The position numbers and the translations under genes were made by a program. The notes beneath the pieces are model-generated. The model was not told the origin of the DNA. It made no database searches and was given only the letters and a program-made list of their open reading frames with translations. A stretch of 64,000 nt of DNA, from the NCBI GenBank assembly GCA_963575745.1, contig CAUYUJ010008569.1, positions 1 to 64,000 on the forward strand, read 5' to 3'. Positions 1 to 64,000 of the stretch are shown here, in pieces; positions within the stretch are counted from its first letter, which is position 1, and every line of letters begins with the position of its first letter. This DNA comes from Prorocentrum cordatum. Its lineage: Eukaryota; Sar; Dinophyceae; Prorocentrales; Prorocentraceae.

Positions 1-17
1 TACTACTACTACTACTG

Positions 18-63
<46 letters not shown>

Positions 64-114
64 TACTACGAGCAAGTACGAGTACGAGTACAAATTCGTG
101 TATGAGTACGAGTG

Positions 115-175
<61 letters not shown>

Positions 176-222
176 GAGTAGGAGTAGGAGTAGGAGTAGG
201 AGTAGGAGTAGGAGTAGGAGTA
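1..222. repeat. Trinucleotide arrays (TAC)n, (AGT)n, then (GGAGTA)n
   Basis: A (TAC)n tract at about 1-68 is followed by a degenerate GAGTAC stretch, a pure (AGT)n run at about 117-170 and a (GGAGTA)n hexamer run to about 222. Open frames here are poly-Thr or poly-Pro/Thr artefacts. Nothing else is visible. Confidence 0.95.
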
Positions 223-373
223 GTGCAGGGTGCAGGCAACCAAGAGTACGCCAGCAGGACTGACATACCTCAGCACAAAACTGGGGACAAACAAAAACAA
301 AGCCACACCAGGAAAAGCGAGGGGCCCCAGGACCGCACACGCCAGGATCCAGGGGGCACAGCCCAAGGACAGC

Positions 374-1560
374 CTATGGCGGGGGCTTGGGGTCCCCTCC
401 TCGCTGTCGTGGCTCGAGCCCACGGCTGATCCTGTCGATCGCCCTGAGCTGACTCCTCCGAGTGCTGAGGTTGTCCGAGAGGCCTACACACTCACGCTTC
501 AGCTTCCTGAGACTATTAACCTGCAACACTGAACAATGCCCTGCACAACGACGGCAGCAATACATTGAATTAGCACGAAAAACGTCGTGCCCAAGAGTCC
601 CGCACTCCAGGATGAGGGGGTCTATATCATCCCCTGAGGCCCCGTCGAGCACAGGTGGCTGGGAGGGGCCTCCTTCGGCCTCCGCGGGGGCTCCTTGGGG
701 CTCCAAGGCGGCAGCAGCATCTAAAGCAGCGGCAACGCGCTCATCACTCACTGGCTTCTCCCACTCATCGAGGGACGTCCTGAAGAACTCATTTGTGAGG
801 GCCTGGGTGACCTTGCTGGGCGCACACTTCCGACCACCACCAACACGCAGATTGTCGAAGGATGCAGGCGTGCGGGCGGAGGCCCCACACATTCTACACT
901 TGAAAACGCCCGTCTTGACGTTTTTGTACAAGACATGATCATCCGCTTTTTGAAAGAGCACAGGCGCACGAATCTCCACTGGACGGGGCCCTGGAAACAC
1001 ATCACGGCCGTACTTCTGAGACTCCACCACCCTCTGGATTCCCCAGGACACATACTGAAGAACCTGTCGGTGCTCTTTCAGGGCGGTCATCACACTCTCA
1101 GTCGTCACCTTTGCGACAGCATGTTGAGCAGCGCCGACTCTTGCGAAAAAATCCGCCCAGGCATTGCCGAGCCAATCTTGAATTTCCAAGGTACCAGCCC
1201 CGCCCAACACCACAGCTTCGATGTCTCGATGCGCAGGGGTCCACTGGAATGCTGGAGGCGGCAGCTTCTTGTCCCGCTTCTCAGCCGCAATAAAAATATC
1301 TCTCCACACTCGTGCATGCTGCTTTCGGCCGTGCTGAAGCTCGTCCACCCAAGTATTCCCCTCCTCCACCAAAGAGAGTAAATCGCTCACGAAAACCTCG
1401 TGGTTTGGATGAACAACCAGCCCCATTCGTATAGCATATCTTTCAGCACGGCCGACTGTCTGGATTAGATACGGCAATGGGCCGAAAATCGCCCGCTTCG
1501 GCAAGAAAGTGTCGGGGTCCAACTGGCATAGGCCCCAGCCACACCTCCTGGTTTCTGGCA
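374..1560 (-). pseudogene. LINE3: 3' fragment of a dinoflagellate LINE ORF2 (RNase H and Cys-rich tail)
   Basis: The minus frame ending at 374 is open for 449 codons, but only the part below about 1560 is LINE-like. Its residues match the RNase H order of LINE1 and LINE2: an Glu in VGRAERYAI, an Asp in FVSDLLSLVEEG and the C-terminal Asp in LGNAWADFFA. Two Cys pairs follow (FKCRMCGAS and YCCRRCAG), as in the tails of the other two elements. The N-terminal Asp of RNase H, the reverse transcriptase and the endonuclease are absent, because at about 1560 the frame runs into an unrelated AT-richer repeat. The first 50 or so residues of the open frame are therefore not LINE. This is probably a truncated or rearranged copy. 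The 150 bp below the stop may be its 3' UTR. Confidence 0.75.
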
Positions 1561-1572
1561 CATTCGACCCGA

Positions 1573-1673
1573 AAAGCATTGGGTTTTTGATGTTTTTATG
1601 TTGAGATGCTTGCAAACACACGGTGTTCGGTAGGATTCTGACATGAACGCGCGAGTGTGCTCTTTGTGTTTTT
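1573..1673. repeat. Extra copy of the 100-bp head segment of the 1.7-3.0 kb duplication
   Basis: The segment starting AAAAGCATTGGG and ending CTCTTTGTG recurs at about 1833-1935 and 2687-2790. It joins directly to the truncated LINE3. Confidence 0.8.
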
Positions 1674-2123
1674 TTTGCACAGGATTCGCGGCCTGGGTGC
1701 ATGACAGAGCATCGCGAGTGCACCGCGCGATGACGTGAAATCGCTGGATTTGACCGAATTCTTAAGATTCCTATGGTTTTCCTATGATTTCAGCAAGAGA
1801 GCCCGGGCGGGAAATTTGTACAACTTTTGTGAAAAGCATTGGGATTTTGATGTTTTTATATTGAAATGCTTGCAAACACACAGTGTTCGGTAGGATTCTG
1901 ACATGAACGCGCGCGTGTGCTCTTTGTGGTATTTTTTGCAATGGATTATCGCCGTGGACGACAGGACGTCCATGTCGAGAGGAAAAAATAAGAAACATGT
2001 TGATTTTGTATTGTTTTTACAGGTTAGGATGGGACCACCCGGATGCGGCCCCTATCTGCCGGCCTGGGGGGGGAGTAGGAGTATATTCTAATAAGGAATA
2101 AGGATAGGAGTAGGAGTAGGAGT
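1674..2123. repeat. Direct duplication, copy 1 (about 450 bp)
   Basis: This runs from TTTTGCACAGGATTCGCGG to the ATAAGGATAGGAGTAGGAG run. Copy 2 at 2526-2987 matches almost throughout, with scattered substitutions and small indels. No credible coding content; the short open frames differ between copies. Confidence 0.88.
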
Positions 2124-2525
2124 CAAGCTAGCCAGCTCGAGCGAGTCAAGCATGGCATGCCCAGTCCCACCCGCCCTCCCACAACATAAGAAGCAAAGAT
2201 GGCACAACTGGGGGCCGAAGTCACACCGGCCAGCCGGTTTGGTACAGCTGATGCGGCCGCGATGGCGGTTGCCGACGGGATTTGGCGAGCGCGTGTTGAA
2301 TGCCGCGCACGCATTGCCAGACGAGTCGAGAATGGCCCGGTACACCGCAGGAAGCCAGAGGTGGCCGTGTCGAGAACGGCCCGGTAAGCCGGGTCCCATT
2401 CTTGCCATGAGTTTGCGACGTGGACGACAGGACGTCCATGCGACGGTGCTAATGACGACGACGACTCTAGAAGGATTTGAGCATGCGCTCGCGGCGACGC
2501 GCGCGCATGTCGCCCGCGTGGTATC
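2124..2525. other. Unique spacer between the duplicated segments
   Basis: GC-rich sequence with no recognised gene. A partial echo of the duplication (GTGGACGACAGGACGTCCATG, seen near 1954 and 2811) occurs at about 2421, so the spacer itself is partly repetitive. Confidence 0.5.
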
Positions 2526-2987
2526 TTTTGCACAGGATTCGCGGCCTGGGTGCATGACAGAGCATCGCGAGTGCACCGCGCGATGGCGTGAAATCGTTGG
2601 ATTTGACCGAATTCTTAAGATTCCTATGGTTTTCCTATGATTTCAGCAAGAGAGCCCGGGCAGGAAATGTGTAGAATTTGTGTGAAAAAAAAACAATGGG
2701 TTTTTGATGTTTTTATGTTGAAATGCTTGCAAACAGACGGTGTTCGGTAGGATTCTGACATGAACGCGCGCGTGTGCTCTTTGTAGTATTTTTTGCAATG
2801 GGTTATCGCCGTGGACGACAGGACGTCCATGTCGAGAGGAAAAAATAAGAACAATGTTGATTTTGTATTGTTGTTTACATGTTAGGATGGGACCACCCGG
2901 ATGGGGCCCCTATCTGCCGGCCTGAGGGGGGAGTAGGAGTATATTCTAATAAGGAATAAGGATAGCAGTAGGAGTAGGAGTAGGAGT
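2526..2987. repeat. Direct duplication, copy 2 (about 450 bp)
   Basis: Second copy of 1674-2123, ending in the same GGAGTA-type microsatellite that then expands into the long AGT array. Confidence 0.88.
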
Positions 2988-3096
2988 TCGAGCAGTAGTA
3001 GTAGTAGGATTAGCAGTAGTAGTAGGATAAGCTGTAGTAGCAGTGGTAGTAACAGTTCTTGTGTCCGTCGTGGCAGTAGGAGTAGTAGTAGTCAAC

Positions 3097-3176
<80 letters not shown>

Positions 3177-3197
3177 TAGTAGTTAGTAGTTAGTAGT

Positions 3198-3288
<91 letters not shown>

Positions 3289-3290
3289 TC

Positions 3291-3369
<79 letters not shown>

Positions 3370-3434
3370 CGTCGTAGTCGTAGTCGTAGTCGTAGTCGTA
3401 GTCGAGTCGTAGTCGTAGTCGTAGTAGTAGTCGT

Positions 3435-3466
<32 letters not shown>

Positions 3467-3675
3467 TAGTAGTAGTAGTAGAAGTAGTAGTAGTAGTAGT
3501 AGTCGTAGTAGTAGTAGGTAGTAGTTAGCATCAGTAGCCAGTAGCAGTAGCAGCAAGTTAGTAGTAGTAGTAGTAGGACTACTAATGACTATACTACGTA
3601 TCCCGTTTTTTTAATACTACTACTACTACGACTACTACTACTACTATTACTACTACTACTACTACTACTACTACT
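2988..3675. repeat. Long (AGT)n/(AGTCGT)n array with a short inverted (TAC)n arm
   Basis: An almost pure AGT tract from about 3093 to 3520 has an AGTCGT interruption near 3365-3460. From about 3613 the same repeat appears in inverse orientation as ACTACT. Translation gives only poly-Thr, poly-Tyr or poly-Leu. Confidence 0.95.
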
Positions 3676-3869
3676 AGTTGTTGCTGTATTTGAAGTGATA
3701 ATAATCGCAGGGCGTTCCCGGGCCCAAAGGGGCCTTCCATAGCTCGCCGCGCTGCCGCCGCCATAGGCCGAGGCGCCCACGGTGTTCCGCCTCCGCATGG
3801 AGGGCTTGTCTCCGCTGTTGGAGCCGTGGACCCTGGAGGCGCACGCGTGGGCCACACTGCAGGCGCCCT

Positions 3870-4480
3870 CCCCCTCCTCCTCCTCTTCCTCCTCCATCCT
3901 CCTCCTCCTCTTTCCTCCTTCTTCCTCCTCTCATCATCATCATCATCCTCATCCCGCTGCTCCGCCTCCTCCCCTCCTCCCCTCCTCTTCCTCCTACTCC
4001 TCCTCACATCATCACCTTCTCATCTCCTCCTCCTCCTCCTCCCCCGCGCCTCCTCCTCCTTCTCTTCCTACTCCTCCCCCCCTTCTCCCCCTCCTCATCT
4101 CTCCTCCTCCTCCTCCTCCTCCTCCTCCCCGGCCTCCCCCTCCTTCTCCTCCTCCTCCGCCTCTTCCTCCTACATCCTCCTCCTCCCAGCCCCCGCGCTG
4201 GCAGAGGCTCGGCGGCGAGCCGGGGAGGGGCTCCCTCTCAGACCATCCTCCCCCGCCAGCTCCACCCCCCCCCCACCCCCCCCCCCACCTCGGAGCGTCG
4301 CTCGCTGCCCTCCTGCCGCTCCGATCTGTTCCCCGCGCGCATCCTCCCTCCCGGTGTCCTGACCTCCTCCTTCCGTCCCCTCCTCCTCCTCCTCCTCCTC
4401 CTCCTCCTCCTCCTCCTCCTCCTCCTCCTCCTCCTCCTCCTCCTCCTCCTCCTCCTCCTCCTCCTCCTCCTTCCCACAAG
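3870..4480. repeat. Pyrimidine-rich TCC/CTC tract
   Basis: Imperfect TCC repeats at 3870-4190 lead to a pure (CTC)n run at about 4379-4470. All overlapping frames are poly-Ser/Pro or poly-Gly/Arg artefacts. The + strand is pyrimidine-rich here. Confidence 0.95.
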
Positions 4481-4915
4481 TTGTACAGACCTCACTGGGG
4501 GTGTCCGGTCTTCTCGGCAGGTTCGGAAGGCCCCCGATTTGCGGAGTTGTCTGCGCCTTCTCCGCAGACGGAGGCGGCTTCTCGGAGAGCCAGAGGGCTT
4601 CTGGGAAGCCCCGCCGCCTTCGGAGAAGGCCTGCCCCCCCTCTCTCGCTTCGCCCCCGGTGGCGCGCCGCCGAGGGGCGGCGGTACGCCGCCCGGGCAGT
4701 GCCAGGGCGGGGGGGTGGCAGGCTCGCAGAGAGGGGGGGCCCGCAGCAGCTCGCTGGGCTTTCGACCGCCGCCTCCGCTGCTGCAGGTGCTCCGGCCTCG
4801 GGTCATGCTGTTCCGACCTGCTGTAGCCTGGATCACCAAGAAGGATTTTTCGCGCATCAGAGAAACTTCGAAACTTGCGGGCTTTCACGCGTCGGGCCCT
4901 GGGCGGCGATACTCG
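4481..4915. other. GC-rich intergenic DNA with CTTCTCnGAGAAG-type palindromes
   Basis: No gene recognised. Several short near-palindromes of the kind GCCTTCGGAGAAGGC occur (4545-4640). The same motif recurs at 6010-6130, 24000-24340 and 50590-50720. Confidence 0.5.
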
Positions 4916-5205
4916 CTCGACACCGTTTCGGTACCTTTCTGGGTGCTCGAGATGATTTCTGGGATGTGCTTCGCCAGTGCGATGGGCGCAACGTAAGCCT
5001 CGGGATGCTTTCCAGCAGCCGCGCATCGCCGAAGGGCGTCGGGGGGGGGCCCAGATCTCGTTCGACACTGTTTCGGTACTTTTCTGGGTGCCCGAAATGA
5101 TTTCTGGGATGTGCTTCGCGAGTGCGATGGGCGCAGCATGAGCCTCGGGACGCTTTCCAGCAGCCGCGCGTCGCCGAAGGGCGTCGTCGGGGGGGGGGGG
5201 GCCCA
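4916..5205. repeat. Two-copy 145-bp tandem duplication
   Basis: The sequence starting CGACACCGTTTCGGTAC at 4917 recurs at about 5062 as CGACACTGTTTCGGTAC. Both copies run through GATTTCTGGGATGTGCTTCG to a G-run followed by CCCAGATC. No recognisable protein. Confidence 0.85.
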
Positions 5206-5299
5206 GATCGCCCCGAGCAGCCGCCGGAGGCTCGGGGTGAGGCCCAGGCTTGGCTCCGGGAGGGGACGCGTGGACCCCCAGTTGTCCATTTCTCGCCGA

Positions 5300-5475
5300 T
5301 AGTCCTCCTCCCCCTCCGCCTCCGCCTCCGCCTCCTCCTCCTTCTCCTCCTCCTCCTCCGCCTCCTCCTCCTCCGCCTCCTCCTCCTTCTCCTCCGCCTC
5401 CTCCTCCTCCTCCTCCTCCTCCTCCTCCTCCTCCTCCTCCTCCTCCTCCTCCTCCTCCTCCTCCTCCTCCTCCCC
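5300..5475. repeat. (CTC)n microsatellite
   Basis: Nearly pure CTC/CCG triplets; poly-Leu, poly-Pro or poly-Glu frames are artefacts. Confidence 0.95.
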
Positions 5476-6478
5476 CTGCTGCGCGTGGCCGATCATCGAG
5501 GCCCTGCCCTCGGGAGGGGACTGATGGCCCACCCCGCCCAGGAGCGTGCAAGTTCGATCTCGGGGGCCTCTCGTCGATCTGTCGGCGTTGCGCTGCGCAT
5601 TGCAGCTCCGTGTTCCCCCCCCAGCCCCGTCCCCCCGCCTCACCATGGGGAGGTCAGGGGGACAGAGGACGGGAGGGGGGATGGAGGGGAAAGAGGGGCA
5701 GGGGGGGGGGGCGGAGGGGGAAGCATATCTTAGCGGAGCCCCGCCTGGACCTTCCCAGAGCCCGAGATCAGCCTGGAGTCTGGAGGGCCTCCTCTGTCTC
5801 TGCCTCCACTGCCTCCCAGCCTCCTCATTGGCGGGCAACTTCCCAAGGTTCCCCTTGCATCCTTCCCCTTCGGCCCATCGTTGACCGCTTTTGCTGGTCG
5901 CGCCCCGCTCGCAAAGTGTCGGCATGGCATCCCAGTGCCCTTGCATCCTGGTCGTGCGTCCTCATCGTACGGGCTGACTGTAGCCGCGGCGCGCCCACTG
6001 GGACAAGCGAGAGAGGGCAGGTCTTCTCATAAGGCGGCGGGGTTTCTGAGAAGCCCCCCGGCCTTCTGAGAAGCCGCCTCCGTCTTCGTGGGAGGCCCAG
6101 ACTACTTCTCCGAACAACGGGGCCCTGCCGAGCCTTCTGAGGGGGCCCGCCCTCCATACTTGGGCGCGCCGCCAGCCTTACTGAGGCATCTCTCGAGTCG
6201 AACGGCATGGGGGTAGGGAAAGGGGTGGTTACGAGATTGGCTGCCTGCAGCTGGTGTTGGCCCCGCCGCCAGGTGCCTCCCCTGACACACTTGCGCCTGC
6301 GGCGCCGGGAGGCACCTGGAAAGCCAGGCTGCATGCAGCTGATTCGGCGACCCCCCCCCTTTACTTCAGCATCGTCAGAATCTTCCCGACCTGGACATGG
6401 CAGATGAGGAGTTTGCTTATTCAGCATACTTACGCCCTCTAGATGGGGATGGCTGCTGCGGAGTTCGAGAGGGAGAGA
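5476..6478. other. GC-rich intergenic sequence, no gene recognised
   Basis: Contains short G-runs, several GGCCTTCTGAGAAGCC-type palindromes near 6020-6130 and no open frame with recognisable protein features. No mobile-element end was identified. Confidence 0.4.
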
Positions 6479-6535
6479 GACGAGGAGGAGGAGGAGGAGG
6501 AGGAGGAGGAGGAGGAGGAGAAGGAGAAGGAGGAC
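6479..6535. repeat. (GGA)n microsatellite
   Basis: Short pure GGA run followed by GGAGAAGGAGAAGG; the + strand is purine-rich. Confidence 0.95.
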
Positions 6536-6593
6536 CAGTGTAAACCCAAGAGTCATCAACGATGTTGGAATTAACCCTCCCTCCAAGCTTCCT

Positions 6594-7560
6594 CTTCATA
6601 GGCCCCTACAACGGTTCATTTCCATTCATTTCCATTGAGGGAATTGCCTCGTTGGAAGACATTCGTTTGAAGGCCCTGAAGCATGCCAGAACATTGTTCT
6701 CGGCATTTCAACGTCACGGATCAACCTCGATGCTGCGTCTTGACGATCCGGAATCGTGCCAGAACACCATTTCGGGATATCGACGCCGCGAATCAACATA
6801 ATTGTTGCACCCCCATAATCCTGAATCCTTCCAAAACACCATTTCTGGTACGTTGATCATGGGAGTCCGTGAAACCCCTGCGGATATTTAAAACAAATGT
6901 GCGCGACACTAAGGCGAGAGCCACATGTTGAAAACGACCCGCCCTCAATCCGTGGAACTCTTGGCACATGGTGAAAACGAATGTGTGCGGCGCTAAGGCG
7001 AGAGCCACGTTTTGAAAACCACCCGCCCACAATCCGTGAACACATATTTAAAAACGAATGTGCGCGGCGCCACGGCGAGGGCAACATTTTGAAAACGACC
7101 CGCCCGCAATCCGTGAAACTCTTGCAATGGTTTAAAACAAATGTGCGCGGCGCTAAGGCGAGAGCCACATTTTGAAAACGACCCGCCCTCAAACCGTGGA
7201 GCTCTTGGCACATGGTGAAAACGAATGCGCGCGGCGCTAAGGCGAGAGCCACGTTTTGAAAACCACCCGCACTCAATCCGTGAAGCTCTTGCATGTTTGG
7301 GAAAAAACAAAATGTGCGGGCGGGGTGCTAAGGCGCGAGCCACATTTTGAAAACGGGCCGCCCTCAATCCGTGAAGCTCTTGCAATTGTTTAAGACGAAT
7401 GCGCGCGGCGCTAAGGCGAGAGCCACATTTTGAAAACCACCCGCCCTCCATCTGCGAAACTGCTGTCACTTTTTAAGCTTCAGAGTCATAAAGGGTGAGG
7501 AAGTGTCAGGCGAAATGCCCGGCCCGCCCTGAAAGCTGGCTTCGGGGTGCGACAAGGAGA
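6594..7560 (+). repeat. Dispersed repeat K, copy 1 (mate at 63295-64000 in inverse orientation)
   Basis: The left part (6594-6860) starts near GCCCCTACAACGGTTCATT and holds diverged internal repeats around 'CCAGAACA'. An 83-bp tandem array follows (6868-7460), then an end block with GAGGAAGTGTCAGGCGAAATG and CTTCGGGGTGCGACA (7490-7555), and then a GGA tract. All four blocks occur in the same order on the opposite strand at 62770-64000, so this is one repeat family. No protein-coding capacity seen. Confidence 0.82.
6868..7460 (+). repeat. 83-bp tandem array (about 7 copies) inside repeat K
   Basis: The unit contains GTGCGCGGCGCTAAGGCGAG, AGCCACATTTTGAAAACG and ACCCGCCCTCAATCCGTG. Neighbouring copies differ by substitutions and small indels. 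The array is also present, diverged, at about 63400-63720. Confidence 0.9.
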
Positions 7561-7574
7561 AGTCAGTTATAAGG

Positions 7575-7656
7575 AAAAGGAATGGAGAGGAGGAGGAGGA
7601 GGAGGACGAGGAGGAGGAGGGGGGGGAGGGGGAGGGGGAGGGGGGGGGGGGGGTGA

Positions 7657-7688
<32 letters not shown>

Positions 7689-7770
7689 GAGGAGGAGGAG
7701 GAGGAGGAGGAGGAGGAGAGGAGGGATGAGGGGAGGAGGAGGAGGAGGAGGAGGAGGAGAAGAGCAGCAG
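7575..7770. repeat. (GGA)n tract following repeat K
   Basis: Purine-rich GGA/GGGG run with a (GA)n patch at about 7822-7842. Reading frames are poly-Gly or poly-Glu artefacts. Confidence 0.95.
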
Positions 7771-7974
7771 CACAGGTGGTCCGACGGAGGGGGAGAAAAA
7801 TGGAGCGGAGGGGCGGAGAAAGAGAGAGAGAGAGAGAGAGACAGAGAGGCACGGCACCTATCAGGGGGAGGGGCAGGTCGGCCAGCGAAGCCGAGCTTTT
7901 TCTTTGGCAGCAGGGGTGGGGAGGGCGTGCCTGGTCCAGGCTGCTACCCCCCCCGGGGCTCATTTCGATGCCTC

Positions 7975-8175
7975 CGATTCGATTCGATTCGATTGCCATT
8001 ACTTCCGATTCCGATTCGATACGACTTCGGATTCCGATGTCGATCCGATTTCCCAATGGAGGCCTTTTAGGCTACGGATTTCTGCCGATTCGACTTTTCC
8101 CGGTTCGGCTGCCGATTTCCGCATATCCGATTTATGTCGATCGCCGATCTGTCCTATCGATTCGCTTCTGGGCTC
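7975..8175. repeat. Degenerate CGATTC-type short repeat
   Basis: Runs of GATTCGATTCGATTC and CCGATTCCGATTC decay to the right. No gene. Confidence 0.7.
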
Positions 8176-8189
8176 TCTTGCCCCTCCCC

Positions 8190-8470
8190 CTCTCCAGGCC
8201 TTTTCCGATTGGGCAGCCGAGGTTTCTTCTCGGCGGGGCTGGGGAGGGCGTCCCTAGTCCAGGTTACTACCCCCCTCCCGTGTCCAGGCCTTTCACTGGG
8301 GAGCCGAGGTTTCCTCAGGGGGGGGGGGGAGGGCGTGCCTGATCCAGGTTATTATTCCCCCCCGTCTCCAGGCCTTCCGATTGGGGAGCCGAGGCTTCCT
8401 TGGGGGGGGGGGATTGGGGAGGGCGTCCCTAGTCCAGATTACTCTCCGCCCCCGTGTCGGGGCCTTCCGA
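8190..8470. repeat. About 80-bp tandem array (3-4 copies)
   Basis: The unit contains CAGGCCTTTCCGATTGGGGA, GCCGAGG, a G-run, GGGAGGGCGTCCCTAGTCCAG and ACTACCCCCC. A diverged first copy lies at about 7885-7960. Confidence 0.8.
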
Positions 8471-8639
8471 AAGGGGTTCGCGCTGGTTTTGGGACTCGGG
8501 TCGGTCTCCGAGGCTCTCTCGGGCGGCCAGGGCCTCCGAGGTCCCAGAGCGGTGCGGTGACGGACCGTGCTGTGAGGCCCTTGGGAATTCCGATGTCACC
8601 GGACGGTCTGTCACCACACCGTCTTGGGACCAGCAGGCT

Positions 8640-8720
8640 TCGCCCGAGGCGATGCGATGTGGAGCCTGATCTTCTCCGCGTCGACGTCGCCGATGCGGCG
8701 TGAGCCTCGGGCCCCGTCTA
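8640..8720. repeat. Short copy of the GATGCGnnnCGATGTGG dispersed repeat
   Basis: Matches parts of 50740-50955 and 62500-62680 (GCGATGCGATGTGGAGCC, TTCTCCGCGTCGACGTCGCC). Confidence 0.5.
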
Positions 8721-8954
8721 CCCGGGCCCCGTTGGGGCCTCTGGGAGGCCTCTGCTCCGGTCCGTCCCGATGTCGACGGCGCCGGCGGCGCCGACGAGGA
8801 TGGTTCCCCTTGTCCCCTGACCTTCCAGAGAGCTGTTTTTTAGCACGGCAGGCCTAAAAACCTAAAAAACGAAACGAAGCAGCCTAAAACCAAGACATAG
8901 AATGGCTCTGGGATAGGTTTTTAAGTCGCGTGCTATTTTTTAGCCCTCCTTTAA

Positions 8955-9125
8955 CGGGCGAAGAATGGTATAACATAAACCTTTTCGCTGTCGGGGGCGC
9001 CTGTCCCTGGGCGGCTGGAAAGTTTATACCCTTACGGTGGCACCGTAGGGGTATAAACTTTCCAGCCGCCCAGGGACAGGCGCCCCCGACAGCGGAAAAG
9101 TTTATGTTATACCGTTCTTCGCTCG
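8955..9125. mobile_element. 170-bp foldback hairpin (snap-back MITE candidate)
   Basis: Arms of about 85 bp (8955-9039 and 9041-9125) are near-perfect reverse complements, sharing GGTATAACATAAAC, TGTCGGGGGCGCCTGTCCCT and GGCGGCTGGAAAGTTTATAC. Only a few mismatches are visible, and the loop at the CGGTG/CACCG centre is almost absent. Both outer ends carry a CGNGCGAAGAAnGG sequence. There is no open frame. A recently formed palindrome this long is usually a foldback transposon or an inverted duplication. No clear TSD was found. Confidence 0.88.
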
Positions 9126-9354
9126 CGACGCTGGAATCTGGAGGTCGGGGTCCAGATCGCCGCCCACCCCCTGTCTCGGAGGCGGCGGCAGGGGAGAGCA
9201 GCCGCAGGGTGGACAGCGCACCCGCATGCGCCGGGAGCCTCGCCGGATGCAGGGGCCATCGGCGCCCAGCGCTGTCAGCTGCCGCTGAGGATCAGAAGCG
9301 GCCCGAGTCAACTTTGTCTTGTTACCCGTGCGAAAATACGCCAGATACTCAGAG

Positions 9355-9695
9355 GCCCCCGAATCATCAGGGTAACTCGGGTCAGGGCTAGCTCGGGTTC
9401 GTTTTTCGGGAATCCGAGCCCGAGTTGCCCCGGACCCGAGTTACCCCAGATAATTCGGGCGTCCAGAGCCCCAACTCATCAGGGATAATTCGGGTCAGGG
9501 CTAACTCGGGTTCGTTTTTCGGGAATCCAAACCCGAGTTGCCCGGGACCCGAGTTACCCCGGATAACTCGGGCGCCCAGAGCCCCGAATCATCAGGGGTA
9601 ACTCGGGTCAGGGCGAATTCGGGTTCCTTTTTCGGGAATCCAAACCCGAGTTACCCCGGACCCGAGTTACCCCGGATAACTCGGGCGCCCAAACT
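9355..9695 (+). repeat. 113-bp tandem array (about 3 copies)
   Basis: GTCAGGGC recurs at 9381, 9494 and 9607. The unit is rich in the inverted pair ACTCGGGT/ACCCGAGT (ACCCGAGTTACCCCGGATAA, GGGTAACTCGGGTC), so each copy could fold. Confidence 0.9.
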
Positions 9696-9786
9696 GTTGC
9701 TTGGTGACCGTGCGAAAGCTGCCAGATACGCGGCGTCACCGCACGACCCCCCCAGGTATGGCTGGTTCGGGTGCGCCCCGATGGAC

Positions 9787-9916
9787 TTGGCATCGCTCGG
9801 ACGTGTGGATTTTTCCTTCGGCGAGGACCATCGAGGAGCATCCTTGATCATTTGGCGAAAAAAAACACGCACGAAACCTAAACAAGCACAGGGAATGGAC
9901 GTCCGAGCGATGGCCA
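9787..9916. mobile_element. MITE-B copy 1 (130 bp, TIRs)
   Basis: Left end TTGGCATCGCTCGGACGTGT and right end GACGTCCGAGCGATGGCCA are inverted repeats of about 17-20 bp. The interior has CGGCGAGGACCATCGAGGAG and an A-rich stretch. Two more copies lie at 27607-27740 and 33047-33176 with the same TIRs and related interiors. Too short to encode a transposase. Confidence 0.85.
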
Positions 9917-10075
9917 GTGGACGCCCAGGCAGCAGCCGATGCGATGTCTCCCTGCGCGACGCCCAACACTCTCGACCCCTTCCCCAGGGGGGCGGCTGTG
10001 CGTCCTGGAGCCACCTCCGACGCCCCCGGGCCCGAGCAGGGGCTCTCCGGGTGGAGCTCCCCGTGGAGCCGCGAG

Positions 10076-10865
10076 GCGTGTGAGTGGTGTGCCGGCCTGG
10101 GCGCGGCGGTGCCACGCCGTGCGGGCGTTGCCACGGGGCCGTTCGGTGGAGCGCACCAGGGAGCCACGCAACACGTGACGGGTGTGCCGAAACGGGCGCG
10201 GCGGTGCCATGCGGGCGCTGCCGTTGGGGCCTTGGGTGGAGCGCACTATGGAGCCACGAAGCGTGTGAGGGGAGTGCCTACCAGGGTGCGGCGGTGCCTT
10301 TCGGGCGCTGCCATTTGGGCCTTGCGTGGAGCTCTTTGTGGGGCCACAAGACTTGTGGGAGTGTGCCTACTAAGGTGTGGCGGTGCCATGCGGGCGCCGC
10401 CACTGGGGCTTTCGACGGAGCCCCCTATGGAGCTACGAAACATGTGAGGGGTGTGCCGGAACGTGCGCGGCGGTGCCATGCGGGCGTTGCCACTGGTCAT
10501 GCCATTGGGGCCTTCGGTGGAGCTTCCTATGGGGCTACGAAACATGTGAGGGGTGTGCCGGAACGTGCGCGGCGGTGCCATGCGTGCGCCTCCACTGGGG
10601 CCTTCGGTGGAACTCCTTATTGGGCCACGGAACGTGTGAGGGGTGTGCCAAACACGGGGTCGGCGGTGCCATGCGGGCGCCGCCATTGGGGCCAGAGGTG
10701 GAGTATGCTATGAGGTCACGGAATGTGCGGGGGTTGTGCCGAAACCACGGAGCCAAAAAAAGCGTGTAAGGAGTGTGTCGAATCTGGGGCGGGGCGGCCA
10801 TGCAGGCGCCGCCACTGTGGCCTTCGCTGGGGCCGCGAAACGTGCGAGAGGCGTGCCCGAAGTAT
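10076..10865 (+). repeat. About 90-bp tandem array (about 9 copies)
   Basis: The unit contains GTGAGGGGTGTGCCG, GCGCGGCGGTGCCATGCGGG, CACTGGGGCCTTCGGTGGAG and TATGGGGCTACGAAAC. The period is close to 90, a multiple of three, so frames of 130-210 codons stay open on both strands with 30-residue repeats such as VRGVPERARRCH. Opening on both strands argues that the frames are by-products. One copy has a 12-bp extra stretch and the last two are diverged. Confidence 0.88.
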
Positions 10866-10884
10866 GCGGGGACGCCATGCCGAA

Positions 10885-10929
10885 ATGATGATGAGGATGA
10901 GGATGGCGATGGTGATGGTGGTGGTGGTA

Positions 10930-10995
<66 letters not shown>

Positions 10996-10996
10996 C

Positions 10997-11032
<36 letters not shown>

Positions 11033-11513
11033 GGATGATGATGATGATGCTGATGATGATGATGCTGATGCTGATGCTGATGCTGCTGCTGATGATGATG
11101 ATGATCATTATCATGATCATGATGACGATCATGATCATGATCATGATTACAATGGTTGTGTTGATGATGGCGATGCTGATGTTGATGATGATGACGATCA
11201 TGATGATGTTGTTGATGAAGATGATGATGGTAGTGGTGGTGACGAGGATGGTGATGGTGATGATGGTGGTGCTGGTGATGCTGGTGATTATGCTTATAAT
11301 GATGTTGCTGCTGTTGTTGCCGCTGCTGCTGACGACGACGAGGTTATGTTAGTGATGATGATGCTGATGGTGATGAGGATGAGCATTATGATGGTGTTGA
11401 GGATGATACGTATGCTGATGATGTGGTTGATGTGGATGCGGATGGTGATACGATCATGATGGTGATTATGATGATGGTGATGATGGTGGTGATGGTGATG
11501 GTGATGGTGATGG

Positions 11514-11566
<53 letters not shown>

Positions 11567-11590
11567 ATGATGATGATGATGATGATATGA
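10885..11590. repeat. 700-bp (GAT/ATG)n array
   Basis: GAT triplets with GCT, CAT and GGT interruptions give poly-Asp, poly-Met or poly-His/Ile frames of more than 200 codons. These are not genes. Confidence 0.97.
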
Positions 11591-11599
11591 TGAATGATG

Positions 11600-11975
11600 C
11601 AGTTTGAGTGAGATGAGGAGGGGAGGGAAGAGGAGGACAGCGGGAAATGGGGTTAGCAAGGAGAGGGTCCAGGAGGAGGGGAGGAAGAAGTGGAGGTTTG
11701 AGCGCGGCGCTGCAGGATTTCGACCGGGACCCAACATCGGCAGAGGAGGAGGAGACCGCAGGAGAGGGAAGGAGAGGAGAAGGAGGAGGAGCTCGGAGTA
11801 GGAGGGGGAGGAGGAGAGGAGGAGTTGGAGGAGGAGGATGGGAGGAGGAAGAGGCGGAAGGAGGAGGAGAGGGATGCGGAGGAAAGAGGGGGTCGGAGGA
11901 GGCGGATAGGGGGGAGGAGGAGGAGGAGGGAGGAGGAGGAGGAGGAGGAGGAAGAGGAGGAGGAGGAGGAGGAGG
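11600..11975. repeat. GGA-rich purine tract, target of the LINE1 insertion
   Basis: Imperfect GGA/GGAG repeats culminate in a pure run ending in GGAAGAGCT, which is part of the LINE1 target-site duplication. Confidence 0.93.
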
Positions 11976-11994
11976 AGGAGGAGGAGGAAGAGCT
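11976..11994. repeat. LINE1 target-site duplication, left copy (19 bp)
   Basis: AGGAGGAGGAGGAAGAGCT lies directly before the spliced leader and is repeated exactly at 20573-20591. Nineteen identical bases, including the non-repetitive AAGAGCT end, are unlikely by chance. Confidence 0.9.
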
Positions 11995-12030
11995 CCGTAG
12001 CCATTTTGGCTCAAGCCATTTTGGCTCAAG
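11994..12030 (+). other. Tandem spliced-leader relics at the LINE1 5' end
   Basis: 11994-12015 matches the complete 22-nt dinoflagellate spliced leader (core GTAGCCATTTTGGCTC). 12016-12030 is a second, 5'-truncated leader, CCATTTTGGCTCAAG. The truncation point is just after the internal TAG of the leader, which is what a second round of trans-splicing onto an older leader gives. A possible third, eroded leader (TCCGTAGCGTTTCGCTCAGG) follows at 12031-12050. Confidence 0.93.
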
Positions 12031-12172
12031 TCCGTAGCGTTTCGCTCAGGGACCGAGGCCTTTTTGGCGTGGGGGAGGCGCGCCCCTGCCAGTGATCCTG
12101 CGATCTCTCTTTCTTTCGTTTCGTTCACAGCCTACAGTCTGGCTACTGTAAGTTCTGCGGCCGTCAGTTCCC

Positions 12173-13147
12173 ATGGGGCGCAATGGCGGCGGCAGGCAGC
12201 AGGCGTTCAGTGCGACCTGGACCTGCTGCAACAAGAAGTGCGGCTTCGGCAACAACTTCCCATGGCGTACGACGTGCTGGGCTTGTGGCAAAGCCAAAGG
12301 AGCGGTCCCTGCACCGGCGGTGCCGCGCCCTCCTGCTGGTGCTTGGGTTCGTCCTCCTCGGCTGCAGCCACAAGGTGGCTCACCTGGTGCTGGGCAAGGG
12401 CCTGGCGCAAGCGGCGGCAAGCTCACCCCTGAGCGCAAGGACGCATTGCTTGCCATGTCCGCCGAGCACTTCGAGGCCTGCAGCATCTGGCTGTCGCCTG
12501 GTCAGAAGGCGCACTTGCTGGGGCTGCGTGCCGTGCAGACAGGCGACCCGCTGGCCCTCAGTCGACAGGCCAAGCAGCAGCACGACACGCTCAAAGATCA
12601 GGTCGCCGAGGCCAAGAACGCCTGGGAGAAGTCTCAGGAGGTGCTGGCCAAGCAGCTGCAGAAGACGGCGGAGCTCAAGGCGAAGTTCATGGAGCTCGAG
12701 GCCAAGGAGCTCGAGGCGGCCCGCGCTGCTGCCAGCGCCTTCTCCGAGCTCGGGCGTGCCTCCAGGCCTCAGCCTGCTGACCATGCTGCATACCTTGTGG
12801 AGCAGCTGCGTGAGCTGGGGGTCGAGGCGGGCGTGGTCGACTCGATCAAGCAGGTCGCGGAGGCCCGCCAGAAGGCCAAGAAGGATGAGGAGGAAGCGGC
12901 GGCTGCTAAAGCTCGTGCTGAGGAAGCAGATCGTCATCAGGAGCGTGATGCTGGTGGTGCTGCTGCTGATAACAGCGACGCTGCAGGCGATCACGACCTC
13001 GACATGGATGCAGCCATCGGCAACCTCAAGCAGGGCGACTGGATGGACAAGCTCGTCAGCTCTGCAGGTGAGAGCGGCATCACTCGATCGCAGCTGGAGG
13101 CTGCGCTTGATGAGGCCGGTGCTGATTTCAAACGCAAGCGCCTTTAG
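12173..13147 (+). CDS. LINE1 ORF1 protein: RanBP2-type zinc finger plus coiled coil
   Basis: 324 codons, intact. Residues 16-38 show a RanBP2/NZF-type finger: W16, C18, C23, N27/N28, C35 and C38 (WTCC...KCGFGNNF...CWACG). A Pro-rich linker follows (about 44-80). Residues about 135-205 are rich in Lys, Glu, Gln and Ala with heptad spacing and should form a coiled coil; the C-terminus is acidic (HDLDMDAAIG). ORF1 proteins of LINEs usually bind the element RNA and self-associate; that role is inferred here. Start chosen at MGRNGGG because the finger follows directly. The LINE2 ORF1 has the same plan, which supports a real gene. The stop at 13145-13147 is 19 nt before the ORF2 ATG. Confidence 0.85.
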   Translation: MGRNGGGRQQAFSATWTCCNKKCGFGNNFPWRTTCWACGKAKGAVPAPAVPRPPAGAWVRPPRLQPQGGSPGAGQGPGASGGKLTPERKDALLAMSAEHFEACSIWLSPGQKAHLLGLRAVQTGDPLALSRQAKQQHDTLKDQVAEAKNAWEKSQEVLAKQLQKTAELKAKFMELEAKELEAARAAASAFSELGRASRPQPADHAAYLVEQLRELGVEAGVVDSIKQVAEARQKAKKDEEEAAAAKARAEEADRHQERDAGGAAADNSDAAGDHDLDMDAAIGNLKQGDWMDKLVSSAGESGITRSQLEAALDEAGADFKRKRL

Positions 13148-13166
13148 CCGTGCGGCTAGATGCGCA

Positions 13167-13749
13167 ATGGGGCCAAAGGCCCCGAGGTTTTGGAATATTG
13201 TCTCTGCCAATGTTACTGATCGCTCTGGGCTTGACATTTTCCTCTCCTCCCCCTCTGTGCTCCAGGCTCAGCTTGTCGGTGTGCAGGAAACGCGGGTGTT
13301 GGAGGTTGAAGCTTGTGAGCATAAACTCAGGCGACAAGGGTGGAGAGCCAAACTTTCGCCAGCCCGTCAGACGGCTGGAGGCGGCATATCTGCTGGCATT
13401 ATGCTTGCTGTGCCAAAGCATATCGGCCTGGCGCCGATTGAGAGCGTTCCGATCGACGTGCAGGTGGGGAGGATGATGGTTATGCATGTGGGAGGTCTCG
13501 TACCTGGGGGTTTCCTAGCGTGCACGCTCTATCTGCATCACTCTGTCGGACTTGCGCCAGCCAACTGGGATCTTCTCTGCAGGCTAGGCGCGCTGCTGAA
13601 AATGGCCAACATGCCTTTCCTCATCTTCGGGGACTTTAATCTCGAGCCCGACGTGCTCCAGCATTCAGGCTGGATTGATGCTATCGACGGTGCTGCCATA
13701 TACACGGATGCTGGAACATGTGCTCCAGCGCACAGGACCATCGATTTTT
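13167..13749 (+). pseudogene. LINE1 ORF2, segment 1: AP-type endonuclease (interrupted by E1)
   Basis: Starts MGPKAPRFWNIVSANV. Motifs of the exonuclease-endonuclease-phosphatase fold are legible: the N of SANV, the catalytic Glu in VGVQETRV, TLYLHHS, and GDFNLEPD with its catalytic Asp and Asn near 13630-13645. The frame stays open up to HRTIDF, which aligns with the TTFDY of LINE2, then enters E1 and stops at 13784. The enzyme would nick target DNA for target-primed reverse transcription. The remainder resumes at 14822 with FVVSQAF, matching the LINE2 FVCSGGL. Confidence 0.85.
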
Positions 13750-14004
13750 CCCGGAAAGGGCTTAAGCCCAGGGTTCTCTTTTAGTTTGTAAACAAGTCCC
13801 CCGGTGCCTGCTTGAAGGAGGCCGGCGAATTTTTTCCCTGATAAATAACGAGGTCGAAGGAGGCCGGCGAATTTTTCCCTGATAAATAACGAGCCCGAGA
13901 ATTAAAATTTGAGGATGTCTCGAGCGAAACGCTTGTTTTTGAGGCCGGCGAATTAAAAATTGAGGATGTCTCGAGCGAAACGCTTGTTTTTGAAATCCCG
14001 ACCT

Positions 14005-14575
14005 CACCACACCCCAGCACGACCAGACCCCAGCACGACCTCACCACAGCACGACCACACCCCAGCACGACCACGCCCCAGCACGACCACGCCCCAGCAC
14101 GACCACGCCCCAGCACGACCCTACCCCAGCAAGACCACACCCCAGCACGACCACACCCCAGCACGACCTCACCCCAGCACGACCACACCCCAGCACGACC
14201 ACGCCCCAGCACGACCACGCCCCAGCACGACCACCCCCCAGCACGACCACACCCCAGCACGACCACACCCCAGCACGACCACACCCCAGCACGACCACAC
14301 CCTAGCAAGACCACACCCCAGCACGACCACACCCCAGCACGACCTCACCACAGCACGACCACACCCCAGCACGACCACGCCCCAGCACGACCACGCCCCA
14401 GCACGACCACGCCCCAGCACAACCACCCCCCAGCACGACCACCCCCCCAGCACGACCACACCCCAGCACGACCACCCCCCAGCACGACCACACCCCCAGC
14501 ACGACCACACCCCAGCACGACCACCCCCCAGCACGACCACACACAAGCACGACCACTCCCCAGCACGACCACACC
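14005..14575 (+). repeat. 16-bp minisatellite (ACCCCAGCACGACCAC)n in E1
   Basis: About 35 units with substitutions at the ACA/CGC/TCA positions. Since 16 is not a multiple of three, each frame cycles through all three readings and none is stopped, producing pseudo-proteins with PSTTTPQHDHTPARPH-type repeats. Confidence 0.95.
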
Positions 14576-14599
14576 GCCTTGGTTGAGTGGTTGCCTGTC

Positions 14600-14745
14600 G
14601 TCGTGGAATGTTTCGTGGGGTGTCTCGTGGAATGTTTCGCGGGGTGTCTCCTGGAATGTTTCGTGAGGTGTCTCGCGGAATGTTTCGTGAGGTGTCTCGT
14701 GGGATGTTTCGTGAGGTGTCTCGTGGGATGTTTCGTGAGGTGTTG
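14600..14745 (+). repeat. 24-bp repeat TCTCGTGGAATGTTTCGTGA... in E1
   Basis: About six units alternating GGAATGTTTCG and GGGGTGTCTCG. The same array lies at 17425-17600 in E2. Confidence 0.92.
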
Positions 14746-14821
14746 CCCCGTTGGGTCTCGTGAAAACGTGCCCATGCTCCACATGTCTATATCCCTTTCC
14801 GGGTTCGTGGGTCCATCATGT

Positions 14822-14943
14822 TTCGTTGTCTCCCAGGCGTTTGCGGCGAACGCCTCGGTCTCACTGTTGGCAGAAGTGGAGATCACTCCGCATATTCCAG
14901 TTAAGTTGAAGTTACCCACCTTGGACACTGTACCCTCGGTGCA
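14822..14943 (+). pseudogene. LINE1 ORF2, segment 2: end of the endonuclease
   Basis: The frame reads FVVSQAFAANASVSLLAEVE, then ITPHIPVKLKLP and DTVPSVQ. It aligns without gaps to LINE2 FVCSGGLAKGL and LSPHRPVQLVFHP, including the conserved S/TPHxPV close to the endonuclease C-terminus, so it continues segment 1 across E1. Confidence 0.8.
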
Positions 14944-15085
14944 AGACATAAAAAGTAAAACAACAAAGCACTAAAAAAGAAAGGAAGAAGAAACTGCGAA
15001 GCACCGAGCACCGCAACGACAACAAAGGACAAAACAAAAAGAAAAACGCAGACAAACAACAAAACGACATAACACAACACATGGC
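14944..15085. other. A-rich insertion in LINE1 ORF2
   Basis: About 140 bp rich in A and C (AAAACAACAAAGCAC, AGAAAGGAAGAAG, CAAACAACAAAACGAC) separates DTVPSVQ from VPRRFPREL. These segments are adjacent in the LINE2 alignment. It contains stops in all frames. An A-rich stretch at about 44930-45025 shares GAAACTGCGAAGC. Origin unknown; a GT-AG removal (GTGCAAG...CCGCAG) would not restore the frame. Confidence 0.6.
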
Positions 15086-16040
15086 TATGGTTCCCCGCAG
15101 GTTCCCCAGAGAGTTGCCCATTGGTTGCCGTGGTGAGCCCAACTTAGCCAGGTGGGAGGTGGCGTCGGAGATGATGAGCAATGCTTGCATATCTAAGTCG
15201 TGGCAAGTTTTCGTCTCGGCTGCCGAGCTTGAATGGTTAGAGGTGTTTCAGATTCCCGCTGAGCTTTCGAAACCGTACCTTGGGCGTGGTGGTGATGTTC
15301 GTACTGGGTGGTGTCGACCGAGCCGGCCTGCCCCAGTTCCGTTTCCACGTCTGAGCCCTCAAGCTGTGTGGTGGAGAGCCTTGGCCCAGGTCCTCAAGAC
15401 CCTCACGAGGCCCATCAGCGTTGCCCAGACCAAGCAAGTGCGGTGCAGGATCCGACATCTTCAGAGCTCGCCAGATGTTCCAGATTCGAATCTCGCGGTC
15501 TGTTTCCTGGAGGCCCTTGATCGGTTTCACGTCTTTGATTACGTAGTCATGGACTATTTCGCCGCCGTCGCCAGCGACACTGCCGAGCGCCTGCACAAGC
15601 AGGCAACCCAGCTGAAGATAGTCAACTGGGACCGATGGGTTAAAACGCACTCGGTAGGTGGGGCTGCGGCGCTCTTCAAGTATGTGCAGCTGCCTGACCC
15701 TTGGCAGCCGTCCACCCTCGACTCCTTCACCCTCCGTCCTAACTCCAGCATGGGGGAAATGGATGAGCTTGAAAGAGAGCGGAGCAAGTGGTGGCAGGTG
15801 GGGGTCGCGCAGCCCCCCGTGCACTGGCCAGAGGATCTCGGAGAGCGCCCGCCTCCCCCCACGGTCCCAGAGCTCAAGAAAGTGTTGATGTCTTTCCCGA
15901 TAGGCACTGGTTGTGGATACGACCAGGTCCCGCCTAGGAGCTTTCTGCACTTGCCCGACGTTGCGCTCGAGCTTTTGTGCGGCCTCATCGGGAAGATTGA
16001 GGAGCAGGCGGTCTGGCCACCCCTCACGAACAAGATTGTT
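15081..16040 (+). pseudogene. LINE1 ORF2, segment 3: linker and N-terminal reverse transcriptase (interrupted by E2)
   Basis: Open from about 15081. Residues such as WDRWVKTHSVGGAAALF, GTGCGYDQVPPRSFLHLPD and EEQAVWPPLTNKIV align with the LINE2 region before its PTGGYRPIG motif. GYDQVPPRSF corresponds to the usual 'GxDGfhxK' start of the polymerase domain. The frame then enters E2 and stops shortly after. Confidence 0.8.
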
Positions 16041-16464
16041 CCCGGAAAGGGCGCCGGCCCAGGGTTCTCTTTTAGTAGGTAAACCTGTCCCCCGGTGCCA
16101 ACTTGAGGGAGGCCGGCGAATTTTTTCCCTGATAAATAACGAGGTCGAAGGAGGCCGGCGAATTAAAATTTGAGGATGTCTCGAGCGAAACGCTTGTTTT
16201 TGAAATCCCGATCGATAAATCACAGGGTGCGGGCCACTTTTTCGTGTGTTGAGGATGTCTCAAGCGAAACGCTTGCTCCGCAGAGTTTGCCGAGGATGTC
16301 TCGAGCGAAACGCTTGTTTTGCAGAGCCGACCGCGACGCGGAAAAGCGCCCCGCGCGAAGGAATTTCGATGATGTCTCGACTAATTCCTTTGTTTTTGTA
16401 CGATTTTCTTGGAATTTTTGGAGGATGATGTCTCGAGCGAATGCACGAACCCCACCGCTGTCAC

Positions 16465-17410
16465 GACCATACCCCAGCTCGACCACACCCCAGCACGACC
16501 AGACCCGAGCACGACCCCACCCCAGCACGACCCCACCCCAGCACGACCATACCCCAGCACGACCACACCCCAGCACGACCCGACCCCAGCACGACCCTAC
16601 CCCAGCAAGACCACACCCCAGCACGACCACACCCCAGCACGACCTCACCACAGCACGACCACGCCCCAGCACGACCACGCCCCAGCCCGACCACGCCCCA
16701 GCACGACCACGCCCCAGCACGACCACCCCTCCCAGCGCGACCACCCCCCAGCACGACCAACACCCCAGCACGAACCACACCCCAAAGCACGACCACTCCC
16801 CAGCACGACCACCCCCAGCACGACCACACCCAGCAACGACACTTTTCGAAATCGATAAATCACAGGGTGGCGGGACACCTCAGGACCACACCCCAGCACG
16901 ACCCCACACCCCAGCACGACCCCCACCCCAGCACGACCACGCCCCAGCACGACCACACCCCAAGCACGCGACACAACCCCAGCACGACCACACCCCAGCA
17001 CGACCCCACCCCATCACTACCCCACCCTAGCACGACACACCCCAGCAGCGAACCACCCCAGAACCAGCACGACCACACCCCAGCACGACCAGACCCCAGC
17101 ACGACCCCACCCCAGCACGACCCCACCCCAGCACGACCATACCCCAGCACGACCACACCCCAGCACGACCCGACCCCAGCACGACCCCACCCCAGCAAGA
17201 CCACACCCCAGCACGACCACACCCCAGCACGACCTCACACAGCACGACCACACCCCAGCACGACCACGCCCCAGCACGACCACGCCCCAGCACGACCACG
17301 CACGACCACCCCCCTAGCACGACCAGCACGACCACACCCCAGCACGACCACACCCCTGCACGACCACACCCCTACTCCAGCACGACCACACCCCAGCACG
17401 ACCACACCCA
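16465..17410 (+). repeat. 16-bp minisatellite (ACCCCAGCACGACCAC)n in E2
   Basis: Same unit as in E1, with more indels and a short non-repeat stretch containing ATCGATAAATCACAGGGTG (16850-16870) that also occurs at 16211-16229. Confidence 0.93.
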
Positions 17411-17424
17411 GTCGCACCCCCGTG

Positions 17425-17600
17425 GAATGTTTCGTGGGGTGTCTGGTTGAGTGGTTGCCTGTTCGTGGGGTGTCTCGTGGAATGTTTCACGGGGTGTCTC
17501 GTGGAATGTTTCGTGAGGTGTCTCGTGGGTTGTTTCGTGAGGTGTCTCCTGGGATGTTTCGCGGGGTGTCTCGTGGGATGTTTCGTGAGGTGTCGCCCAG
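17425..17600 (+). repeat. 24-bp repeat in E2
   Basis: About seven units of the GGAATGTTTCGTGAGGTGTC type, matching the array in E1. Confidence 0.92.
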
Positions 17601-17672
17601 TTGGATATCGTGAAAACGTGACCATGCTGCACATGTCTATATCCCTTTCCGGGTTCGTGGGTCCATCATGTT

Positions 17673-18493
17673 TTTATTCTCAAACGATTGGGAGGGGTCC
17701 GACCTTTGGGGCTGCTACACGTTCTCTGTCGGGTGCAGTCCAGGCTGAGAAGGCCTTTGATCAGGCAATGGCAAGTCAAGAACTATCGGAGTTTCTGGTG
17801 GGGTACTAAAGGGAAAAGCGCTGACATGTGTGTGTACATTCAGGCAGTGTGGGCGGAGTATTATCAGTCCAAGGGCCTGTCATCTGCTACGTTGCTGCTC
17901 GATTTGAAGAAAGCGTTTGAACTGGCCAAGCATCATCATCTTGTCCAGGCGGCCGCTCGCACTGGATTTCCGTTGTGGCAACTGCGTTTGCTTGTGCAAG
18001 TCTATCGGTCGCCCCGCCTGCTTGATCTCCAAGGGACGGTCAGTAATCACATCACGGCGGAAACTACGATTATCCCTGGGTGTGGTTTTGCTACTGTTTT
18101 GCTGCAGCTGGTTTTGCTGGGCCCCCTGGATGTTGTTCAGAAAGAGTTTCGGGCCGTCTGTCTTTCCGTGGTTGTCGACGATTTTGCGTTGCAGAGATCG
18201 GGGGAACACGGCCGAGTAGTTGCTGATGTAGCTGGTGCTGGAGTGAAGCTTCAGTGCGAGCTGCAGCGTGTGGATCTACGGCTCGCTCTTGACAAGACGC
18301 GAGTTCTTGCTAGTGACTCTGATTTACGTGACCAGCTGTCCAGGAGGCTGGTATCGCTCAGGGCCCAGGGCGTGAACCATGAGCGCAACTTGGGGGTTGA
18401 CTACAGTTCTGGTCGGTTTCTCAGGAGGGCCACCAGGACGGGCAGAATCAAGGTCGCCAAACCCAAGCTCAAGAGAATGAACATCTCCAGGGA
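17673..18493 (+). pseudogene. LINE1 ORF2, segment 4: reverse transcriptase core
   Basis: Reads FILKRLGGVRPLGLL, aligning with the LINE2 LLPKPTGGYRPIGV. Motif A is ATLLLDLKKAFE (about 17890-17920), motif B PGCGFATVLLQ (about 18075-18105), and the catalytic DD lies in SVVVDDF (about 18165-18182). The usual Tyr/Phe of the (Y/F)xDD box is Val here. RLALDKTRVLASD is the thumb-proximal region. A one-base frameshift close to 18490 separates it from segment 5. Confidence 0.83.
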
Positions 18494-18496
18494 GGT

Positions 18497-20359
18497 ATGG
18501 CCAGGCGGAAAACCATGGCCATCATGGCCAGGGCGGCCCTGGAGACTTCGGTTGCTTTTGGGACCTCCGTTCAGGGTACTGCCTCTAAGGAGCTGGACGT
18601 GTTGCGATCCCAGGCCGCTGCGGCGCTCGACGCCAAGACCAGCGGCAAGAGCCGCACTCTCGCTCTCGCGCTCGCGCCGCAGGCCAACTACGACCCGATT
18701 TGGAGGGCTACTCTGGAGCCTATCAAAGCTTTCAGCTCTGTTCTTTGGGCGTCGCGCGTGCCATGTCATGTACTTGAGCATGGCCTTGAGGCTGCTAGAT
18801 TGGCGTTGTCTGGGAAGGACCAAATGTGGCCGCAAGTTCGGGGCCCCTTGGGAGCCCTCTTCGCTACGCTCGCCAGAGTCGGGATCGTCGTCGTTGAGCC
18901 CCTGGTCTGGAAGTTGCCTGATGGTCTGGAGCTGAAACTCAAGGACATTTGCCCCAGGGTCCTACTGCACTGCTGTGCGCATGCGGTGCGCCACTGGGTC
19001 AACCTGCAGATTTCGGAGCACCTCCAGATGCCCGAGTTCCGCACTGGGTTCTGGGATGGGCCTCTGAAGTACCTCCTGAGCGCCAAGGGGAACCTCACTT
19101 GGCAGCAGCGCGGCTACCTCAGGAGTGCTATCATTGGAGCTCAGTGGCCCCAAGATCGGCAATTTCAACAAGGATGGATTGACTCCCCGAGTTGCCTTGC
19201 ATGCCATGAGGCCCCTGGGTCCCTCGTGCATCGGCACGCTGTTTGCAAGAGCATGCTTGAGGCAATAGGAGAGCCACTCCCTGATGCAATCAGACTCATG
19301 CTCCCGCATGCGGACCAGAATGACCTGGTGCGCCTGTTGCTGGAGCGCGTGCTCGTCCCTCTCCCCAAGGCCCCTCAGGCAGTGCTGCTGACGCCGTCGG
19401 AGCCCTGTGTGGAATGGCACGGGGATGCGCAACAGCTCACAGGGGATCTTTATCTTGATGGCTCTCTGTTTACTGATTATCCACATCGCGGGACCGCTGC
19501 ATGGGCAGTTGTTGCGCTGGCCGCCGACAGCGACACGGCTGCCTGCACCATCACAGGTCTCCTGCCCTACCCGCCGCAGGACATAGACGGTGCCGAGCTG
19601 TATGCCCTGTTCGCAGTGCTCAGATTTGCGGTGCCACCTGTTGTCGTGCACACGGATTCCGATTTCGTTTGGAAAGGTTACAATATCCGCGGACCTGCTG
19701 ACACCACGTCGGCGTCGGCGGCTTGGGCCTGTCTTTGGAAGCTCGTATGGCGCAAAGTCGATGACTGGGGGGGTACCCCCCCTGAGGTAAAGAAAGTTAA
19801 AGCCCACGTGACAGAGTTTCAGGTTGCGGAGGGGAGGTATAAGCTTCGAGACAAACTTGGAAATGATGCCGCCGACGGTGCTGCGAACAGTCGTGCTCGT
19901 GTCCTGCGGCCCGATCCCCAGTTTCAGAAGCTTACGTTGATGCAGAAGAGAATGGTCAGTCTTACGGGGAAATGGGCCGCCAGGGCGGGTGAGGCCATTG
20001 CATCTGTAGACTGTCTGCACCGCCAGCGCTCTGCACGTTCAGCCCCCTCCCTAATCATTGTCAAGCCAGAGCCGCCCACCTTAGAGCAAAGGATCCAGCA
20101 GGCTCAGGTTTCTCTGAAGGCCGCTGGGTCCAAGCATCATCGTGTGGCGTCGCTGTTCGTGGGCGAAACCCAGGTGTTTTGCTGCACTCACTGCGCTGCA
20201 TGCACCACCCAGCGCGTGGTGTCTCTTGCGAGTGAGTGCCAGCCCCGTCATCTTTCCAAGGATCGTCGCCTTATCCTAGAACGATTGAGACGGGGCGAGT
20301 ACTGTTTAGCCAAGAGGGTTCTGAGGTATGCAGGTTATCGCCTGCTCCCAGAGCCCTAA
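18497..20359 (+). pseudogene. LINE1 ORF2, segment 5: C-terminal region with zinc motif, RNase H and Cys-rich tail
   Basis: 620 codons open from MARRKTMAIM, but this is the out-of-frame continuation of segment 4 (VWPGGK in the upstream frame). A CxxC-H-C zinc motif, CLACHEAPGSLVHRHAVC, is near 19195-19248. RNase H residues run in order: Asp in LYLDGSLF (about 19455), Glu in DGAELYALFAV (about 19590), Asp in VVVHTDSDFV (about 19650) and Asp in LGNDAADGAA (about 19865). The tail has CCTHCAACTTQ (about 20180). RNase H would remove template RNA. No stop interrupts this part, so decay is recent. The stop codon is at 20357-20359. Confidence 0.87.
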
Positions 20360-20572
20360 TCCTTGTCAATGGCTGCAACGGGGGGCGCGGTGCGAGTGGG
20401 GACTGCCCGGCGTTGCGCCGTTAGTGACCCTCGCACCGTTGCTCCTCGGCCCCGCGCACGGCGCGGTGTGTGTCCGATGGGCGCGGCTAATGGCGGTTGC
20501 AAGGTGCGCCCCTAGCCGCGTTCGAGGTCCTGCTGAGGCACCATAGACTCTGTGGCGCCCCAGGCTGTGCCC
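20360..20572 (+). other. LINE1 3' UTR
   Basis: 213 bp of GC-rich sequence containing inverted pairs such as GGTGCGAGTGGGG / CCTCGCACCG and GGCCCCGCGCACGGCGC, which could fold. It ends at the TSD without a poly(A) tract. Confidence 0.7.
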
Positions 20573-20591
20573 AGGAGGAGGAGGAAGAGCT
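20573..20591. repeat. LINE1 target-site duplication, right copy (19 bp)
   Basis: Identical to 11976-11994 (AGGAGGAGGAGGAAGAGCT). Confidence 0.9.
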
Positions 20592-21179
20592 GCAGGGGCG
20601 CCCCGCGCGCGCCGCTCCCGCCCAGGCCCTGCGGCCGCGCGTGCCGCTGCCCTCTCGCCTCGAGGCTACCGCCGCGCGCTGCCGCCGCCCGTCGTCGTCG
20701 CCGCCGGTCGTGCCGTCGCCGCCGTCGTCGTCGCCGTCGACGTCAGCGCCGTCGACGTCGTCGAAGGCGCCGTCTCGGAGGGAAAGATGGGGGGCCACAC
20801 GCGAACCCTACCCCTACCCCCCACGAGTTCTGAGGGGAGGGTGGGGTTCACTCCGTTCGGGAGCTCCCGAGGTGCCTTATAAAAGCGGCAAGGGCGCAGG
20901 GCTGGCGGAGGTCCGCCCGGATCTCTCGGGTCGGCGCTGCGTCCCCGCCCCCGGCGCGCGGTGCGCGGCAGGGGCGGTGGAGTCGCCACCAGGAGTCCAG
21001 CGCCGATCCCAGAAATCTGCGTGGACCTCCGAAAGTTGATGCCCATGCCGTTGTTTCGTCGGCTATCGTCGTCGTGGTCGACGTCGACGTGATTCTCGTC
21101 GGCGTCGTCGTCGTCGTCATCGAGGTCGTCGTCATTCCCCCCTCCCACCCTGCTCCTCTGTGTTTCGGGCGGGAGTTCT
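20592..21179. other. GC-rich intergenic DNA with GTCGTC tracts
   Basis: Holds degenerate (GTC)n at about 20690-20765 and 21060-21140. The segment around TGCGTGGACCTCCGAAAG (21018) matches GCGCGGACCTCCGAAAGGTC at about 31186. No gene recognised. Confidence 0.5.
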
Positions 21180-21345
21180 TTCGCGATAAATCGTTCCAGA
21201 GCGTTCCGGAATGCACCCAGAGCGTTCCGGAGTTCTCTGGAACGGCCGCGGCGGCCGCTACATCCTCCAGAACCGCTTGATCTCAGAGATCCCCGATGTA
21301 TCCAGGTCCGATTTTGTCCCCGTCCTAGCTTCGTCTCAGTGTTCT
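21180..21345 (+). repeat. Dispersed repeat shared with the 3' half of the SERF-gene intron
   Basis: TCTGGAACGGCCGCGGCGGC, AACCGCTTGATCTCAGAGAT and TTTTGTCCCCGTCCTAGCTTC run colinear with 30690-30812 (CCTGGAACGGCCGCGGCGCC, AACCGCCGGATCTCAGAGAT, CTTGTCCCCGTCTGGACTTC). This copy ends CTTCGTCTCAG, the intron copy CTTCGTCTTCGCAG. Confidence 0.8.
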
Positions 21346-21741
21346 CCTTGTCGTCCAACCATTGTTCCCCCTTGTCCACATCATTCATAAACCTCCGCCT
21401 CCTCGCGCTTCTCCTCTATCTTATCCTGCTCCTCAGCATGCTGCTCCTGTTCCTGCAGCTAGTCCCCCCCCCCTTATCCTGACAGCATCGCTCCTCATCC
21501 TCACCCTCCTCTCAACTCTCACCCCTCACCCTTTCACAGGAAGAGAGTAATGGAGAAAGAAGGCGAGAGGATGAACTGGAAAATTATGAGGAACAGCAAG
21601 AGGACTAGGAGGCTGCTTGCCTGACGGGGACCGGGGCTTGCTACACTACTTGGCTCCTCGATCCTCTTTGAGCTTTTAGGATGTCGCCCGCTGCAGATGA
21701 GATAGGAGGAGTAGAGGGAGAAGGATAAGGAGCCTGTTTTT
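21346..21741. other. Intergenic, no gene recognised
   Basis: CT-rich stretch (21380-21535) followed by AG-rich sequence up to the E3 left junction in a TTTTT tract. Confidence 0.4.
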
Positions 21742-21865
21742 CCCGGAAAGGACGCGGGCCCAGGGTTCTCTTTTAGTAGGTTAACCCCCCGGACCCCTGC
21801 GACTTGGGCCGGCGAAATTATTCTGCGATAAATTACGTGCGGGAGTAGGGCCGGCGCAATTATTT

Positions 21866-22372
21866 TTGAGGATGTCTCGAGCGAAACGCTTGTTTTTCAG
21901 AATTTGTTGAGGATGTCTCGAGCGAGACGCTGGTTTTGCAGAGTTGGGGATGTCTCGAGCGAAACGCTTGGTTTCAGAATTTGTTGAGGATGTCTCGAGC
22001 GACACGCTGGTTTTGCAGAGCCGACCGCGACACGGAAAAGCGCCCCTCGCGCAGGAATTCCAAGGATGTCTCGCGCGTGCCGCGTCCCGCGCGCGGGTAT
22101 TTGGATTTCTTGTGGTTTTGACAGGATGTCTCGAGCGAAACGCTTGTTTTCATAATTTGTTGAGGATGTCTCGAGCGAAACGCTGGTTTTGCAAAATTGG
22201 AGGATGTCTCGAGCGGTGGCCTCGTGGGGGGCCAGAATTCAAAGGATGTCTCAGGCGAAATGCTTGTTTTTCACGTCCCGCTCGCAGGAATTCCGAGGAT
22301 GTCTCGCGCGTGCAGCGTCCCGCGCGTAGGAATTCAGATGATTTTGACAGGATGTCTCGAGCGAAACGCTTG
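21866..22372 (+). repeat. Interspersed GTCTCGAGCGAAACGCTTG repeats of E3
   Basis: Repeat of about 25-29 bp, preceded by GAGGAT and followed by a T-run, separated by 15-60 bp of unrelated or degenerate sequence. The core AGCGAAACGCT can form a small hairpin. Confidence 0.88.
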
Positions 22373-22374
22373 TC

Positions 22375-23140
22375 CCCAGCACGTTCCGTAGCGCGTCCCC
22401 TTGGCAGGTCCCGCGATGCGTCCCCATGGCACGTCCCTTGGCACGTCGCTTGGCGCGTCCCTTGAGACGTTCTGCGTCGCGTCCTCCTGGCATGTTCCCC
22501 TGTCCATTAGCTCTGGGCAGCTACTATGTGTTCAGGCAGCTCGAGCTTAAGATCCAGATCAGTTCGGTCAGGACTCGGATGCAAAGGAGGACTCGATCCA
22601 CGAGGCTATAGAGCACAGTCGCGCCATGGCACATCGCAATTCAGCACGGCGCAGCACAGCACTGATTTCGGCACGGTACATCAAGGTCGATACACTCAGC
22701 ATTGCAACTTGGCACGTTCCTTGGCACGTTCCGTGGGGCGTCCTTTGGCGAGTCCCCCTGGCACGTCGCGTGGCGCGTCCCCTGGCACATCCCGTGGCAC
22801 ATCCATTGGCACGTTCCGTAGCGCGTCCCCTTGGCACGTCCCGCGGTGCGACCCCATGGCACGTCCCCTGGCACGTCGCCTGGCGCATCCCTTGGGACGT
22901 TTCGCGGCGCGTCCTCCTGGCATGTTCCCCTGTCCATTAGCTCTGGGGCAGCTACTATGTGTTCAGGCAGCTCGAGCTTAAGATCCAGATCAGTTCGGTC
23001 AGGACTCGGATGCAAAGGAGGACTCGATCCACGAGGCTATAGAGCACAGTCGCGCCATGGCACATCGCAATTCAGCACGGCGCAGCACAGCACAGCCCTC
23101 GGCAGGGTACATCAAGATCGATACTTCAGATATTGCATTT
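22375..23140 (+). repeat. Two 430-bp direct repeats with 12-bp minisatellite in E3
   Basis: Each has (GGCACGTCCCTT)-type units, then CTATGTGTTCAGGCAGCTCG, GGACTCGATCCACGAGGCTA and GGCACATCGCAATTCAGCAC. The same pair exists in E4 (26008-26760). Confidence 0.88.
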
Positions 23141-23228
23141 GCCCGTCACCCAATCAGGTGTCTTTGAAAACGCTGCCATGTGTTACAGTTCTACATTCCT
23201 TTCCGGGTTCGTGGGTCGATCATGTTTA

Positions 23229-23401
23229 GATTCCGGCAAGTTTACTTGCATGGACGGGGGGGGGGCCTGAACCTGAAGCAAGCCGCAAACGACCTGCACG
23301 TGCGGAGACCACGCACGTGGAAAGGCACCTGCACGCTAGCATGCGTTCGAAGAGGGGCGAGGGGGGGGAGCGAACGCCGTGCAAGTAAACTTGCCTGAAT
23401 C
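23229..23401. mobile_element. TIR element C (about 170 bp)
   Basis: Left GATTCCGGCAAGTTTACTTG (23229 on) and right CAAGTAAACTTGCCTGAATC form inverted repeats of about 25 bp with two or three mismatches. The interior is GC-rich with a second inverted pair, GCACGTGCGG/CCACGCACGTGG. Only one copy is in the window. E3 abuts it at the T-run. Confidence 0.75.
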
Positions 23402-23486
23402 CCGTTGTTAATTTCAAAAAACTGTTGTTTATTGGCTTGCTTGTCTGAATTACTGTTGTTGCTGACTATTTTTGTTGTTGCCTTTT

Positions 23487-23487
<1 letters not shown>

Positions 23488-23527
<40 letters not shown>

Positions 23528-23530
23528 GTA
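23488..23530. repeat. (CA)n(TA)n dinucleotide run
   Basis: About 10 CA/AC units followed by about 12 AT units. Confidence 0.95.
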
Positions 23531-23589
23531 TAACAGAAAAACTCGAGGAGGAGGAGGAGGTTGGAGAGAGCGCCCCTCGAGGGGCGCGA

Positions 23590-23735
23590 GGGGCCCGCGC
23601 CGCGAGCGGCCCCACGCTGTGCGCCGCCCGCGCGGCGAGGTGGTCCTCCACGAGATCACCGGGCGGCCCAGGGGCCACGCCTACCTGGACTTCGGCACGC
23701 GGGAGGACGCGGCGGTTGCAGGAACAAAAATGTTG
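23590..23735 (+). pseudogene. RRM-like fragment (gene debris or a lone exon)
   Basis: The frame reads GEVVLHEITGRPRGHAYLDF, then GTREDAAVAGTKM. RGHAYLDF fits the RNP1 motif of an RNA-recognition motif (K/R-G-F/Y-A/G-F/Y-V/I/L-x-F/Y), with His at the aromatic position, and ITGRPRG resembles the loop before RNP1. RNP2 is not seen, nor a convincing start or splice site, so it covers only about half a domain. It could be an exon of a gene with unrecognised introns, or a retroposed fragment. Confidence 0.45.
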
Positions 23736-24059
23736 CATCAGCAGCGCTCCGACGACACATAGCGGGCTTCCCCCCCCCGCCCCTTCCATCCCTCCGGCCC
23801 GAATGTTGGAAGGCATGGCGATCGAGATCTTGAGTTCCGATGTTTTCCGGCCGCCCACCTCCGGGACCTATTGCTCAATATCAAGGCCGGGGTGTGCGGG
23901 GGGGGTATTCGAAGTGGTCCCCCAGTTCTTGATGCACAGTTGTTTGTTTCAGCGGGCCCCCAGCCACGCGCAGAGGGGGGGGCAGGGGGAGGGGGGAAGG
24001 CGTCTCAGAGAAGGAGGCTGCTTCCTAGAAGGCGCGGGCCTGATCTGCAGGCGTAGGGT

Positions 24060-24345
24060 CGGCGCCTTCTGATAAGCAGCCTCTCTAAGAAGGCTCCCCC
24101 CCTCCCCCTACTCTTAAGTAAATCGGGTCTGTCCCTCTACAGGAGGAGCATTCAGAAGTAGTCAACAAATAATTTTGGGAACGATTGCTTGACTATGTTT
24201 GGGCATGTTTTAAGTATTTGCAGATGTTCTTAAACTTTTCACCCAAAATCCGCCTGCAGGGGGACATGCCCGACCTAACGTAAGGCCAGCGCCTTCTGAG
24301 AAGCAGCCTCTCTCCGAGAAGGCTCCCCCCCTCCCCCTGCCCCCT
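24060..24345. repeat. Direct duplication flanking MITE-A copy 1
   Basis: GCGCCTTCTGATAAGCAGCC at about 24063 and GCGCCTTCTGAGAAGCAGCC at about 24290, each followed by TCTCT, AGAAGGCTCCCCCC and TCCCCCT. Confidence 0.75.
24122..24275. mobile_element. MITE-A copy 1
   Basis: Left ATCGGGTCTGTCCCTCTACA and right CTGCAGGGGGACATGCCCGA are inverted repeats. The interior has GTAGTCAACAAATAATTTTG and CACCCAAAATCCGCCTG. The flanks CTTAAGTAA and CTAACGTAA may be a diverged 9-bp TSD. Other copies at 34625-34773 and 35153-35292. Confidence 0.8.
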
Positions 24346-25113
24346 TTGCGCGCGCCGCCAACGGCCGCTCCGCCGCTGTCGCCGCTGGGTGGAGGAGGAG
24401 GGGAAGGAGACCCGTTCGGTAGCAAGTCATGGGAGCCTGGGTGCCCTCGCAAATCCGTGTTCAGGGTGCATTAGCGTCGACAAGTGTCGTGCAATCGATG
24501 TGGGCACACCGATTTCGCGTCCATCAGCGTCGCGTAGCGTCGAGAAGTGTCGACGTAGCGTCGATTAGCGTCGGTTAGCGTCGACCAGCGTCGACGAGCG
24601 TCGATTCGCAAGAGCCAACAAGATGATATGGGAGGCCCCCCTGCGTTGCCGCAGAAGGGTCGGCTGCACGCGCGGTCAGGACGGTCTGCCTGGCGCGTCG
24701 CGCCGCAGACTCAGGCCTACCGCGCCTCGGCGCGACACTCTGACTGCTGCCCAGCCCCAGAGCGTCAACGTCCAGAGCATCCCTCGGGCGGGTGGTGCTG
24801 GAGGGTGACCTGCACGGGGGGCTGGAGAACAGGACCCCCAAAAGGAGCCCCTGAGGGCCCCTTTTGGAGCCAACAGGGGTCCGAAAGGGGCCCGAGAAGG
24901 GCCCCTCTGGCGCCCCTTCGCTTCACCCCCCCATGCAGGGCATCCCCCACTACGGTGGGGGCGTCGGTGAGGGAATGCGCCCAGGAGGCCGCAGACCCTG
25001 GAGGGCTCCTCGTCAGCTGAGGGCGGCGGTGACATCCCTGGCCACGCCTCGATCGGAGCTCTACCTGCTGCCAGCCCCTGGAATCCCTATCCGTTGGTTT
25101 CTCGGCATCTTTT
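24276..25113. other. Intergenic with a TAGCGTCGA-type short repeat (24470-24605)
   Basis: The repeat is a degenerate 9-10-bp unit (AGCGTCGATTAGCGTCGGTT). The rest is GC-rich, with a (GGGCCCCTTTT)-like patch near 24850-24910. No gene recognised. Confidence 0.55.
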
Positions 25114-25237
25114 CCGGAAAGGGCGTAGGCCCAGGGTTCTCTTTTAGAGGTTTACCCCCGGATCCGACGGCTGAAGGGCCGGCGAATTTCTTCTGCGATA
25201 AACAACGAGGTCGCGTAGGGCCGGCGAATTAAAATTT

Positions 25238-26005
25238 GAGGATGTCTCGAGCGAAACGCTTGTGTTTCAGAATGTGTTGAGGATGTCTCGAGCGAAACGC
25301 TTGTTTTGTGTTATAGATTGTCCTCTCCTGGGGGCCAGAATTTAGAGGATCTCTCAAGTGAAATGCTTGGTTTCACATGCCCAGGTCTTGGAGCGAGACG
25401 CTTGGTTTCATGCCTCCAGGTTGCCCAGGCAGAGGTCAAGCGCCAGGATTTGTTGAGGATGTCTCGAGCGAGACGCTTGGTTTGACGCATCCTCGTCGCC
25501 CAGGCGGATGTCTAGAATGAGGAGGTGTTGAGAAAGTCTCGATCGAGATGCTTGTTTGCACGTGTCCAGGTTGCCCAGGCGGATGCCTAGCATGAGGATA
25601 AGTTGAGAATGTCTCGAGAGATACGCTTGTTTTCACGTGTCCAGGTCGCCCAGGCGGATGTCTAACATGAAGATGTGTTGAGGATGTCTCGAGCGAGACG
25701 TTTGCTTCTACGTGTACAGGTCGCCAAGGCGGATGTCTAGAATGAGGAGGTGTTGAAAACGTCTCGAGCGAAACGCTTGTTTTCACGTGCCCAGGTCACC
25801 CAGGCGGACATCTCACATGAAGATGTGTTGAGGATGTCTCGAGCGAAGTACTTGTTTTCACGTGTCCAGTTCGCCCAGGCGGATGTCTAGCATGAGAATG
25901 TGTTGAGGATGTGTTGAGCGAAACGTTTGTTTTCACGTGTCCGGGTCGCTCAGGCGGATGTCTAGAATGAGGTTGTTGACAGGATGTCTCGAGCGAAACG
26001 CTTGT
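25238..26005 (+). repeat. 80-bp composite array of E4
   Basis: Each unit combines the GTCTCGAGCGAAACGCTTG motif with TTTCACGTGTCCAGGTCGCC, CAGGCGGATGTCTAG and AATGAGGAGGTGTTGA. Confidence 0.88.
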
Positions 26006-26007
26006 TC

Positions 26008-26760
26008 CCAGCACGTTCCGTAGCGCGTCCCCTTGGCACGTCCCGCGGTGCGTCCCCATGGCACGTCCCCTGGCATGTCGCCTGGCACGTCCCTTGAGAC
26101 GTTCCGCGGCGCGTCCTCCTGGCATGTCCCCTTATCAGTTAGCTCTGCGGCAGATACTATGTGTTCAGGCAGCTCGAGCTTAAGATCCAGATCAGTTCGG
26201 TCAGGACTCGGATGCAAAGGAGGACTCGATCCACGAGGCTATAGAGCACAATCGCGCCATGGCACATCGCAATTCAGCACGGCGCAGCACAGCACTGATT
26301 TCGGCACGGTACATCAAGATCGATACACTCAGCATTGCAATTTGGCACGTTCCTTGGCACGTTCCGTGGGGCGTCCCTTGGCGAGTCCCCCTGGCACGTC
26401 GCGTGGCGCGTCCCCTGGCACATTCCGTGGCACATCCATTGGCACGTTCCGTAGCGCGTCCTCTTGGCACGTCCTACGGTGCGAACCCATGGCACGTCCC
26501 CTGGCACGTCGCCTGGCGCGTACCTTGGGACGTTTCGCGGCGCGTCCTCTTGGCATGTCCCCCTGTCAATTAGCTCTGGGGCAGCTACTATGTGTTCAGG
26601 CAACTCGAGCTTAAGATCCAGATCAGTTCAGTCAGGACTCGGATGCAAAGGAAGACTCGATCCACGACGCTATAGAGCACAACCGCGGCATGGCACATCG
26701 CAATTCAGCACGGTGCAGCACAGCACAGCCCTCGGCACGGTACATCAAGATCGATACAAT
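26008..26760 (+). repeat. Two direct repeats with 12-bp minisatellite in E4
   Basis: Same organisation as 22375-23140, with few differences. Confidence 0.88.
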
Positions 26761-26857
26761 CAGCATTGCAGTTGCCCGTCACCCAATCAGGTGTCTTTGA
26801 ACACGTTGCCATGCGTTACATTTCTATATTCCTTCCCGGGTTCGTGGGTCGACCATG

Positions 26858-27270
26858 TTAAAGCAGTAAAATCGTCGGCTTCGTAGGTTAAGCCACCTCA
26901 GAGCTCAACCCGGGGGCAGTTTAGAGGTTTCGCTTTCTCGCGGAACAGCGGTTCCTATCGAGACGCGTTTGCTTTCTGCTTCCCTTTGGAACTGGACCCC
27001 GTCCCTCGCCCAATACCTCGGCCCGCCCTTGGGCCATCTTGGACGCTCTGCCGACCAGGCACCCCCCTTGTCCAGGTCCAGGGGAGGGGGTAGGGGGAGG
27101 GGCAAACCCCTCCCCGAAGGGGAGGAAGGAGGGGTGAAAGAGGAACTCCCTAAACCACCTACGCCCAGAGGGCTGGTGGGATTGGTTCCTCGTCCAACGC
27201 CTCCGCCCGCCCGCTGTTGCAGCCTCCTCGCCAGGGCGTCCCCGACAGCACGCTGTTGCAGCCTCCTCGC
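26858..27270. other. Intergenic, no gene recognised
   Basis: Contains a two-copy direct repeat, GCTGTTGCAGCCTCCTCGCC (27212 and 27251), directly before the CTC tract. Confidence 0.45.
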
Positions 27271-27550
27271 CAGGGCGACCTCCTCCTCCTCCGCCTCCTC
27301 CTCCGCCTCCTCCTCCTCCTCCTCCTCCTCCCCCTCCTCGCCCTCCTCCTCCTCCTCCTCCTCCTCCTCCTCCGCCTCCTCCTCTCCTCCTCCTCCTCCT
27401 CCTCCTCCTCCTCCTCCTCCTCCTCATCCTCCTCCCCCCCCCCTCCTCCTCCTCCCCTCCTCCTCCTCCTCCTCCTCCACCTTCTCCTCCTCCTCCTCCT
27501 ACTCCTCCTCCTCCTCCTCCTCCTTCTCCTCCACCTCCTCCTCCGCCCAC
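27270..27550. repeat. (CTC)n tract
   Basis: Imperfect CTC repeats; the long frames through it (up to 489 codons) are artefacts. Confidence 0.95.
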
Positions 27551-27606
27551 GAGGGCGTCCCCGATCGCAGAAGGCGGCGTGGTCGCAGCGGCCTGCGCGC
27601 GCTTTC

Positions 27607-27740
27607 TTGGCATTGCTCGGACGTGTGCGTTTGTTGTTTTATGTTCTCGGCGGGGACCATCGAGGAGCATCCAGGATCATCTTGCTGGAAAAGCACGATT
27701 CCGAAAAATGCACGGGGAATAGACGTCCGAGCGATGGCAA
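27607..27740. mobile_element. MITE-B copy 2 (134 bp)
   Basis: TTGGCATTGCTCGGACGTGT ... GACGTCCGAGCGATGGCAA, with the shared interior CGGCGGGGACCATCGAGGAG. Confidence 0.85.
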
Positions 27741-28916
27741 GTTTGGGTCGGCGCCATCTTTTGCGCCCTCTCTCGAGCCTGATCGATCCCTGTCCGTCCT
27801 GGAGGCGGCGGAGGCTTCTAAGAAGAAGGCGGCCTCTAGAGTGGCCCTTCAGACCAGGAGTTCGAGAGAAGTGCAGCCATGGCGACGAGGGCTTCCCACG
27901 GAGCTCATCTCGACTCCCCCGATCCCTATTCCAAGTCAACTCGACGTCGGATTCCGATCCCGATCCCTGTCCATCCTGGCGGCGGGGGAGGAGGCTCCGA
28001 AGGAGGCGGCCTCCAAGAAGGCCCCAGCCGGAAGCCCGGAGAGCCTCGAGGAGGCCCCCGTGCTTTCACGGGAGCCCCCCCCGCCCCCCTCCCCGCCTTA
28101 TCGATTGGCCGCCCGCCTCGCGCCCCCCGGCCCCCCCGCTCGCGCCGCCCACCTCCGAGGCGGGAATTTGTACATGTCCACTGCCTGGAGGATAAATTTC
28201 TCGGAGGTGGAGAGACCTCCTACCCTGACACGTCGATTAAGGAATTGGCCGTTTGCGGTTCGCGAGGGGGCGTCGCGGCCGTCATGTTTGCGGGTCCAGG
28301 TCCGTCGGTTTCGGTCCCAGGCCGTTTTCCCGACTGGGAGGTTTACTAAAGGGAGGCTTGTCCACCGCCGGATTTCGGGGATCTCGGCAGACGGTGGATA
28401 TGGACATATTCGGACCCCCGGGGGCCAAAATGCAGCAATATCCACCGCCCGCTGGGGCACCAGGACGTCGGTTCCCAGGCGGCCCCAAACCAGGGGCCCC
28501 GAAAGTGCCAATGTACCGCTGCTCCCCGCGCCGCTCCCGGGATGTTCACCGAGCGTGCCTGTCTGCTCGCAGGAAGAGCCTATTCGCAAGCGTCCGAGAA
28601 AAAAACAGGTCGTCCTCGATGTGACGTGTATCGTAGATCCCCCGCGGTGGATCCAGGCCATTTGCGAGCAGCTACTTTGCGAGTAGTGGAACGCGCTTGC
28701 CCAGATGCGTTCTGGCCAGGACTTCGAGGGTAGTCCAGCCGTGGCGACGAGGGCTCTCCACAGGGTGTCGACCCCTCCGGCTCTATTCCGAGCCCAAGTC
28801 CGAGTCAATGCGATTTCGCATTCCGATGAGGGCGTAGCCCGAATTAGTTGCTCGCGAGGTAAGCTGACTGAACTGCACTGAACTGAACTTATCTGAATTG
28901 AACAGACTGGTCGCAC
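27741..28916. other. GC-rich region without a recognised gene
   Basis: A + strand frame stays open to a stop at 28686 but begins inside the CTC tract. Its unique part (from about 27700; TAWRINFSEVERPPTLTRRL) matches no family I recognise. The opposite strand is also open for 272 codons, so GC bias is the simpler explanation. Confidence 0.4.
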
Positions 28917-29560
28917 CGGTTGCGCGACGGTTTGATTCTCGGCCGCCGAGGGCGCAACCTATGGCGCAACCGATAGGAGGCGTTTGTTTTTCTCGGCGGG
29001 TGAGGGCGCAACCTATGGCGCAACCGATAGGAGACGGTTGTATTCTCGGCCGCCGAGGGCGCAACCCATGGCGCAACCGATAGGAGACGGTTGTATGCTC
29101 GGCCGGTGAGGGCGCAACCTATGGCGCAATGGGTAGGAGACGTTTGTATTCTCGGCCGCCGAGCGCGCAACTTATGGTGCAACCGATAGGAGACGTTTGT
29201 ATTCTCGGCCGCCGAGGGCGCAAATTATGGCGCAACCGATAGGAGACGTTTGTATTCTCGGCCGCCAAGGGTATAATTTACGGCGCAACCGATAGGAGAC
29301 GGTTTTGATTCTCGGCCGCCGAGGGCGCAACCTATGGCGCAACAGATCAGGGACGGTCTGATTCTCAATTGCCGAGGGCGCAACCTATGGCGCAACCGAT
29401 AGAAGACGGTTTGATTATCGGCCGCCAAGGGCGCAACCTATGGCGCAACCGATCGGAGACGGTTATATTCTCGGCCGCCGAGGGCGCAACCGATGGCGCA
29501 ACCGATAGGGTTTTGTTCTCAGCCGCCGAAGGCGCAACCTATGGCGCAATCAATAGGAGA
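28917..29560. repeat. 53-bp tandem array (about 12 copies)
   Basis: The unit contains CGATAGGAGACGGTT, ATTCTCGGCCGCCGAGGGCG and CAACCTATGGCGCAA. CTCGGCCGCCGAG is a near-palindrome repeated in every unit. Confidence 0.93.
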
Positions 29561-29669
29561 TTGCTTCTACACGACAGGCTTCCGCCATTCCGCTGGCATC
29601 CCTGCGGCAGGGTCCGTAATTTGGTCCGGCGTTAGCTGCTCTCTTGAACCGCAAGTGGGCCAGCGAGGG

Positions 29670-29855
29670 CGTCGAGGACCAAGGTACCAGGAGAAGGAGG
29701 ACAAGCAGGAGGAGGAAGAGGAGAAACGAGGACGAGGTCCTAGACGAGGACGACGACGAGGAGCTGGAGCAGGAGGAAGACGAGGAGGATGAGGAAGGAG
29801 GAGGACGAGGAAGAGGACGACGACGACGATCAGGATGGGGAGGAGGACGGGGATG
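29670..29855. repeat. Degenerate GGA/GAC purine-rich tract
   Basis: Imperfect AGGAGG and GACGAGGAC repeats encode Glu/Arg-rich junk frames. Confidence 0.85.
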
Positions 29856-30232
29856 AATACGAGTAGTACGAGGACGAAGTGTGGGCATACGTGCGGGCCT
29901 GCGTCCGATTTATGCCAGCCGTTTGGGCTGGCGGTGGGGCCCAAGCGGCGAGCAGTTTGGTGATTACTTGCCAGCCGATTTCCGCCGATGAGATTCCTCC
30001 TGACTTGGCCGCCAAGTTCCGCCGATCCGAACTGTGTCCATCGCCGAGCCGACTCGTCGATTCGATTCTGGGCCCTCCTGCCTCCAGGACGAGCAGCGAG
30101 ATATAGGCATCGGCTGCTCCGCTTTGCTCCTCCTCCCGCGCAGCCGCTTGGGATCACAAGCCTCCGTCGGCGCCCGGCGCGCGCTGCCCCCCCCCTTCGC
30201 CAGAACCGAGAGCACCCGCCGCGCCGCACGCC

Positions 30233-30451
30233 ATGACGCGCGGCAACCAGCGCGAGCGCGACCGCGAGCGCGCCGCGAACCGGTCCGGGGGCGCGGGCAC
30301 GGGGAACTCGACGCTGAAGGCCGCCGACAGCACGGCCGAGATCATGCGCAAGAAGCAGGAGGAGGCCGAGCGGAGGAAGGCCGAGGCCGCCGCCGCGGGC
30401 GAGGAGGTCACCAAGTCCGGCCCCTCGAAGTCGGAGAAGAAGATGGCGCAG
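30233..30451 (+). CDS. SERF-like (4F5 family) small protein, exon 1
   Basis: Starts MTRGNQRERDRERA, the hallmark N-terminus of the SERF/4F5 family. Lys/Arg/Glu-rich sequence follows (TAEIMRKKQEEAERRKAEAA) and the exon ends KSEKKMAQ, codons 1-73. Joined to 30813-30884 the protein is 96 residues, within the usual size for the family. SERF proteins are small, highly charged and intrinsically disordered, and modulate protein aggregation and bind RNA. The start is chosen because the family motif begins at the Met. Upstream of 30233 there is no visible spliced-leader relic, so unlike the transporter this gene looks like an ordinary intron-bearing locus. Confidence 0.85.
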
Positions 30452-30812
30452 GCGATCGGGGGTGGGCCAGGACGGGGGCGAATCGCTCCAGGGCGTTCCC
30501 TAGAGAGGAAGCCTATGCCAGGAAGCACCCTGCTTGCCTCCAGGGTGCCTTGGGTTTCTTGGGTTTAGATGGTTTTGCTATGGAGCGCGTGACGCTCCCA
30601 TGCCACAAATCGGTGGACATCCTCGGGTCTCAGTGTTGGGTTCCTTGTGGCAGTTTTCTTGTGGTCGAGCTGCTTCTGTACCGCTCTCGGAGCGTCACGG
30701 AACGCCCTGGAACGGCCGCGGCGCCCGACACGTCTCGCGGAACCGCCGGATCTCAGAGATCTTCGATCTTCCCCGGTCCGATCTTGTCCCCGTCTGGACT
30801 TCGTCTTCGCAG
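30452..30812 (+). other. SERF-gene intron (GC-AG), built of dispersed repeats
   Basis: Donor ATGGCGCAG|GCGATC and acceptor CTTCGCAG|GCGATG. Removing 361 bp joins CAG to GCG in frame. Both junctions carry GCAGGCGAT. The first half (30497-30680) matches 32545-32712, and the second half (30690-30812) matches 21180-21345. GC donors and repeated AGG at both ends are known features of dinoflagellate introns. Confidence 0.78.
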
Positions 30813-30884
30813 GCGATGGAGATGGCGCAGACGGGACGGCAGGCCACCGCGAAGCAGGTGGCGGCGAAGCGGGCCGCGAAGTGA
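30813..30884 (+). CDS. SERF-like protein, exon 2
   Basis: 24 codons: AMEMAQTGRQATAKQVAAKR, then AAK and TGA at 30882-30884. The basic, Ala/Lys-rich C-terminus suits the family. The start of this exon repeats part of the end of exon 1 (MAQ). Confidence 0.8.
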   Translation, partial: AMEMAQTGRQATAKQVAAKRAAK

Positions 30885-31495
30885 GCGTGGTGGACGCCTC
30901 CGCTCGCGGGCGACGTCAGCGGTGCGGGGGTAGGGGTTGGTGTCCGGGCATCGGAAGGCCACCCGTCTCTAAGGGGAAGATTACACCAGCATGCAGCTGT
31001 GCCAATCGTTACGGAACCTCTCGTCTTGGCCCTCGCCCAGATCATAGGTTGGCCCACGTGGGACGCTTCGAATCATATTCTTGGGTGTGAACTTTAGGAA
31101 GGCCGCGCAAATCTTAGGAACGGCGGTGGACCCCTGGCGCGCTCCGCGCGCCAGAAGGGGGGTCCATTTTTTTTCAACAAATCAGCGCGGACCTCCGAAA
31201 GGTCAATCTATGTGTACGCAGTTGTTTCTTCTTCGGCAATCGAAGTCTACACTGTTCGGCTAGTGTTTTTCACCCATACCCCCGTGTGCTGATGGCTGGG
31301 CGCCCTGTAACGTCTTAGACACTAGACTCCCATCTAGCTTTCAGGGACGGCCCCTGAAACCGCCTGGGAGAATTCAAAATTCGATTTTCAGTTGGCCGTC
31401 GACCGCCACCAGTGCTGTGCACCAGGGCGAGCACGCGGCCATAATGGTCTTCGGCAGCAATCGTCATTCGGCTCAGAGAAATCATCGTCGTCCTC
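30885..31495. other. Intergenic downstream of the SERF-like gene
   Basis: No gene recognised. 31180-31240 resembles 21010-21060 (GCGGACCTCCGAAAG and GTTGTTTC). An inverted pair, CCCCTGGCGCGCT/CCGCGCGCCAGAAGGGG, lies at 31131-31160. Confidence 0.45.
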
Positions 31496-31499
31496 CTCC

Positions 31500-32372
31500 T
31501 CCTTGTCCTCCTCATCCTCCTCATCATCATCCTCTTCCAGAATCGACCCCTCCTCCAGCTCCTGCTGATCCTCCACCTCCTCACACTCCCTGCGGCACCT
31601 CTTGAGCTGCGGCACCTCATGCTCGGCAGCGTCCCGAGCACCGCGGGTGGGGCACAACTGCCCGTCGTGGGCTCGTGGGCCGTAGTGGGCTCGTGGGCCG
31701 TAGTGGGGCCTCATCATCCCCGGAGGTCCAGAGGTACCCCGCGCGGGCCGTGGAAGGTCTCTGGAGGCCTTCGCGGGCACAAGACGGAAGCCCAGAGAGG
31801 GCCAGAGGTGCCCAAACAATCGTTCTTCGATCCTCCACCCTCCCCCTCCTCCCCCTCCTCCCCCCTCCTCCTTATTCCTCCTTCCTCGCCTCCTCCTCCT
31901 CCTCCTCCTCCTCCTCCTCCTCTCCTCCTCCTCATATGTCTTCCTCCTCCTCCTCCTCCTCCTCTCCTCCTCCTCCTCCTACCTCCTCCTCCTCCTCCTC
32001 CTCCTCTCCTCCTCCTCCTCCTCCTATGTCTTTCCTCCTTTTTCCCTCCTCCTCCTCCTCCTCCCCTTCTCCTGCTCCCTCCTCCTTCCTCCTCCTCCTC
32101 CTCCTCTCCTCCTCCTCCTCCTCCTCCTCCTCCTCCTCCTCCTCCTTCTCCTCCTCCTCCTCCTCCTCCTCCTCCTCCTCCTATGTCTTCCTCCTTTTCC
32201 TCTCCTCCTCCTCCTCCCTCCTCCTCCTCCTCCTCCTGCTCCTCCTCCTTCCTCCTCCTCCTCCTCCTCCTCCTCCTCCTCCTCCCCTCATCCTCCTCCT
32301 CCTCCTCCTCCTCCTCCTTCCTCCTCCTCCTCCTCCTCCTCCTCCTCCTCCTCCTCCTCCTCCTCCTCCTCT
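31500..32372. repeat. Long CTC/TCC tract
   Basis: A degenerate start (31480-31600) and a dense CTC run with TATGTCTTC interruptions (31850-32372). Poly-Ser, poly-Pro or poly-Leu frames are artefacts. Confidence 0.95.
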
Positions 32373-32379
32373 CTGGAGG

Positions 32380-32495
32380 GCCGCTGCGACTCCGTGCCGC
32401 TCCCTGCTCCTCTCGGGAGCAGGCTCCTCCTCCTGTCCGGAGGGCCGCTGTGACTTCGTGCCGCGCCCTGCTCCTCTCGGGAGCAGACTGTCCCC
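32380..32495. repeat. Two-copy direct repeat, about 65 bp
   Basis: GGAGGGCCGCTGCGACTCCG ... CTGCTCCTCTCGGGAGCAG is repeated once (32376 and 32438). Each copy has the hairpin CTGCTCCTCTCGGGAGCAG. Confidence 0.8.
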
Positions 32496-32544
32496 GGACG
32501 TGGGGCGTCTTGATGTCTTCAATGCTCGGGTACAGTGGAGACCC

Positions 32545-32712
32545 ATGGCAAGGAAAACCCTGCTTGCCTCCAGGGTGCCCTGGGATCTTTGGGTTCCGAT
32601 GATTTATTATGCTACGGACAGCGTGACGTTCCCACGCCAAAAATCGAGGGAAGTCCTGGGGTCTCAGGGTTGGGTCTCTTGTGTACGGAAGGTTTCTTGT
32701 GGTCGAGCCCCT
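32545..32712 (+). repeat. Dispersed repeat shared with the 5' half of the SERF-gene intron
   Basis: ACCCTGCTTGCCTCCAGGGT, AGCGTGACG, TCCCACGCC, GGGGTCTCAGGGTTGGGT and TTTCTTGTGGTCGAGC are colinear with 30505-30673. TGTGGTCGAGCCCCTACT is repeated again at 32840. Confidence 0.8.
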
Positions 32713-33046
32713 ACTATAGGGGATAGACTACAGAATCGATGTACCCCTAACTTACTTTCCTCGCCGAGTTTATACAGAGGACCTAGAGCATGATTCATGG
32801 ACTCGGCGAGAAAACCAAATGCGGGGCAGATCAATTCTGTGGTCGAGCCCCTACTCGAAATACGAGGTCCCCGGGAGTCCCGAACCTTTCCCCAGGGCCG
32901 GTGTTCCACCCCGGACCGTCTTCGGACGCGGGCCCCCAGAGAGGGCCCCCGGAGGCCGAAGTTTGCCCAAACTTGTCCGTCGTGGCATTTGTCGCGACGC
33001 GAGCGTCTCCTTCTCGAGGCATCCCTCCGCCTCCCCCCCTGTGACC
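32713..33046. other. Intergenic with a small inverted pair
   Basis: CTCGCCGAGT (32761) and ACTCGGCGAG (32800) face each other across 30 bp. Nothing coding recognised. Confidence 0.45.
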
Positions 33047-33176
33047 TCGGCATCGCTCGGCCGTGTGCACTTTTTCTCGGCGGGGATGATTAAGGAGCAC
33101 CCTGGACCTTCCTGCGAGAAAAGCCACGCCCGAAAGCGACAAAAAGCACAGGGAGTGGACGGCCGAGCGCTGGCCG
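33047..33176. mobile_element. MITE-B copy 3 (130 bp)
   Basis: TCGGCATCGCTCGGCCGTGT ... GGACGGCCGAGCGCTGGCCG. The A-to-C/G changes in the TIRs are compensatory (CGGCCG on both ends). Confidence 0.82.
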
Positions 33177-33329
33177 GTGAAGGGAGCCGCGCGCCCCCTT
33201 CTGGAGGAGGCGGCGGCGCTGTGGCGCTGGCGGGAGCTGCAGGTCGCAGGCGCCGAGGGCCCCCTCCCGCCAGCAGGGGCAGAGAGAGCGCCAGCACCGG
33301 AAGGAAACATGCTGCTGGAGGTATGAGGA

Positions 33330-33630
33330 TCCTCCTCCTCGTCGTCCTCCTCCTCGTCCTCCTCCTCCTCCTCCTCCTCCTCCTCCTCGTCCTCCTCCTC
33401 CTCCTCGTCCTCCTCCTCCTCCTCGTCCTCCTCCTCCTTCTCCTCGTCCTCCTCCTCCTCCTCCTCTTCCTCCTCCTCCTCCTCGTCCTCCTCCTCTTCC
33501 TCCTCTCCTCGTCCTCCTCCTCGTCCTCCTCCTCCTCCTCCTCCTCGTCCTCCTCTTCTTTGTCCTCCTCCTCCTCCTCTCGCTCCTCCTCCTCCTCCTC
33601 CTCCTCCTCCTCCTCCTCCTCCTCCTCCAT
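33330..33630. repeat. (CTC)n/(CTCGTC)n tract
   Basis: CTC triplets with regular GTC interruptions. Confidence 0.95.
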
Positions 33631-33724
33631 GGGCGGACGGAGAGGGGCCGCGCCGCCCCGCGCCGCGCGGCAGCCGCTGCGCCGCACCCTCCCCAAGCAC
33701 GAGCGCGCTGTGTGGCAGGAAGAT

Positions 33725-33866
33725 GCAAATAAGTATGTCCACAACAGCGTCTGGGGGCTATCTGTTTTGGAATGTCTTCGGCTATGTTTAGATCACCGTT
33801 TTTACTCGTGTTCGTTTTTTCTCCCCACATCCCGCCTCATGCCCGACCTACTGTCCTGGCCGTTCT
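33725..33866. other. Possible decayed MITE-A copy
   Basis: GCGTCTGGGGGCTATCTGTT and CCGCCTCATGCCCGACC are reminiscent of the MITE-A interior and right end. The left TIR is not recognisable. Confidence 0.3.
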
Positions 33867-33909
33867 CCAGCGGGCCCCCTCCGTGCCAGGGCTGTGACAG
33901 AACAGCTCG

Positions 33910-34120
33910 AGACAGGGGAGGAGGGAGGAGGAGGAGGTGGAGGACGAGGAGGAGGAGGAGGAGGAGCAGGATCAGGAGCAGGAGCAGGAGCAGGGGCAGG
34001 AGGAGCAGCAGGAAGAGGAGGAGGCATGAGCAGGAGCAGGAGCCGGAGGAGGAGGAGGATGAGGAGGAGGAGGAGGAGGAGGAGGAGGAGAAGGAAGAGG
34101 AGGCGGAGGGTCGGAAGTTC
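33910..34120. repeat. (GGA)n/(GGAGCA)n purine tract
   Basis: The purine strand switches to + here, opposite in polarity to the CTC tract 300 bp upstream. Confidence 0.93.
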
Positions 34121-34624
34121 GAGGGGGGGGCCGTAGTGAACAAAAACAGCGCGTCGGAGGTCTGGTCCCCTCCCTCCTCCTCCCCCGCCGAGCGCCGTGG
34201 GCGTGGTGGTGCCGTCTTCTCGTCTCTGCGCCTCGGATGCGGAGGGCGTGGCGTCGGCTGCCTCAGCCTCCGAGGCGTCCGATGGTGATGCCGAGTAGGC
34301 CGACCTTGACCGCCTTCAGGGCTCTGTCTCATCTTACAGGCGGCCCCGATTAGTCGGTCGACCCTGCCAGATCAGGGGTGCCTTCGGATCCTGTGTGCTG
34401 CGACCCATGCCTCCTGCATGTCTGTGGCAACGTGGCCCTCGGAAGGGTCGCGTGTCCTCTCGCGTGTCCTCTCCAATCAAGTCCGACTTTACCTCATCAC
34501 CCGCGCTGTGCCTCACGGGCCCGGACGGCCCGGCCGTCGTGTGACATCGTGCGCGGCGCGCCTGCTGGGCCACGGCTCTCGCCGAGGGGGGCGTGCTCCC
34601 CCGGATCTCCGACGCCCGGCCTGG
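34121..34624. other. Intergenic, no gene recognised
   Basis: GC-rich; short open frames on both strands, none with recognisable residues. Confidence 0.4.
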
Positions 34625-34773
34625 ATCGACACGGTGGCCCCATACAGGAGGACGAGTCAACAATAGTCGAAAAATAGTCTGGGGACGGTTGTACGACTCA
34701 GGTAACTTTGAAAAATGTTCGGCTCCTTTTTTTTTCGAACAAACAAATCCGCCTGTGGGAGGACACGCCCGAC
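34625..34773. mobile_element. MITE-A copy 2
   Basis: The right TIR CCTGTGGGAGGACACGCCCG is clear. The left end (ATCGACACGGTGGCCCCATA) is diverged. The interior AATAGTCTGGGGACGGTTGT is shared with copy 3. Confidence 0.72.
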
Positions 34774-35152
34774 CTGACCTATAGAACTCCAGGCCAAGCC
34801 ACCGGTGTTCCTGCAGGTTCGCCTGCCCCCACGCGACAGGACGTGCCCGTGGGGCTTCAAGGACCGAACTCCCGGCCCGCCTCGCACACCCCGCGTGGCG
34901 CGGCCGCCCGGCCCAAGGTGTGCTGGTGCTCCCCCGGGGATCCCGCCTCACGTTTTCTCCTCCTCCTCCTACTCCTCCTCCTCCTCCTCCTCCCAGTTTG
35001 CCAACATTGCACGTTTTCTTTGTTCTTGTGGAGGTGGCTCGAAGCAAAGTATGATGTTGCCGGTGTTGCCCCGGGGCCCGGCATGCGGCCCCAGGGGTCC
35101 AGCCGGCCGCCGTGCTCGTCCAGGGCGCTGGGGGGTGTGGGTCAAGTGTCAA
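34774..35152. other. Intergenic with a short CTC tract at 34960-34995
   Basis: No gene recognised. CGTTTTCTCCTCC and CACGTTTTCTTTG flank the CTC run. Confidence 0.4.
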
Positions 35153-35292
35153 GTCGGGCCTGTCCCTCCACAGGAAGACGATTTCGAAACTAGTCAAAAA
35201 ATAGTCTGGGGACGATGTTTCGACTGCTTTTGAACATTTCTGATTATTTTCCTTTTTCGCCCAAAATCCGCCTGTAGGGGGACATGCCCGAC
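35153..35292. mobile_element. MITE-A copy 3 (140 bp, best preserved)
   Basis: Left GTCGGGCCTGTCCCTCCACA and right TGTAGGGGGACATGCCCGAC are 22-bp inverted repeats with three mismatches. The interior carries ATAGTCTGGGGACGATG and CGCCCAAAATCCGC. Confidence 0.87.
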
Positions 35293-35454
35293 CGAAGCTT
35301 TGGGAGCCCTCCCCCAAAGTCACCCTCCCAGTCCAGACATCTGCTGCAGCGCGACCAGGATTATTCGAGGGCGCTCCGGCTATGGCCGCCAGGGCGCCCC
35401 ACGGCTCCGAGAAGATCACAGACACATCAAGACCTCGACTTTCGATCCTGGATC

Positions 35455-35575
35455 TTCCTCATGCTCCTCCGTCCTCTTCCTCATGCCCCTCCTCCTCCTC
35501 CTCCTCCTCCTCCTCCTCCTCCTCCTCTTCATCATCATCCCCATTCTTATCCTCATCCTCATCCTCCTTCTATTG
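35455..35575. repeat. CTC/ATC microsatellite
   Basis: TCC triplets followed by CATCCTCATCC. Confidence 0.93.
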
Positions 35576-35689
35576 CGAAGGCCTGACGGCCGGTGCCGCC
35601 GACCCTGTTCGCAATGCGCAGCAAGAGGCACGGGCTGTGGGATGGTTTTGGGGAACGGGGAGAAGGACGAGAAGGTGGGGGAGGGAGAT

Positions 35690-37115
35690 GTCGTATCTGA
35701 CCCGGGACTTCCCCGGGACTCCCCCGGGACCCCCCCCGGGACCCCCTCTCCCTCCCCCGGCGGGGAAGGGAAAGGGAAGGGGCTTCCCTTCGACTCAATT
35801 ACGACGTTGCTCAAGGTCGGTACGGGGGGGGGGCGTCGTATCTGACCTGGGGGGGGGTCGCTACCGCCCCCCGCTACCCCCCCCTCGCCTCCCGGCGGGG
35901 GAGGGATCAAAGGGAAGGGGCTTCCCTTCGACTCAATTACGAGGTTGCTCAAGGTCGGCTTGGCTGGAGCCCAGGGGAAGAGGAGTCCCAGGGGGGGGCG
36001 TCGTATCTGACCCGGGGGGGGGGTCGCTACCCCCCCCCCCCTCCCGGCGGGGGAGGGATCAAAGGGAAGGGGCTTCCCTTCGACTCAATTACGAGGTTGC
36101 TCAAGGTCGGCTTGGCTGGAGCCCAGGGGAAGAGGAGTCCCAGGGGGGGCGTCGTATCTGACCCGGGGGGGGGGTCGCTACCCCCCCCGACCCCCACCCA
36201 CCCCCCTCCACTGCGGGGAGGGATCAAAGGGAAGGAGCTCCCTTCGACCTCAATTACGAGGTTGCTCAAGGTCCCGAGGGAAGAGGTAGTCCAGGGGGGG
36301 GCGTCGTATCTGACTCCGGAGGGGGGGGTCCGTACCATCCCACCCCCCCCCACCCCCCCCCCCCCTCCCGGCGGGAGGGATCAAAGGGAAGGGGCTTCCC
36401 ATACTCAATTACGAGGGTTGCTCAAGGTCGGCTTTGCTGGAGCCCAGGGAAGGGAGGTCCCCCAGGGGGGGGCGTCGTATCTGACTCGGGGGGGGGGTCG
36501 CTACCCTCCCCGCTACCCACCCACCCCCTCCCGGCGGGGGAGGAATGAAAGGGAAGGGGCTTCCCTTCGACTCAATTACAAGGTTGCTCAAGGTCGGCTT
36601 GGCTGGAGCCCAGGGGAAGAGGAGTCCCAGGGGGGGGCGTCGTATCTGACCCGGGGGGGGGGTCGACACCCCCCCCCCCTCCCGGCGGGGGAGGGATCAA
36701 AGGGAAGGGGCTTCCCTTCGACGCAATTACGAGGTTGCTCAAGGTCCCATGGGAAGTGGAGTCATGGGGGGGGGGCGTCGTTATCTGACCCGGTGGGGGG
36801 ATCCGTACCCTCCCCCCCCTACCCCCCCACCCCCCCCACCCCTCCCTGCGGGTAGGATCGAAACGGAAGGGCTCCTTCGACTCAATTTCGATGTTGCCTC
36901 AGGTCGGCTATCTGGAGCCCAGGGGAAGAGGAGTCCCGGGGGGGCGTCTAATCTGACCCGGGGGGGGGTCGTACCCTCCCCCCCTACCCCCCTACCCCCC
37001 CCCCCCTCCCGGCGGGGGAGGGATCAAAGGGAAGGGGTTTCCCTTCGACTCAATTACGGGGTTGCTCAAGGTCGGCTTGGCTGGAGCCCAGGGGAAGAGG
37101 AGTCCCAGGGAAAGG
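35690..37115. repeat. About 160-bp G-tract-rich tandem array (about 9 copies)
   Basis: The unit: GGGAAGGGGCTTCCCTTCGA, CTCAATTACGAGGTTGCTCA, GGTCGGCTTGGCTGGAGCCC, GGAAGAGGAGTCCC, G-run, CGTCGTATCTGACC, a G-run of seven to ten, GTCGCTACC, a C-run, and TCCCGGCGGGGGAGGGATC. The G- and C-runs vary in length. The long frames (250 codons and more) follow the repeat and are interrupted wherever run lengths change. Confidence 0.92.
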
Positions 37116-37499
37116 GAAGGACAGAGACGACGAGTACAAAGAATGACGGAGATGACGGCTCGAACGGAAAAGCCCCTCACACACGCCGACAGGGTCGGCG
37201 GATTCCTCTAAAGGTCTCCCGAAGTCCCCAGATGCCGCTCGAGGCCTCTGGAAGGCCCAAGAGCGTGCAGAATATTCAGAACCGAACGTCGATACCCCTA
37301 CTCCTCCTTCCCCGGCCTCATCCTTCCCCTCCCTCCCGGTACCCTCCCCTTTCCCCGGACGTCTCGACCCCCAGCCCAGGATGCCAGAAAACGTCCCGCC
37401 GCGCTTCCCTCGGGATGTCGGAGGCAGGGCCCCCCGTCCAGACTTGCATCCGCGGCGGCGAGAGCGCCGCTTGGCGCCCAGAAGAGAAGGCGAAGAGTG

Positions 37500-37690
37500 C
37501 TGAAGAGCGTGGCCCTCGAGGATCGTGCATCCTCGAGGGCCGTGGGTCCTTGAAAACATCATGGGTCTTCGTGGATCCAAGATCGTGGGCCCTCGAGGAT
37601 CGTGTATCCTCAAGGGCCGTGGATCCTTGCGAATATCATTGGCCCCCCAGGATCGAAAAACGTTGGCCCTCGAGGACCGTGGACACTCCT
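37500..37690. repeat. About 80-bp palindromic repeat (2-3 copies)
   Basis: GGCCCTCGAGGAT and ATCCTCGAGGGCC form a perfect hairpin around CGTGC at about 37512-37542. The unit recurs at 37588 with the right arm changed to ATCCTCAAGGGCC, and the left arm again near 37663. Confidence 0.8.
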
Positions 37691-37734
37691 CAAGCCTCCC
37701 CCTCTTTCCTGCCTCCTCCCTGGCCCTTCCCCCG

Positions 37735-38070
37735 GTCGCGTGCGCACCGAGGACTCCTCCTCCTCCCTGCTCATCTCCTCCTCCTCCCTACCTCCTCCTC
37801 CCCCTCCTCCTCCTCCTCCTCCTCCTCCTGCTCCTCCTCCTCCTCATCATCATCCTTCCCCCTCAGCCTCCTTCCCTTCAGCCTCCTCCTATTCCTCCTC
37901 CTCCTTCTCCTCCTCTTCCTCCTCCCTCCCTCCCTCCATGGTCCCTCCCTCCCTCCCCCTCCCTCTCTGACCTCCCTCCCTCCGCATCCTCTTGTTTCTC
38001 CTCCTCTTCCTCCTCCTCCTACTCCTCTTCCTCCTACCTCCATCCCTCCCGCCATCCCCCCCCCCGTCCC
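37735..38070. repeat. CTC/TCCC tract
   Basis: Pyrimidine-rich on the + strand; artefactual poly-Pro/Ser frames. Confidence 0.93.
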
Positions 38071-38279
38071 TGCTTCCCTTCTTTCCCTCCCTGGCCCTGG
38101 CCTCCGCAACTACTCACTGTGAGTACTACTACCATCTCTCCTCTCAATAAGTGCCGTACAAATATCCTGGCCTCTTCTTGTATTGTTTGTGTTGCACATA
38201 CGGCTTCATGTTTCAATAGCTGTATTTCCCCACCCGGTGTTTGCACTTAGGGGTTCTTTCTTCTCCTCTAGGCAATGTG

Positions 38280-38470
38280 CCCTGAATGTCGGTCTGGCGG
38301 CTCCGTGCGTCGTCGCCGCCTCGTCGCCGCCCGTCGTGTGGGCCTGATTGCCCGTCTGGCGGCTATGTCGTAGCCGTCGCCGCCCCGTCGGCTCCTCGTC
38401 TCCGCCCGTCGTCCAGGCCCGGCTGGCGGGCCGACGGCTACGTTCTCGCCGTGGCCGCCCTTTCGCCGCA
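38280..38470. repeat. Degenerate GCCGTC repeat (about 75-bp units, 2-3 copies)
   Basis: TCTGGCGGCTnCGT and CGCCGCCCGTCGT recur about every 65-75 bp. Confidence 0.65.
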
Positions 38471-38509
38471 CAATATGAATTCTCCTTTTCTCACCAGAGA
38501 AGAGGTTCT

Positions 38510-39875
38510 GCCCCCCACACCGGCTTTATCGGTACAGTCTGTTGTGTCGCAATGTGCATACGATTCTGCCCCGTCGTCCATCCCGAATATGAACCCATAC
38601 CATCTCAGCCCAGTCGGGTTCGACCCCCCCCCGCCGTCTTCTGCAAAACATATTATGCGCGCGCACCCGTTGATCTAAAAGTAGCAGCTTCCATAAATCC
38701 CTAAAACGGGACGACTTTCACACGCGCGCGTCGTTTCGCGCGCATTTCGAAATCCTTCTAAAACCGTCGGATTCGGAAGAAATTCAAAATTGAGCGTCCG
38801 AAAAATGTTAAAGCACATGCTTTCGCCACACGGACTTGCAATAACAGAAAAAGGGAGCAAACAAACGTGCGTGCGTTTTTTGCGAATTCTTCATAAAATC
38901 ATGGGTGTTTCAACATTTGTATAACATACTATCAAAGGGGCTTCGCGCGCGCATGTCGAAATCGTTTGAACGCCCTTGCGCGCGTGCCGTCGCGAAAATC
39001 CTTTACAAAAGTGGGCGAAGTGCACACGCGCGCGTCGTCGCGCGCGCATGCCGAAATCCTTCGATAAAGTTAAGAATCCGTACCGATTTCAAAATCGAAT
39101 GTCTCAAAAGCATTTTCTTGTGAAAAAGCATGGCTTCGCAACATCAGCGTTCAAACAAAAACTTGCGCGCGCGCTCTTGCGAATCCTTGAGAAGACCATC
39201 GGTTTTTCAACATGTGCATGGAATTCTGCCAAACGGGCCTCTGGCGCCGCATGCCAGCATCATTCGCACGCCCGTGCGCGCGTGCTGGGGAGGCACGATC
39301 CGCGTAAAAAAAAATGCGGCCCACTTTCGCGCGTCGGCCGCGCGCCTTTGCCGAACCTCTTTCCGAAACCCTCATCACCGACGCGAGGACGCCGTCATCG
39401 CCGTCGACGCGATCAGCATCGGCGCCCGCACTGGCCGCGCCTTCGTCGGTGCGAACATCGTCGCCAGCATCGCCACGAGCATCATCGTGTCTACCGCTGT
39501 CGGCGTTGCCATGATACCGCGCCCGCCAAAGTCGCCGATTCGCAGTGAAGTGCCCGCTGGGATGCGCCAAGCGGTCAGCGCCACCGCGGCCTCTTGGTGA
39601 CGCCAAACTAGCTGGCCGCTGCGCGCGCGTGCTAGTGTTGGCGCGGCCGCAGAGATGCACCAGCCAACGCCAAGCATGCATCGCAATCGTCACCGCATGG
39701 GCTTCGCAAGCTTAGTTGCGGGTGGGTGGGTGGGATGTTTGCAAGAGCGTGTGATGTGTCAATTCGTTTGTTAGAGTCAAGTGTGCCATATACATTGCAC
39801 AACATAGATTGCATCGCGCAGGTTGCACCATATACATTGCAAAACACATAGTACACATGACAAGTTGCACAACGC
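38510..39875 (+). repeat. Dispersed repeat R, copy 1
   Basis: Head: ATACGATTCTGCCCCGTCGT, CCGAATATGAACCCATACCATC and TATTATGCGCGCGCACCCG. Body: two or three modules with CGCGCGCATGTCGAAATCGT, TTGAACGCCCTTGCGCGCG and TTTCGCAACA. Then a degenerate GTC/ATC stretch (39380-39530) ending GGCGTTGCCATGATACCGCG. Tail: GCGGCCGCAGAGATGCACCA and GTTGCGGGTGGGTGGGTGGG, then GCACAACATAGATTGCA-type repeats. Shared in the same order and strand with copies 2, 4, 5 and 6. No protein recognised; Arg/Ala-rich frames arise from CGCGCG. Confidence 0.8.
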
Positions 39876-40439
39876 GGACCATCCCAGCCAAAGCGGTATC
39901 GCCCCTGCTCGCCGACCGTGCCCTGGCGGATGGAGCAAATGCAGGGCGTTCTAATGCGAATTAAGCCGCGATGCGCGCGAACAAGAGTGGCCTTGCGCAC
40001 ACAGCCAATGTGAACCCGACAGCATCGGTTTCAGCTGCCCCCAAAACGAGCCGCGACGAGTGTGCCACTGCCCGGCCCTCTCAATGGACTGGCCGCCCGC
40101 GACCGCCCGACCGAGCCCATGCACAAGAGACTCGGGCCGTCCCCCGTGCCAGGCTATAGCTAGCTAGGCACGACTGCAGCCGAGAGCGTTCCCGCCTGCT
40201 GCTGCTGCCTTCTCGCACGAGCTGGTCCTTTGTGACGCTGCCCCTGCCAGTGTCGCTGATGGCATCGGGCTCAGCTCTCGCCTCCCTCTTCTCGCAGAAT
40301 GGTGTCGGAGTCCCGTGCCGCTCGCTTTCCTCGCACGCCCTGATCCCAGCGCCGTAGCTGATGACGTCAGGCTTGTGCGTCGCTTCCCACTCGCTGAGCA
40401 GCGAGTAGCGCCAGAGCCTGCTGCCGCTTCTCGCCGCTC
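39876..40439. other. Intergenic between R copies
   Basis: Contains loosely repeated CTCGCACGCC/CTTCTCGC segments at 40195-40450. No gene recognised. Confidence 0.4.
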
Positions 40440-41180
40440 TCGCACGCCCAGATCACAGCTCTGAAATCCTTCAAAATCTAGGTTTGGGAAGGATTTCAAC
40501 ATCGAGTATCCAAAACAGTTCAACAAAAACACAGGGTTTCGCAACACGGCTTTCCAACAAAAATAACATGCGCGCTTGCGACTTCTGGAGAAAACCACAG
40601 GTTGTTCAACACTTCCCGAACATACCACCAATTGGGTCGTTCGGTCGGACATCGCGCGCGCATGTCGAAGTCGTTCGGACGACCTTGCGCGCGCGCTGGG
40701 GTGGCACGATCCGTGCCACATACTACCTTGCGAGCCACTCTCGCGTTTCTGCCGCGCGAATTTCAAATTCCTTCCAAAACCTTCATGGCCGACGCGAAGA
40801 CGCCGTCATCGTCGCCGGCATGGTCAGCATCGGCGCGCTCACTGGCTGCCCGGTCGTCGCTGTCAGCATCGTCGCCAGCATCGCTATTATCATCATCGCG
40901 TCTACCGGCGTAGACGTTGCCATGATACCGCGGCCGCCCACACCGCCGACTCGCACAGTCGTGCCCGCGGGAATGTGCCGACCGGTCAGCGCCACCGCTT
41001 TCGCGTCGGTCGCGCAAAACTAGCTGGCCGTTGCGCGCGCGAGCATGCGCGGGCTAGCGCGGCCGCAGAGATGCACCAGCCAACACCAAGCATTCATCGC
41101 AATCGCTTCCGCATGGGGTTTGCAAACCAAGTTGCGGGTGGGTGGGTGGGATGTTTGTGCGATCAGTGGAGTGGACAACT
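40440..41180 (+). repeat. Dispersed repeat R, copy 2 (head missing)
   Basis: Starts in the body (GAAATCCTTCAAAATC), has the degenerate GTC/ATC block (40790-40930, GACGTTGCCATGATACCGCG) and the tail with GTTGCGGGTGGGTGGGTGGG at about 41127. Confidence 0.8.
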
Positions 41181-41234
41181 TCAAGGTGAGCAAATCACTG
41201 ATTCTCCTTTCTAAAAAGAAAATAGACTCGACCC

Positions 41235-41325
41235 CCCCCCCCCCCGGAGTTAACGCTTCCCCCTGGGATAGTATAGTTTCATATATATATACACACACAC
41301 ATATATATATATATATGTATATATA
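41235..41325. repeat. Poly-C run and (AT)n(AC)n dinucleotide run
   Basis: CCCCCCCCCCCCC at about 41233, then ATATATATACACACACACAT and ATATAT at 41281-41323. Confidence 0.93.
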
Positions 41326-41615
41326 GCTATTCTGCACACTCGTCCATCCTCAATATAAAATATTACCATCCCAGGCAGGTCGTTTTCCCCCCCTGAGGGC
41401 CCCTTGTAAAAAACACCATGCGGTGACATTTTTTGTTATAGCATAACACTTTGTTTCACGAATCCCTTCTGCAAAAAAACGGGACGAAGTGCAATCGCGC
41501 ACGTCGTCGCGCGCATGCCAAAATCCTTCAAAAACCTTCGGTGCCGGAAGGATTTCGCAATCGAGTTTCCAAAAAAAAAGGGTTTCGCAACATTGACTGA
41601 AATGGCCTCCGGCCA
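41326..41615 (+). repeat. Dispersed repeat R, copy 3 (head and first body module only)
   Basis: CTGCACACTCGTCCATCC, TCGTCGCGCGCATGCCAAAA and GGGTTTCGCAACA; joins a GAT array at about 41640. Confidence 0.65.
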
Positions 41616-41635
41616 GTGCCGCCGATCCGGGGCGC

Positions 41636-41819
41636 TCCGGATGATGATGCTGATGTTGATGATGATGTTGGTGTTGATGATGATGGTGGTGATGTTGGTG
41701 ATGACGATGACGACGATGACGACGATGACGATGATGATGTTGATGATGATGATGACGATGATGCTCATGATGATGCTGCTGATGATGACGATAATTATGA
41801 TGATGACTATGATGACGAC

Positions 41820-41865
<46 letters not shown>

Positions 41866-42075
41866 GGGGTGGTGTTGGTGGTGGCGCTGCTGATAATGAT
41901 GATGATGCTGATGACGATGATGTTGCTGATGATGATGAGGAGGAGGAGGAGGAGGAGGATGATTTTGATCATGGCACTGACCATGATGTCGATCATGATG
42001 ATGGTGATGGGGATGCTGATGCTGATGATGATGCTGGTGATGGTGATGGTGATGGTGGTTGTGATGGTGATTAAG
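41636..42075. repeat. (GAT)n array
   Basis: Second long GAT/ATG array of the window; poly-Asp, poly-Met and poly-His frames are artefacts. Confidence 0.96.
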
Positions 42076-42429
42076 ATGTGGCGCCCGGGACTGTCCAGGA
42101 TCGCTCTCGGGATTGCCCGTCACCGCGTCTGGCACCGCGCAGGACCCCGCCCGGGACGGCCGGGACGGGCCGGGAGCGCCCGGGACCGCTCGGGACATCC
42201 AAGAGCGCGTTCCATTACGGGGAGGTGCCCGGGGGTTCCGGGGAGGAGTTCCGGTGGAGGGTCCTGGGGAGGGCCCCGGGACGGTCTCGAGGAGGGTCCT
42301 GGGGAGGGTCCCGGGACGGGTCCCGCCCGATCTGGGGAAGGTCTCGGATACCCAAGGGGTTCCCCTGGGTGGCGGGCGGGACGAATCAATTAAATGGTCG
42401 GTTAAAAACGTTTTTCTTCCTCCCTCCCC

Positions 42430-43000
42430 CCTCCTTTCCTTTCCCGGCAGACCCACCCCGGCCACACCCCGTTGGGGGGGTCCTTGGGGGCGAGTTGGGG
42501 CCTCTTGGGGCGTCTTGGGGGCGTCTTGGGGCCTCCTGGGGGCCTCCCGGTCGTATTGGGCCCTTTTTGGGCCGCCGTCTTGGAGCCCTTTTGGGCGCCT
42601 CTTGGGCCCGTCCTGGGTCCCTCTTGCGCCGTTTTGGGGGCCTCCTGGGCCTGCGCAAGCCCTTCTTAGGCCTTAGGCCGTCTTGGGGCCTTTTTTAGGG
42701 CCCCTTGAGCCGTTGTGGACACTGTGACGGCCCAAGAGGCGAACATGCTAAAAACGCAGGTTTACCTGAGGGAAATCGATGATTTTGGCCGCTCGGGGCC
42801 CTTTTGGGAGACCTCTTGGGGGCCTCTGGGGGCGTCTTGGCGGCCTCTTGGGCTGTCTTGGGTTCATGTTCGGCGTCTTGGATGGATTTCTGGGCGATCC
42901 AGAAACGTCTTGGCCCGTCTTGGCGGCTTCTTGGCAACGTTTGGGCCCGTTTTGGCCAACCGAACCCCGACCAACCGAACCCAATCTGTGGAAAACCCCA
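42430..43000 (+). repeat. Degenerate GGGCCTCTTGGGGCGTCTTG repeat (family G), copy 1
   Basis: 10-12-bp units around a constant block, CCAAGAGGCGAACATGCTAA (42730), that also occurs in the copy at 61190-61760. Related units are at 49560-49790 (inverse strand) and 50030-50335. Confidence 0.75.
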
Positions 43001-43019
43001 CCCCTACCCCGGCAGAGCC

Positions 43020-44240
43020 ACTCCGGCCCACCCCCCCTTCAACTCACACGCCGGATCGGCGGATTTGCTATAAAAACTTCCGCGCGAGCTTTTGCGAAAT
43101 CTGAAGAAACCCATGGATTTTTCAAGATTTTCACAAAATGCTACCAAACGGGCGTCGCGCGCGCGCATGTCGAAATCTGTCGAACGCCCTTGCGCGTGTG
43201 CCGTCGCGAGAGTCCTCTGCAAAAAAAGGGACGAAGTGCAGACGCGCGCGTCGTCGCGCGCGTACGCCGAAATCCTTTAAAACCCATCGGTTTTGGAAGG
43301 ATTTCAAATTCGCGCGTCCAATAAAAACGCACAACAACCCAAGGTTTCGCAACACGGATTTCAACAAAAGCGTGCGCGCGCGCTCTTGCGTCGTCGTCGT
43401 CGTCCTCCTTCTTCCGCGCGCGTTCTTGCGTCGTCGTCGTCGTCGTCGTCGTCCTCCCTCTTCCCTCTTCCCTCGTCGTCGTCGTCGTCTTGGCGTCGTC
43501 GCCGCTTCCGTCGTCGTTGTCGCCGTGGTCGTCTTTCCTCCCTCGTCGTCACCGTCGGCGTCTCGTCGTTGTCCCTCCTATTTCGTCGCCGTCGTCGTCG
43601 TCGTCGTCGTCTTCACTCCTCCCTCGTCGTTATCCTCCTCCCTCGTCGTCGTCGTCGTCCGTCGTCGGCGTCTTGTCGTCGTCCCTCCTATTTCGTCGCC
43701 GTCGTCGTCGTTTTCGTCGTCGTTGTCGTCGTCTTCGTCTTCCCTCCTCCCTCGTCGTTGTCGTCGTCGGCGTCGCCGTCCTTCCTCTTTCTTCGTCGGT
43801 CGCGTCGTCGCCGTCTTCCCTCATCCATCGTCGTTGTCGTCGTTGTCGCCGTCGTCGTCCTCCCTCCTCCCTCGTCGTCGTCTTCGTTGGCGACGTCGTC
43901 GTCGTCTTCGTCGTCGTCGTCGGCTTCGGCGTCGTCGTCGTCTTCGTCGACGTCGACGTCGGCGGTGTCGTCGTAGTCGGTGTCGGCGGCGCCGTCGTCG
44001 TCGTTGTCGCTGTCGTCGTCGGTGTCGTGGCCAAGTGCCATGTGGTACCTACCGTCACGGCCTTGTCTTAAGAAGTCTTGCGACCAAGTTGCGGGTGGGT
44101 GGGTGGGATGTTTGCGCGAGCAGTGGAGGTGGTCAGGCGCGGTGCAGGGTAGTCAATTGCACCATATAGATTGCACCACGTTGTCTGCACGACCTAGGTT
44201 GCACCACATAGATGGGTTCCATAACATAGGTTGCACCATT
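43020..44240 (+). repeat. Dispersed repeat R, copy 4, carrying a GTC expansion
   Basis: Body modules at 43080-43390, then GTC repeats (43390-44030), a closing TACCTACCGTCACGG block, GTTGCGGGTGGGTGGGTGGG (44090) and the GCACCACATAGAT-type tail (44150-44240). Confidence 0.8.
43390..44030. repeat. 640-bp imperfect (GTC)n array inside R copy 4
   Basis: GTCGTCGTC with CCTCCCTC and GCCGTC interruptions. It sits where copies 1, 2 and 5 have a shorter, degenerate GTC/ATC stretch. Confidence 0.95.
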
Positions 44241-44374
44241 CAAATATACCCCACCACATATATCCGTAAGGGTTTCGCCCCATGCCGCCGGCCCCCTGTT
44301 TCGGATAATGGGGGATGCAAAAGCTAAATCCTGAGGTCTGGGCGCCGCCGTGAAACACTGTCGGGACCTGTTTG

Positions 44375-44825
44375 TTTTTCGACCCTGACCCTGCCGATCT
44401 GCATGAGGGGTGCCGCCGAATTTCAGACATGTTGCAAATCCCATGTGTTTTTGGCCACTGGCCATACGGATCTGCGTCATGGGGTGCCACCGAATGTCAA
44501 ACATGTGGCAAATCCCTTGTGCTGTTCGACCCTGACCCCGCCGATCTGCGTGATGGGTGCCGCCGAGTTTCAGAAATGTGGCACGTCCCGTGTGTTTTTC
44601 GACCCTGACCCTAAAGATTTGCGTGAGGGGCGCCACCGAATGTCAAACATGTCGCAAATCTCCTTTGGTTTTGACCCCGCCGATGTGCATGAAGGGTGCC
44701 ACCGAATTTCAGAAATGTGGCAAATCCCATGTGTTTGTGCACCATGACCCCGCCGATCTGCGCGAGGGGCGCCACCGACCGTCAAACATGTGGCACATTT
44801 TTGGACCCTGACCCCGCCGAAGGGG
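44375..44825 (+). repeat. 73-bp tandem array (about 6 copies)
   Basis: The unit: GACCCTGACCCCGCCGATCT, GCGTGAGGGGTGCCGCCGAA, TTTCAGACATGTTGCAAATC and CCATGTGTTTTTC. The period is not a multiple of three, so the 78-114-codon frames (DPADLHEGCRR) pass through different frames. Confidence 0.92.
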
Positions 44826-45064
44826 TGTCAATGCTAACCCTTCCCAGGAATTCAGAGCATACGAGTTCTCCGAGGTAAAAATGGTTGTTTGGGCCTCCCC
44901 CCCTCGCGCGTTCCATCAACAAGGAGCACTAAGCAGCGAGAAGTCAACAAGGAACAGTAAGCAGCAAGAAGCAGAACTGTAAAAGTGGAAACTGGAAGCT
45001 GCAACCGGCACAGGAAACTGCGAAGCTTCGTCATACAGCCTGGTGGCCCCGCAAGGGGGCCGGC
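44826..45064. other. Intergenic with an AAGCAGCGAGAAG-type A-rich stretch
   Basis: 44930-45025 shares GAAACTGCGAAGC with the A-rich insertion in LINE1 (about 14990). No gene recognised. Confidence 0.4.
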
Positions 45065-46070
45065 GGATTCTCCTTCCTAAAAATAGAACGATCGGTTCTA
45101 CCACCCTCCCCCCCCCGGGACTTCAAGATACCCTTTTTTTTCGTATTGCAATCTACATATGGTTCTGCCCCATCGCCCCTCCGAAATATGAATCTACACC
45201 ATCCAAGGGGGGGCGGTATCGTTTCCCCCCGCCAGCCATTGCAAAACATATTATGCGCGCGCACTCGCTTATCAAAAGTCATCAGTTTTCAAAAATCTGT
45301 TGCAAAAGACAGCGAAGTGCACGCGCGCGCGTCGTCGCGCGTGAATGCCGAAATCTTGCAAAACCCTTGGTTTCGGAAGCATGTCAAAATTGAGTGTCCA
45401 AAATGCATACAAAAACGCATGGCTTCGCAACACGGATGTTCAAAAAAAACGTGCGCGCGCGCTCTCGCGGATGTTTAAGAAAACCTTGCGTTTTCAATAT
45501 TTACATAATATGCTACCAAACGGGTTTCGCGCGCGCATGTCGAAATCGTTCGAACGCCCTTGCGCGCGTGCTCGGGTGGCACGATCCGTGCCAAATACCA
45601 CCGTGCGAACCTCTCTCGCGCGTCTGCCGCGCGCGCATTACGAAGTCCGTCCAAAACCTTCATCACCGACGCGAAGACGCCGTCATCGTCGTGGGCGTGA
45701 TTGGCATCGGCGACGTCACTGGCCGTGCCGTCGTCGCTGTCAGCATCGTCACCAGCATCGCTAGTATCATCATCATCGTGTCTACACTTGTCGGCGTTGC
45801 CATGATACCGCGCCCGCCCAAATCGCCGACTCGCAGTGAAGTGCCCGCTGGGATGTGCCGAGCGGTCAGCACCACCGCGGCCGCGTCGGTCGCGCCAAAC
45901 GGCCGCAGCGCGCGCATTCGCGGGCCAGCGCGGCCGCAGAGATGCACCAGCCAGCGCCAAGCACTCATCGCAATCGCCGCCGCATGAGGTTTGCAAACCA
46001 ACTTGCGGGTTGGTAAATGCGACGTTTTCGCGAGCACTGGAGTGGACAACTCGCTGCGAGCAGATATGAG
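45065..46070 (+). repeat. Dispersed repeat R, copy 5
   Basis: Complete head (ACATATGGTTCTGCCCCATC, CGAAATATGAATCTACACCA), body, degenerate GTC/ATC block (45670-45810), GCGGCCGCAGAGATGCACCA and a diverged tail, ACTTGCGGGTTGGTAAATGC. Confidence 0.82.
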
Positions 46071-46084
46071 TTCTCTTTTCTTAA

Positions 46085-47780
46085 GATATCGGTTCTACCA
46101 CCCTTCCCCCCCGGACTTGAGGATCCCTTTTTTTCGTATTGCCAGTTGCATATGTTTTTGCCCCATCGCCCATCCGAAATATGAATCTACACCATCCCAG
46201 GGTGGCCGGTCTCGCCCCCCCCCCGCCATCGTCAGCAATAAATACTATGCGCGCACAGTCGCTTACCAAAAAAACATACATGATCAAGGAACCCTCTGCG
46301 AGAAATGAGACTAAGTGCGCGCGCGCGTCCTCGCGCGCGCATGCCGAAGTCCCCAAACAAATTATGGTTGCGGAAAGATTCCAGAAACGAGTGCCCCTAC
46401 CATTTCTTAAAGAAAAAATGTTCCGCAACACGGATTTGTTTCTATATTGCAAAATGTTCGCGCGTTCTTGCGAATTCTTAGTGAATGTAATTATATACAC
46501 AGAAATGGTTATCAATCTTTTCAGGAAAAAATCACTACCAAACGGATTTCGCGCGCGCGCATGTCGGAATCGTTCGAACGCCCCTGCGCGCGTGCCGTCG
46601 CGAGAATTTCTTGCAAACCAAAAAATAAAGATAGCAGTTGTTTTTTTGATGCACGCGCGGGCGTCGTCGCGTGCGCATGCCGAAATTATCCAACAACCTT
46701 CGATTGCGGAAGGACTTCAAAATCGAGTGTTCAAAACAATATACAAAAACACAGGGTTTTGCAACACGAATGTTCAACAAAAGCGTGCGCGCGCGCTCTT
46801 GCGTTGTCGGCGGCTCGTCGTCGTGGCCGTCCTCCCTCCTTCGTCGTCGTCGTCGCCGTCGTTGTCCTCTGTCTTCCCTCGTCGTCGTCGTCGTCCTCTT
46901 TGGCGTCGTCGTCGTTTCCGTCGTCGTTGTCGCCGTGGTCGTCCTTCCTCCTCCCTCGTCGTCGTCGTCGTCCGTCGTCGGCGTCTCGTCGTCGTCCCTC
47001 CTATTTCGTCGCCGTCTTCATCGTCGTCGTCGTTGTTCCTCCTCCCTCCTCGTTGTCGTCGTCGGCGCCGCCGTCCTCCCTCCTTCGTCGTTCGCGCCGT
47101 CGCCGTCCTCCCTCCTCTCTCGTCGTTGTCGTCGTTGTCGCCGTCGTCCTCCTCCCTCCTCCCTCGTCGTCGTCCTCGTCTTCGTTGGCGACGTCGTCGT
47201 CTTCGTCGTCGTCGTCGGCGTCGTCGTCGTTGTCGTCATCGTCGCAGTCGGCGTCGTCGGCGTCGTCGTCGGCGTCGTCATCGTCGTCGTCGGCGTCGGC
47301 GTCGGCGGTGTCGTCGTCGTTGTCGTCGTCGTCGTCGAACTCGTCGTCGTCGTCGTCGTCGTCGTCGTAGTCGTCGTCGGTGTCGTCGTCGTTGTCGCTG
47401 TCGTGGTCGGCGTCAGTGTCGTTGCCAAGTTCCCTTTGGTAACTACCGTCACGGTGTTAAGAGGTTTTGCGACCGAGTTGCGGGTGGGAGGGTGGGACGT
47501 TTGCACGAGCAGTGGAGAGATGTCAGCTTCAAGACAGTCAAAGTGGATTGCACCACATGTATTCCACCACATCTTGCACAGCATAGACTGCACCGCATAG
47601 ATTGAACAAACGAATGTGCACAACCTGAGGTACTCAACATCTATTGCACACCATAGACTGCACCACATATGTCGCACCATATCGATCGCACCACCGAGAC
47701 TGCACCACATAGATTGCATCACGCAGACTGCACCACAGATGCTGCACCACACAGACTGCACAACGCAGACTGCACCACGC
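46085..47780 (+). repeat. Dispersed repeat R, copy 6, carrying a GTC expansion
   Basis: Head 46090-46260, body to 46800, GTC array 46800-47410, the closing AACTACCGTCACGG block, GTTGCGGGTGGGAGGGTGGG at 47477, and a long GCACCACATAGATT-type tail reaching the spliced-leader relic of the transporter gene. Confidence 0.82.
46800..47410. repeat. 610-bp imperfect (GTC)n array inside R copy 6
   Basis: Starts and ends at the same element positions as the array of copy 4 (CGCGCTCTTGCG on the left, GTTGCCAAGT on the right). Confidence 0.95.
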
Positions 47781-47783
47781 ATG
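47540..47783 (+). repeat. TGCACCACATAGAT minisatellite
   Basis: 15-17-bp degenerate units (GACTGCACCACAT, GATTGCATCACGCA). Shorter arrays of the same motif lie at 39785-39870, 44150-44235 and 62240-62345. Confidence 0.85.
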
Positions 47784-47805
47784 TCCGCAGCCAGTTTGGC
47801 TCGAG
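47784..47805 (+). other. Spliced-leader relic before the MFS gene
   Basis: TCCGCAGCCAGTTTGGCTCG plus AG matches the 22-nt dinoflagellate leader at 19 positions; the three differences are single substitutions. It lies exactly where the GCACCACA array stops and 49 nt before the ATG, which is where a leader copied from mRNA should be. Confidence 0.8.
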
Positions 47806-47854
47806 CGCCGAGAGCCCCCACCTCGGGGCTGCCGGCATCCGGCCGCGGGCCACG

Positions 47855-49396
47855 ATGGCCGTTGGGGACGACGATCCCTCCGAGGCGATGCTCTCGTCCG
47901 GGGCGGTCGAGGACGACCTAGATGAGCCAACGACGACAACGAGGTTGAGGACAAAGTCGTCGGGTCGCCTCATTCCCAGGAGGAGGGTCACCATCGAGGA
48001 CGCCATCGAAGAGGTGGGCATCGGGAGGACGCAGTATGTGCTGCTGTTCATTTGCGGCTTGACTTTCTGCTCGGACGCGGCGGAGGTGACGTTCCTCTCA
48101 TACGTGACGGAGGTCCTGCGCTGCGACTGGGGCATCACCGAGGAACAGGAAAGCATGCTCACCTCGGTCGTGTTTGTTGGGATGCTCGTCGGCTCTCCCG
48201 TGATGGGATTCCTCGCCGATAAGATCGGCAGGCGGATCGCGTTCCTCTTCTCCTCGGTTATCATCTGCGTGTTCGGCTTCCTCACGGCCTTGTGCCAGAA
48301 CCTCCCCCAGCTGATCGTCGTGCGCGCGGTGGTCGGCTTCGGCGTCTCGGGCCTGCCCGTGGGCTTCGACATCCTGGCGGAGGCGCTACCCATGGCGGGA
48401 CGCGGCAGGTTCCTGCTGCTGATCGAATACTTCTGGACCCTGGGCAGCATATACGTCAACCTGTGCGCATGGCTCGTGCTGGACTCGCTGGGGTGGCGTA
48501 CGTTCACATGCCTGGCCGCCGTCCCGACGCTGATCGCCTCGCTCGCCGGGTACTGCCTCCTCCCCGAGTCCCCGCGCTGGCTGCACGAGGTGCACCGGGA
48601 GGAGGAAGCGCTGGCCGTCGTGAACCAGTGGATTGCGGCCAACGGCGGGGAGATGAAGATCGCCTCCCTCGCGGTCGAGGCGGGCCACGAGGAGCTCGGC
48701 TGCTCCGCGCTCTGCCAGCGGCGGAAGCTGCGCTTCGTGTCCGTGGTCATGGGCCTGATCTGGTTCTCCTTCGGAATGTGCTACTACGGCGTCGTCATGC
48801 TGCTGCCTCGCGTGTTCGAGAGCTCGACCAGCGGCGGCGAGGAAGCCAGTCGGGGGTCGTGCGACGGGGGCGCCAGCTTCGACTTCAAGGACATTGGCGT
48901 GTCGGTGGCCGCCGAGGTGGTGGGCGTGGCGGTGGCGGTCCGCCTCATAGATTCTCCTGGGCGCGCCCCGACGCAGGCCATCTTCTACGGCCTGTGCGCG
49001 CTGTCCGCGTTTGCCCTCAGCTTCAAGTCGCTCCCGCCGTTGCTCCTGCTGTGCGCCGGCTCCTTGGCCCGGATGTCGGCAATGGCGGCGTCCAGCGCCA
49101 CTTGGGTGCACACTCCAGAGCTCTTCCCCACTAGGGTGCGGACCACAGCCCACGGCTTCATGAACATTTGCTCCAGGATCGGGGCCTTCATGGCGCCGTG
49201 GCTCATCATGGGCGACTTCGTTGAGTTCAGGGAGGACGTCCTGACGGGCATGCTGATCACCGGGGCGGTCGGTGCTCTGGCGGGTGTCCTGTCGATGATG
49301 CTGCCCGAGACCGCGGGCATTGAGATGCAAGATGCCGCGTACGACTCTACCGAGTCCAGCGACGGCGATGACAACAGCTTCGGCTCGTCGGAGTGA
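47855..49396 (+). CDS. MFS transporter, SV2/SVOP-like sugar-porter family (intronless retrogene)
   Basis: 513 residues in one open frame. The MFS signature between helices 2 and 3 is GFLADKIGRR (118-127). LPESPRW (236-242) and LPETAG (483-488) are typical of the sugar/organic-ion porter branch, and PELFPTRVRTTAHGF (421-435) resembles the SV2/SVOP signature. Hydrophobic stretches fit about 12 helices, with a soluble N-terminus of about 60 residues (MAVGDDDPSE...), a central loop (about 243-290) and an acidic Ser-rich tail. It should be a membrane protein moving a small solute; the substrate cannot be told. The Met at 47855 is chosen because the frame upstream runs through minisatellite and the spliced-leader relic, which mark UTR. 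No introns and a leader relic 49 nt upstream point to a gene reinserted from mRNA. No frameshifts; GC-rich third positions suggest a functional gene. Confidence 0.9.
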   Translation: MAVGDDDPSEAMLSSGAVEDDLDEPTTTTRLRTKSSGRLIPRRRVTIEDAIEEVGIGRTQYVLLFICGLTFCSDAAEVTFLSYVTEVLRCDWGITEEQESMLTSVVFVGMLVGSPVMGFLADKIGRRIAFLFSSVIICVFGFLTALCQNLPQLIVVRAVVGFGVSGLPVGFDILAEALPMAGRGRFLLLIEYFWTLGSIYVNLCAWLVLDSLGWRTFTCLAAVPTLIASLAGYCLLPESPRWLHEVHREEEALAVVNQWIAANGGEMKIASLAVEAGHEELGCSALCQRRKLRFVSVVMGLIWFSFGMCYYGVVMLLPRVFESSTSGGEEASRGSCDGGASFDFKDIGVSVAAEVVGVAVAVRLIDSPGRAPTQAIFYGLCALSAFALSFKSLPPLLLLCAGSLARMSAMAASSATWVHTPELFPTRVRTTAHGFMNICSRIGAFMAPWLIMGDFVEFREDVLTGMLITGAVGALAGVLSMMLPETAGIEMQDAAYDSTESSDGDDNSFGSSE

Positions 49397-49559
49397 TTTG
49401 GGTCGGATGGGGTGGAAGGGCGGGCGTGGGGGCTGGGGAAGATTCTATAGGCTTGCGCCACATCCTCTGACCCCTTGTTTTTCCCCACATCCTCTGACCC
49501 CTTGTTTTTTCCTTCCGCGGGACCGCTTGCCACAGCTTCCGTGTAGGCCGCGTTCGAGT
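49397..49559. other. Transporter 3' flank
   Basis: Contains a direct repeat, CCACATCCTCTGACCCCTTG (49460 and 49485). No poly(A) tract is visible. Confidence 0.55.
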
Positions 49560-50340
49560 CAGACCGCTCCGGCTTGGGCACAAGGAGGGGTGGTTCCCAA
49601 GTTGGCCGCAAACTGGCCCACGCGGGCCTCAAGAAGTCCCAAGCAGGCCCCAAGACGGCCCAAGGAGGGCTCCACGCAGCCCCGAGATGGTCCCAGGAGG
49701 GCCCCAAGAGGGCCACAGGAGGCCTCCAAGAGAGCTCCAAGAGCGCCCCTAGTTGGCCCAAGGCCTCAAGACGGTCCAAGATAGTCGTGGGCCAAGGGGA
49801 GTAGGGAATCCGCGAGACAGGGGTCGGCAAGAAAGAAGAGCAGCGCAGAACAGTGCGTCGACCATGGCCATGCTGGGGGCCAGTGGTGTCGATAGAAGTT
49901 CTGCTACTATTGTCGTCGTTCCTCTTTCTTCCCCGTCCCACCGTGGAAGCTAGGGCGGTGGCTGGTCGTTGCGAGAGCCCTGCGGCGCATCGCTCAACCG
50001 CGCCTGGGTTCTGGGGGGCGGGCCTCGAGGAGGTTCGCTGGGATGTCCTGGGAGGCCGCGTGGGCGCTTCCCGGAGACAGCTGCGAAGCCTCCTGGGAGG
50101 CCGTTTGAGAATCCCAGGAAGCCTCTTGGAGGGTCTTTCGGCCTGCGAAGGGCCTCCTGGGGGCATCTGTCGGCGATCCTGGGAGCGTCTTGGGCCGGCT
50201 TGGAGCCCTTGGAAGCGCTCTTGGGGGCCCTGTGGGCTGTCTTGAGGCGGTGCTGGGGACCTCGTGGGGCCCTTTCGGGCGCCTCTTGGGCCGTTTTGGG
50301 GCGATCTGGGGTCCGAGTAGGCTCGGTGGCTTCATCAACA
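49560..50340. repeat. Family G repeats in inverted arrangement
   Basis: 49600-49790 carries CCCAAGACGGCCCAAGG-type units, and 50035-50335 the reverse-complement type (CTCTTGGGCCGTTTTGGGG). They flank about 250 bp of non-repeat sequence. Confidence 0.65.
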
Positions 50341-50739
50341 GCCCTGTCGTGTTGTTCAGGAGCCGACCTCGCAGTCATAAGCCTTAGGCCAGTGCTCCAG
50401 CCGGGCACACAGGAGTTACAGACAAGAATCCACACAGTCCGGCGCACAATGTTGGGTGTTTGATTGCGGAAGCGACGACAAAGTTACAACATTACCACAC
50501 TTGTTCACGTCTACATCACGTTCGCATCGTAGTGCGATTTCGCTTCTCATCACAGGGGGAAGGGGAGAAGGAGAAGGGAGAAGGAGAAGGCCTTCTCAGG
50601 AAGCGGGACTTCTCAGAAGCCTTCGCGTCTTCTGAAGAGTTTGCTACGTCTTTGCGGAATGCGTAGATTTGTTTTCAGAAGGCCGGGGGACTTCCCGGCC
50701 TTCTGAGAAGGACTTTTCTCTTTCACTTCCCCCTCTGAC
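50341..50739. other. Intergenic with GGCCTTCTCAGAAG palindromes
   Basis: GAGAAGGAGAAGG and CTTCTCAGAAGCCTTCG (50560-50720). No gene recognised. Confidence 0.5.
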
Positions 50740-50955
50740 CTCGCCGCCAATAGATGGGGTCGGAGGATGCGACGCGTCGACGGTGCATTTGATATGCATC
50801 GGCGGGGCATTTGCGACGTCGGCAACGCATGCATCGGCGATGCGGCTCGATGTGGAGCCATACGTTCTCCACGCCGACGGCGTCAATGTATCGCCGGCGA
50901 TGCGGCGCGATCCTCCGACCCCATTTATTCGGACCCCAGATGGGAGGCCTCTACC
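50740..50955. repeat. Dispersed CGATGCGnCnCGATG repeat, copy 1
   Basis: GCATCGGCGATGCGGCTCGA, TTCTCCACGCCGACGGCGTC and CGGACCCCAGATGGGAGGCC match the block at 62525-62680 in order, and partly 8640-8720. Confidence 0.75.
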
Positions 50956-51019
50956 CACCCTTTCCTCTCAGCACCCTGTAGCCGATCCCCATCCCCTGTG
51001 GGTCATGGTATCTCAACCC

Positions 51020-51535
51020 TGTCAGCCCAGCATCCAAAGTGGGGATGTGCCCTGCGAGACCCGATGGGGAAACGCATATCGAATGGCTTTCGGCCCATCC
51101 CGCCACCGTGCTTGCGTTGGGGGCCGTAGGCCCTTAGGACGTTCGTTGGGATGTCGCGGGGGGCCTTTCGGTCACCCCCCGCGGCGCTGCAGCGGGATCG
51201 GCTTTTTTGAGTGGGATGCACGGGGCCTTCAGCGTGGACAATTTAGCAGTATGTGGCCTGGCGACAAGGACCCTGACTGCGCGAAAGGAGCAAAACGAAG
51301 AACCGATCATGCGGATTCGGAAGTCGATTGTTTCGGTTATACACCAAGATATTGTTTACAAAGGGGGCCTTTTTCCGGCCCAAGCGATTGGCAAGCGGAA
51401 GAGTGGAACCAACGAGCATATTATGGATTGAATTCTGCAGTGACGGTGCAGACGGACGGGGGTAGTCTTACGACGCACGCCATCCGATTTGCTATGGTCG
51501 ACAGCGTTGGCTTACAGTTCTTCCCATATTGAGGA
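51020..51535 (+). other. Unassigned region with a + strand open frame ending at 51532
   Basis: The frame (287 codons from 50669) includes a repeat-derived first third. The later part (DPDCAKGAKRRTDHADSEVD, DWQAEEWNQRAYYGLNSAVT) has balanced composition unlike its surroundings, but no family was recognised. It may be an upstream piece of the adjoining helicase pseudogene. Confidence 0.35.
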
Positions 51536-54210
51536 TACAGTCTTGGATGTGGAGGCGCAGCTGGAGTACAACCGCTCGCTCATGGTAACCAGGGCGATCG
51601 GCGTGTAATTTGAGATTCGTCGATATGCACCGTCAGACAATTTTGCTTTTGGCATGGATATCCTTGAGTTGGAAAGGGCGGCCAGGTGCGTATAACATGC
51701 CATTATTCAGTACTGATGTTGACAACTGCCTTAGCGGCCAAGCTACTGGGAAGAGCTTCGTTTCGTCATGGACAAGATCTGGAAGGGACTTCTTGAGAAG
51801 GAGAAGGACATGGGGTGGACGCGCGACGTAGATTTCCAGGCAGCAGCGCTGCAGACCACCAACGCGTCAGCCCTGGACGGGAACACGATCCACAGTGCAT
51901 GCGGCACGGGCGCGGGCGAGACGGAGGGGCCGAGCGCGGCGGGCGACGGGGGCGCAGAGCCGGAGAGGAAGATGAAAGGAGATGGCCGCGCAGCAGACGT
52001 CACAGCGGAGTCGGCTGATCATCGACGAGGTGAGCATGGCGAGCGCGAGCTTTCTTGCAGAGCTCGATTCGCATCTGCGGTCGCGCGCGCCTGGACGTGC
52101 TGTTTTGTTGAGATTTCCATCAAGTGGAGCCGCCGTCGGGGACAGCAATCAATGCGCCGACCGCGTCGCGCCCGGAACGCGAGGAAGCGCGCGTCGGGCG
52201 CCGCGGAGGGCCGCGAGCAGCACATCTTCCGGGGGGGCAGAGGCGCAGGAGCAGAGCAGAGGATGGCGGAGTTGACGGATCGTAAGCACGTGGAGGACCA
52301 CGACGACTGGTTCCAGTGCAATATGACCCTCGGCGAGGAGCGCCGACAGAACGCGCGCGCAATTTTCTCCATGGGAGGCCAACGAATATGCCAGGGTCCT
52401 GGGTGCACGGCGCGCCGCAGTGCGTCGACGTTCGTTGCCGCGAGAATGTGGACGCCATCGCCGAATATGACGCGCAGGCGTGCGAGGCGTGCAAAGCGAA
52501 ACAAGAGAGGAGGAAATTCGTCGTGACGCCGCAGGAATTCGCGCGAATTCGGGGGGGTAACTTGCTGGAGCCGTCGCAGCGGGCGAAGGAGCGAGGAGAG
52601 CAGCTGCCCTGGGCCACAGCAAGAGATCGCCCGTGCCATGGGTGGGGCAGAGGCGGCCGTGCACGGTGGAGGACAACATGCGGTGCGATAGCTTGCCGGA
52701 GTAGCTACCTCCGGCGACGGGCACGCCCGTTCACTTGGGAGATACCTGGATCTGTCAAAGAGCAGCTTCTGCGGGGGCGCACGGCGACGAGTCATGGATG
52801 GGCGCTGCACGTGGACGAGGTCGCGGGAGATGAAGACGACGAGGTGTCGTTGCATTTGCCGAGAGTCATAGCGCTAGATCATCATGCGAAGGCCTGGCGC
52901 CTGCCAGGCTCGGGGCCGGGGCTGCGCCCGATTTCCCCATCAGCAGGTCGCCGGCGGTTCTTGGGCGGGCATCGGAAGCGTTTAGCTTTCAGTGCCAAGC
53001 GCGCTCAGTTCACAATCGCATCTCCCTTCGCGGCAACAGCGCGCGCCGCGCAAGGGCGAACAACGGGCGCATTCGTGGCTGACCTCGAGCGCGAGCTGGA
53101 CGTCGAGTCGCGCTGCCATCGCGCGCGCGGCGGCGAGACGACTCATTCATGTCCTGCCTTTCGGCAGGGCGCCGCGCAACGAAGGCGAGATGGCCGACGC
53201 GAAGACGCGGTCGCAGGTGCCCCGAGGGGAGGGCGTGGATTGGGGAAGGCGGGGGGCGGAACTAATGCCGCGAGGCCAGCGCGAGCGGCGCCGGCGGAGG
53301 CTGCTGGCAGAGGCGTTCGCGAAGTACGAGTTCCTGAGGAAGAAGAGGCCAGCCCGTTGCAACGAATGCGCGGCGGAGACGACAAGCGCGGGCGCGCAAT
53401 GGCGCAAGGCGCGCAGCGGGCGGGCGAGCAGAGCGGAGAAGGCGGGGCGAACGCGGCCAGTCGGCGATCGGGGTGATGGCGCAGCGGGCGGTCAGGAGGG
53501 GGGGGAAAGGATGCGGACCATTTATTGCTCGATGTGCCCACATGTGAAAGCCTGTAAGATCTCGCGCAGTGGCAGTGCAAAGTGGTACGACAGCTTCGGC
53601 ACAGTGCGGCGTTCGAGCGACAAGTGCCTGGCGCTGTTTGACGAGGAGGCGGCGGTGTCGGAAGCGCAGAAAACACAGCGCAGCGGGAGCGAGGTGCCTC
53701 GGAAATGCGCGGAGGAGCGCGACCTGTCCACGCGCCGGGCAAACAATCGCAAGCGAAAAGCAGGCGCGGAAACAAAGCCGCCGCTGCGCTGCGCGCCAGG
53801 ACGCGCGGGGCGACGTCCTCGGGCACGGGCCATTTGAACCCTAAACAAATGAAAGAGCATCGCGGGCGCAAAGGAGCAGAGTAATGCGTGGGCCATGTGA
53901 GAAGAAAGGCACCACCAGGACGCGGCGACGCGGCGAGGACGACAGTTGACGCGCGCGGCGCGCAGCCTGAAGCTCGCCTGGCAGGGCCACATCAGTAGCG
54001 CGCAGGAGACGGGACACTCGACGAGGGGAGTGAAATTAGCGTGCGCAGATTGCCAGGACCTCGGATTCACGGCGCGCAGTTGGCAGGCGTATCAGCGAAG
54101 CAGCACGGGCAAGAGAAAATTGTCGAACTCAGCGTTCTCCATGGCGGGTGGGAACGTCGCGCGCGCAGAGGAAAACAGAACCTCGAAGTGCCAGCTTTGC
54201 AGGTGATACA
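51536..54210 (+). pseudogene. Pif1-like DNA helicase, multiply frameshifted, with Cys-rich tail
   Basis: Pieces lie in order but in different frames. DVEAQLEYNRSLMVTRAIG (51550-51600), a stop, FEIRRYAPSDNFAFGMDIL. Degenerate Walker A QATGKSFV (about 51738-51762). LDGNTIHSACGTG (about 51874-51912), typical of Pif1 motif Ia. Walker B LIIDEVSMASASFLAELD (about 52012-52066). AEQRMAELTDRKHVEDHDDW (about 52252). NFLHGRPTNMPGSW (about 52355). ACEACKAKQERR, and FAATARAAQGRTTGAFVADL (about 53030-53090), matching the Pif1 motif with AHxAQG where His is Arg here. Cys pairs follow (CNECAA, CSMCPH, CADCQD, CQLC). Pif1 enzymes unwind DNA 5'-3'. At least four frame changes and internal stops show it is dead. 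A Helitron origin is possible, but no Rep domain is seen. Confidence 0.72.
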
Positions 54211-54269
54211 CGTTCGGGCGACTGTTTGGAAGATCGTTTCGGCAATGGCGGGGTAAGTGCTGAGTCCCG

Positions 54270-54384
54270 TGGAATGAGGGCCAGGAGGGGGAGGGGGGAG
54301 AGCGAGAGGGAGGACGGGGATTATGATCATGAGGATGCTAACAAGTAGGCGGCAGAGGAGGAGGAGGAGGAGGACGACGAGGAG
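54270..54384. repeat. GGA tract at the LINE2 3' junction
   Basis: Purine-rich GGA/GAC repeats into which LINE2 is inserted. Confidence 0.9.
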
Positions 54385-54398
54385 GAGGGGGAGGAGGG
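54385..54398. repeat. LINE2 target-site duplication, left copy (14 bp)
   Basis: GAGGGGGAGGAGGG directly before the T-run (the LINE2 poly(A) on the minus strand); identical to 60975-60988. The GGA context reduces its uniqueness. Confidence 0.75.
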
Positions 54399-54489
54399 TT
54401 TTTTTTGAGCTCCACGCTCTCCTCTGAGTCCTTAAAAGGATCTGACGCCAGCTACAACGAGGCGGTGCAGCAGGCCTGGTGAAACAAAA

Positions 54490-55330
54490 TTAGGCATACG
54501 TGTTGAAGCACTGCATCAAATTGCCGACATCAACCGTAACACCCGCTTTCTGCTGCCTATAATGCGGGTGTTTGCCTTTGCACAGGGCTTCCCAGCCGTA
54601 CTTCGCTGCGCGCGACGGAGGCGGCTGGCACTTGGCGGCTAGCCCGCGGACAGAGGCTCCGCTGGAATGCGCCTTGCACCTAGTGCATATAAATAAAACC
54701 GAGCCATCGGAGCAATCGAACGCAATCGCGCGGTGCTCGAGGGCGTCCTGACTGGACGCGTGAAGCCGCGAAACCTGAGAGCAGGCGCCTGGCGGGGGCC
54801 TACGCTGAGATCGCTTGCCTCTGAGGCAAACTGCACAGCGCCACACTCCAGACCACATTTCCCAGCGATGACCTGCGGCCACTGCTGCAGCGGCAGGCGG
54901 GGCTGGAATTCGCCCTACCTCAGAGAGGTCCAAGGTAGGCCACACATGCAAAACATGGGCCGCTAGCCTAATAGTCTGGCGCGCCTGCGCGACAAGCTTA
55001 TCAGCAGCAGCTAGCTTGTCTGGACAAGAAGGATGCAGATGCACGGCATGCTTCGCTGCAGCATCAGCGTGACGGTTGCCGAGGCGCCTCCAGCGCTCTG
55101 CAGCGTCGATACCCGCCTCATCCAGCTCCTTATGAGCTGCGACTCTAGTGCACGTGGAAGGCGAGATACCTTGGGCATAGAGTTGGAGGAAAGCCCCTGA
55201 GTAGGCCCTCTTCCCACACAGCTGCTCGGCCTTGGGCCGACAGGCCAGATTGACCACATTGCTGCAGTCAGAGAAACCTCGATGCAGGCCGACGCGAGCA
55301 CATTGGCCCAAGTCCAGCAGCTGAATTCGG
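54490..55330 (-). pseudogene. LINE2 ORF2, last segment: RNase H C-terminal half and Cys-rich tail
   Basis: Continues after a one-base frameshift near 55320. Reads LLDLGQCARVGLHRGFSDCS with the RNase H Asp in FSDCSNVVNLA, then RLGNRHADAAAKHA with the C-terminal Asp. The tail has CAVCLRGK and FICTRCKAHS. Ends NLMQCFNTYA and the stop at 54490-54492. Confidence 0.83.
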
Positions 55331-56792
55331 CCGATTGAGGCGTCTGAGGATATGGGGCCCACACGGGGGCCCGAAACTCGGCGACGGCCGACCCTTGGTC
55401 GTCGACCATCACCACACTGCTGCCAGCCCGAGAGAGCTCCCGAACAGTGTGACGGCTGCTCGAGCCGTCGATGAAAACGCTACCCCAAACTTCAATGCCA
55501 GGAGTAGCCCCAGAGGGCGACGAAACATATTGGTGGTGCCGCACAAGAAACGGGCCATTGTCCGTCTCAGTGAGGGGCCTGGGGTACCCGTCGGCGGGGT
55601 GGCGGAAAGCCCCTGAAATAAAAACGAACACAGCTTCCTCGTCGTCCTTAGCAGCTAAGGCTTCGGCTACAGTGCTAGCGTCCACTAGAGATGATCTAAG
55701 CTCAGCCACTGGCTCGTGGGGGCACTCCCACAACCGGTGGAAGATCGTGTCCGAGGCGCCACAGAACGGGCAACTGCCGTCCACGACGTAGCCTAAGCTC
55801 ACAGCACGATCTCCAGTGAAAATGGCTTCAGTGGCGAACGCTCTAATGTGGGCCTTCTGGAGGGCCGTGTATTTCTTGGAGGCCAGGGCCTCGCGCAGCA
55901 CATCATAGCATATCCTAGGTAGCACTCCCCTCTTTTCGGCGGAAAGGCGCTCCAACATCCTAAAATAACCGTCCTTGAGCAAGATCCTGAACAAGGCAGG
56001 CGAGAAGATGCCAAGAGGGATAGTGAAGCCACGGTCATCTCGCACCGTCATGAAGTTGTCCATGCACCAGCCCAGCCTAACCAGGGACATCCGAAGGGCC
56101 GACACGGGGCCCGCGACCGCTCTCCAGGAGCAGGCAGGGTTGGAGAACACAGCTTCCCACGCACGACGCAGCGAGGGAGAACCCAAACCCCAGGAGTAGG
56201 CCCCAGTCTGGGCCAGCCAGATCTCCTTGGACCAACGGAGGATGGGGGCGGTGGCAGTGCGCCAGCACGGATCATAATCGAGCAGCGCCGCCGTCGTCAG
56301 AGATCTCAACTGAGATCGAGGTCTGACCACCGAGAAAACTTGCCGACGGAGGCGAAGCAACTCAAGGCCGCTAGTGCCAGTAATTTCAGTGCCATACGAA
56401 GCCCCCGAGAGGGGCCCCGAGGAGAACACCCTGAGAACCTGCGGACGAGAGATAACTTTATTCTGACGTTTTAATCTCTTAGCCGCCCTCGCAGCCTTGG
56501 CGATGCGCATTTTAGACTTCACCGAGCGCCCCGCCACCCTAAGCGCGCGGCCAGCCGTGTAGTCAACGCCTAAGTTGACAGCACTCGACGTAAAATTACC
56601 TCCTAAATGCGAAATGTCAAATGAAACCTCATCCCCAAGGGCCTTCGAGGAAGCAGCAACAGCGGTCTTGTCCAGGGCGAGAGAACAACCGAAACAAGAC
56701 TCAACGATGGCGTGGAGCGCCTTGGCCCCTTCGACGATCGATTTGACTACGGTCCTATGGTGGCCCGTGCACGAGAGACCCTGGTCGTCAAT
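55011..56792 (-). pseudogene. LINE2 ORF2, segment after the amber codon: RT end, zinc motif, RNase H start
   Basis: Same frame as the segment upstream of 56793. Begins IDDQGLSCTGHHRTVV, the DD of the polymerase catalytic box, then SLALDKTAVAASSKALGDE and LGVDYTAGRALRVAGRSV. CPFCGASDTIFHRLWECPHE (about 55730) is the CxxC-H-C zinc motif. RNase H begins with WGSVFIDGSSSRHTV (Asp) and QSAEF (Glu). The frame is lost near 55320 and then ends at 55011 without meaning. Confidence 0.83.
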
Positions 56793-58055
56793 CTACACAT
56801 CGAGGTCGAGCCTGGGGATGGAGGGAAGGGAATCGCATCCGTCCTGGCAAAAGACCCGAATGAACGCGGTGGCCATCGAGCATCCTGCGATAACCTCGTT
56901 CAGGCAGAAGTAGGGGCCTTCCAGCCACCCTCCTAGACAGAGAAAGCGCCCACACCTGTAGGCATAAATGCAAAGACGGGCAATAGCGAGAGGGAATCCA
57001 TGTTTCTTGCAACGGACCTCGAGCTCTTTCAGACTGGTGTTCTCATAGAACCTGCGAAGATCGAAGAGAACAGAACATGAGGACTCCCCGGAGGCAAGAC
57101 CCGTGTCGGCGGTGACAGCTTGACGCCACACCACATCGGCAGCTCCGCGAAACCCACCAGCAGCCCAGTACCGTTTGGGGTGTTCTTGTTCCCAGTTCAA
57201 GGCAAAGGGCCGCCGACAGCGGCCCCAAACCCTGAACCAGGAGCAGAACACCCCAATCGGCCTGTAGCCACCAGTCGGCTTCGGCAGAAGCGCCAACGTG
57301 ACGACAGAGATCTGCGGAGGAAGGCAGCCTAGCGCTTCCATGACCGAAAAAATGGCACTGAGGCAATCAAGCGCAGCATCTGGCAACAGAGAGAAATGCT
57401 TGCAATGAAATCCGTCCACAGCCACGGCCGAAGACTCTTTGTAGGACTTAGAGATATCACGGATTTCGCTGGCCGTGGGTCGGGGAAGAGGCTCGATAAC
57501 CTGACCATCAAACTCGGCCCCTCGACCCTCACCCCATATGCTGCTGAACCTCTCTCCCTCGGCCTTGAGCAGGGAGAGAGGATCACTGACGACGCACCCA
57601 GCAGCAGAGAGAGTCGAAGAGGGGACCCACGGAACAGGATCTTTAATGAATCGATGAACCCTTTTAGCTCCCTGATTGATGCCTACATGCAGCCAAGCAG
57701 CCCAGTCTGATCGGCTCTTGGCGGCGTACTTGGCGCTGGCGGCCTTGACGGCCTCGTGAACCTGAGTGTGCAGATCAGCGAGCGACTCCACATCCCCACC
57801 TAAGCCAAGGGCGGAGACCTCCTGAGCCGCTCGCTTGAACAGCGGCTCGTAGTCTTCCACGGCGGCCGAGATGGTGGGCGGGGGCTCCGCCAACACGCAA
57901 CTGAGCCTGGCAGCAGTGGCGGCAGCGCCTCCGCGCCGAGCGTGCACGAAGGCGCGAAGCTGTTGCCCGAGCCAACGGATCGCGCGATGACCAGGATAAC
58001 GCACCCTACCATCCTGGCCCAAGATAGGTTTCCACACAAGCTGGGGACCCAAGCC
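56793..58055 (-). pseudogene. LINE2 ORF2, reverse transcriptase N-terminal and palm segment, ending in an amber codon
   Basis: Starts near LGPQLVWKPILGQDG after a frameshift. ALLPKPTGGYRPIGVF, motif A CSVLFDLRRFYE, motif B IAGCSMATAFIRV. It ends RLDLDV followed by TAG at 56795-56793; the next codons are IDD. The TAG therefore occupies the Tyr of a YIDD box and could arise from TAT or TAC by one substitution. Confidence 0.85.
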
Positions 58056-58063
58056 CCTGGCGC

Positions 58064-59515
58064 CTAACTTGGGATGGCAACACCCACCAGGGGAATAAGG
58101 TCACGTTCAGCGTGGTCAGCCCACTTCCTGTAGAGAGGGCCCAGAAGACGTTTGGCCCCCTGCCCGTCTCCATTCTGAAGACAACGTTCAGCCTCGGACG
58201 CCAGCGCAAGTTCCCCAGCCCAACAACTTTCTCTGGGGGCAGGGCCAAAGACAACCTGACACGGCAGAGGGGGAGGCTTCCTGAACGAGAGAGCGTGAAG
58301 CATCGCCAGTTTGGGGTGGAACACCAACTGGACGGGCCTATGGGGGGAGAGCTCCGTATCCAATCTCGTACCGACCGACTTGAGACCCTTCGCAAGACCG
58401 CCCGAACAAACGAAGTAGTCGAACGTCGTGGGAGGGCCCGCAGGATAGTGCGTAGCGACAACGGGGAAGATGAGGGAAGCCCTCAACTCAGACACAAAAC
58501 TGGACGACTCGAGCTCAGCAGGCTCTAGATTAAAGCCGGCACCGAGCACCCACGGCTGGCCGACAGCCGAAAGTTGCTCGCCGAGCCTCGCGAGCAGAGA
58601 CATATTATCATCGCTGAGGCCTTCTGAGTGGTGAAGGTAGGCAGAAACAACCAGGATGGGGGGGGTCCCAGGGAGGTGCGCAGAGCACGCGATGCATCGC
58701 CCAGGCGTCGTGATGGCACCCTCGACCTCCAGAAGCCCCATCCAGGAGCGCACGAAAATGGCAACACCCCCACTCGTGTCCTGCGCTTGGGTGGGGGTAG
58801 CAGGGGCCCAAACCGACTTCCATCCATGCCTAATGCACCAAGCACTGGCCTGCTCGATGTCCTCTTTGGAAATCAGACGGTGCTCCTGACCGAGCACAAT
58901 GTGGGCTGAGCAATCTTCGAGCAAACCCTTCAACGTACCCCAAGAGTTGGCATTAATGGTCTGACTCGTGAGTGGCACCAAACTGTCAGAGTTAGAGGCC
59001 GATGACTGCTCGCTGCCGACAAGAGGAGCAGGCACAGGCAGGCTGACATTGCTGACAGAGTGCGCTGTCGACTTGAAACAGTCAGAGGGGAGCTGCGCCC
59101 TCTGAGAATCCAAGGGTTCGAATTTGCCCTTGGAACATCCTGGCGTTAAATTTCCGAGCGCGACGAGCTCAACGTGGGGACGAGATCCCCCCTCCACGGG
59201 GGGGCAAACAGACGTGGCCACGTGCGGGACAGCCCCGACCGTGGCATATTTGCGCGCTGGCTTACCAAGGGAGAGAACAGGATACAAAACCCTTGGCATC
59301 GCAAAGTCCAGCAAAGACACAGGGGCAAAGATAGGGGTCCGCTCAGCCGTGCGACGAAGCGCTCCCCTCTTGCGGATGAGGGCAGCTTGCGCAACTGAGC
59401 GGAACTCCATGTGCAGAGGTATATAACGTGCTTCAACCCCCCCCCTGGAGGCAGCCTTCCGAGCGAAGGACCTGCGGACCCCAATCGACCGACGACTCGA
59501 GGAGGCGACGAGCAT
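58064..59515 (-). pseudogene. LINE2 ORF2, N-terminal extension and AP-type endonuclease
   Basis: 483 codons. The first 190 residues are Arg/Pro/Ser-rich and absent from LINE1. The endonuclease follows: NANSWGTLKGLLED, catalytic Glu in LGQEHRLISKED, SGGVAIFVRSW, VVSAYLHHSEG, then VLGAGFNLEP where LINE1 has GDFNLEP, so the catalytic Asp is Gly. TTFDYFVCSGG and SPHRPVQL complete the domain. The frame ends VGVAIPS and stop; the continuation lies one frame over at 58055. The ATG at 59515 is 23 nt after the ORF1 stop. Confidence 0.85.
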
Positions 59516-59538
59516 CAGGGCTGGCCTCCAGGGGATAG

Positions 59539-60821
59539 CTAATCTTTGACTGTGTGAGTGGCCGCGTCAACGCGGTCAGCGCGCTCACGAGCCGTGCCTG
59601 TCGTAGAAGGCGAGGTCGGAGCGGCTGCCGCAGCACCAGCTGCGCCTGACGAGGCTGCACCTCCTGGCTCCACCTCGGCCGCAGGCGGCGGGGCAGCACC
59701 ATCATCTCCTTCGGCGGGTGCACCAGCATCAGGAGGTTCCTCGAAGGGTGCTTCCTGCTCCACTCGAGGCCGCTTGGCCGCAAGCCTCTTGATGTGCTGC
59801 GCGTGGGCGGACTTGAGGTCATCGACCTTCTGCTTGGCCTCTGCGAAGAGGGTGCCCGCCATCGCCGTGAGCCCTGCCTTGAGCTGTTGCACACGTGACT
59901 CAATCTCGATGTTGTCGGACTCGTCCAGCTCCACACCGTCACACCTGAACAGGTCCGAAACGCTGATGTCGAAGACCTTCGCGAGACGCTCCTGATCCAT
60001 GATGTCCTCCAGAGCAAGCTTGACCGTGGACGTGGGTAACTGCTTGGGCGCCTCTTGTGACTCGACCAAGTCCTGCAAGAGAGTCGCATGCTCGCCTTCA
60101 GCATTGGTGAGCTCCGTGCGCAGCTCCAGCACCACAGTCTTCTGATTGTTGAGCTGAGCTTCGTACTGTTCGTACTTCTCAACTGCAGACTCCAAACGTT
60201 TGTTGATCCCATGCACCTTCCAATGGGCCCGATTGAGTCGAACCTGAATAGCTTCTTCTTGCTGCTTCGACGCGGTGAGGGCTTTGGCTGCGCGACGATG
60301 AGCTGCTGCGCCTGCAGAGTCTCCATCCTTTCGGCGAAGCCTGCCATGGTCTCGTACTCCGCGGCGGTGAACTTCGCTGCAGCAACACCAGGAGGAATGG
60401 GTAGGTGGCCTCCTCCCTTGGGGTAGCCGCCTCCAGCTCCTTTCTGTAGCTGCCCTGCGTCGCCGCCGCCTGGACCCTTGCCCCACGTAGCGCCACCGTT
60501 GAGCTGCCCGTAGCCGAACAACTTACGCGCTGCATCTCCAGACCATGCCGAAGTGGAATCTTGCGTGTAGGCTCCACAATGTTTGCAATAATAGAACCGA
60601 GCGGCGTTCTTGGCGCAACCACAGGCCTGGCACTGCCACTTCTTGCCAGGCAGCTGGTTGGCGGCCTGATCCTGCACACCGCCGCCGCCCTTGCAGAACA
60701 GAGGACCAGGCACAAGAGGAGGCCAAACATCGCTGTAAGACAAGCCTTTGCCCCCGCCTTTTGCCTTGCCCCACGCCATGCCGAAAGGGTGGCTCTCTGG
60801 ACTGACCAACGACCAGCGCAC
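59539..60821 (-). pseudogene. LINE2 ORF1 protein: RanBP2-type zinc finger and coiled coil, one frameshift
   Basis: Two overlapping frames. The first (from 60821, or the in-frame Met at 60779, MAWGKAKGGG) has the finger WQCQACGCAKNAARFYYCKH with its last Cys one residue on, a Gly-rich linker with GGGYPKGGGHLPIPPG, and AERMETLQAQQLIVAQPK. Near 60285 the frame shifts to ALTASKQQEEAIQVRLNRAH, a long coiled coil (ESAVEKYEQYEAQLNNQKTV), a middle acidic part and an Ala/Pro-rich C-terminus ending at 59539. Same layout as LINE1 ORF1, with a finger further from the N-terminus. Confidence 0.8.
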
Positions 60822-60952
60822 AGCCTAGCCGTGGTGAACGCTGCGATGCGTGGGGCGGACCACGCACCGCTCAGCCTGGGGCGAACCAGGCGAAAGATGA
60901 AAGCTGGCCGCGGACTAGCGGTATCCACTTTATTCCCAGGGGAAACCAAAAC

Positions 60953-60974
60953 CTTGAGCCAAAATGGCTACGGA
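60953..60974 (-). other. Spliced leader at the LINE2 5' end
   Basis: The minus strand reads the complete 22-nt dinoflagellate leader (core GTAGCCATTTTGGCTC), directly adjoining the TSD. A single copy. Confidence 0.95.
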
Positions 60975-60988
60975 GAGGGGGAGGAGGG
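60975..60988. repeat. LINE2 target-site duplication, right copy (14 bp)
   Basis: GAGGGGGAGGAGGG, identical to 54385-54398. Confidence 0.75.
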
Positions 60989-61085
60989 GGACAAGGACGA
61001 GGAAGAGGAGGAGGAGGAGGGGGAGGAGGATGACGTGGGAGAAGGACAAAAATGGGGTTGAGGAGGAAGAAGAGGAGAAAGAGGA
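60989..61085. repeat. GGA tract at the LINE2 5' junction
   Basis: Continuation of the purine tract split by LINE2. Confidence 0.9.
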
Positions 61086-61119
61086 TGAGCATACCTTGGT
61101 GTGGCTCTCATATCGTCAC

Positions 61120-61188
61120 GTATCGAATGGCCGTCGGCCCATCCGCGACCGTGCCTGGGGTGTGCGTGAAAGGCCATTCGGATGAGTG
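61120..61188. repeat. Inverted repeat TCGAATGGCC...GGCCATTCGGA
   Basis: CGAATGGCC (61125) and GGCCATTCG (61171) face each other; part of the block resembles 51075-51112 (TCGAATGGCTTTCGGCCCAT). Confidence 0.65.
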
Positions 61189-61189
61189 A

Positions 61190-61760
61190 CAGGGTCTCGT
61201 GGAAGACTTCCCTGGGGATTTTAATAACAGTTTTGTGGCCCCTTGGGGGCCTCCTGGGAACCTCTTTGGGGCCTCTTCGGGGTTTTTTCTGCAAAATTAT
61301 TGGGTGCAGCTCGGGGCCGAAGGCTGGAACTTTCTGTTCGGATTCCCCCTTTTTTTCTTGAGCCGTTTTGGGGCTGCTTTTAACGTATGTGGGACCTCAT
61401 GGGCCGTTGTGGTACCTTTTGAGGCCGTTTTGGATCCCTCTTGTTAGCCGCTTGGGGGCACTTCGGGCAGGTATTGGCGGCCTCGTGGGCCGTCGGCGAT
61501 TCTGCGAAAGTCCAAGAGGCGAACATGCTAAACGCATACGTTTGCCGAATGGGAAAGGACGATGTTTGCCTCTTGGGGCCCCCTCCAGGCGGATTCCTGG
61601 AGGCGTCTTGGAGCATATTCGGGGCATCTCGGGCCGTTTGGACGCAAACTTTAGCGGTTTGGAAAAATCTTTCGGCGACCCGGAGGTCGCTTGGACCATC
61701 TTGGGAGCATCTTGGTGTTTTCTTGGCCCCTTTTCGGGCCTTGTATGCTCCCATGATGCG
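61190..61760 (+). repeat. Family G repeat, copy with the CCAAGAGGCGAACATG block
   Basis: GGGGCCTCTTCGGGG-type units and CCAAGAGGCGAACATGCTAA at 61512, colinear with 42430-43000. Confidence 0.75.
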
Positions 61761-62235
61761 TTCACCCGGGGGTCGGCGTGGGACGGGGGGGGGGGGGGCG
61801 AATTGCCGGTTCGGGGTCCCCCGGGGCGGGGGGATTACGGTGGGGGGAGAATCTCACACGCCTAGAGTTCCACAAGGGGTCGGCGGATATGGAGGTGGGG
61901 GCAGTGATTTGGTGGGGTTTGGCTGGCAGGGAGGAGGCAGGGGGGAGCTGCCGCCCAGGTCCGCGACTCCCGGCAGTCGGCCGCCCCCCGGCCCCCAGCC
62001 GAGTCGCGTGAGTTTGGGCGCTTGAAATATAAAAAAAGGCGCTTGGAATAGAGGTACCGTTCCAAATATAATCAACCGGGCCTGGAGACGTGTCCATGGG
62101 CGCTTGGACGGCCACGCGCGCGGTGCGCCCTGGCAGACAGTCCTCGGAAGACGCTTGTGTGCGCTGCTGGATGCACGGCCTCTCCTGAGACCCAGGGTGG
62201 TAAACGTGCAGACCAGCGCCCGATCCAAAAGAAAA
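61761..62235. other. Intergenic, no gene recognised
   Basis: G-runs at 61785-61800; open frames on both strands without recognisable residues. Confidence 0.4.
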
Positions 62236-62345
62236 AAGTAGACTGCACCACATTGTTCGCACACATATTGCACAACATCTACTGCACAATAGATGTTTCA
62301 CCACGGGTTGCACCACATAGATCTCACCTCATATAAGCATTGCAT
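62236..62345. repeat. TGCACCACATAGAT-type minisatellite, short array
   Basis: GACTGCACCACATTGTTCGC, ATTGCACAACATCTACTGCA and TTGCACCACATAGAT. Confidence 0.8.
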
Positions 62346-62499
62346 AACAAAGTTTCCAATATGGCGTGCACACAATAGATGCTGGAAACACACTGTTTGG
62401 GGTCCACCTAACATGCTCTTTCAATGTTAACGTCTTCGGCCTTTCAAAACGGGGTTCCCGCTGCAGCGCGCGCCTCGTTCTAGGATTGGCGCTTTGCTT

Positions 62500-62680
62500 C
62501 CAATGCGGGCAACTTGTTTGAAACGCCGGTGCATCGGCGAGGCGGGTCGATATGGTTGCCGATTTTCTCCGCGTCGGCGTTGCCGATGCATCGCCGACAT
62601 CGTCGATGCATCGCCGATGCATCGAGGGTGCGATCCGCCGACTCCATCCGGACCCCATTTGGGGGGGCCTCTAGAGAAAC
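62500..62680. repeat. Dispersed CGATGCGnCnCGATG repeat, copy 2
   Basis: GCATCGGCGAGGCGGGTCGA, TTCTCCGCGTCGGCGTTGCC, an additional GATGCATCGCC run, and CGGACCCCATTTG as in 50740-50955. Confidence 0.75.
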
Positions 62681-62764
62681 CCGCGCGGCGCAGCAAGATT
62701 GGTTCGACTGCACGGGTTCCTTCCTCATCGTTGCCTCCCCGACCAATTCCCCCTCTCCCTCTTC

Positions 62765-63285
62765 TCCCGCTTCTCCTCCTCCCGCCGTCACCCTCCTTCC
62801 ACATGCATCCAGCTCATCCAGCTAATCGACCACCTCCTCCCCTCCTCCACCTCCTCCACCTCCTCCTCCTCCTCCTCCATATCCTCCTCCCTCCTCTCCT
62901 CCTCTTTCCTACCTCCCTCCCCTCCCTCCTCCTCATTACCCCCCCTCTTCCCCCCCCCTTCCCCTTCTCCTCCTACTCCACCAAGTCCCTCCTCCTCCCC
63001 TCCACCTCCTCCTGCACCTCCTCCTCCTCCTCCTCCTCCTCTTCCTCCTCCGCCTCCTCCTCCCCTTTCTCCGCGTCTTCCTCCTCCCTCCTCCTCATCC
63101 TCCTCTTCTCCGCGTGCTCCTCCTCCAATTCCTCCTCCCTCCTCCCCTTCTCCTCCTCCTTGTCCTCCCTCCTCCTCCTCTTTCTCCTCTTCCCCCTCCA
63201 CTTCCTCCTCGTCCTCCTCCTTCCTCCCTCCTCCTCCTCCTCCTCTTCCTCCTCCTCCTCTCCTTCCTCCTTCATTCCTTCTCCT
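62765..63285. repeat. CTC tract (GGA tail of repeat K copy 2 on the opposite strand)
   Basis: CTC/TCC repeats adjoin repeat K in the same relative place as the GGA tract at 7575-7770. Confidence 0.93.
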
Positions 63286-63294
63286 CCAATGTAA

Positions 63295-64000
63295 TATTTC
63301 CCTGTCGCACCCCGAGGCCAGTTGTTAGGGCGGGCCAGGCGTTTCGCTTGAGACTTCCTCATCATGTATGACCCTGAAGCTAAAAAGTATCAACAGCTTC
63401 ACAGATGGAGGGCGGATCGTTTTCAAAATGCGGTTCTGGCCTTAGCGCTGCGCGCATTCGCTGTTAGAATGTACAATGGTTTCACGGTTTTTTTTGGCGG
63501 GTCGTTTTCAAACGATGGTTTTTGCTTGAGCGCCGCGCACATTCGTTTGAAAAATGCAAGAGCTTCACGGATTGAGGGCGACCCGTTTTCAAAATGTGGT
63601 TTTCGTTTTGGCGCCGCGCACATCCGCATTGAAACATGCAAAAGCTTCACGGATAGAGGGCGGTTCTTTTTCAAAATGTGGTTCTCGTCTTAGCGCCGCG
63701 CACATTCGTTTTCAAATAATTGCATGAGATTCACGGATTCCCATGATCAGTGTGCCAGGAATGCATGTTGGAACGATTCAGGATTATCGGGGTGCAACAG
63801 TTACGCTGGTTCGCGGCGTTGAAGTTCCAGGAGTGGCGTTCTGACACGATTCAGGATTGTCAAGACGCAACAATCTGGTTCATCCGTGGCGTTGGAATCG
63901 CGAGAACAATGTTTTGGCATTCTTCAGGGTCTTCAGACGGTTGTCTTCCAACGAGGCCGTTCCTTTTTGTGGAAATGAACCGTTGTGGGGGCTTATGAAG
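63295..64000 (-). repeat. Dispersed repeat K, copy 2 (inverse of 6594-7560)
   Basis: The minus strand reads CATAAGCCCCCACAACGGTT, CCTCGTTGGAAGACA and CTGATCATGGGAATCCGTGA, then about four copies of the 83-bp unit (63400-63720), then GAGGAAGTCTCAAGCGAAAC, GCCTGGCCCGCCCT and CTCGGGGTGCGACA. It reaches the window edge, so its outer end may lie outside. Confidence 0.82.

Follow-up and report, generated by a model that had tools for sequence, protein, structure and literature searches.

Four copies of one repeated element, E1 to E4, lie on the + strand of the 64,000-nt stretch of Prorocentrum cordatum DNA analyzed here (contig CAUYUJ010008569.1, "the window"). All four are separate, well-delimited members of a single family that is spread through the host genome in thousands of copies, and they are probably non-autonomous rolling-circle transposons working like Helitron2/HINE elements. 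The initial annotation considered that no named family combines these features. However, Helitron2, Helentron and HINE share the combination according to published descriptions, and the match in anatomy means that a named kind does exist. The family itself is apparently undescribed, no description having been found: among the matches listed in a literature search on Helitrons, rolling-circle or minisatellite transposons in dinoflagellates, no title concerns such elements, and helitrons in Symbiodinium are mentioned in one passage.

E1 (13750..14820; CCCGG...CATG) is delimited by block matches, its filled site having two T more than the empty one, E2 (16041..17670) is delimited by block matches and the empty-site comparison, and E3 (21742..23224) and E4 (25113..26857) by their left and right blocks. 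The left block CCCAGGGTTCTCTTTTAG matches the window four times with up to three mismatches allowed, all exact and all on the + strand (0.09 expected), and the right block CCTTTCCGGGTTCGTGGGTC also four times, three exactly and one with a single mismatch (0.00 expected), in agreement with the four + copies first described. The 10-bp inverted repeat CCCGGAAAGG alone is not above chance in the window (11 found vs. 10.15 expected with one mismatch allowed), so the signal sits in the longer blocks. As the left terminal inverted repeat, it occupies 13750..13759 in E1, 16041–16050 in E2, 21742–21751 in E3 and 25113–25122 in E4, and the right subterminal repeat CCTTTCCGGG lies at 14794..14803, 17644–17653, 23198–23207 and 26831–26840, respectively, all on the + strand. 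In E4, the left repeat begins with T and reads TCCGGAAAGG, and the right repeat has one change (CCTTCCCGGG); E3 reads CCCGGAAAGGAC. E4 thus starts at 25113 rather than at 25114 as first annotated; likewise, the tail given as NATCATG is GACCATG in E4, and the T-run said to precede every copy amounts to just GTT at E2. A 5′ hairpin, GGGC-TTAA-GCCC, overlaps the end of the left repeat at 13758..13769 (+) in E1, 16049–16060 in E2, 21750–21761 in E3 (one mismatch) and 25121–25132 in E4.

The interiors are rich in tandem repeats, all given on the + strand. E1 has a 16-bp minisatellite of 35.5 copies (14006..14575) and a 24-bp repeat of 6.1 copies (14596..14743), E2 a 16-bp minisatellite of 57.8 copies (16462..17409), and E4 a 75-bp repeat of 8.2 copies (25391..26006). 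In line with the absence of a transposase noted at the outset, a Pfam scan of 37 longer, unbroken ORFs of the window found no transposase family; these take in the larger reading frames within both E1 and E2, as well as 10 of 17 ORFs (at least 100 aa each) overlapping 21742–26857. No Rfam family reached its gathering score anywhere in the window.

In the P. cordatum genome (4.13 Gb), the right end, 29 bases long, was counted at 6,431 places, against 0 for its control. Left ends are flanked by at least two T in 33 of 34 cases, the remaining one having one T beside a changed first base, and right ends in 32 of 32; A flanks none of the ends examined on either side, and the end search set no T requirement. 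The right repeat sits at the identical offset, 17 nt inside the end, in all 32 right ends, as the initial annotation had it for inverted ends of 10–11 bp. Of the 31 usable left ends, 29 have a perfect GGGC/GCCC stem, and the 4-nt loop varies among 10 sequences. Neither the element ends nor the internal motif matched the viral contigs searched, and the internal motif had no match in the bacterial and archaeal genomes searched. That all this is satellite DNA or segmental duplication rather than a discrete element is exceedingly improbable. The large minisatellite interior would suit such an origin, as would a contig, C114, where at least 11 right ends, often spaced by some 458 bp, resemble a tandem array; but in the copies read, the constant ends CCCGG...CATG sit in differing flanks, and precise empty sites exist for the copies tested. 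Shared blocks occurring mostly alone, with no empty sites, had been named beforehand as the outcome pointing to satellite DNA, and this is not what the copies read show.

The empty sites come mainly from a single LINE that is interrupted by both E1 and E2. On the + strand, its endonuclease part runs as far as the E1 site (13167..13749), further LINE sequence lies between E1 and an A-rich block (14821..14942) and then up to the E2 site (15080..16040), and its reverse transcriptase and RNase H part follows E2 (17671..20356, compared with the LINE copy L071 up to 19387). E1 is absent from all 40 scored LINE matches (59 candidates), 39 of which are of equal length, and E2 from all 40 scored of 83 candidates, 39 of them without length difference over the matched part. 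A base-by-base reading of one LINE copy shows six T at the E1 site and five at the E2 site, where the filled sites have eight and seven, so that filled minus empty equals the element plus two T in both cases. The empty site had been predicted to have a single TT; this is slightly off, the empty sites having six and five T, two below the filled ones. Among three homologs of the LINE protein, two are from P. cordatum (94–95% over short stretches) and these, P0001 and P0002, span neither junction, while P0003, at 36% identity, favors a spacing of two residues at each of them.

Further empty sites were sought by joining the flanks of all 25 paired elements and looking for uninterrupted matches within the sequence gathered for this analysis. 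Twelve matched across the junction and 13 had no match. Clean empty sites among the 12 are those of the nested copies L018, matched at 100% across 138 gap-free nt, and L024, matched at 94% with an ungapped junction. The other ten were not counted: in L019 the T-run has a gap of 1 nt next to an altered base, L026 and L016 need gaps in the alignment, and L013 (twice), L014, L017, L021 and L028 (twice) match their own neighboring copies or T-runs and are therefore uninformative as to an empty site. Taken together, genome-wide dispersal, constant ends and empty sites support the original proposal of a non-autonomous mobile element.

The same LINE bears on the other original suggestion, a large introner-like element, that is, a mobile element that sits in genes in the sense direction and is spliced out, with non-canonical boundaries as reported for Amoebophrya and, by pattern, P. 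cordatum. E1 and E2 do lie in sense within an ORF and excising both restores the frame, but this is expected from any clean insertion, and the LINE copies lacking E1 (40/40) and E2 (40/40) mean that both are later insertions, not LINE introns, leaving the suggestion unsupported for these two. The left block contains a pyrimidine tract and an AG, after which come GTAAAC-like letters; by inspection, however, no boundary reads GT/GC/GA-AG even when the ambiguity of the T is allowed for. Around E3 and E4, no gene was recognized among the scanned ORFs, with no match over the cut-off. The P. cordatum introner pattern consists of inverted repeats of 8–20 nt and direct repeats of 3–5 nt no more than 30 bases from the intron ends, and the search pattern so published would accept some of the present ends (E1 and E3, with TTT on both sides). 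On balance, an introner is quite improbable.

The two extra T at the empty-site comparison fit either a TT duplication or T carried by the element, since the junctions are the same. A MITE-like cut-and-paste transposon with terminal inverted repeats that duplicates a TT target would have such repeats and would leave exactly two extra T, as at the clean empty sites of E1, E2, L018 and L024. Nevertheless it is unlikely, because all 32 right ends have their repeat set 17 nt inward, so that the repeats are not at both extreme ends, and because T, never A, stands on the element strand at both ends where a symmetric TT/AA cut should give both. Cut-and-paste superfamilies are not known to make TT duplications.

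Among the 100 places listed, neighbors within 100 kb are on the same strand in 64 of 66 cases, and in 54 of 56 when one tandem array is left out. Such clusters could stem from duplicated segments, as satellite DNA or duplication would have it, and mostly same-strand neighbors are also expected of introners inside genes. Tandem copies were considered as proof of rolling-circle multimers and rejected, as head-to-tail neighbors are mostly no more alike than other copies. Indeed, right ends are comparable at four of six T-only junctions (at L009 roughly, a nested copy intervening); in three of the four, the neighbors resemble each other less closely than the best-matching copy elsewhere does, and at L017 they are identical, as are others. 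A rather doubtful possibility is that the element inserts only into single-stranded T-runs of one strand, in which case strand-coherent clusters would show the direction in which replication or transcription proceeds locally, and some copies, those placed within genes in the sense direction, may behave as introners, linking rolling-circle elements to intron gain. If the clusters are upheld by controls and a full count, that direction would become readable from insertions.

For the rolling-circle reading, a Rep-helicase supplied in trans would nick the T-flanked left end, the nicked strand would be displaced with a stop at the right end, and the displaced strand would be joined to single-stranded target DNA at a T-run. 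On this view the element itself would bring the extra TT, as described for Helentrons. Pairing of the left and right repeats may open the 5′ hairpin and so signal the end point, as Bao and Jurka propose for Helitron2 (PMC3627910). Minisatellites would be passengers, expanding inside copies.

Candidate enzymes are present in the genome. Helitron_like_N gave 151 genome matches from 1,615 first-look candidates, of which 150 were scored (control 0/14), and all rows among the matches listed exceed the cut-off. In one family, a frame of 1,797 aa contains both Rep and PIF1; two copies of this family share 99.8% identity across 12,771 bp. No E ends were found within 1.5 kb of 30 Rep loci or in four 10-kb Rep-helicase stretches, these scans giving only 6-error matches and bare 10-bp repeats without the remaining end, and none in four joined 16.5-kb stretches of Rep-helicase families A and B; in all, four families were covered at 10–16.5 kb. 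These two families were rejected as autonomous partners: their own ends differ and are located in (TA)n.

The family places Helitron2-like, minisatellite-carrying elements in a bloom-forming marine dinoflagellate at several thousand copies, and its clean junctions and empty sites lend themselves to study. Should such ends occur within genes, these elements may account for some of the P. cordatum "introner" count.

Published accounts of Helitron2, Helentron and HINE elements (PMC3627910, PMC4067079, PMC7492417, PMC5148889) describe inverted repeats that are asymmetric or subterminal, insertion at TT or T-rich sites, and tandem repeats in the interior. The present family has asymmetric inverted repeats, the left terminal and the right subterminal (17 nt from the end, 19 with TT), a 5′ hairpin built partly from the left repeat, a minisatellite interior, and same-strand insertion at TT or T-rich DNA with no other target change. 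The features of canonical Helitron1 (5′-TC, 3′-CTRR, a 3′ hairpin and an A|T target) were not found, the ends being CCCGG...CATG at T-runs. Among the four copies, E4 alone has a 51-nt 5′ end that folds better than its shuffled versions, and the GGGC/GCCC stem is missing from the best folds of both E2 and E3. No stable 3′ hairpin was found in the four right ends, which show no folding advantage over shuffled sequences (z +0.6 to +1.6; stems of 3–5 bp); this hairpin is not universal, as one Fusarium group is also described without it.

Helitron2 as described by Bao and Jurka (2013; PMC3627910) has asymmetric terminal inverted repeats of 8–15 bp, the left one at the end (0–2 bp from it) and the right one 20–30 bp away, with TTTT, TTTG, TTTC, TCTT and TGTT as targets in Chlamydomonas. 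Asymmetric repeats, a 5′ hairpin including part of the left repeat and the T-rich target are thus shared with E1–E4, which differ in the right repeat (17–19 nt from the end vs. 20–30) and in having no stable 3′ hairpin; in addition, no Rep-helicase with E ends was found among the loci examined. HINE/DINE-1 elements, non-autonomous Helentrons (Mob DNA 2014, PMC4067079), are likewise non-coding, with at least two T per side of unclear ownership, a T-rich target, 3′-offset inverted repeats and, in some copies, microsatellites or tandem repeats. In contrast to them, no 3′ palindrome was found in E1–E4 and the host is a dinoflagellate, and the right repeat of mite HINEs is 38–60 bp from the end vs. 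17 nt here. Cg_HINE of the Pacific oyster (PMC7492417), likened by its description, shares conserved flanks around satellite-like arrays, a TT target and empty sites, and some of its groups combine like flanks with unlike arrays (compare E1/E2 with E3/E4), whereas the oyster element has a 3′ palindrome. FoHeli of Fusarium (PMC5148889) also has asymmetric inverted repeats, and FoHeli3–5 have a 5′ hairpin without a 3′ hairpin; its termini differ, autonomous copies are known, and for FoHeli3–5 the insertion preference is not established. Finally, introner elements of Amoebophrya and P. cordatum, as described in PMC7789003 and PMC10666404, resemble the family in lacking a transposase and in having short direct repeats and, close to either end, inverted repeats, but they are defined as introns, whereas E1 and E2 are insertions into a LINE with empty copies.

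E1 (13750-14820), E2 (16041-17670), E3 (21742-23224) and E4 (25113-26857) share a left end and a right block in the same orientation, as the initial annotation proposed: in a search of the window both blocks are found far above chance expectation and all four copies lie on the + strand. By itself, the inverted repeat of the ends does not exceed chance in the window. E1 and E2 carry 16-bp and 24-bp minisatellites, E3 has 41-bp and 12-bp tandem repeats, and E4 has 75-bp and 12-bp ones. E1 and E2 are 85% alike over 831 bp, and E3 and E4 94% over 883 bp; all four have the ends in common, so the cargo varies while the ends are conserved. Repeat regions at 6900-7560 and 63310-63500 (-) hold a motif near the internal E motif GGATGTCTCGAGCGAAACGCTTG, and are perhaps another family with related cargo.

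E1 and E2 both break a single + strand LINE (about 13167-20356), in which the reverse transcriptase (PF00078) scores above the cut-off, the endonuclease (PF03372) slightly under it and RNase H (PF00075) under it. The LINE protein has three matches, all labelled Prorocentrum cordatum, two with 94-95% identity over 7-18% of the query and the third with 36%, which points to P. cordatum or a near relative as the host. The 4.13-Gb assembly (21,875 contigs) was searched with the two flanks of E1 fused after removal of the element and two T: all 40 scored places (59 candidates) match end to end with 94-100% identity, 39 of them in equal length. An analogous query for E2 (83 candidates) is likewise matched at 40/40 scored places: 34 in equal length over the full query, five in equal length to base 415, and one differing by one base. 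In L071, a LINE copy read directly, the E1 site has 6 T vs. 5 + 3 in the window, and the E2 site 5 T vs. 2 + 5. Thus, empty sites do exist for E1 and E2, as expected of mobile elements in the initial annotation, but not with the single TT foreseen there. Both are later insertions in the LINE and therefore not its introns, so the suggestion of a large introner-like element is not sustained for these two in that role. The published P. cordatum introner search pattern, in the available text, would admit some E ends (PMC10666404).

The LINE also contains an A-rich block of ~137 bp with a stop codon (14943-15080), which is missing from L071 and is a further insertion. A second, diverged LINE (56508-58909, -) contains an endonuclease domain (PF03372) and shows reverse-transcriptase similarity; at the amino-acid level the two LINEs are 29-32% identical. 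Elsewhere in the window are an open frame with a major facilitator/sugar transporter domain (47657-49393, +; PF07690, E 8e-36) and a long inverted repeat, almost perfect by eye (8951-9115).

Joined flanks of 25 paired elements from the genome were also searched. Two of these, L018 and L024, are nested in other family copies: the empty site of L018 matches 100% over 138 nt without a gap, and that of L024 has no gap at the junction. Ten other junction-spanning matches are uninformative, and 13 of the 25 have none in the small amount of sequence compared.

Ends were collected by a fuzzy search, T not being required, from the window and 20 regions around the best E1-like matches, giving 34 left and 32 right ends. 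In this sample, skewed to E1-like copies and with some nested or tandem sites that are not fully independent, at least two T flank 33/34 left and 32/32 right ends, so that the T-run before and TT or more after, described initially for all four elements, hold in the sample except at one left end. The left run is mostly 5-6 T (17/34), and exactly two is the commonest length on the right (15/32). A 5′ stem, GGGC/GCCC, is perfect in 29 of 31 usable left ends and includes the final GG of the left repeat; four loop positions vary by 1.0-1.5 bits, vs. 0-0.2 bits at the 12 positions before and 16 after the loop. Predicted folding yields the stem in E1 and E4, whereas for E2 and E3 the top-ranked structure lacks it. 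No stable 3′ hairpin was found: right ends fold into 3-5 bp stems, no better than shuffles. The conserved left block (13774-13797 in E1, same place in E2-E4) resembles a splice acceptor, a pyrimidine tract with AG, followed by GTAAAC-like letters. The main rival explanation, a cut-and-paste element duplicating TT, is improbable, since the target of E is strand-asymmetric and the right repeat is offset from the end.

Genome-wide, a pattern of the right end plus TT (28 fixed bases, one free) is present at 6,431 places, a count omitting copies without TT or with an altered end; the reversed control gives 0. The strands hold 3,142 and 3,289. Among the first 100 matches listed, in contig order, consecutive copies on one contig agree in strand in 67/73 cases, and neighbours within 100 kb in 64/66 (54/56 without contig C114). 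With 50-kb linkage and C114 included, 21 of 22 clusters among these matches have all copies on one strand vs. 6.2 expected for independent strands, and E1-E4 are likewise all on one strand. Duplication of whole segments may cause this, but many spacings look irregular. On C114 (991545-999402), eleven right ends lie in 8 kb, many of them spaced by ~458 bp; they may form a tandem array that arose from E. Head-to-tail pairs with only 2-11 T between them occur in 6/20 regions; in four comparable pairs the neighbours are not each other's closest relatives, save a tie in L017, and we read most tandems as insertions into T beside an older copy.

Helitron Rep domains are present in the genome (151 matches from 1,615 candidates, 150 scored) and in 0/14 control genomes. 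Two families of about 12.4 and 12.8 kb, with copies L060/L070, L064/L069, L059/L067 and L063/L068, were read to both ends (alignments of 12,350 and 12,771 bp) and have 99.8% identity between copies; in one of them, Rep and PIF1 helicase belong to the same open frame. Both are inserted in (TA)n, with a 3′ palindrome by eye, and were rejected as the partner, a Rep-helicase element with E ends, because their ends differ from those of E. The partner search was small in extent: a full E end was found within 1.5 kb of none of 30 Rep loci and in none of four 10-kb Rep stretches, besides the two families read through.

We consider that the mode of action of E is quite probably that of a Helitron2/HINE element, but we stop short of assigning it formally to that group, because neither the 3′ hairpin nor the partner was found. 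In our judgement, one of kind and not proof of membership, its kind is already known. The initial annotation knew of no named family with this combination, but the available parts of the descriptions of Helitron2 (PMC3627910), HINE/DINE-1 (PMC4067079), oyster HINEs (PMC7492417) and Fusarium elements (PMC5148889) jointly cover its end, target and cargo features, including doubtful ownership of the flanking T. The same-strand clusters fall outside these descriptions, in those parts. As described there, one group of the Fusarium elements (FoHeli3-5) is without a 3′ hairpin, like E, and the oyster HINEs carry satellite-like arrays, resembling its minisatellite cargo.
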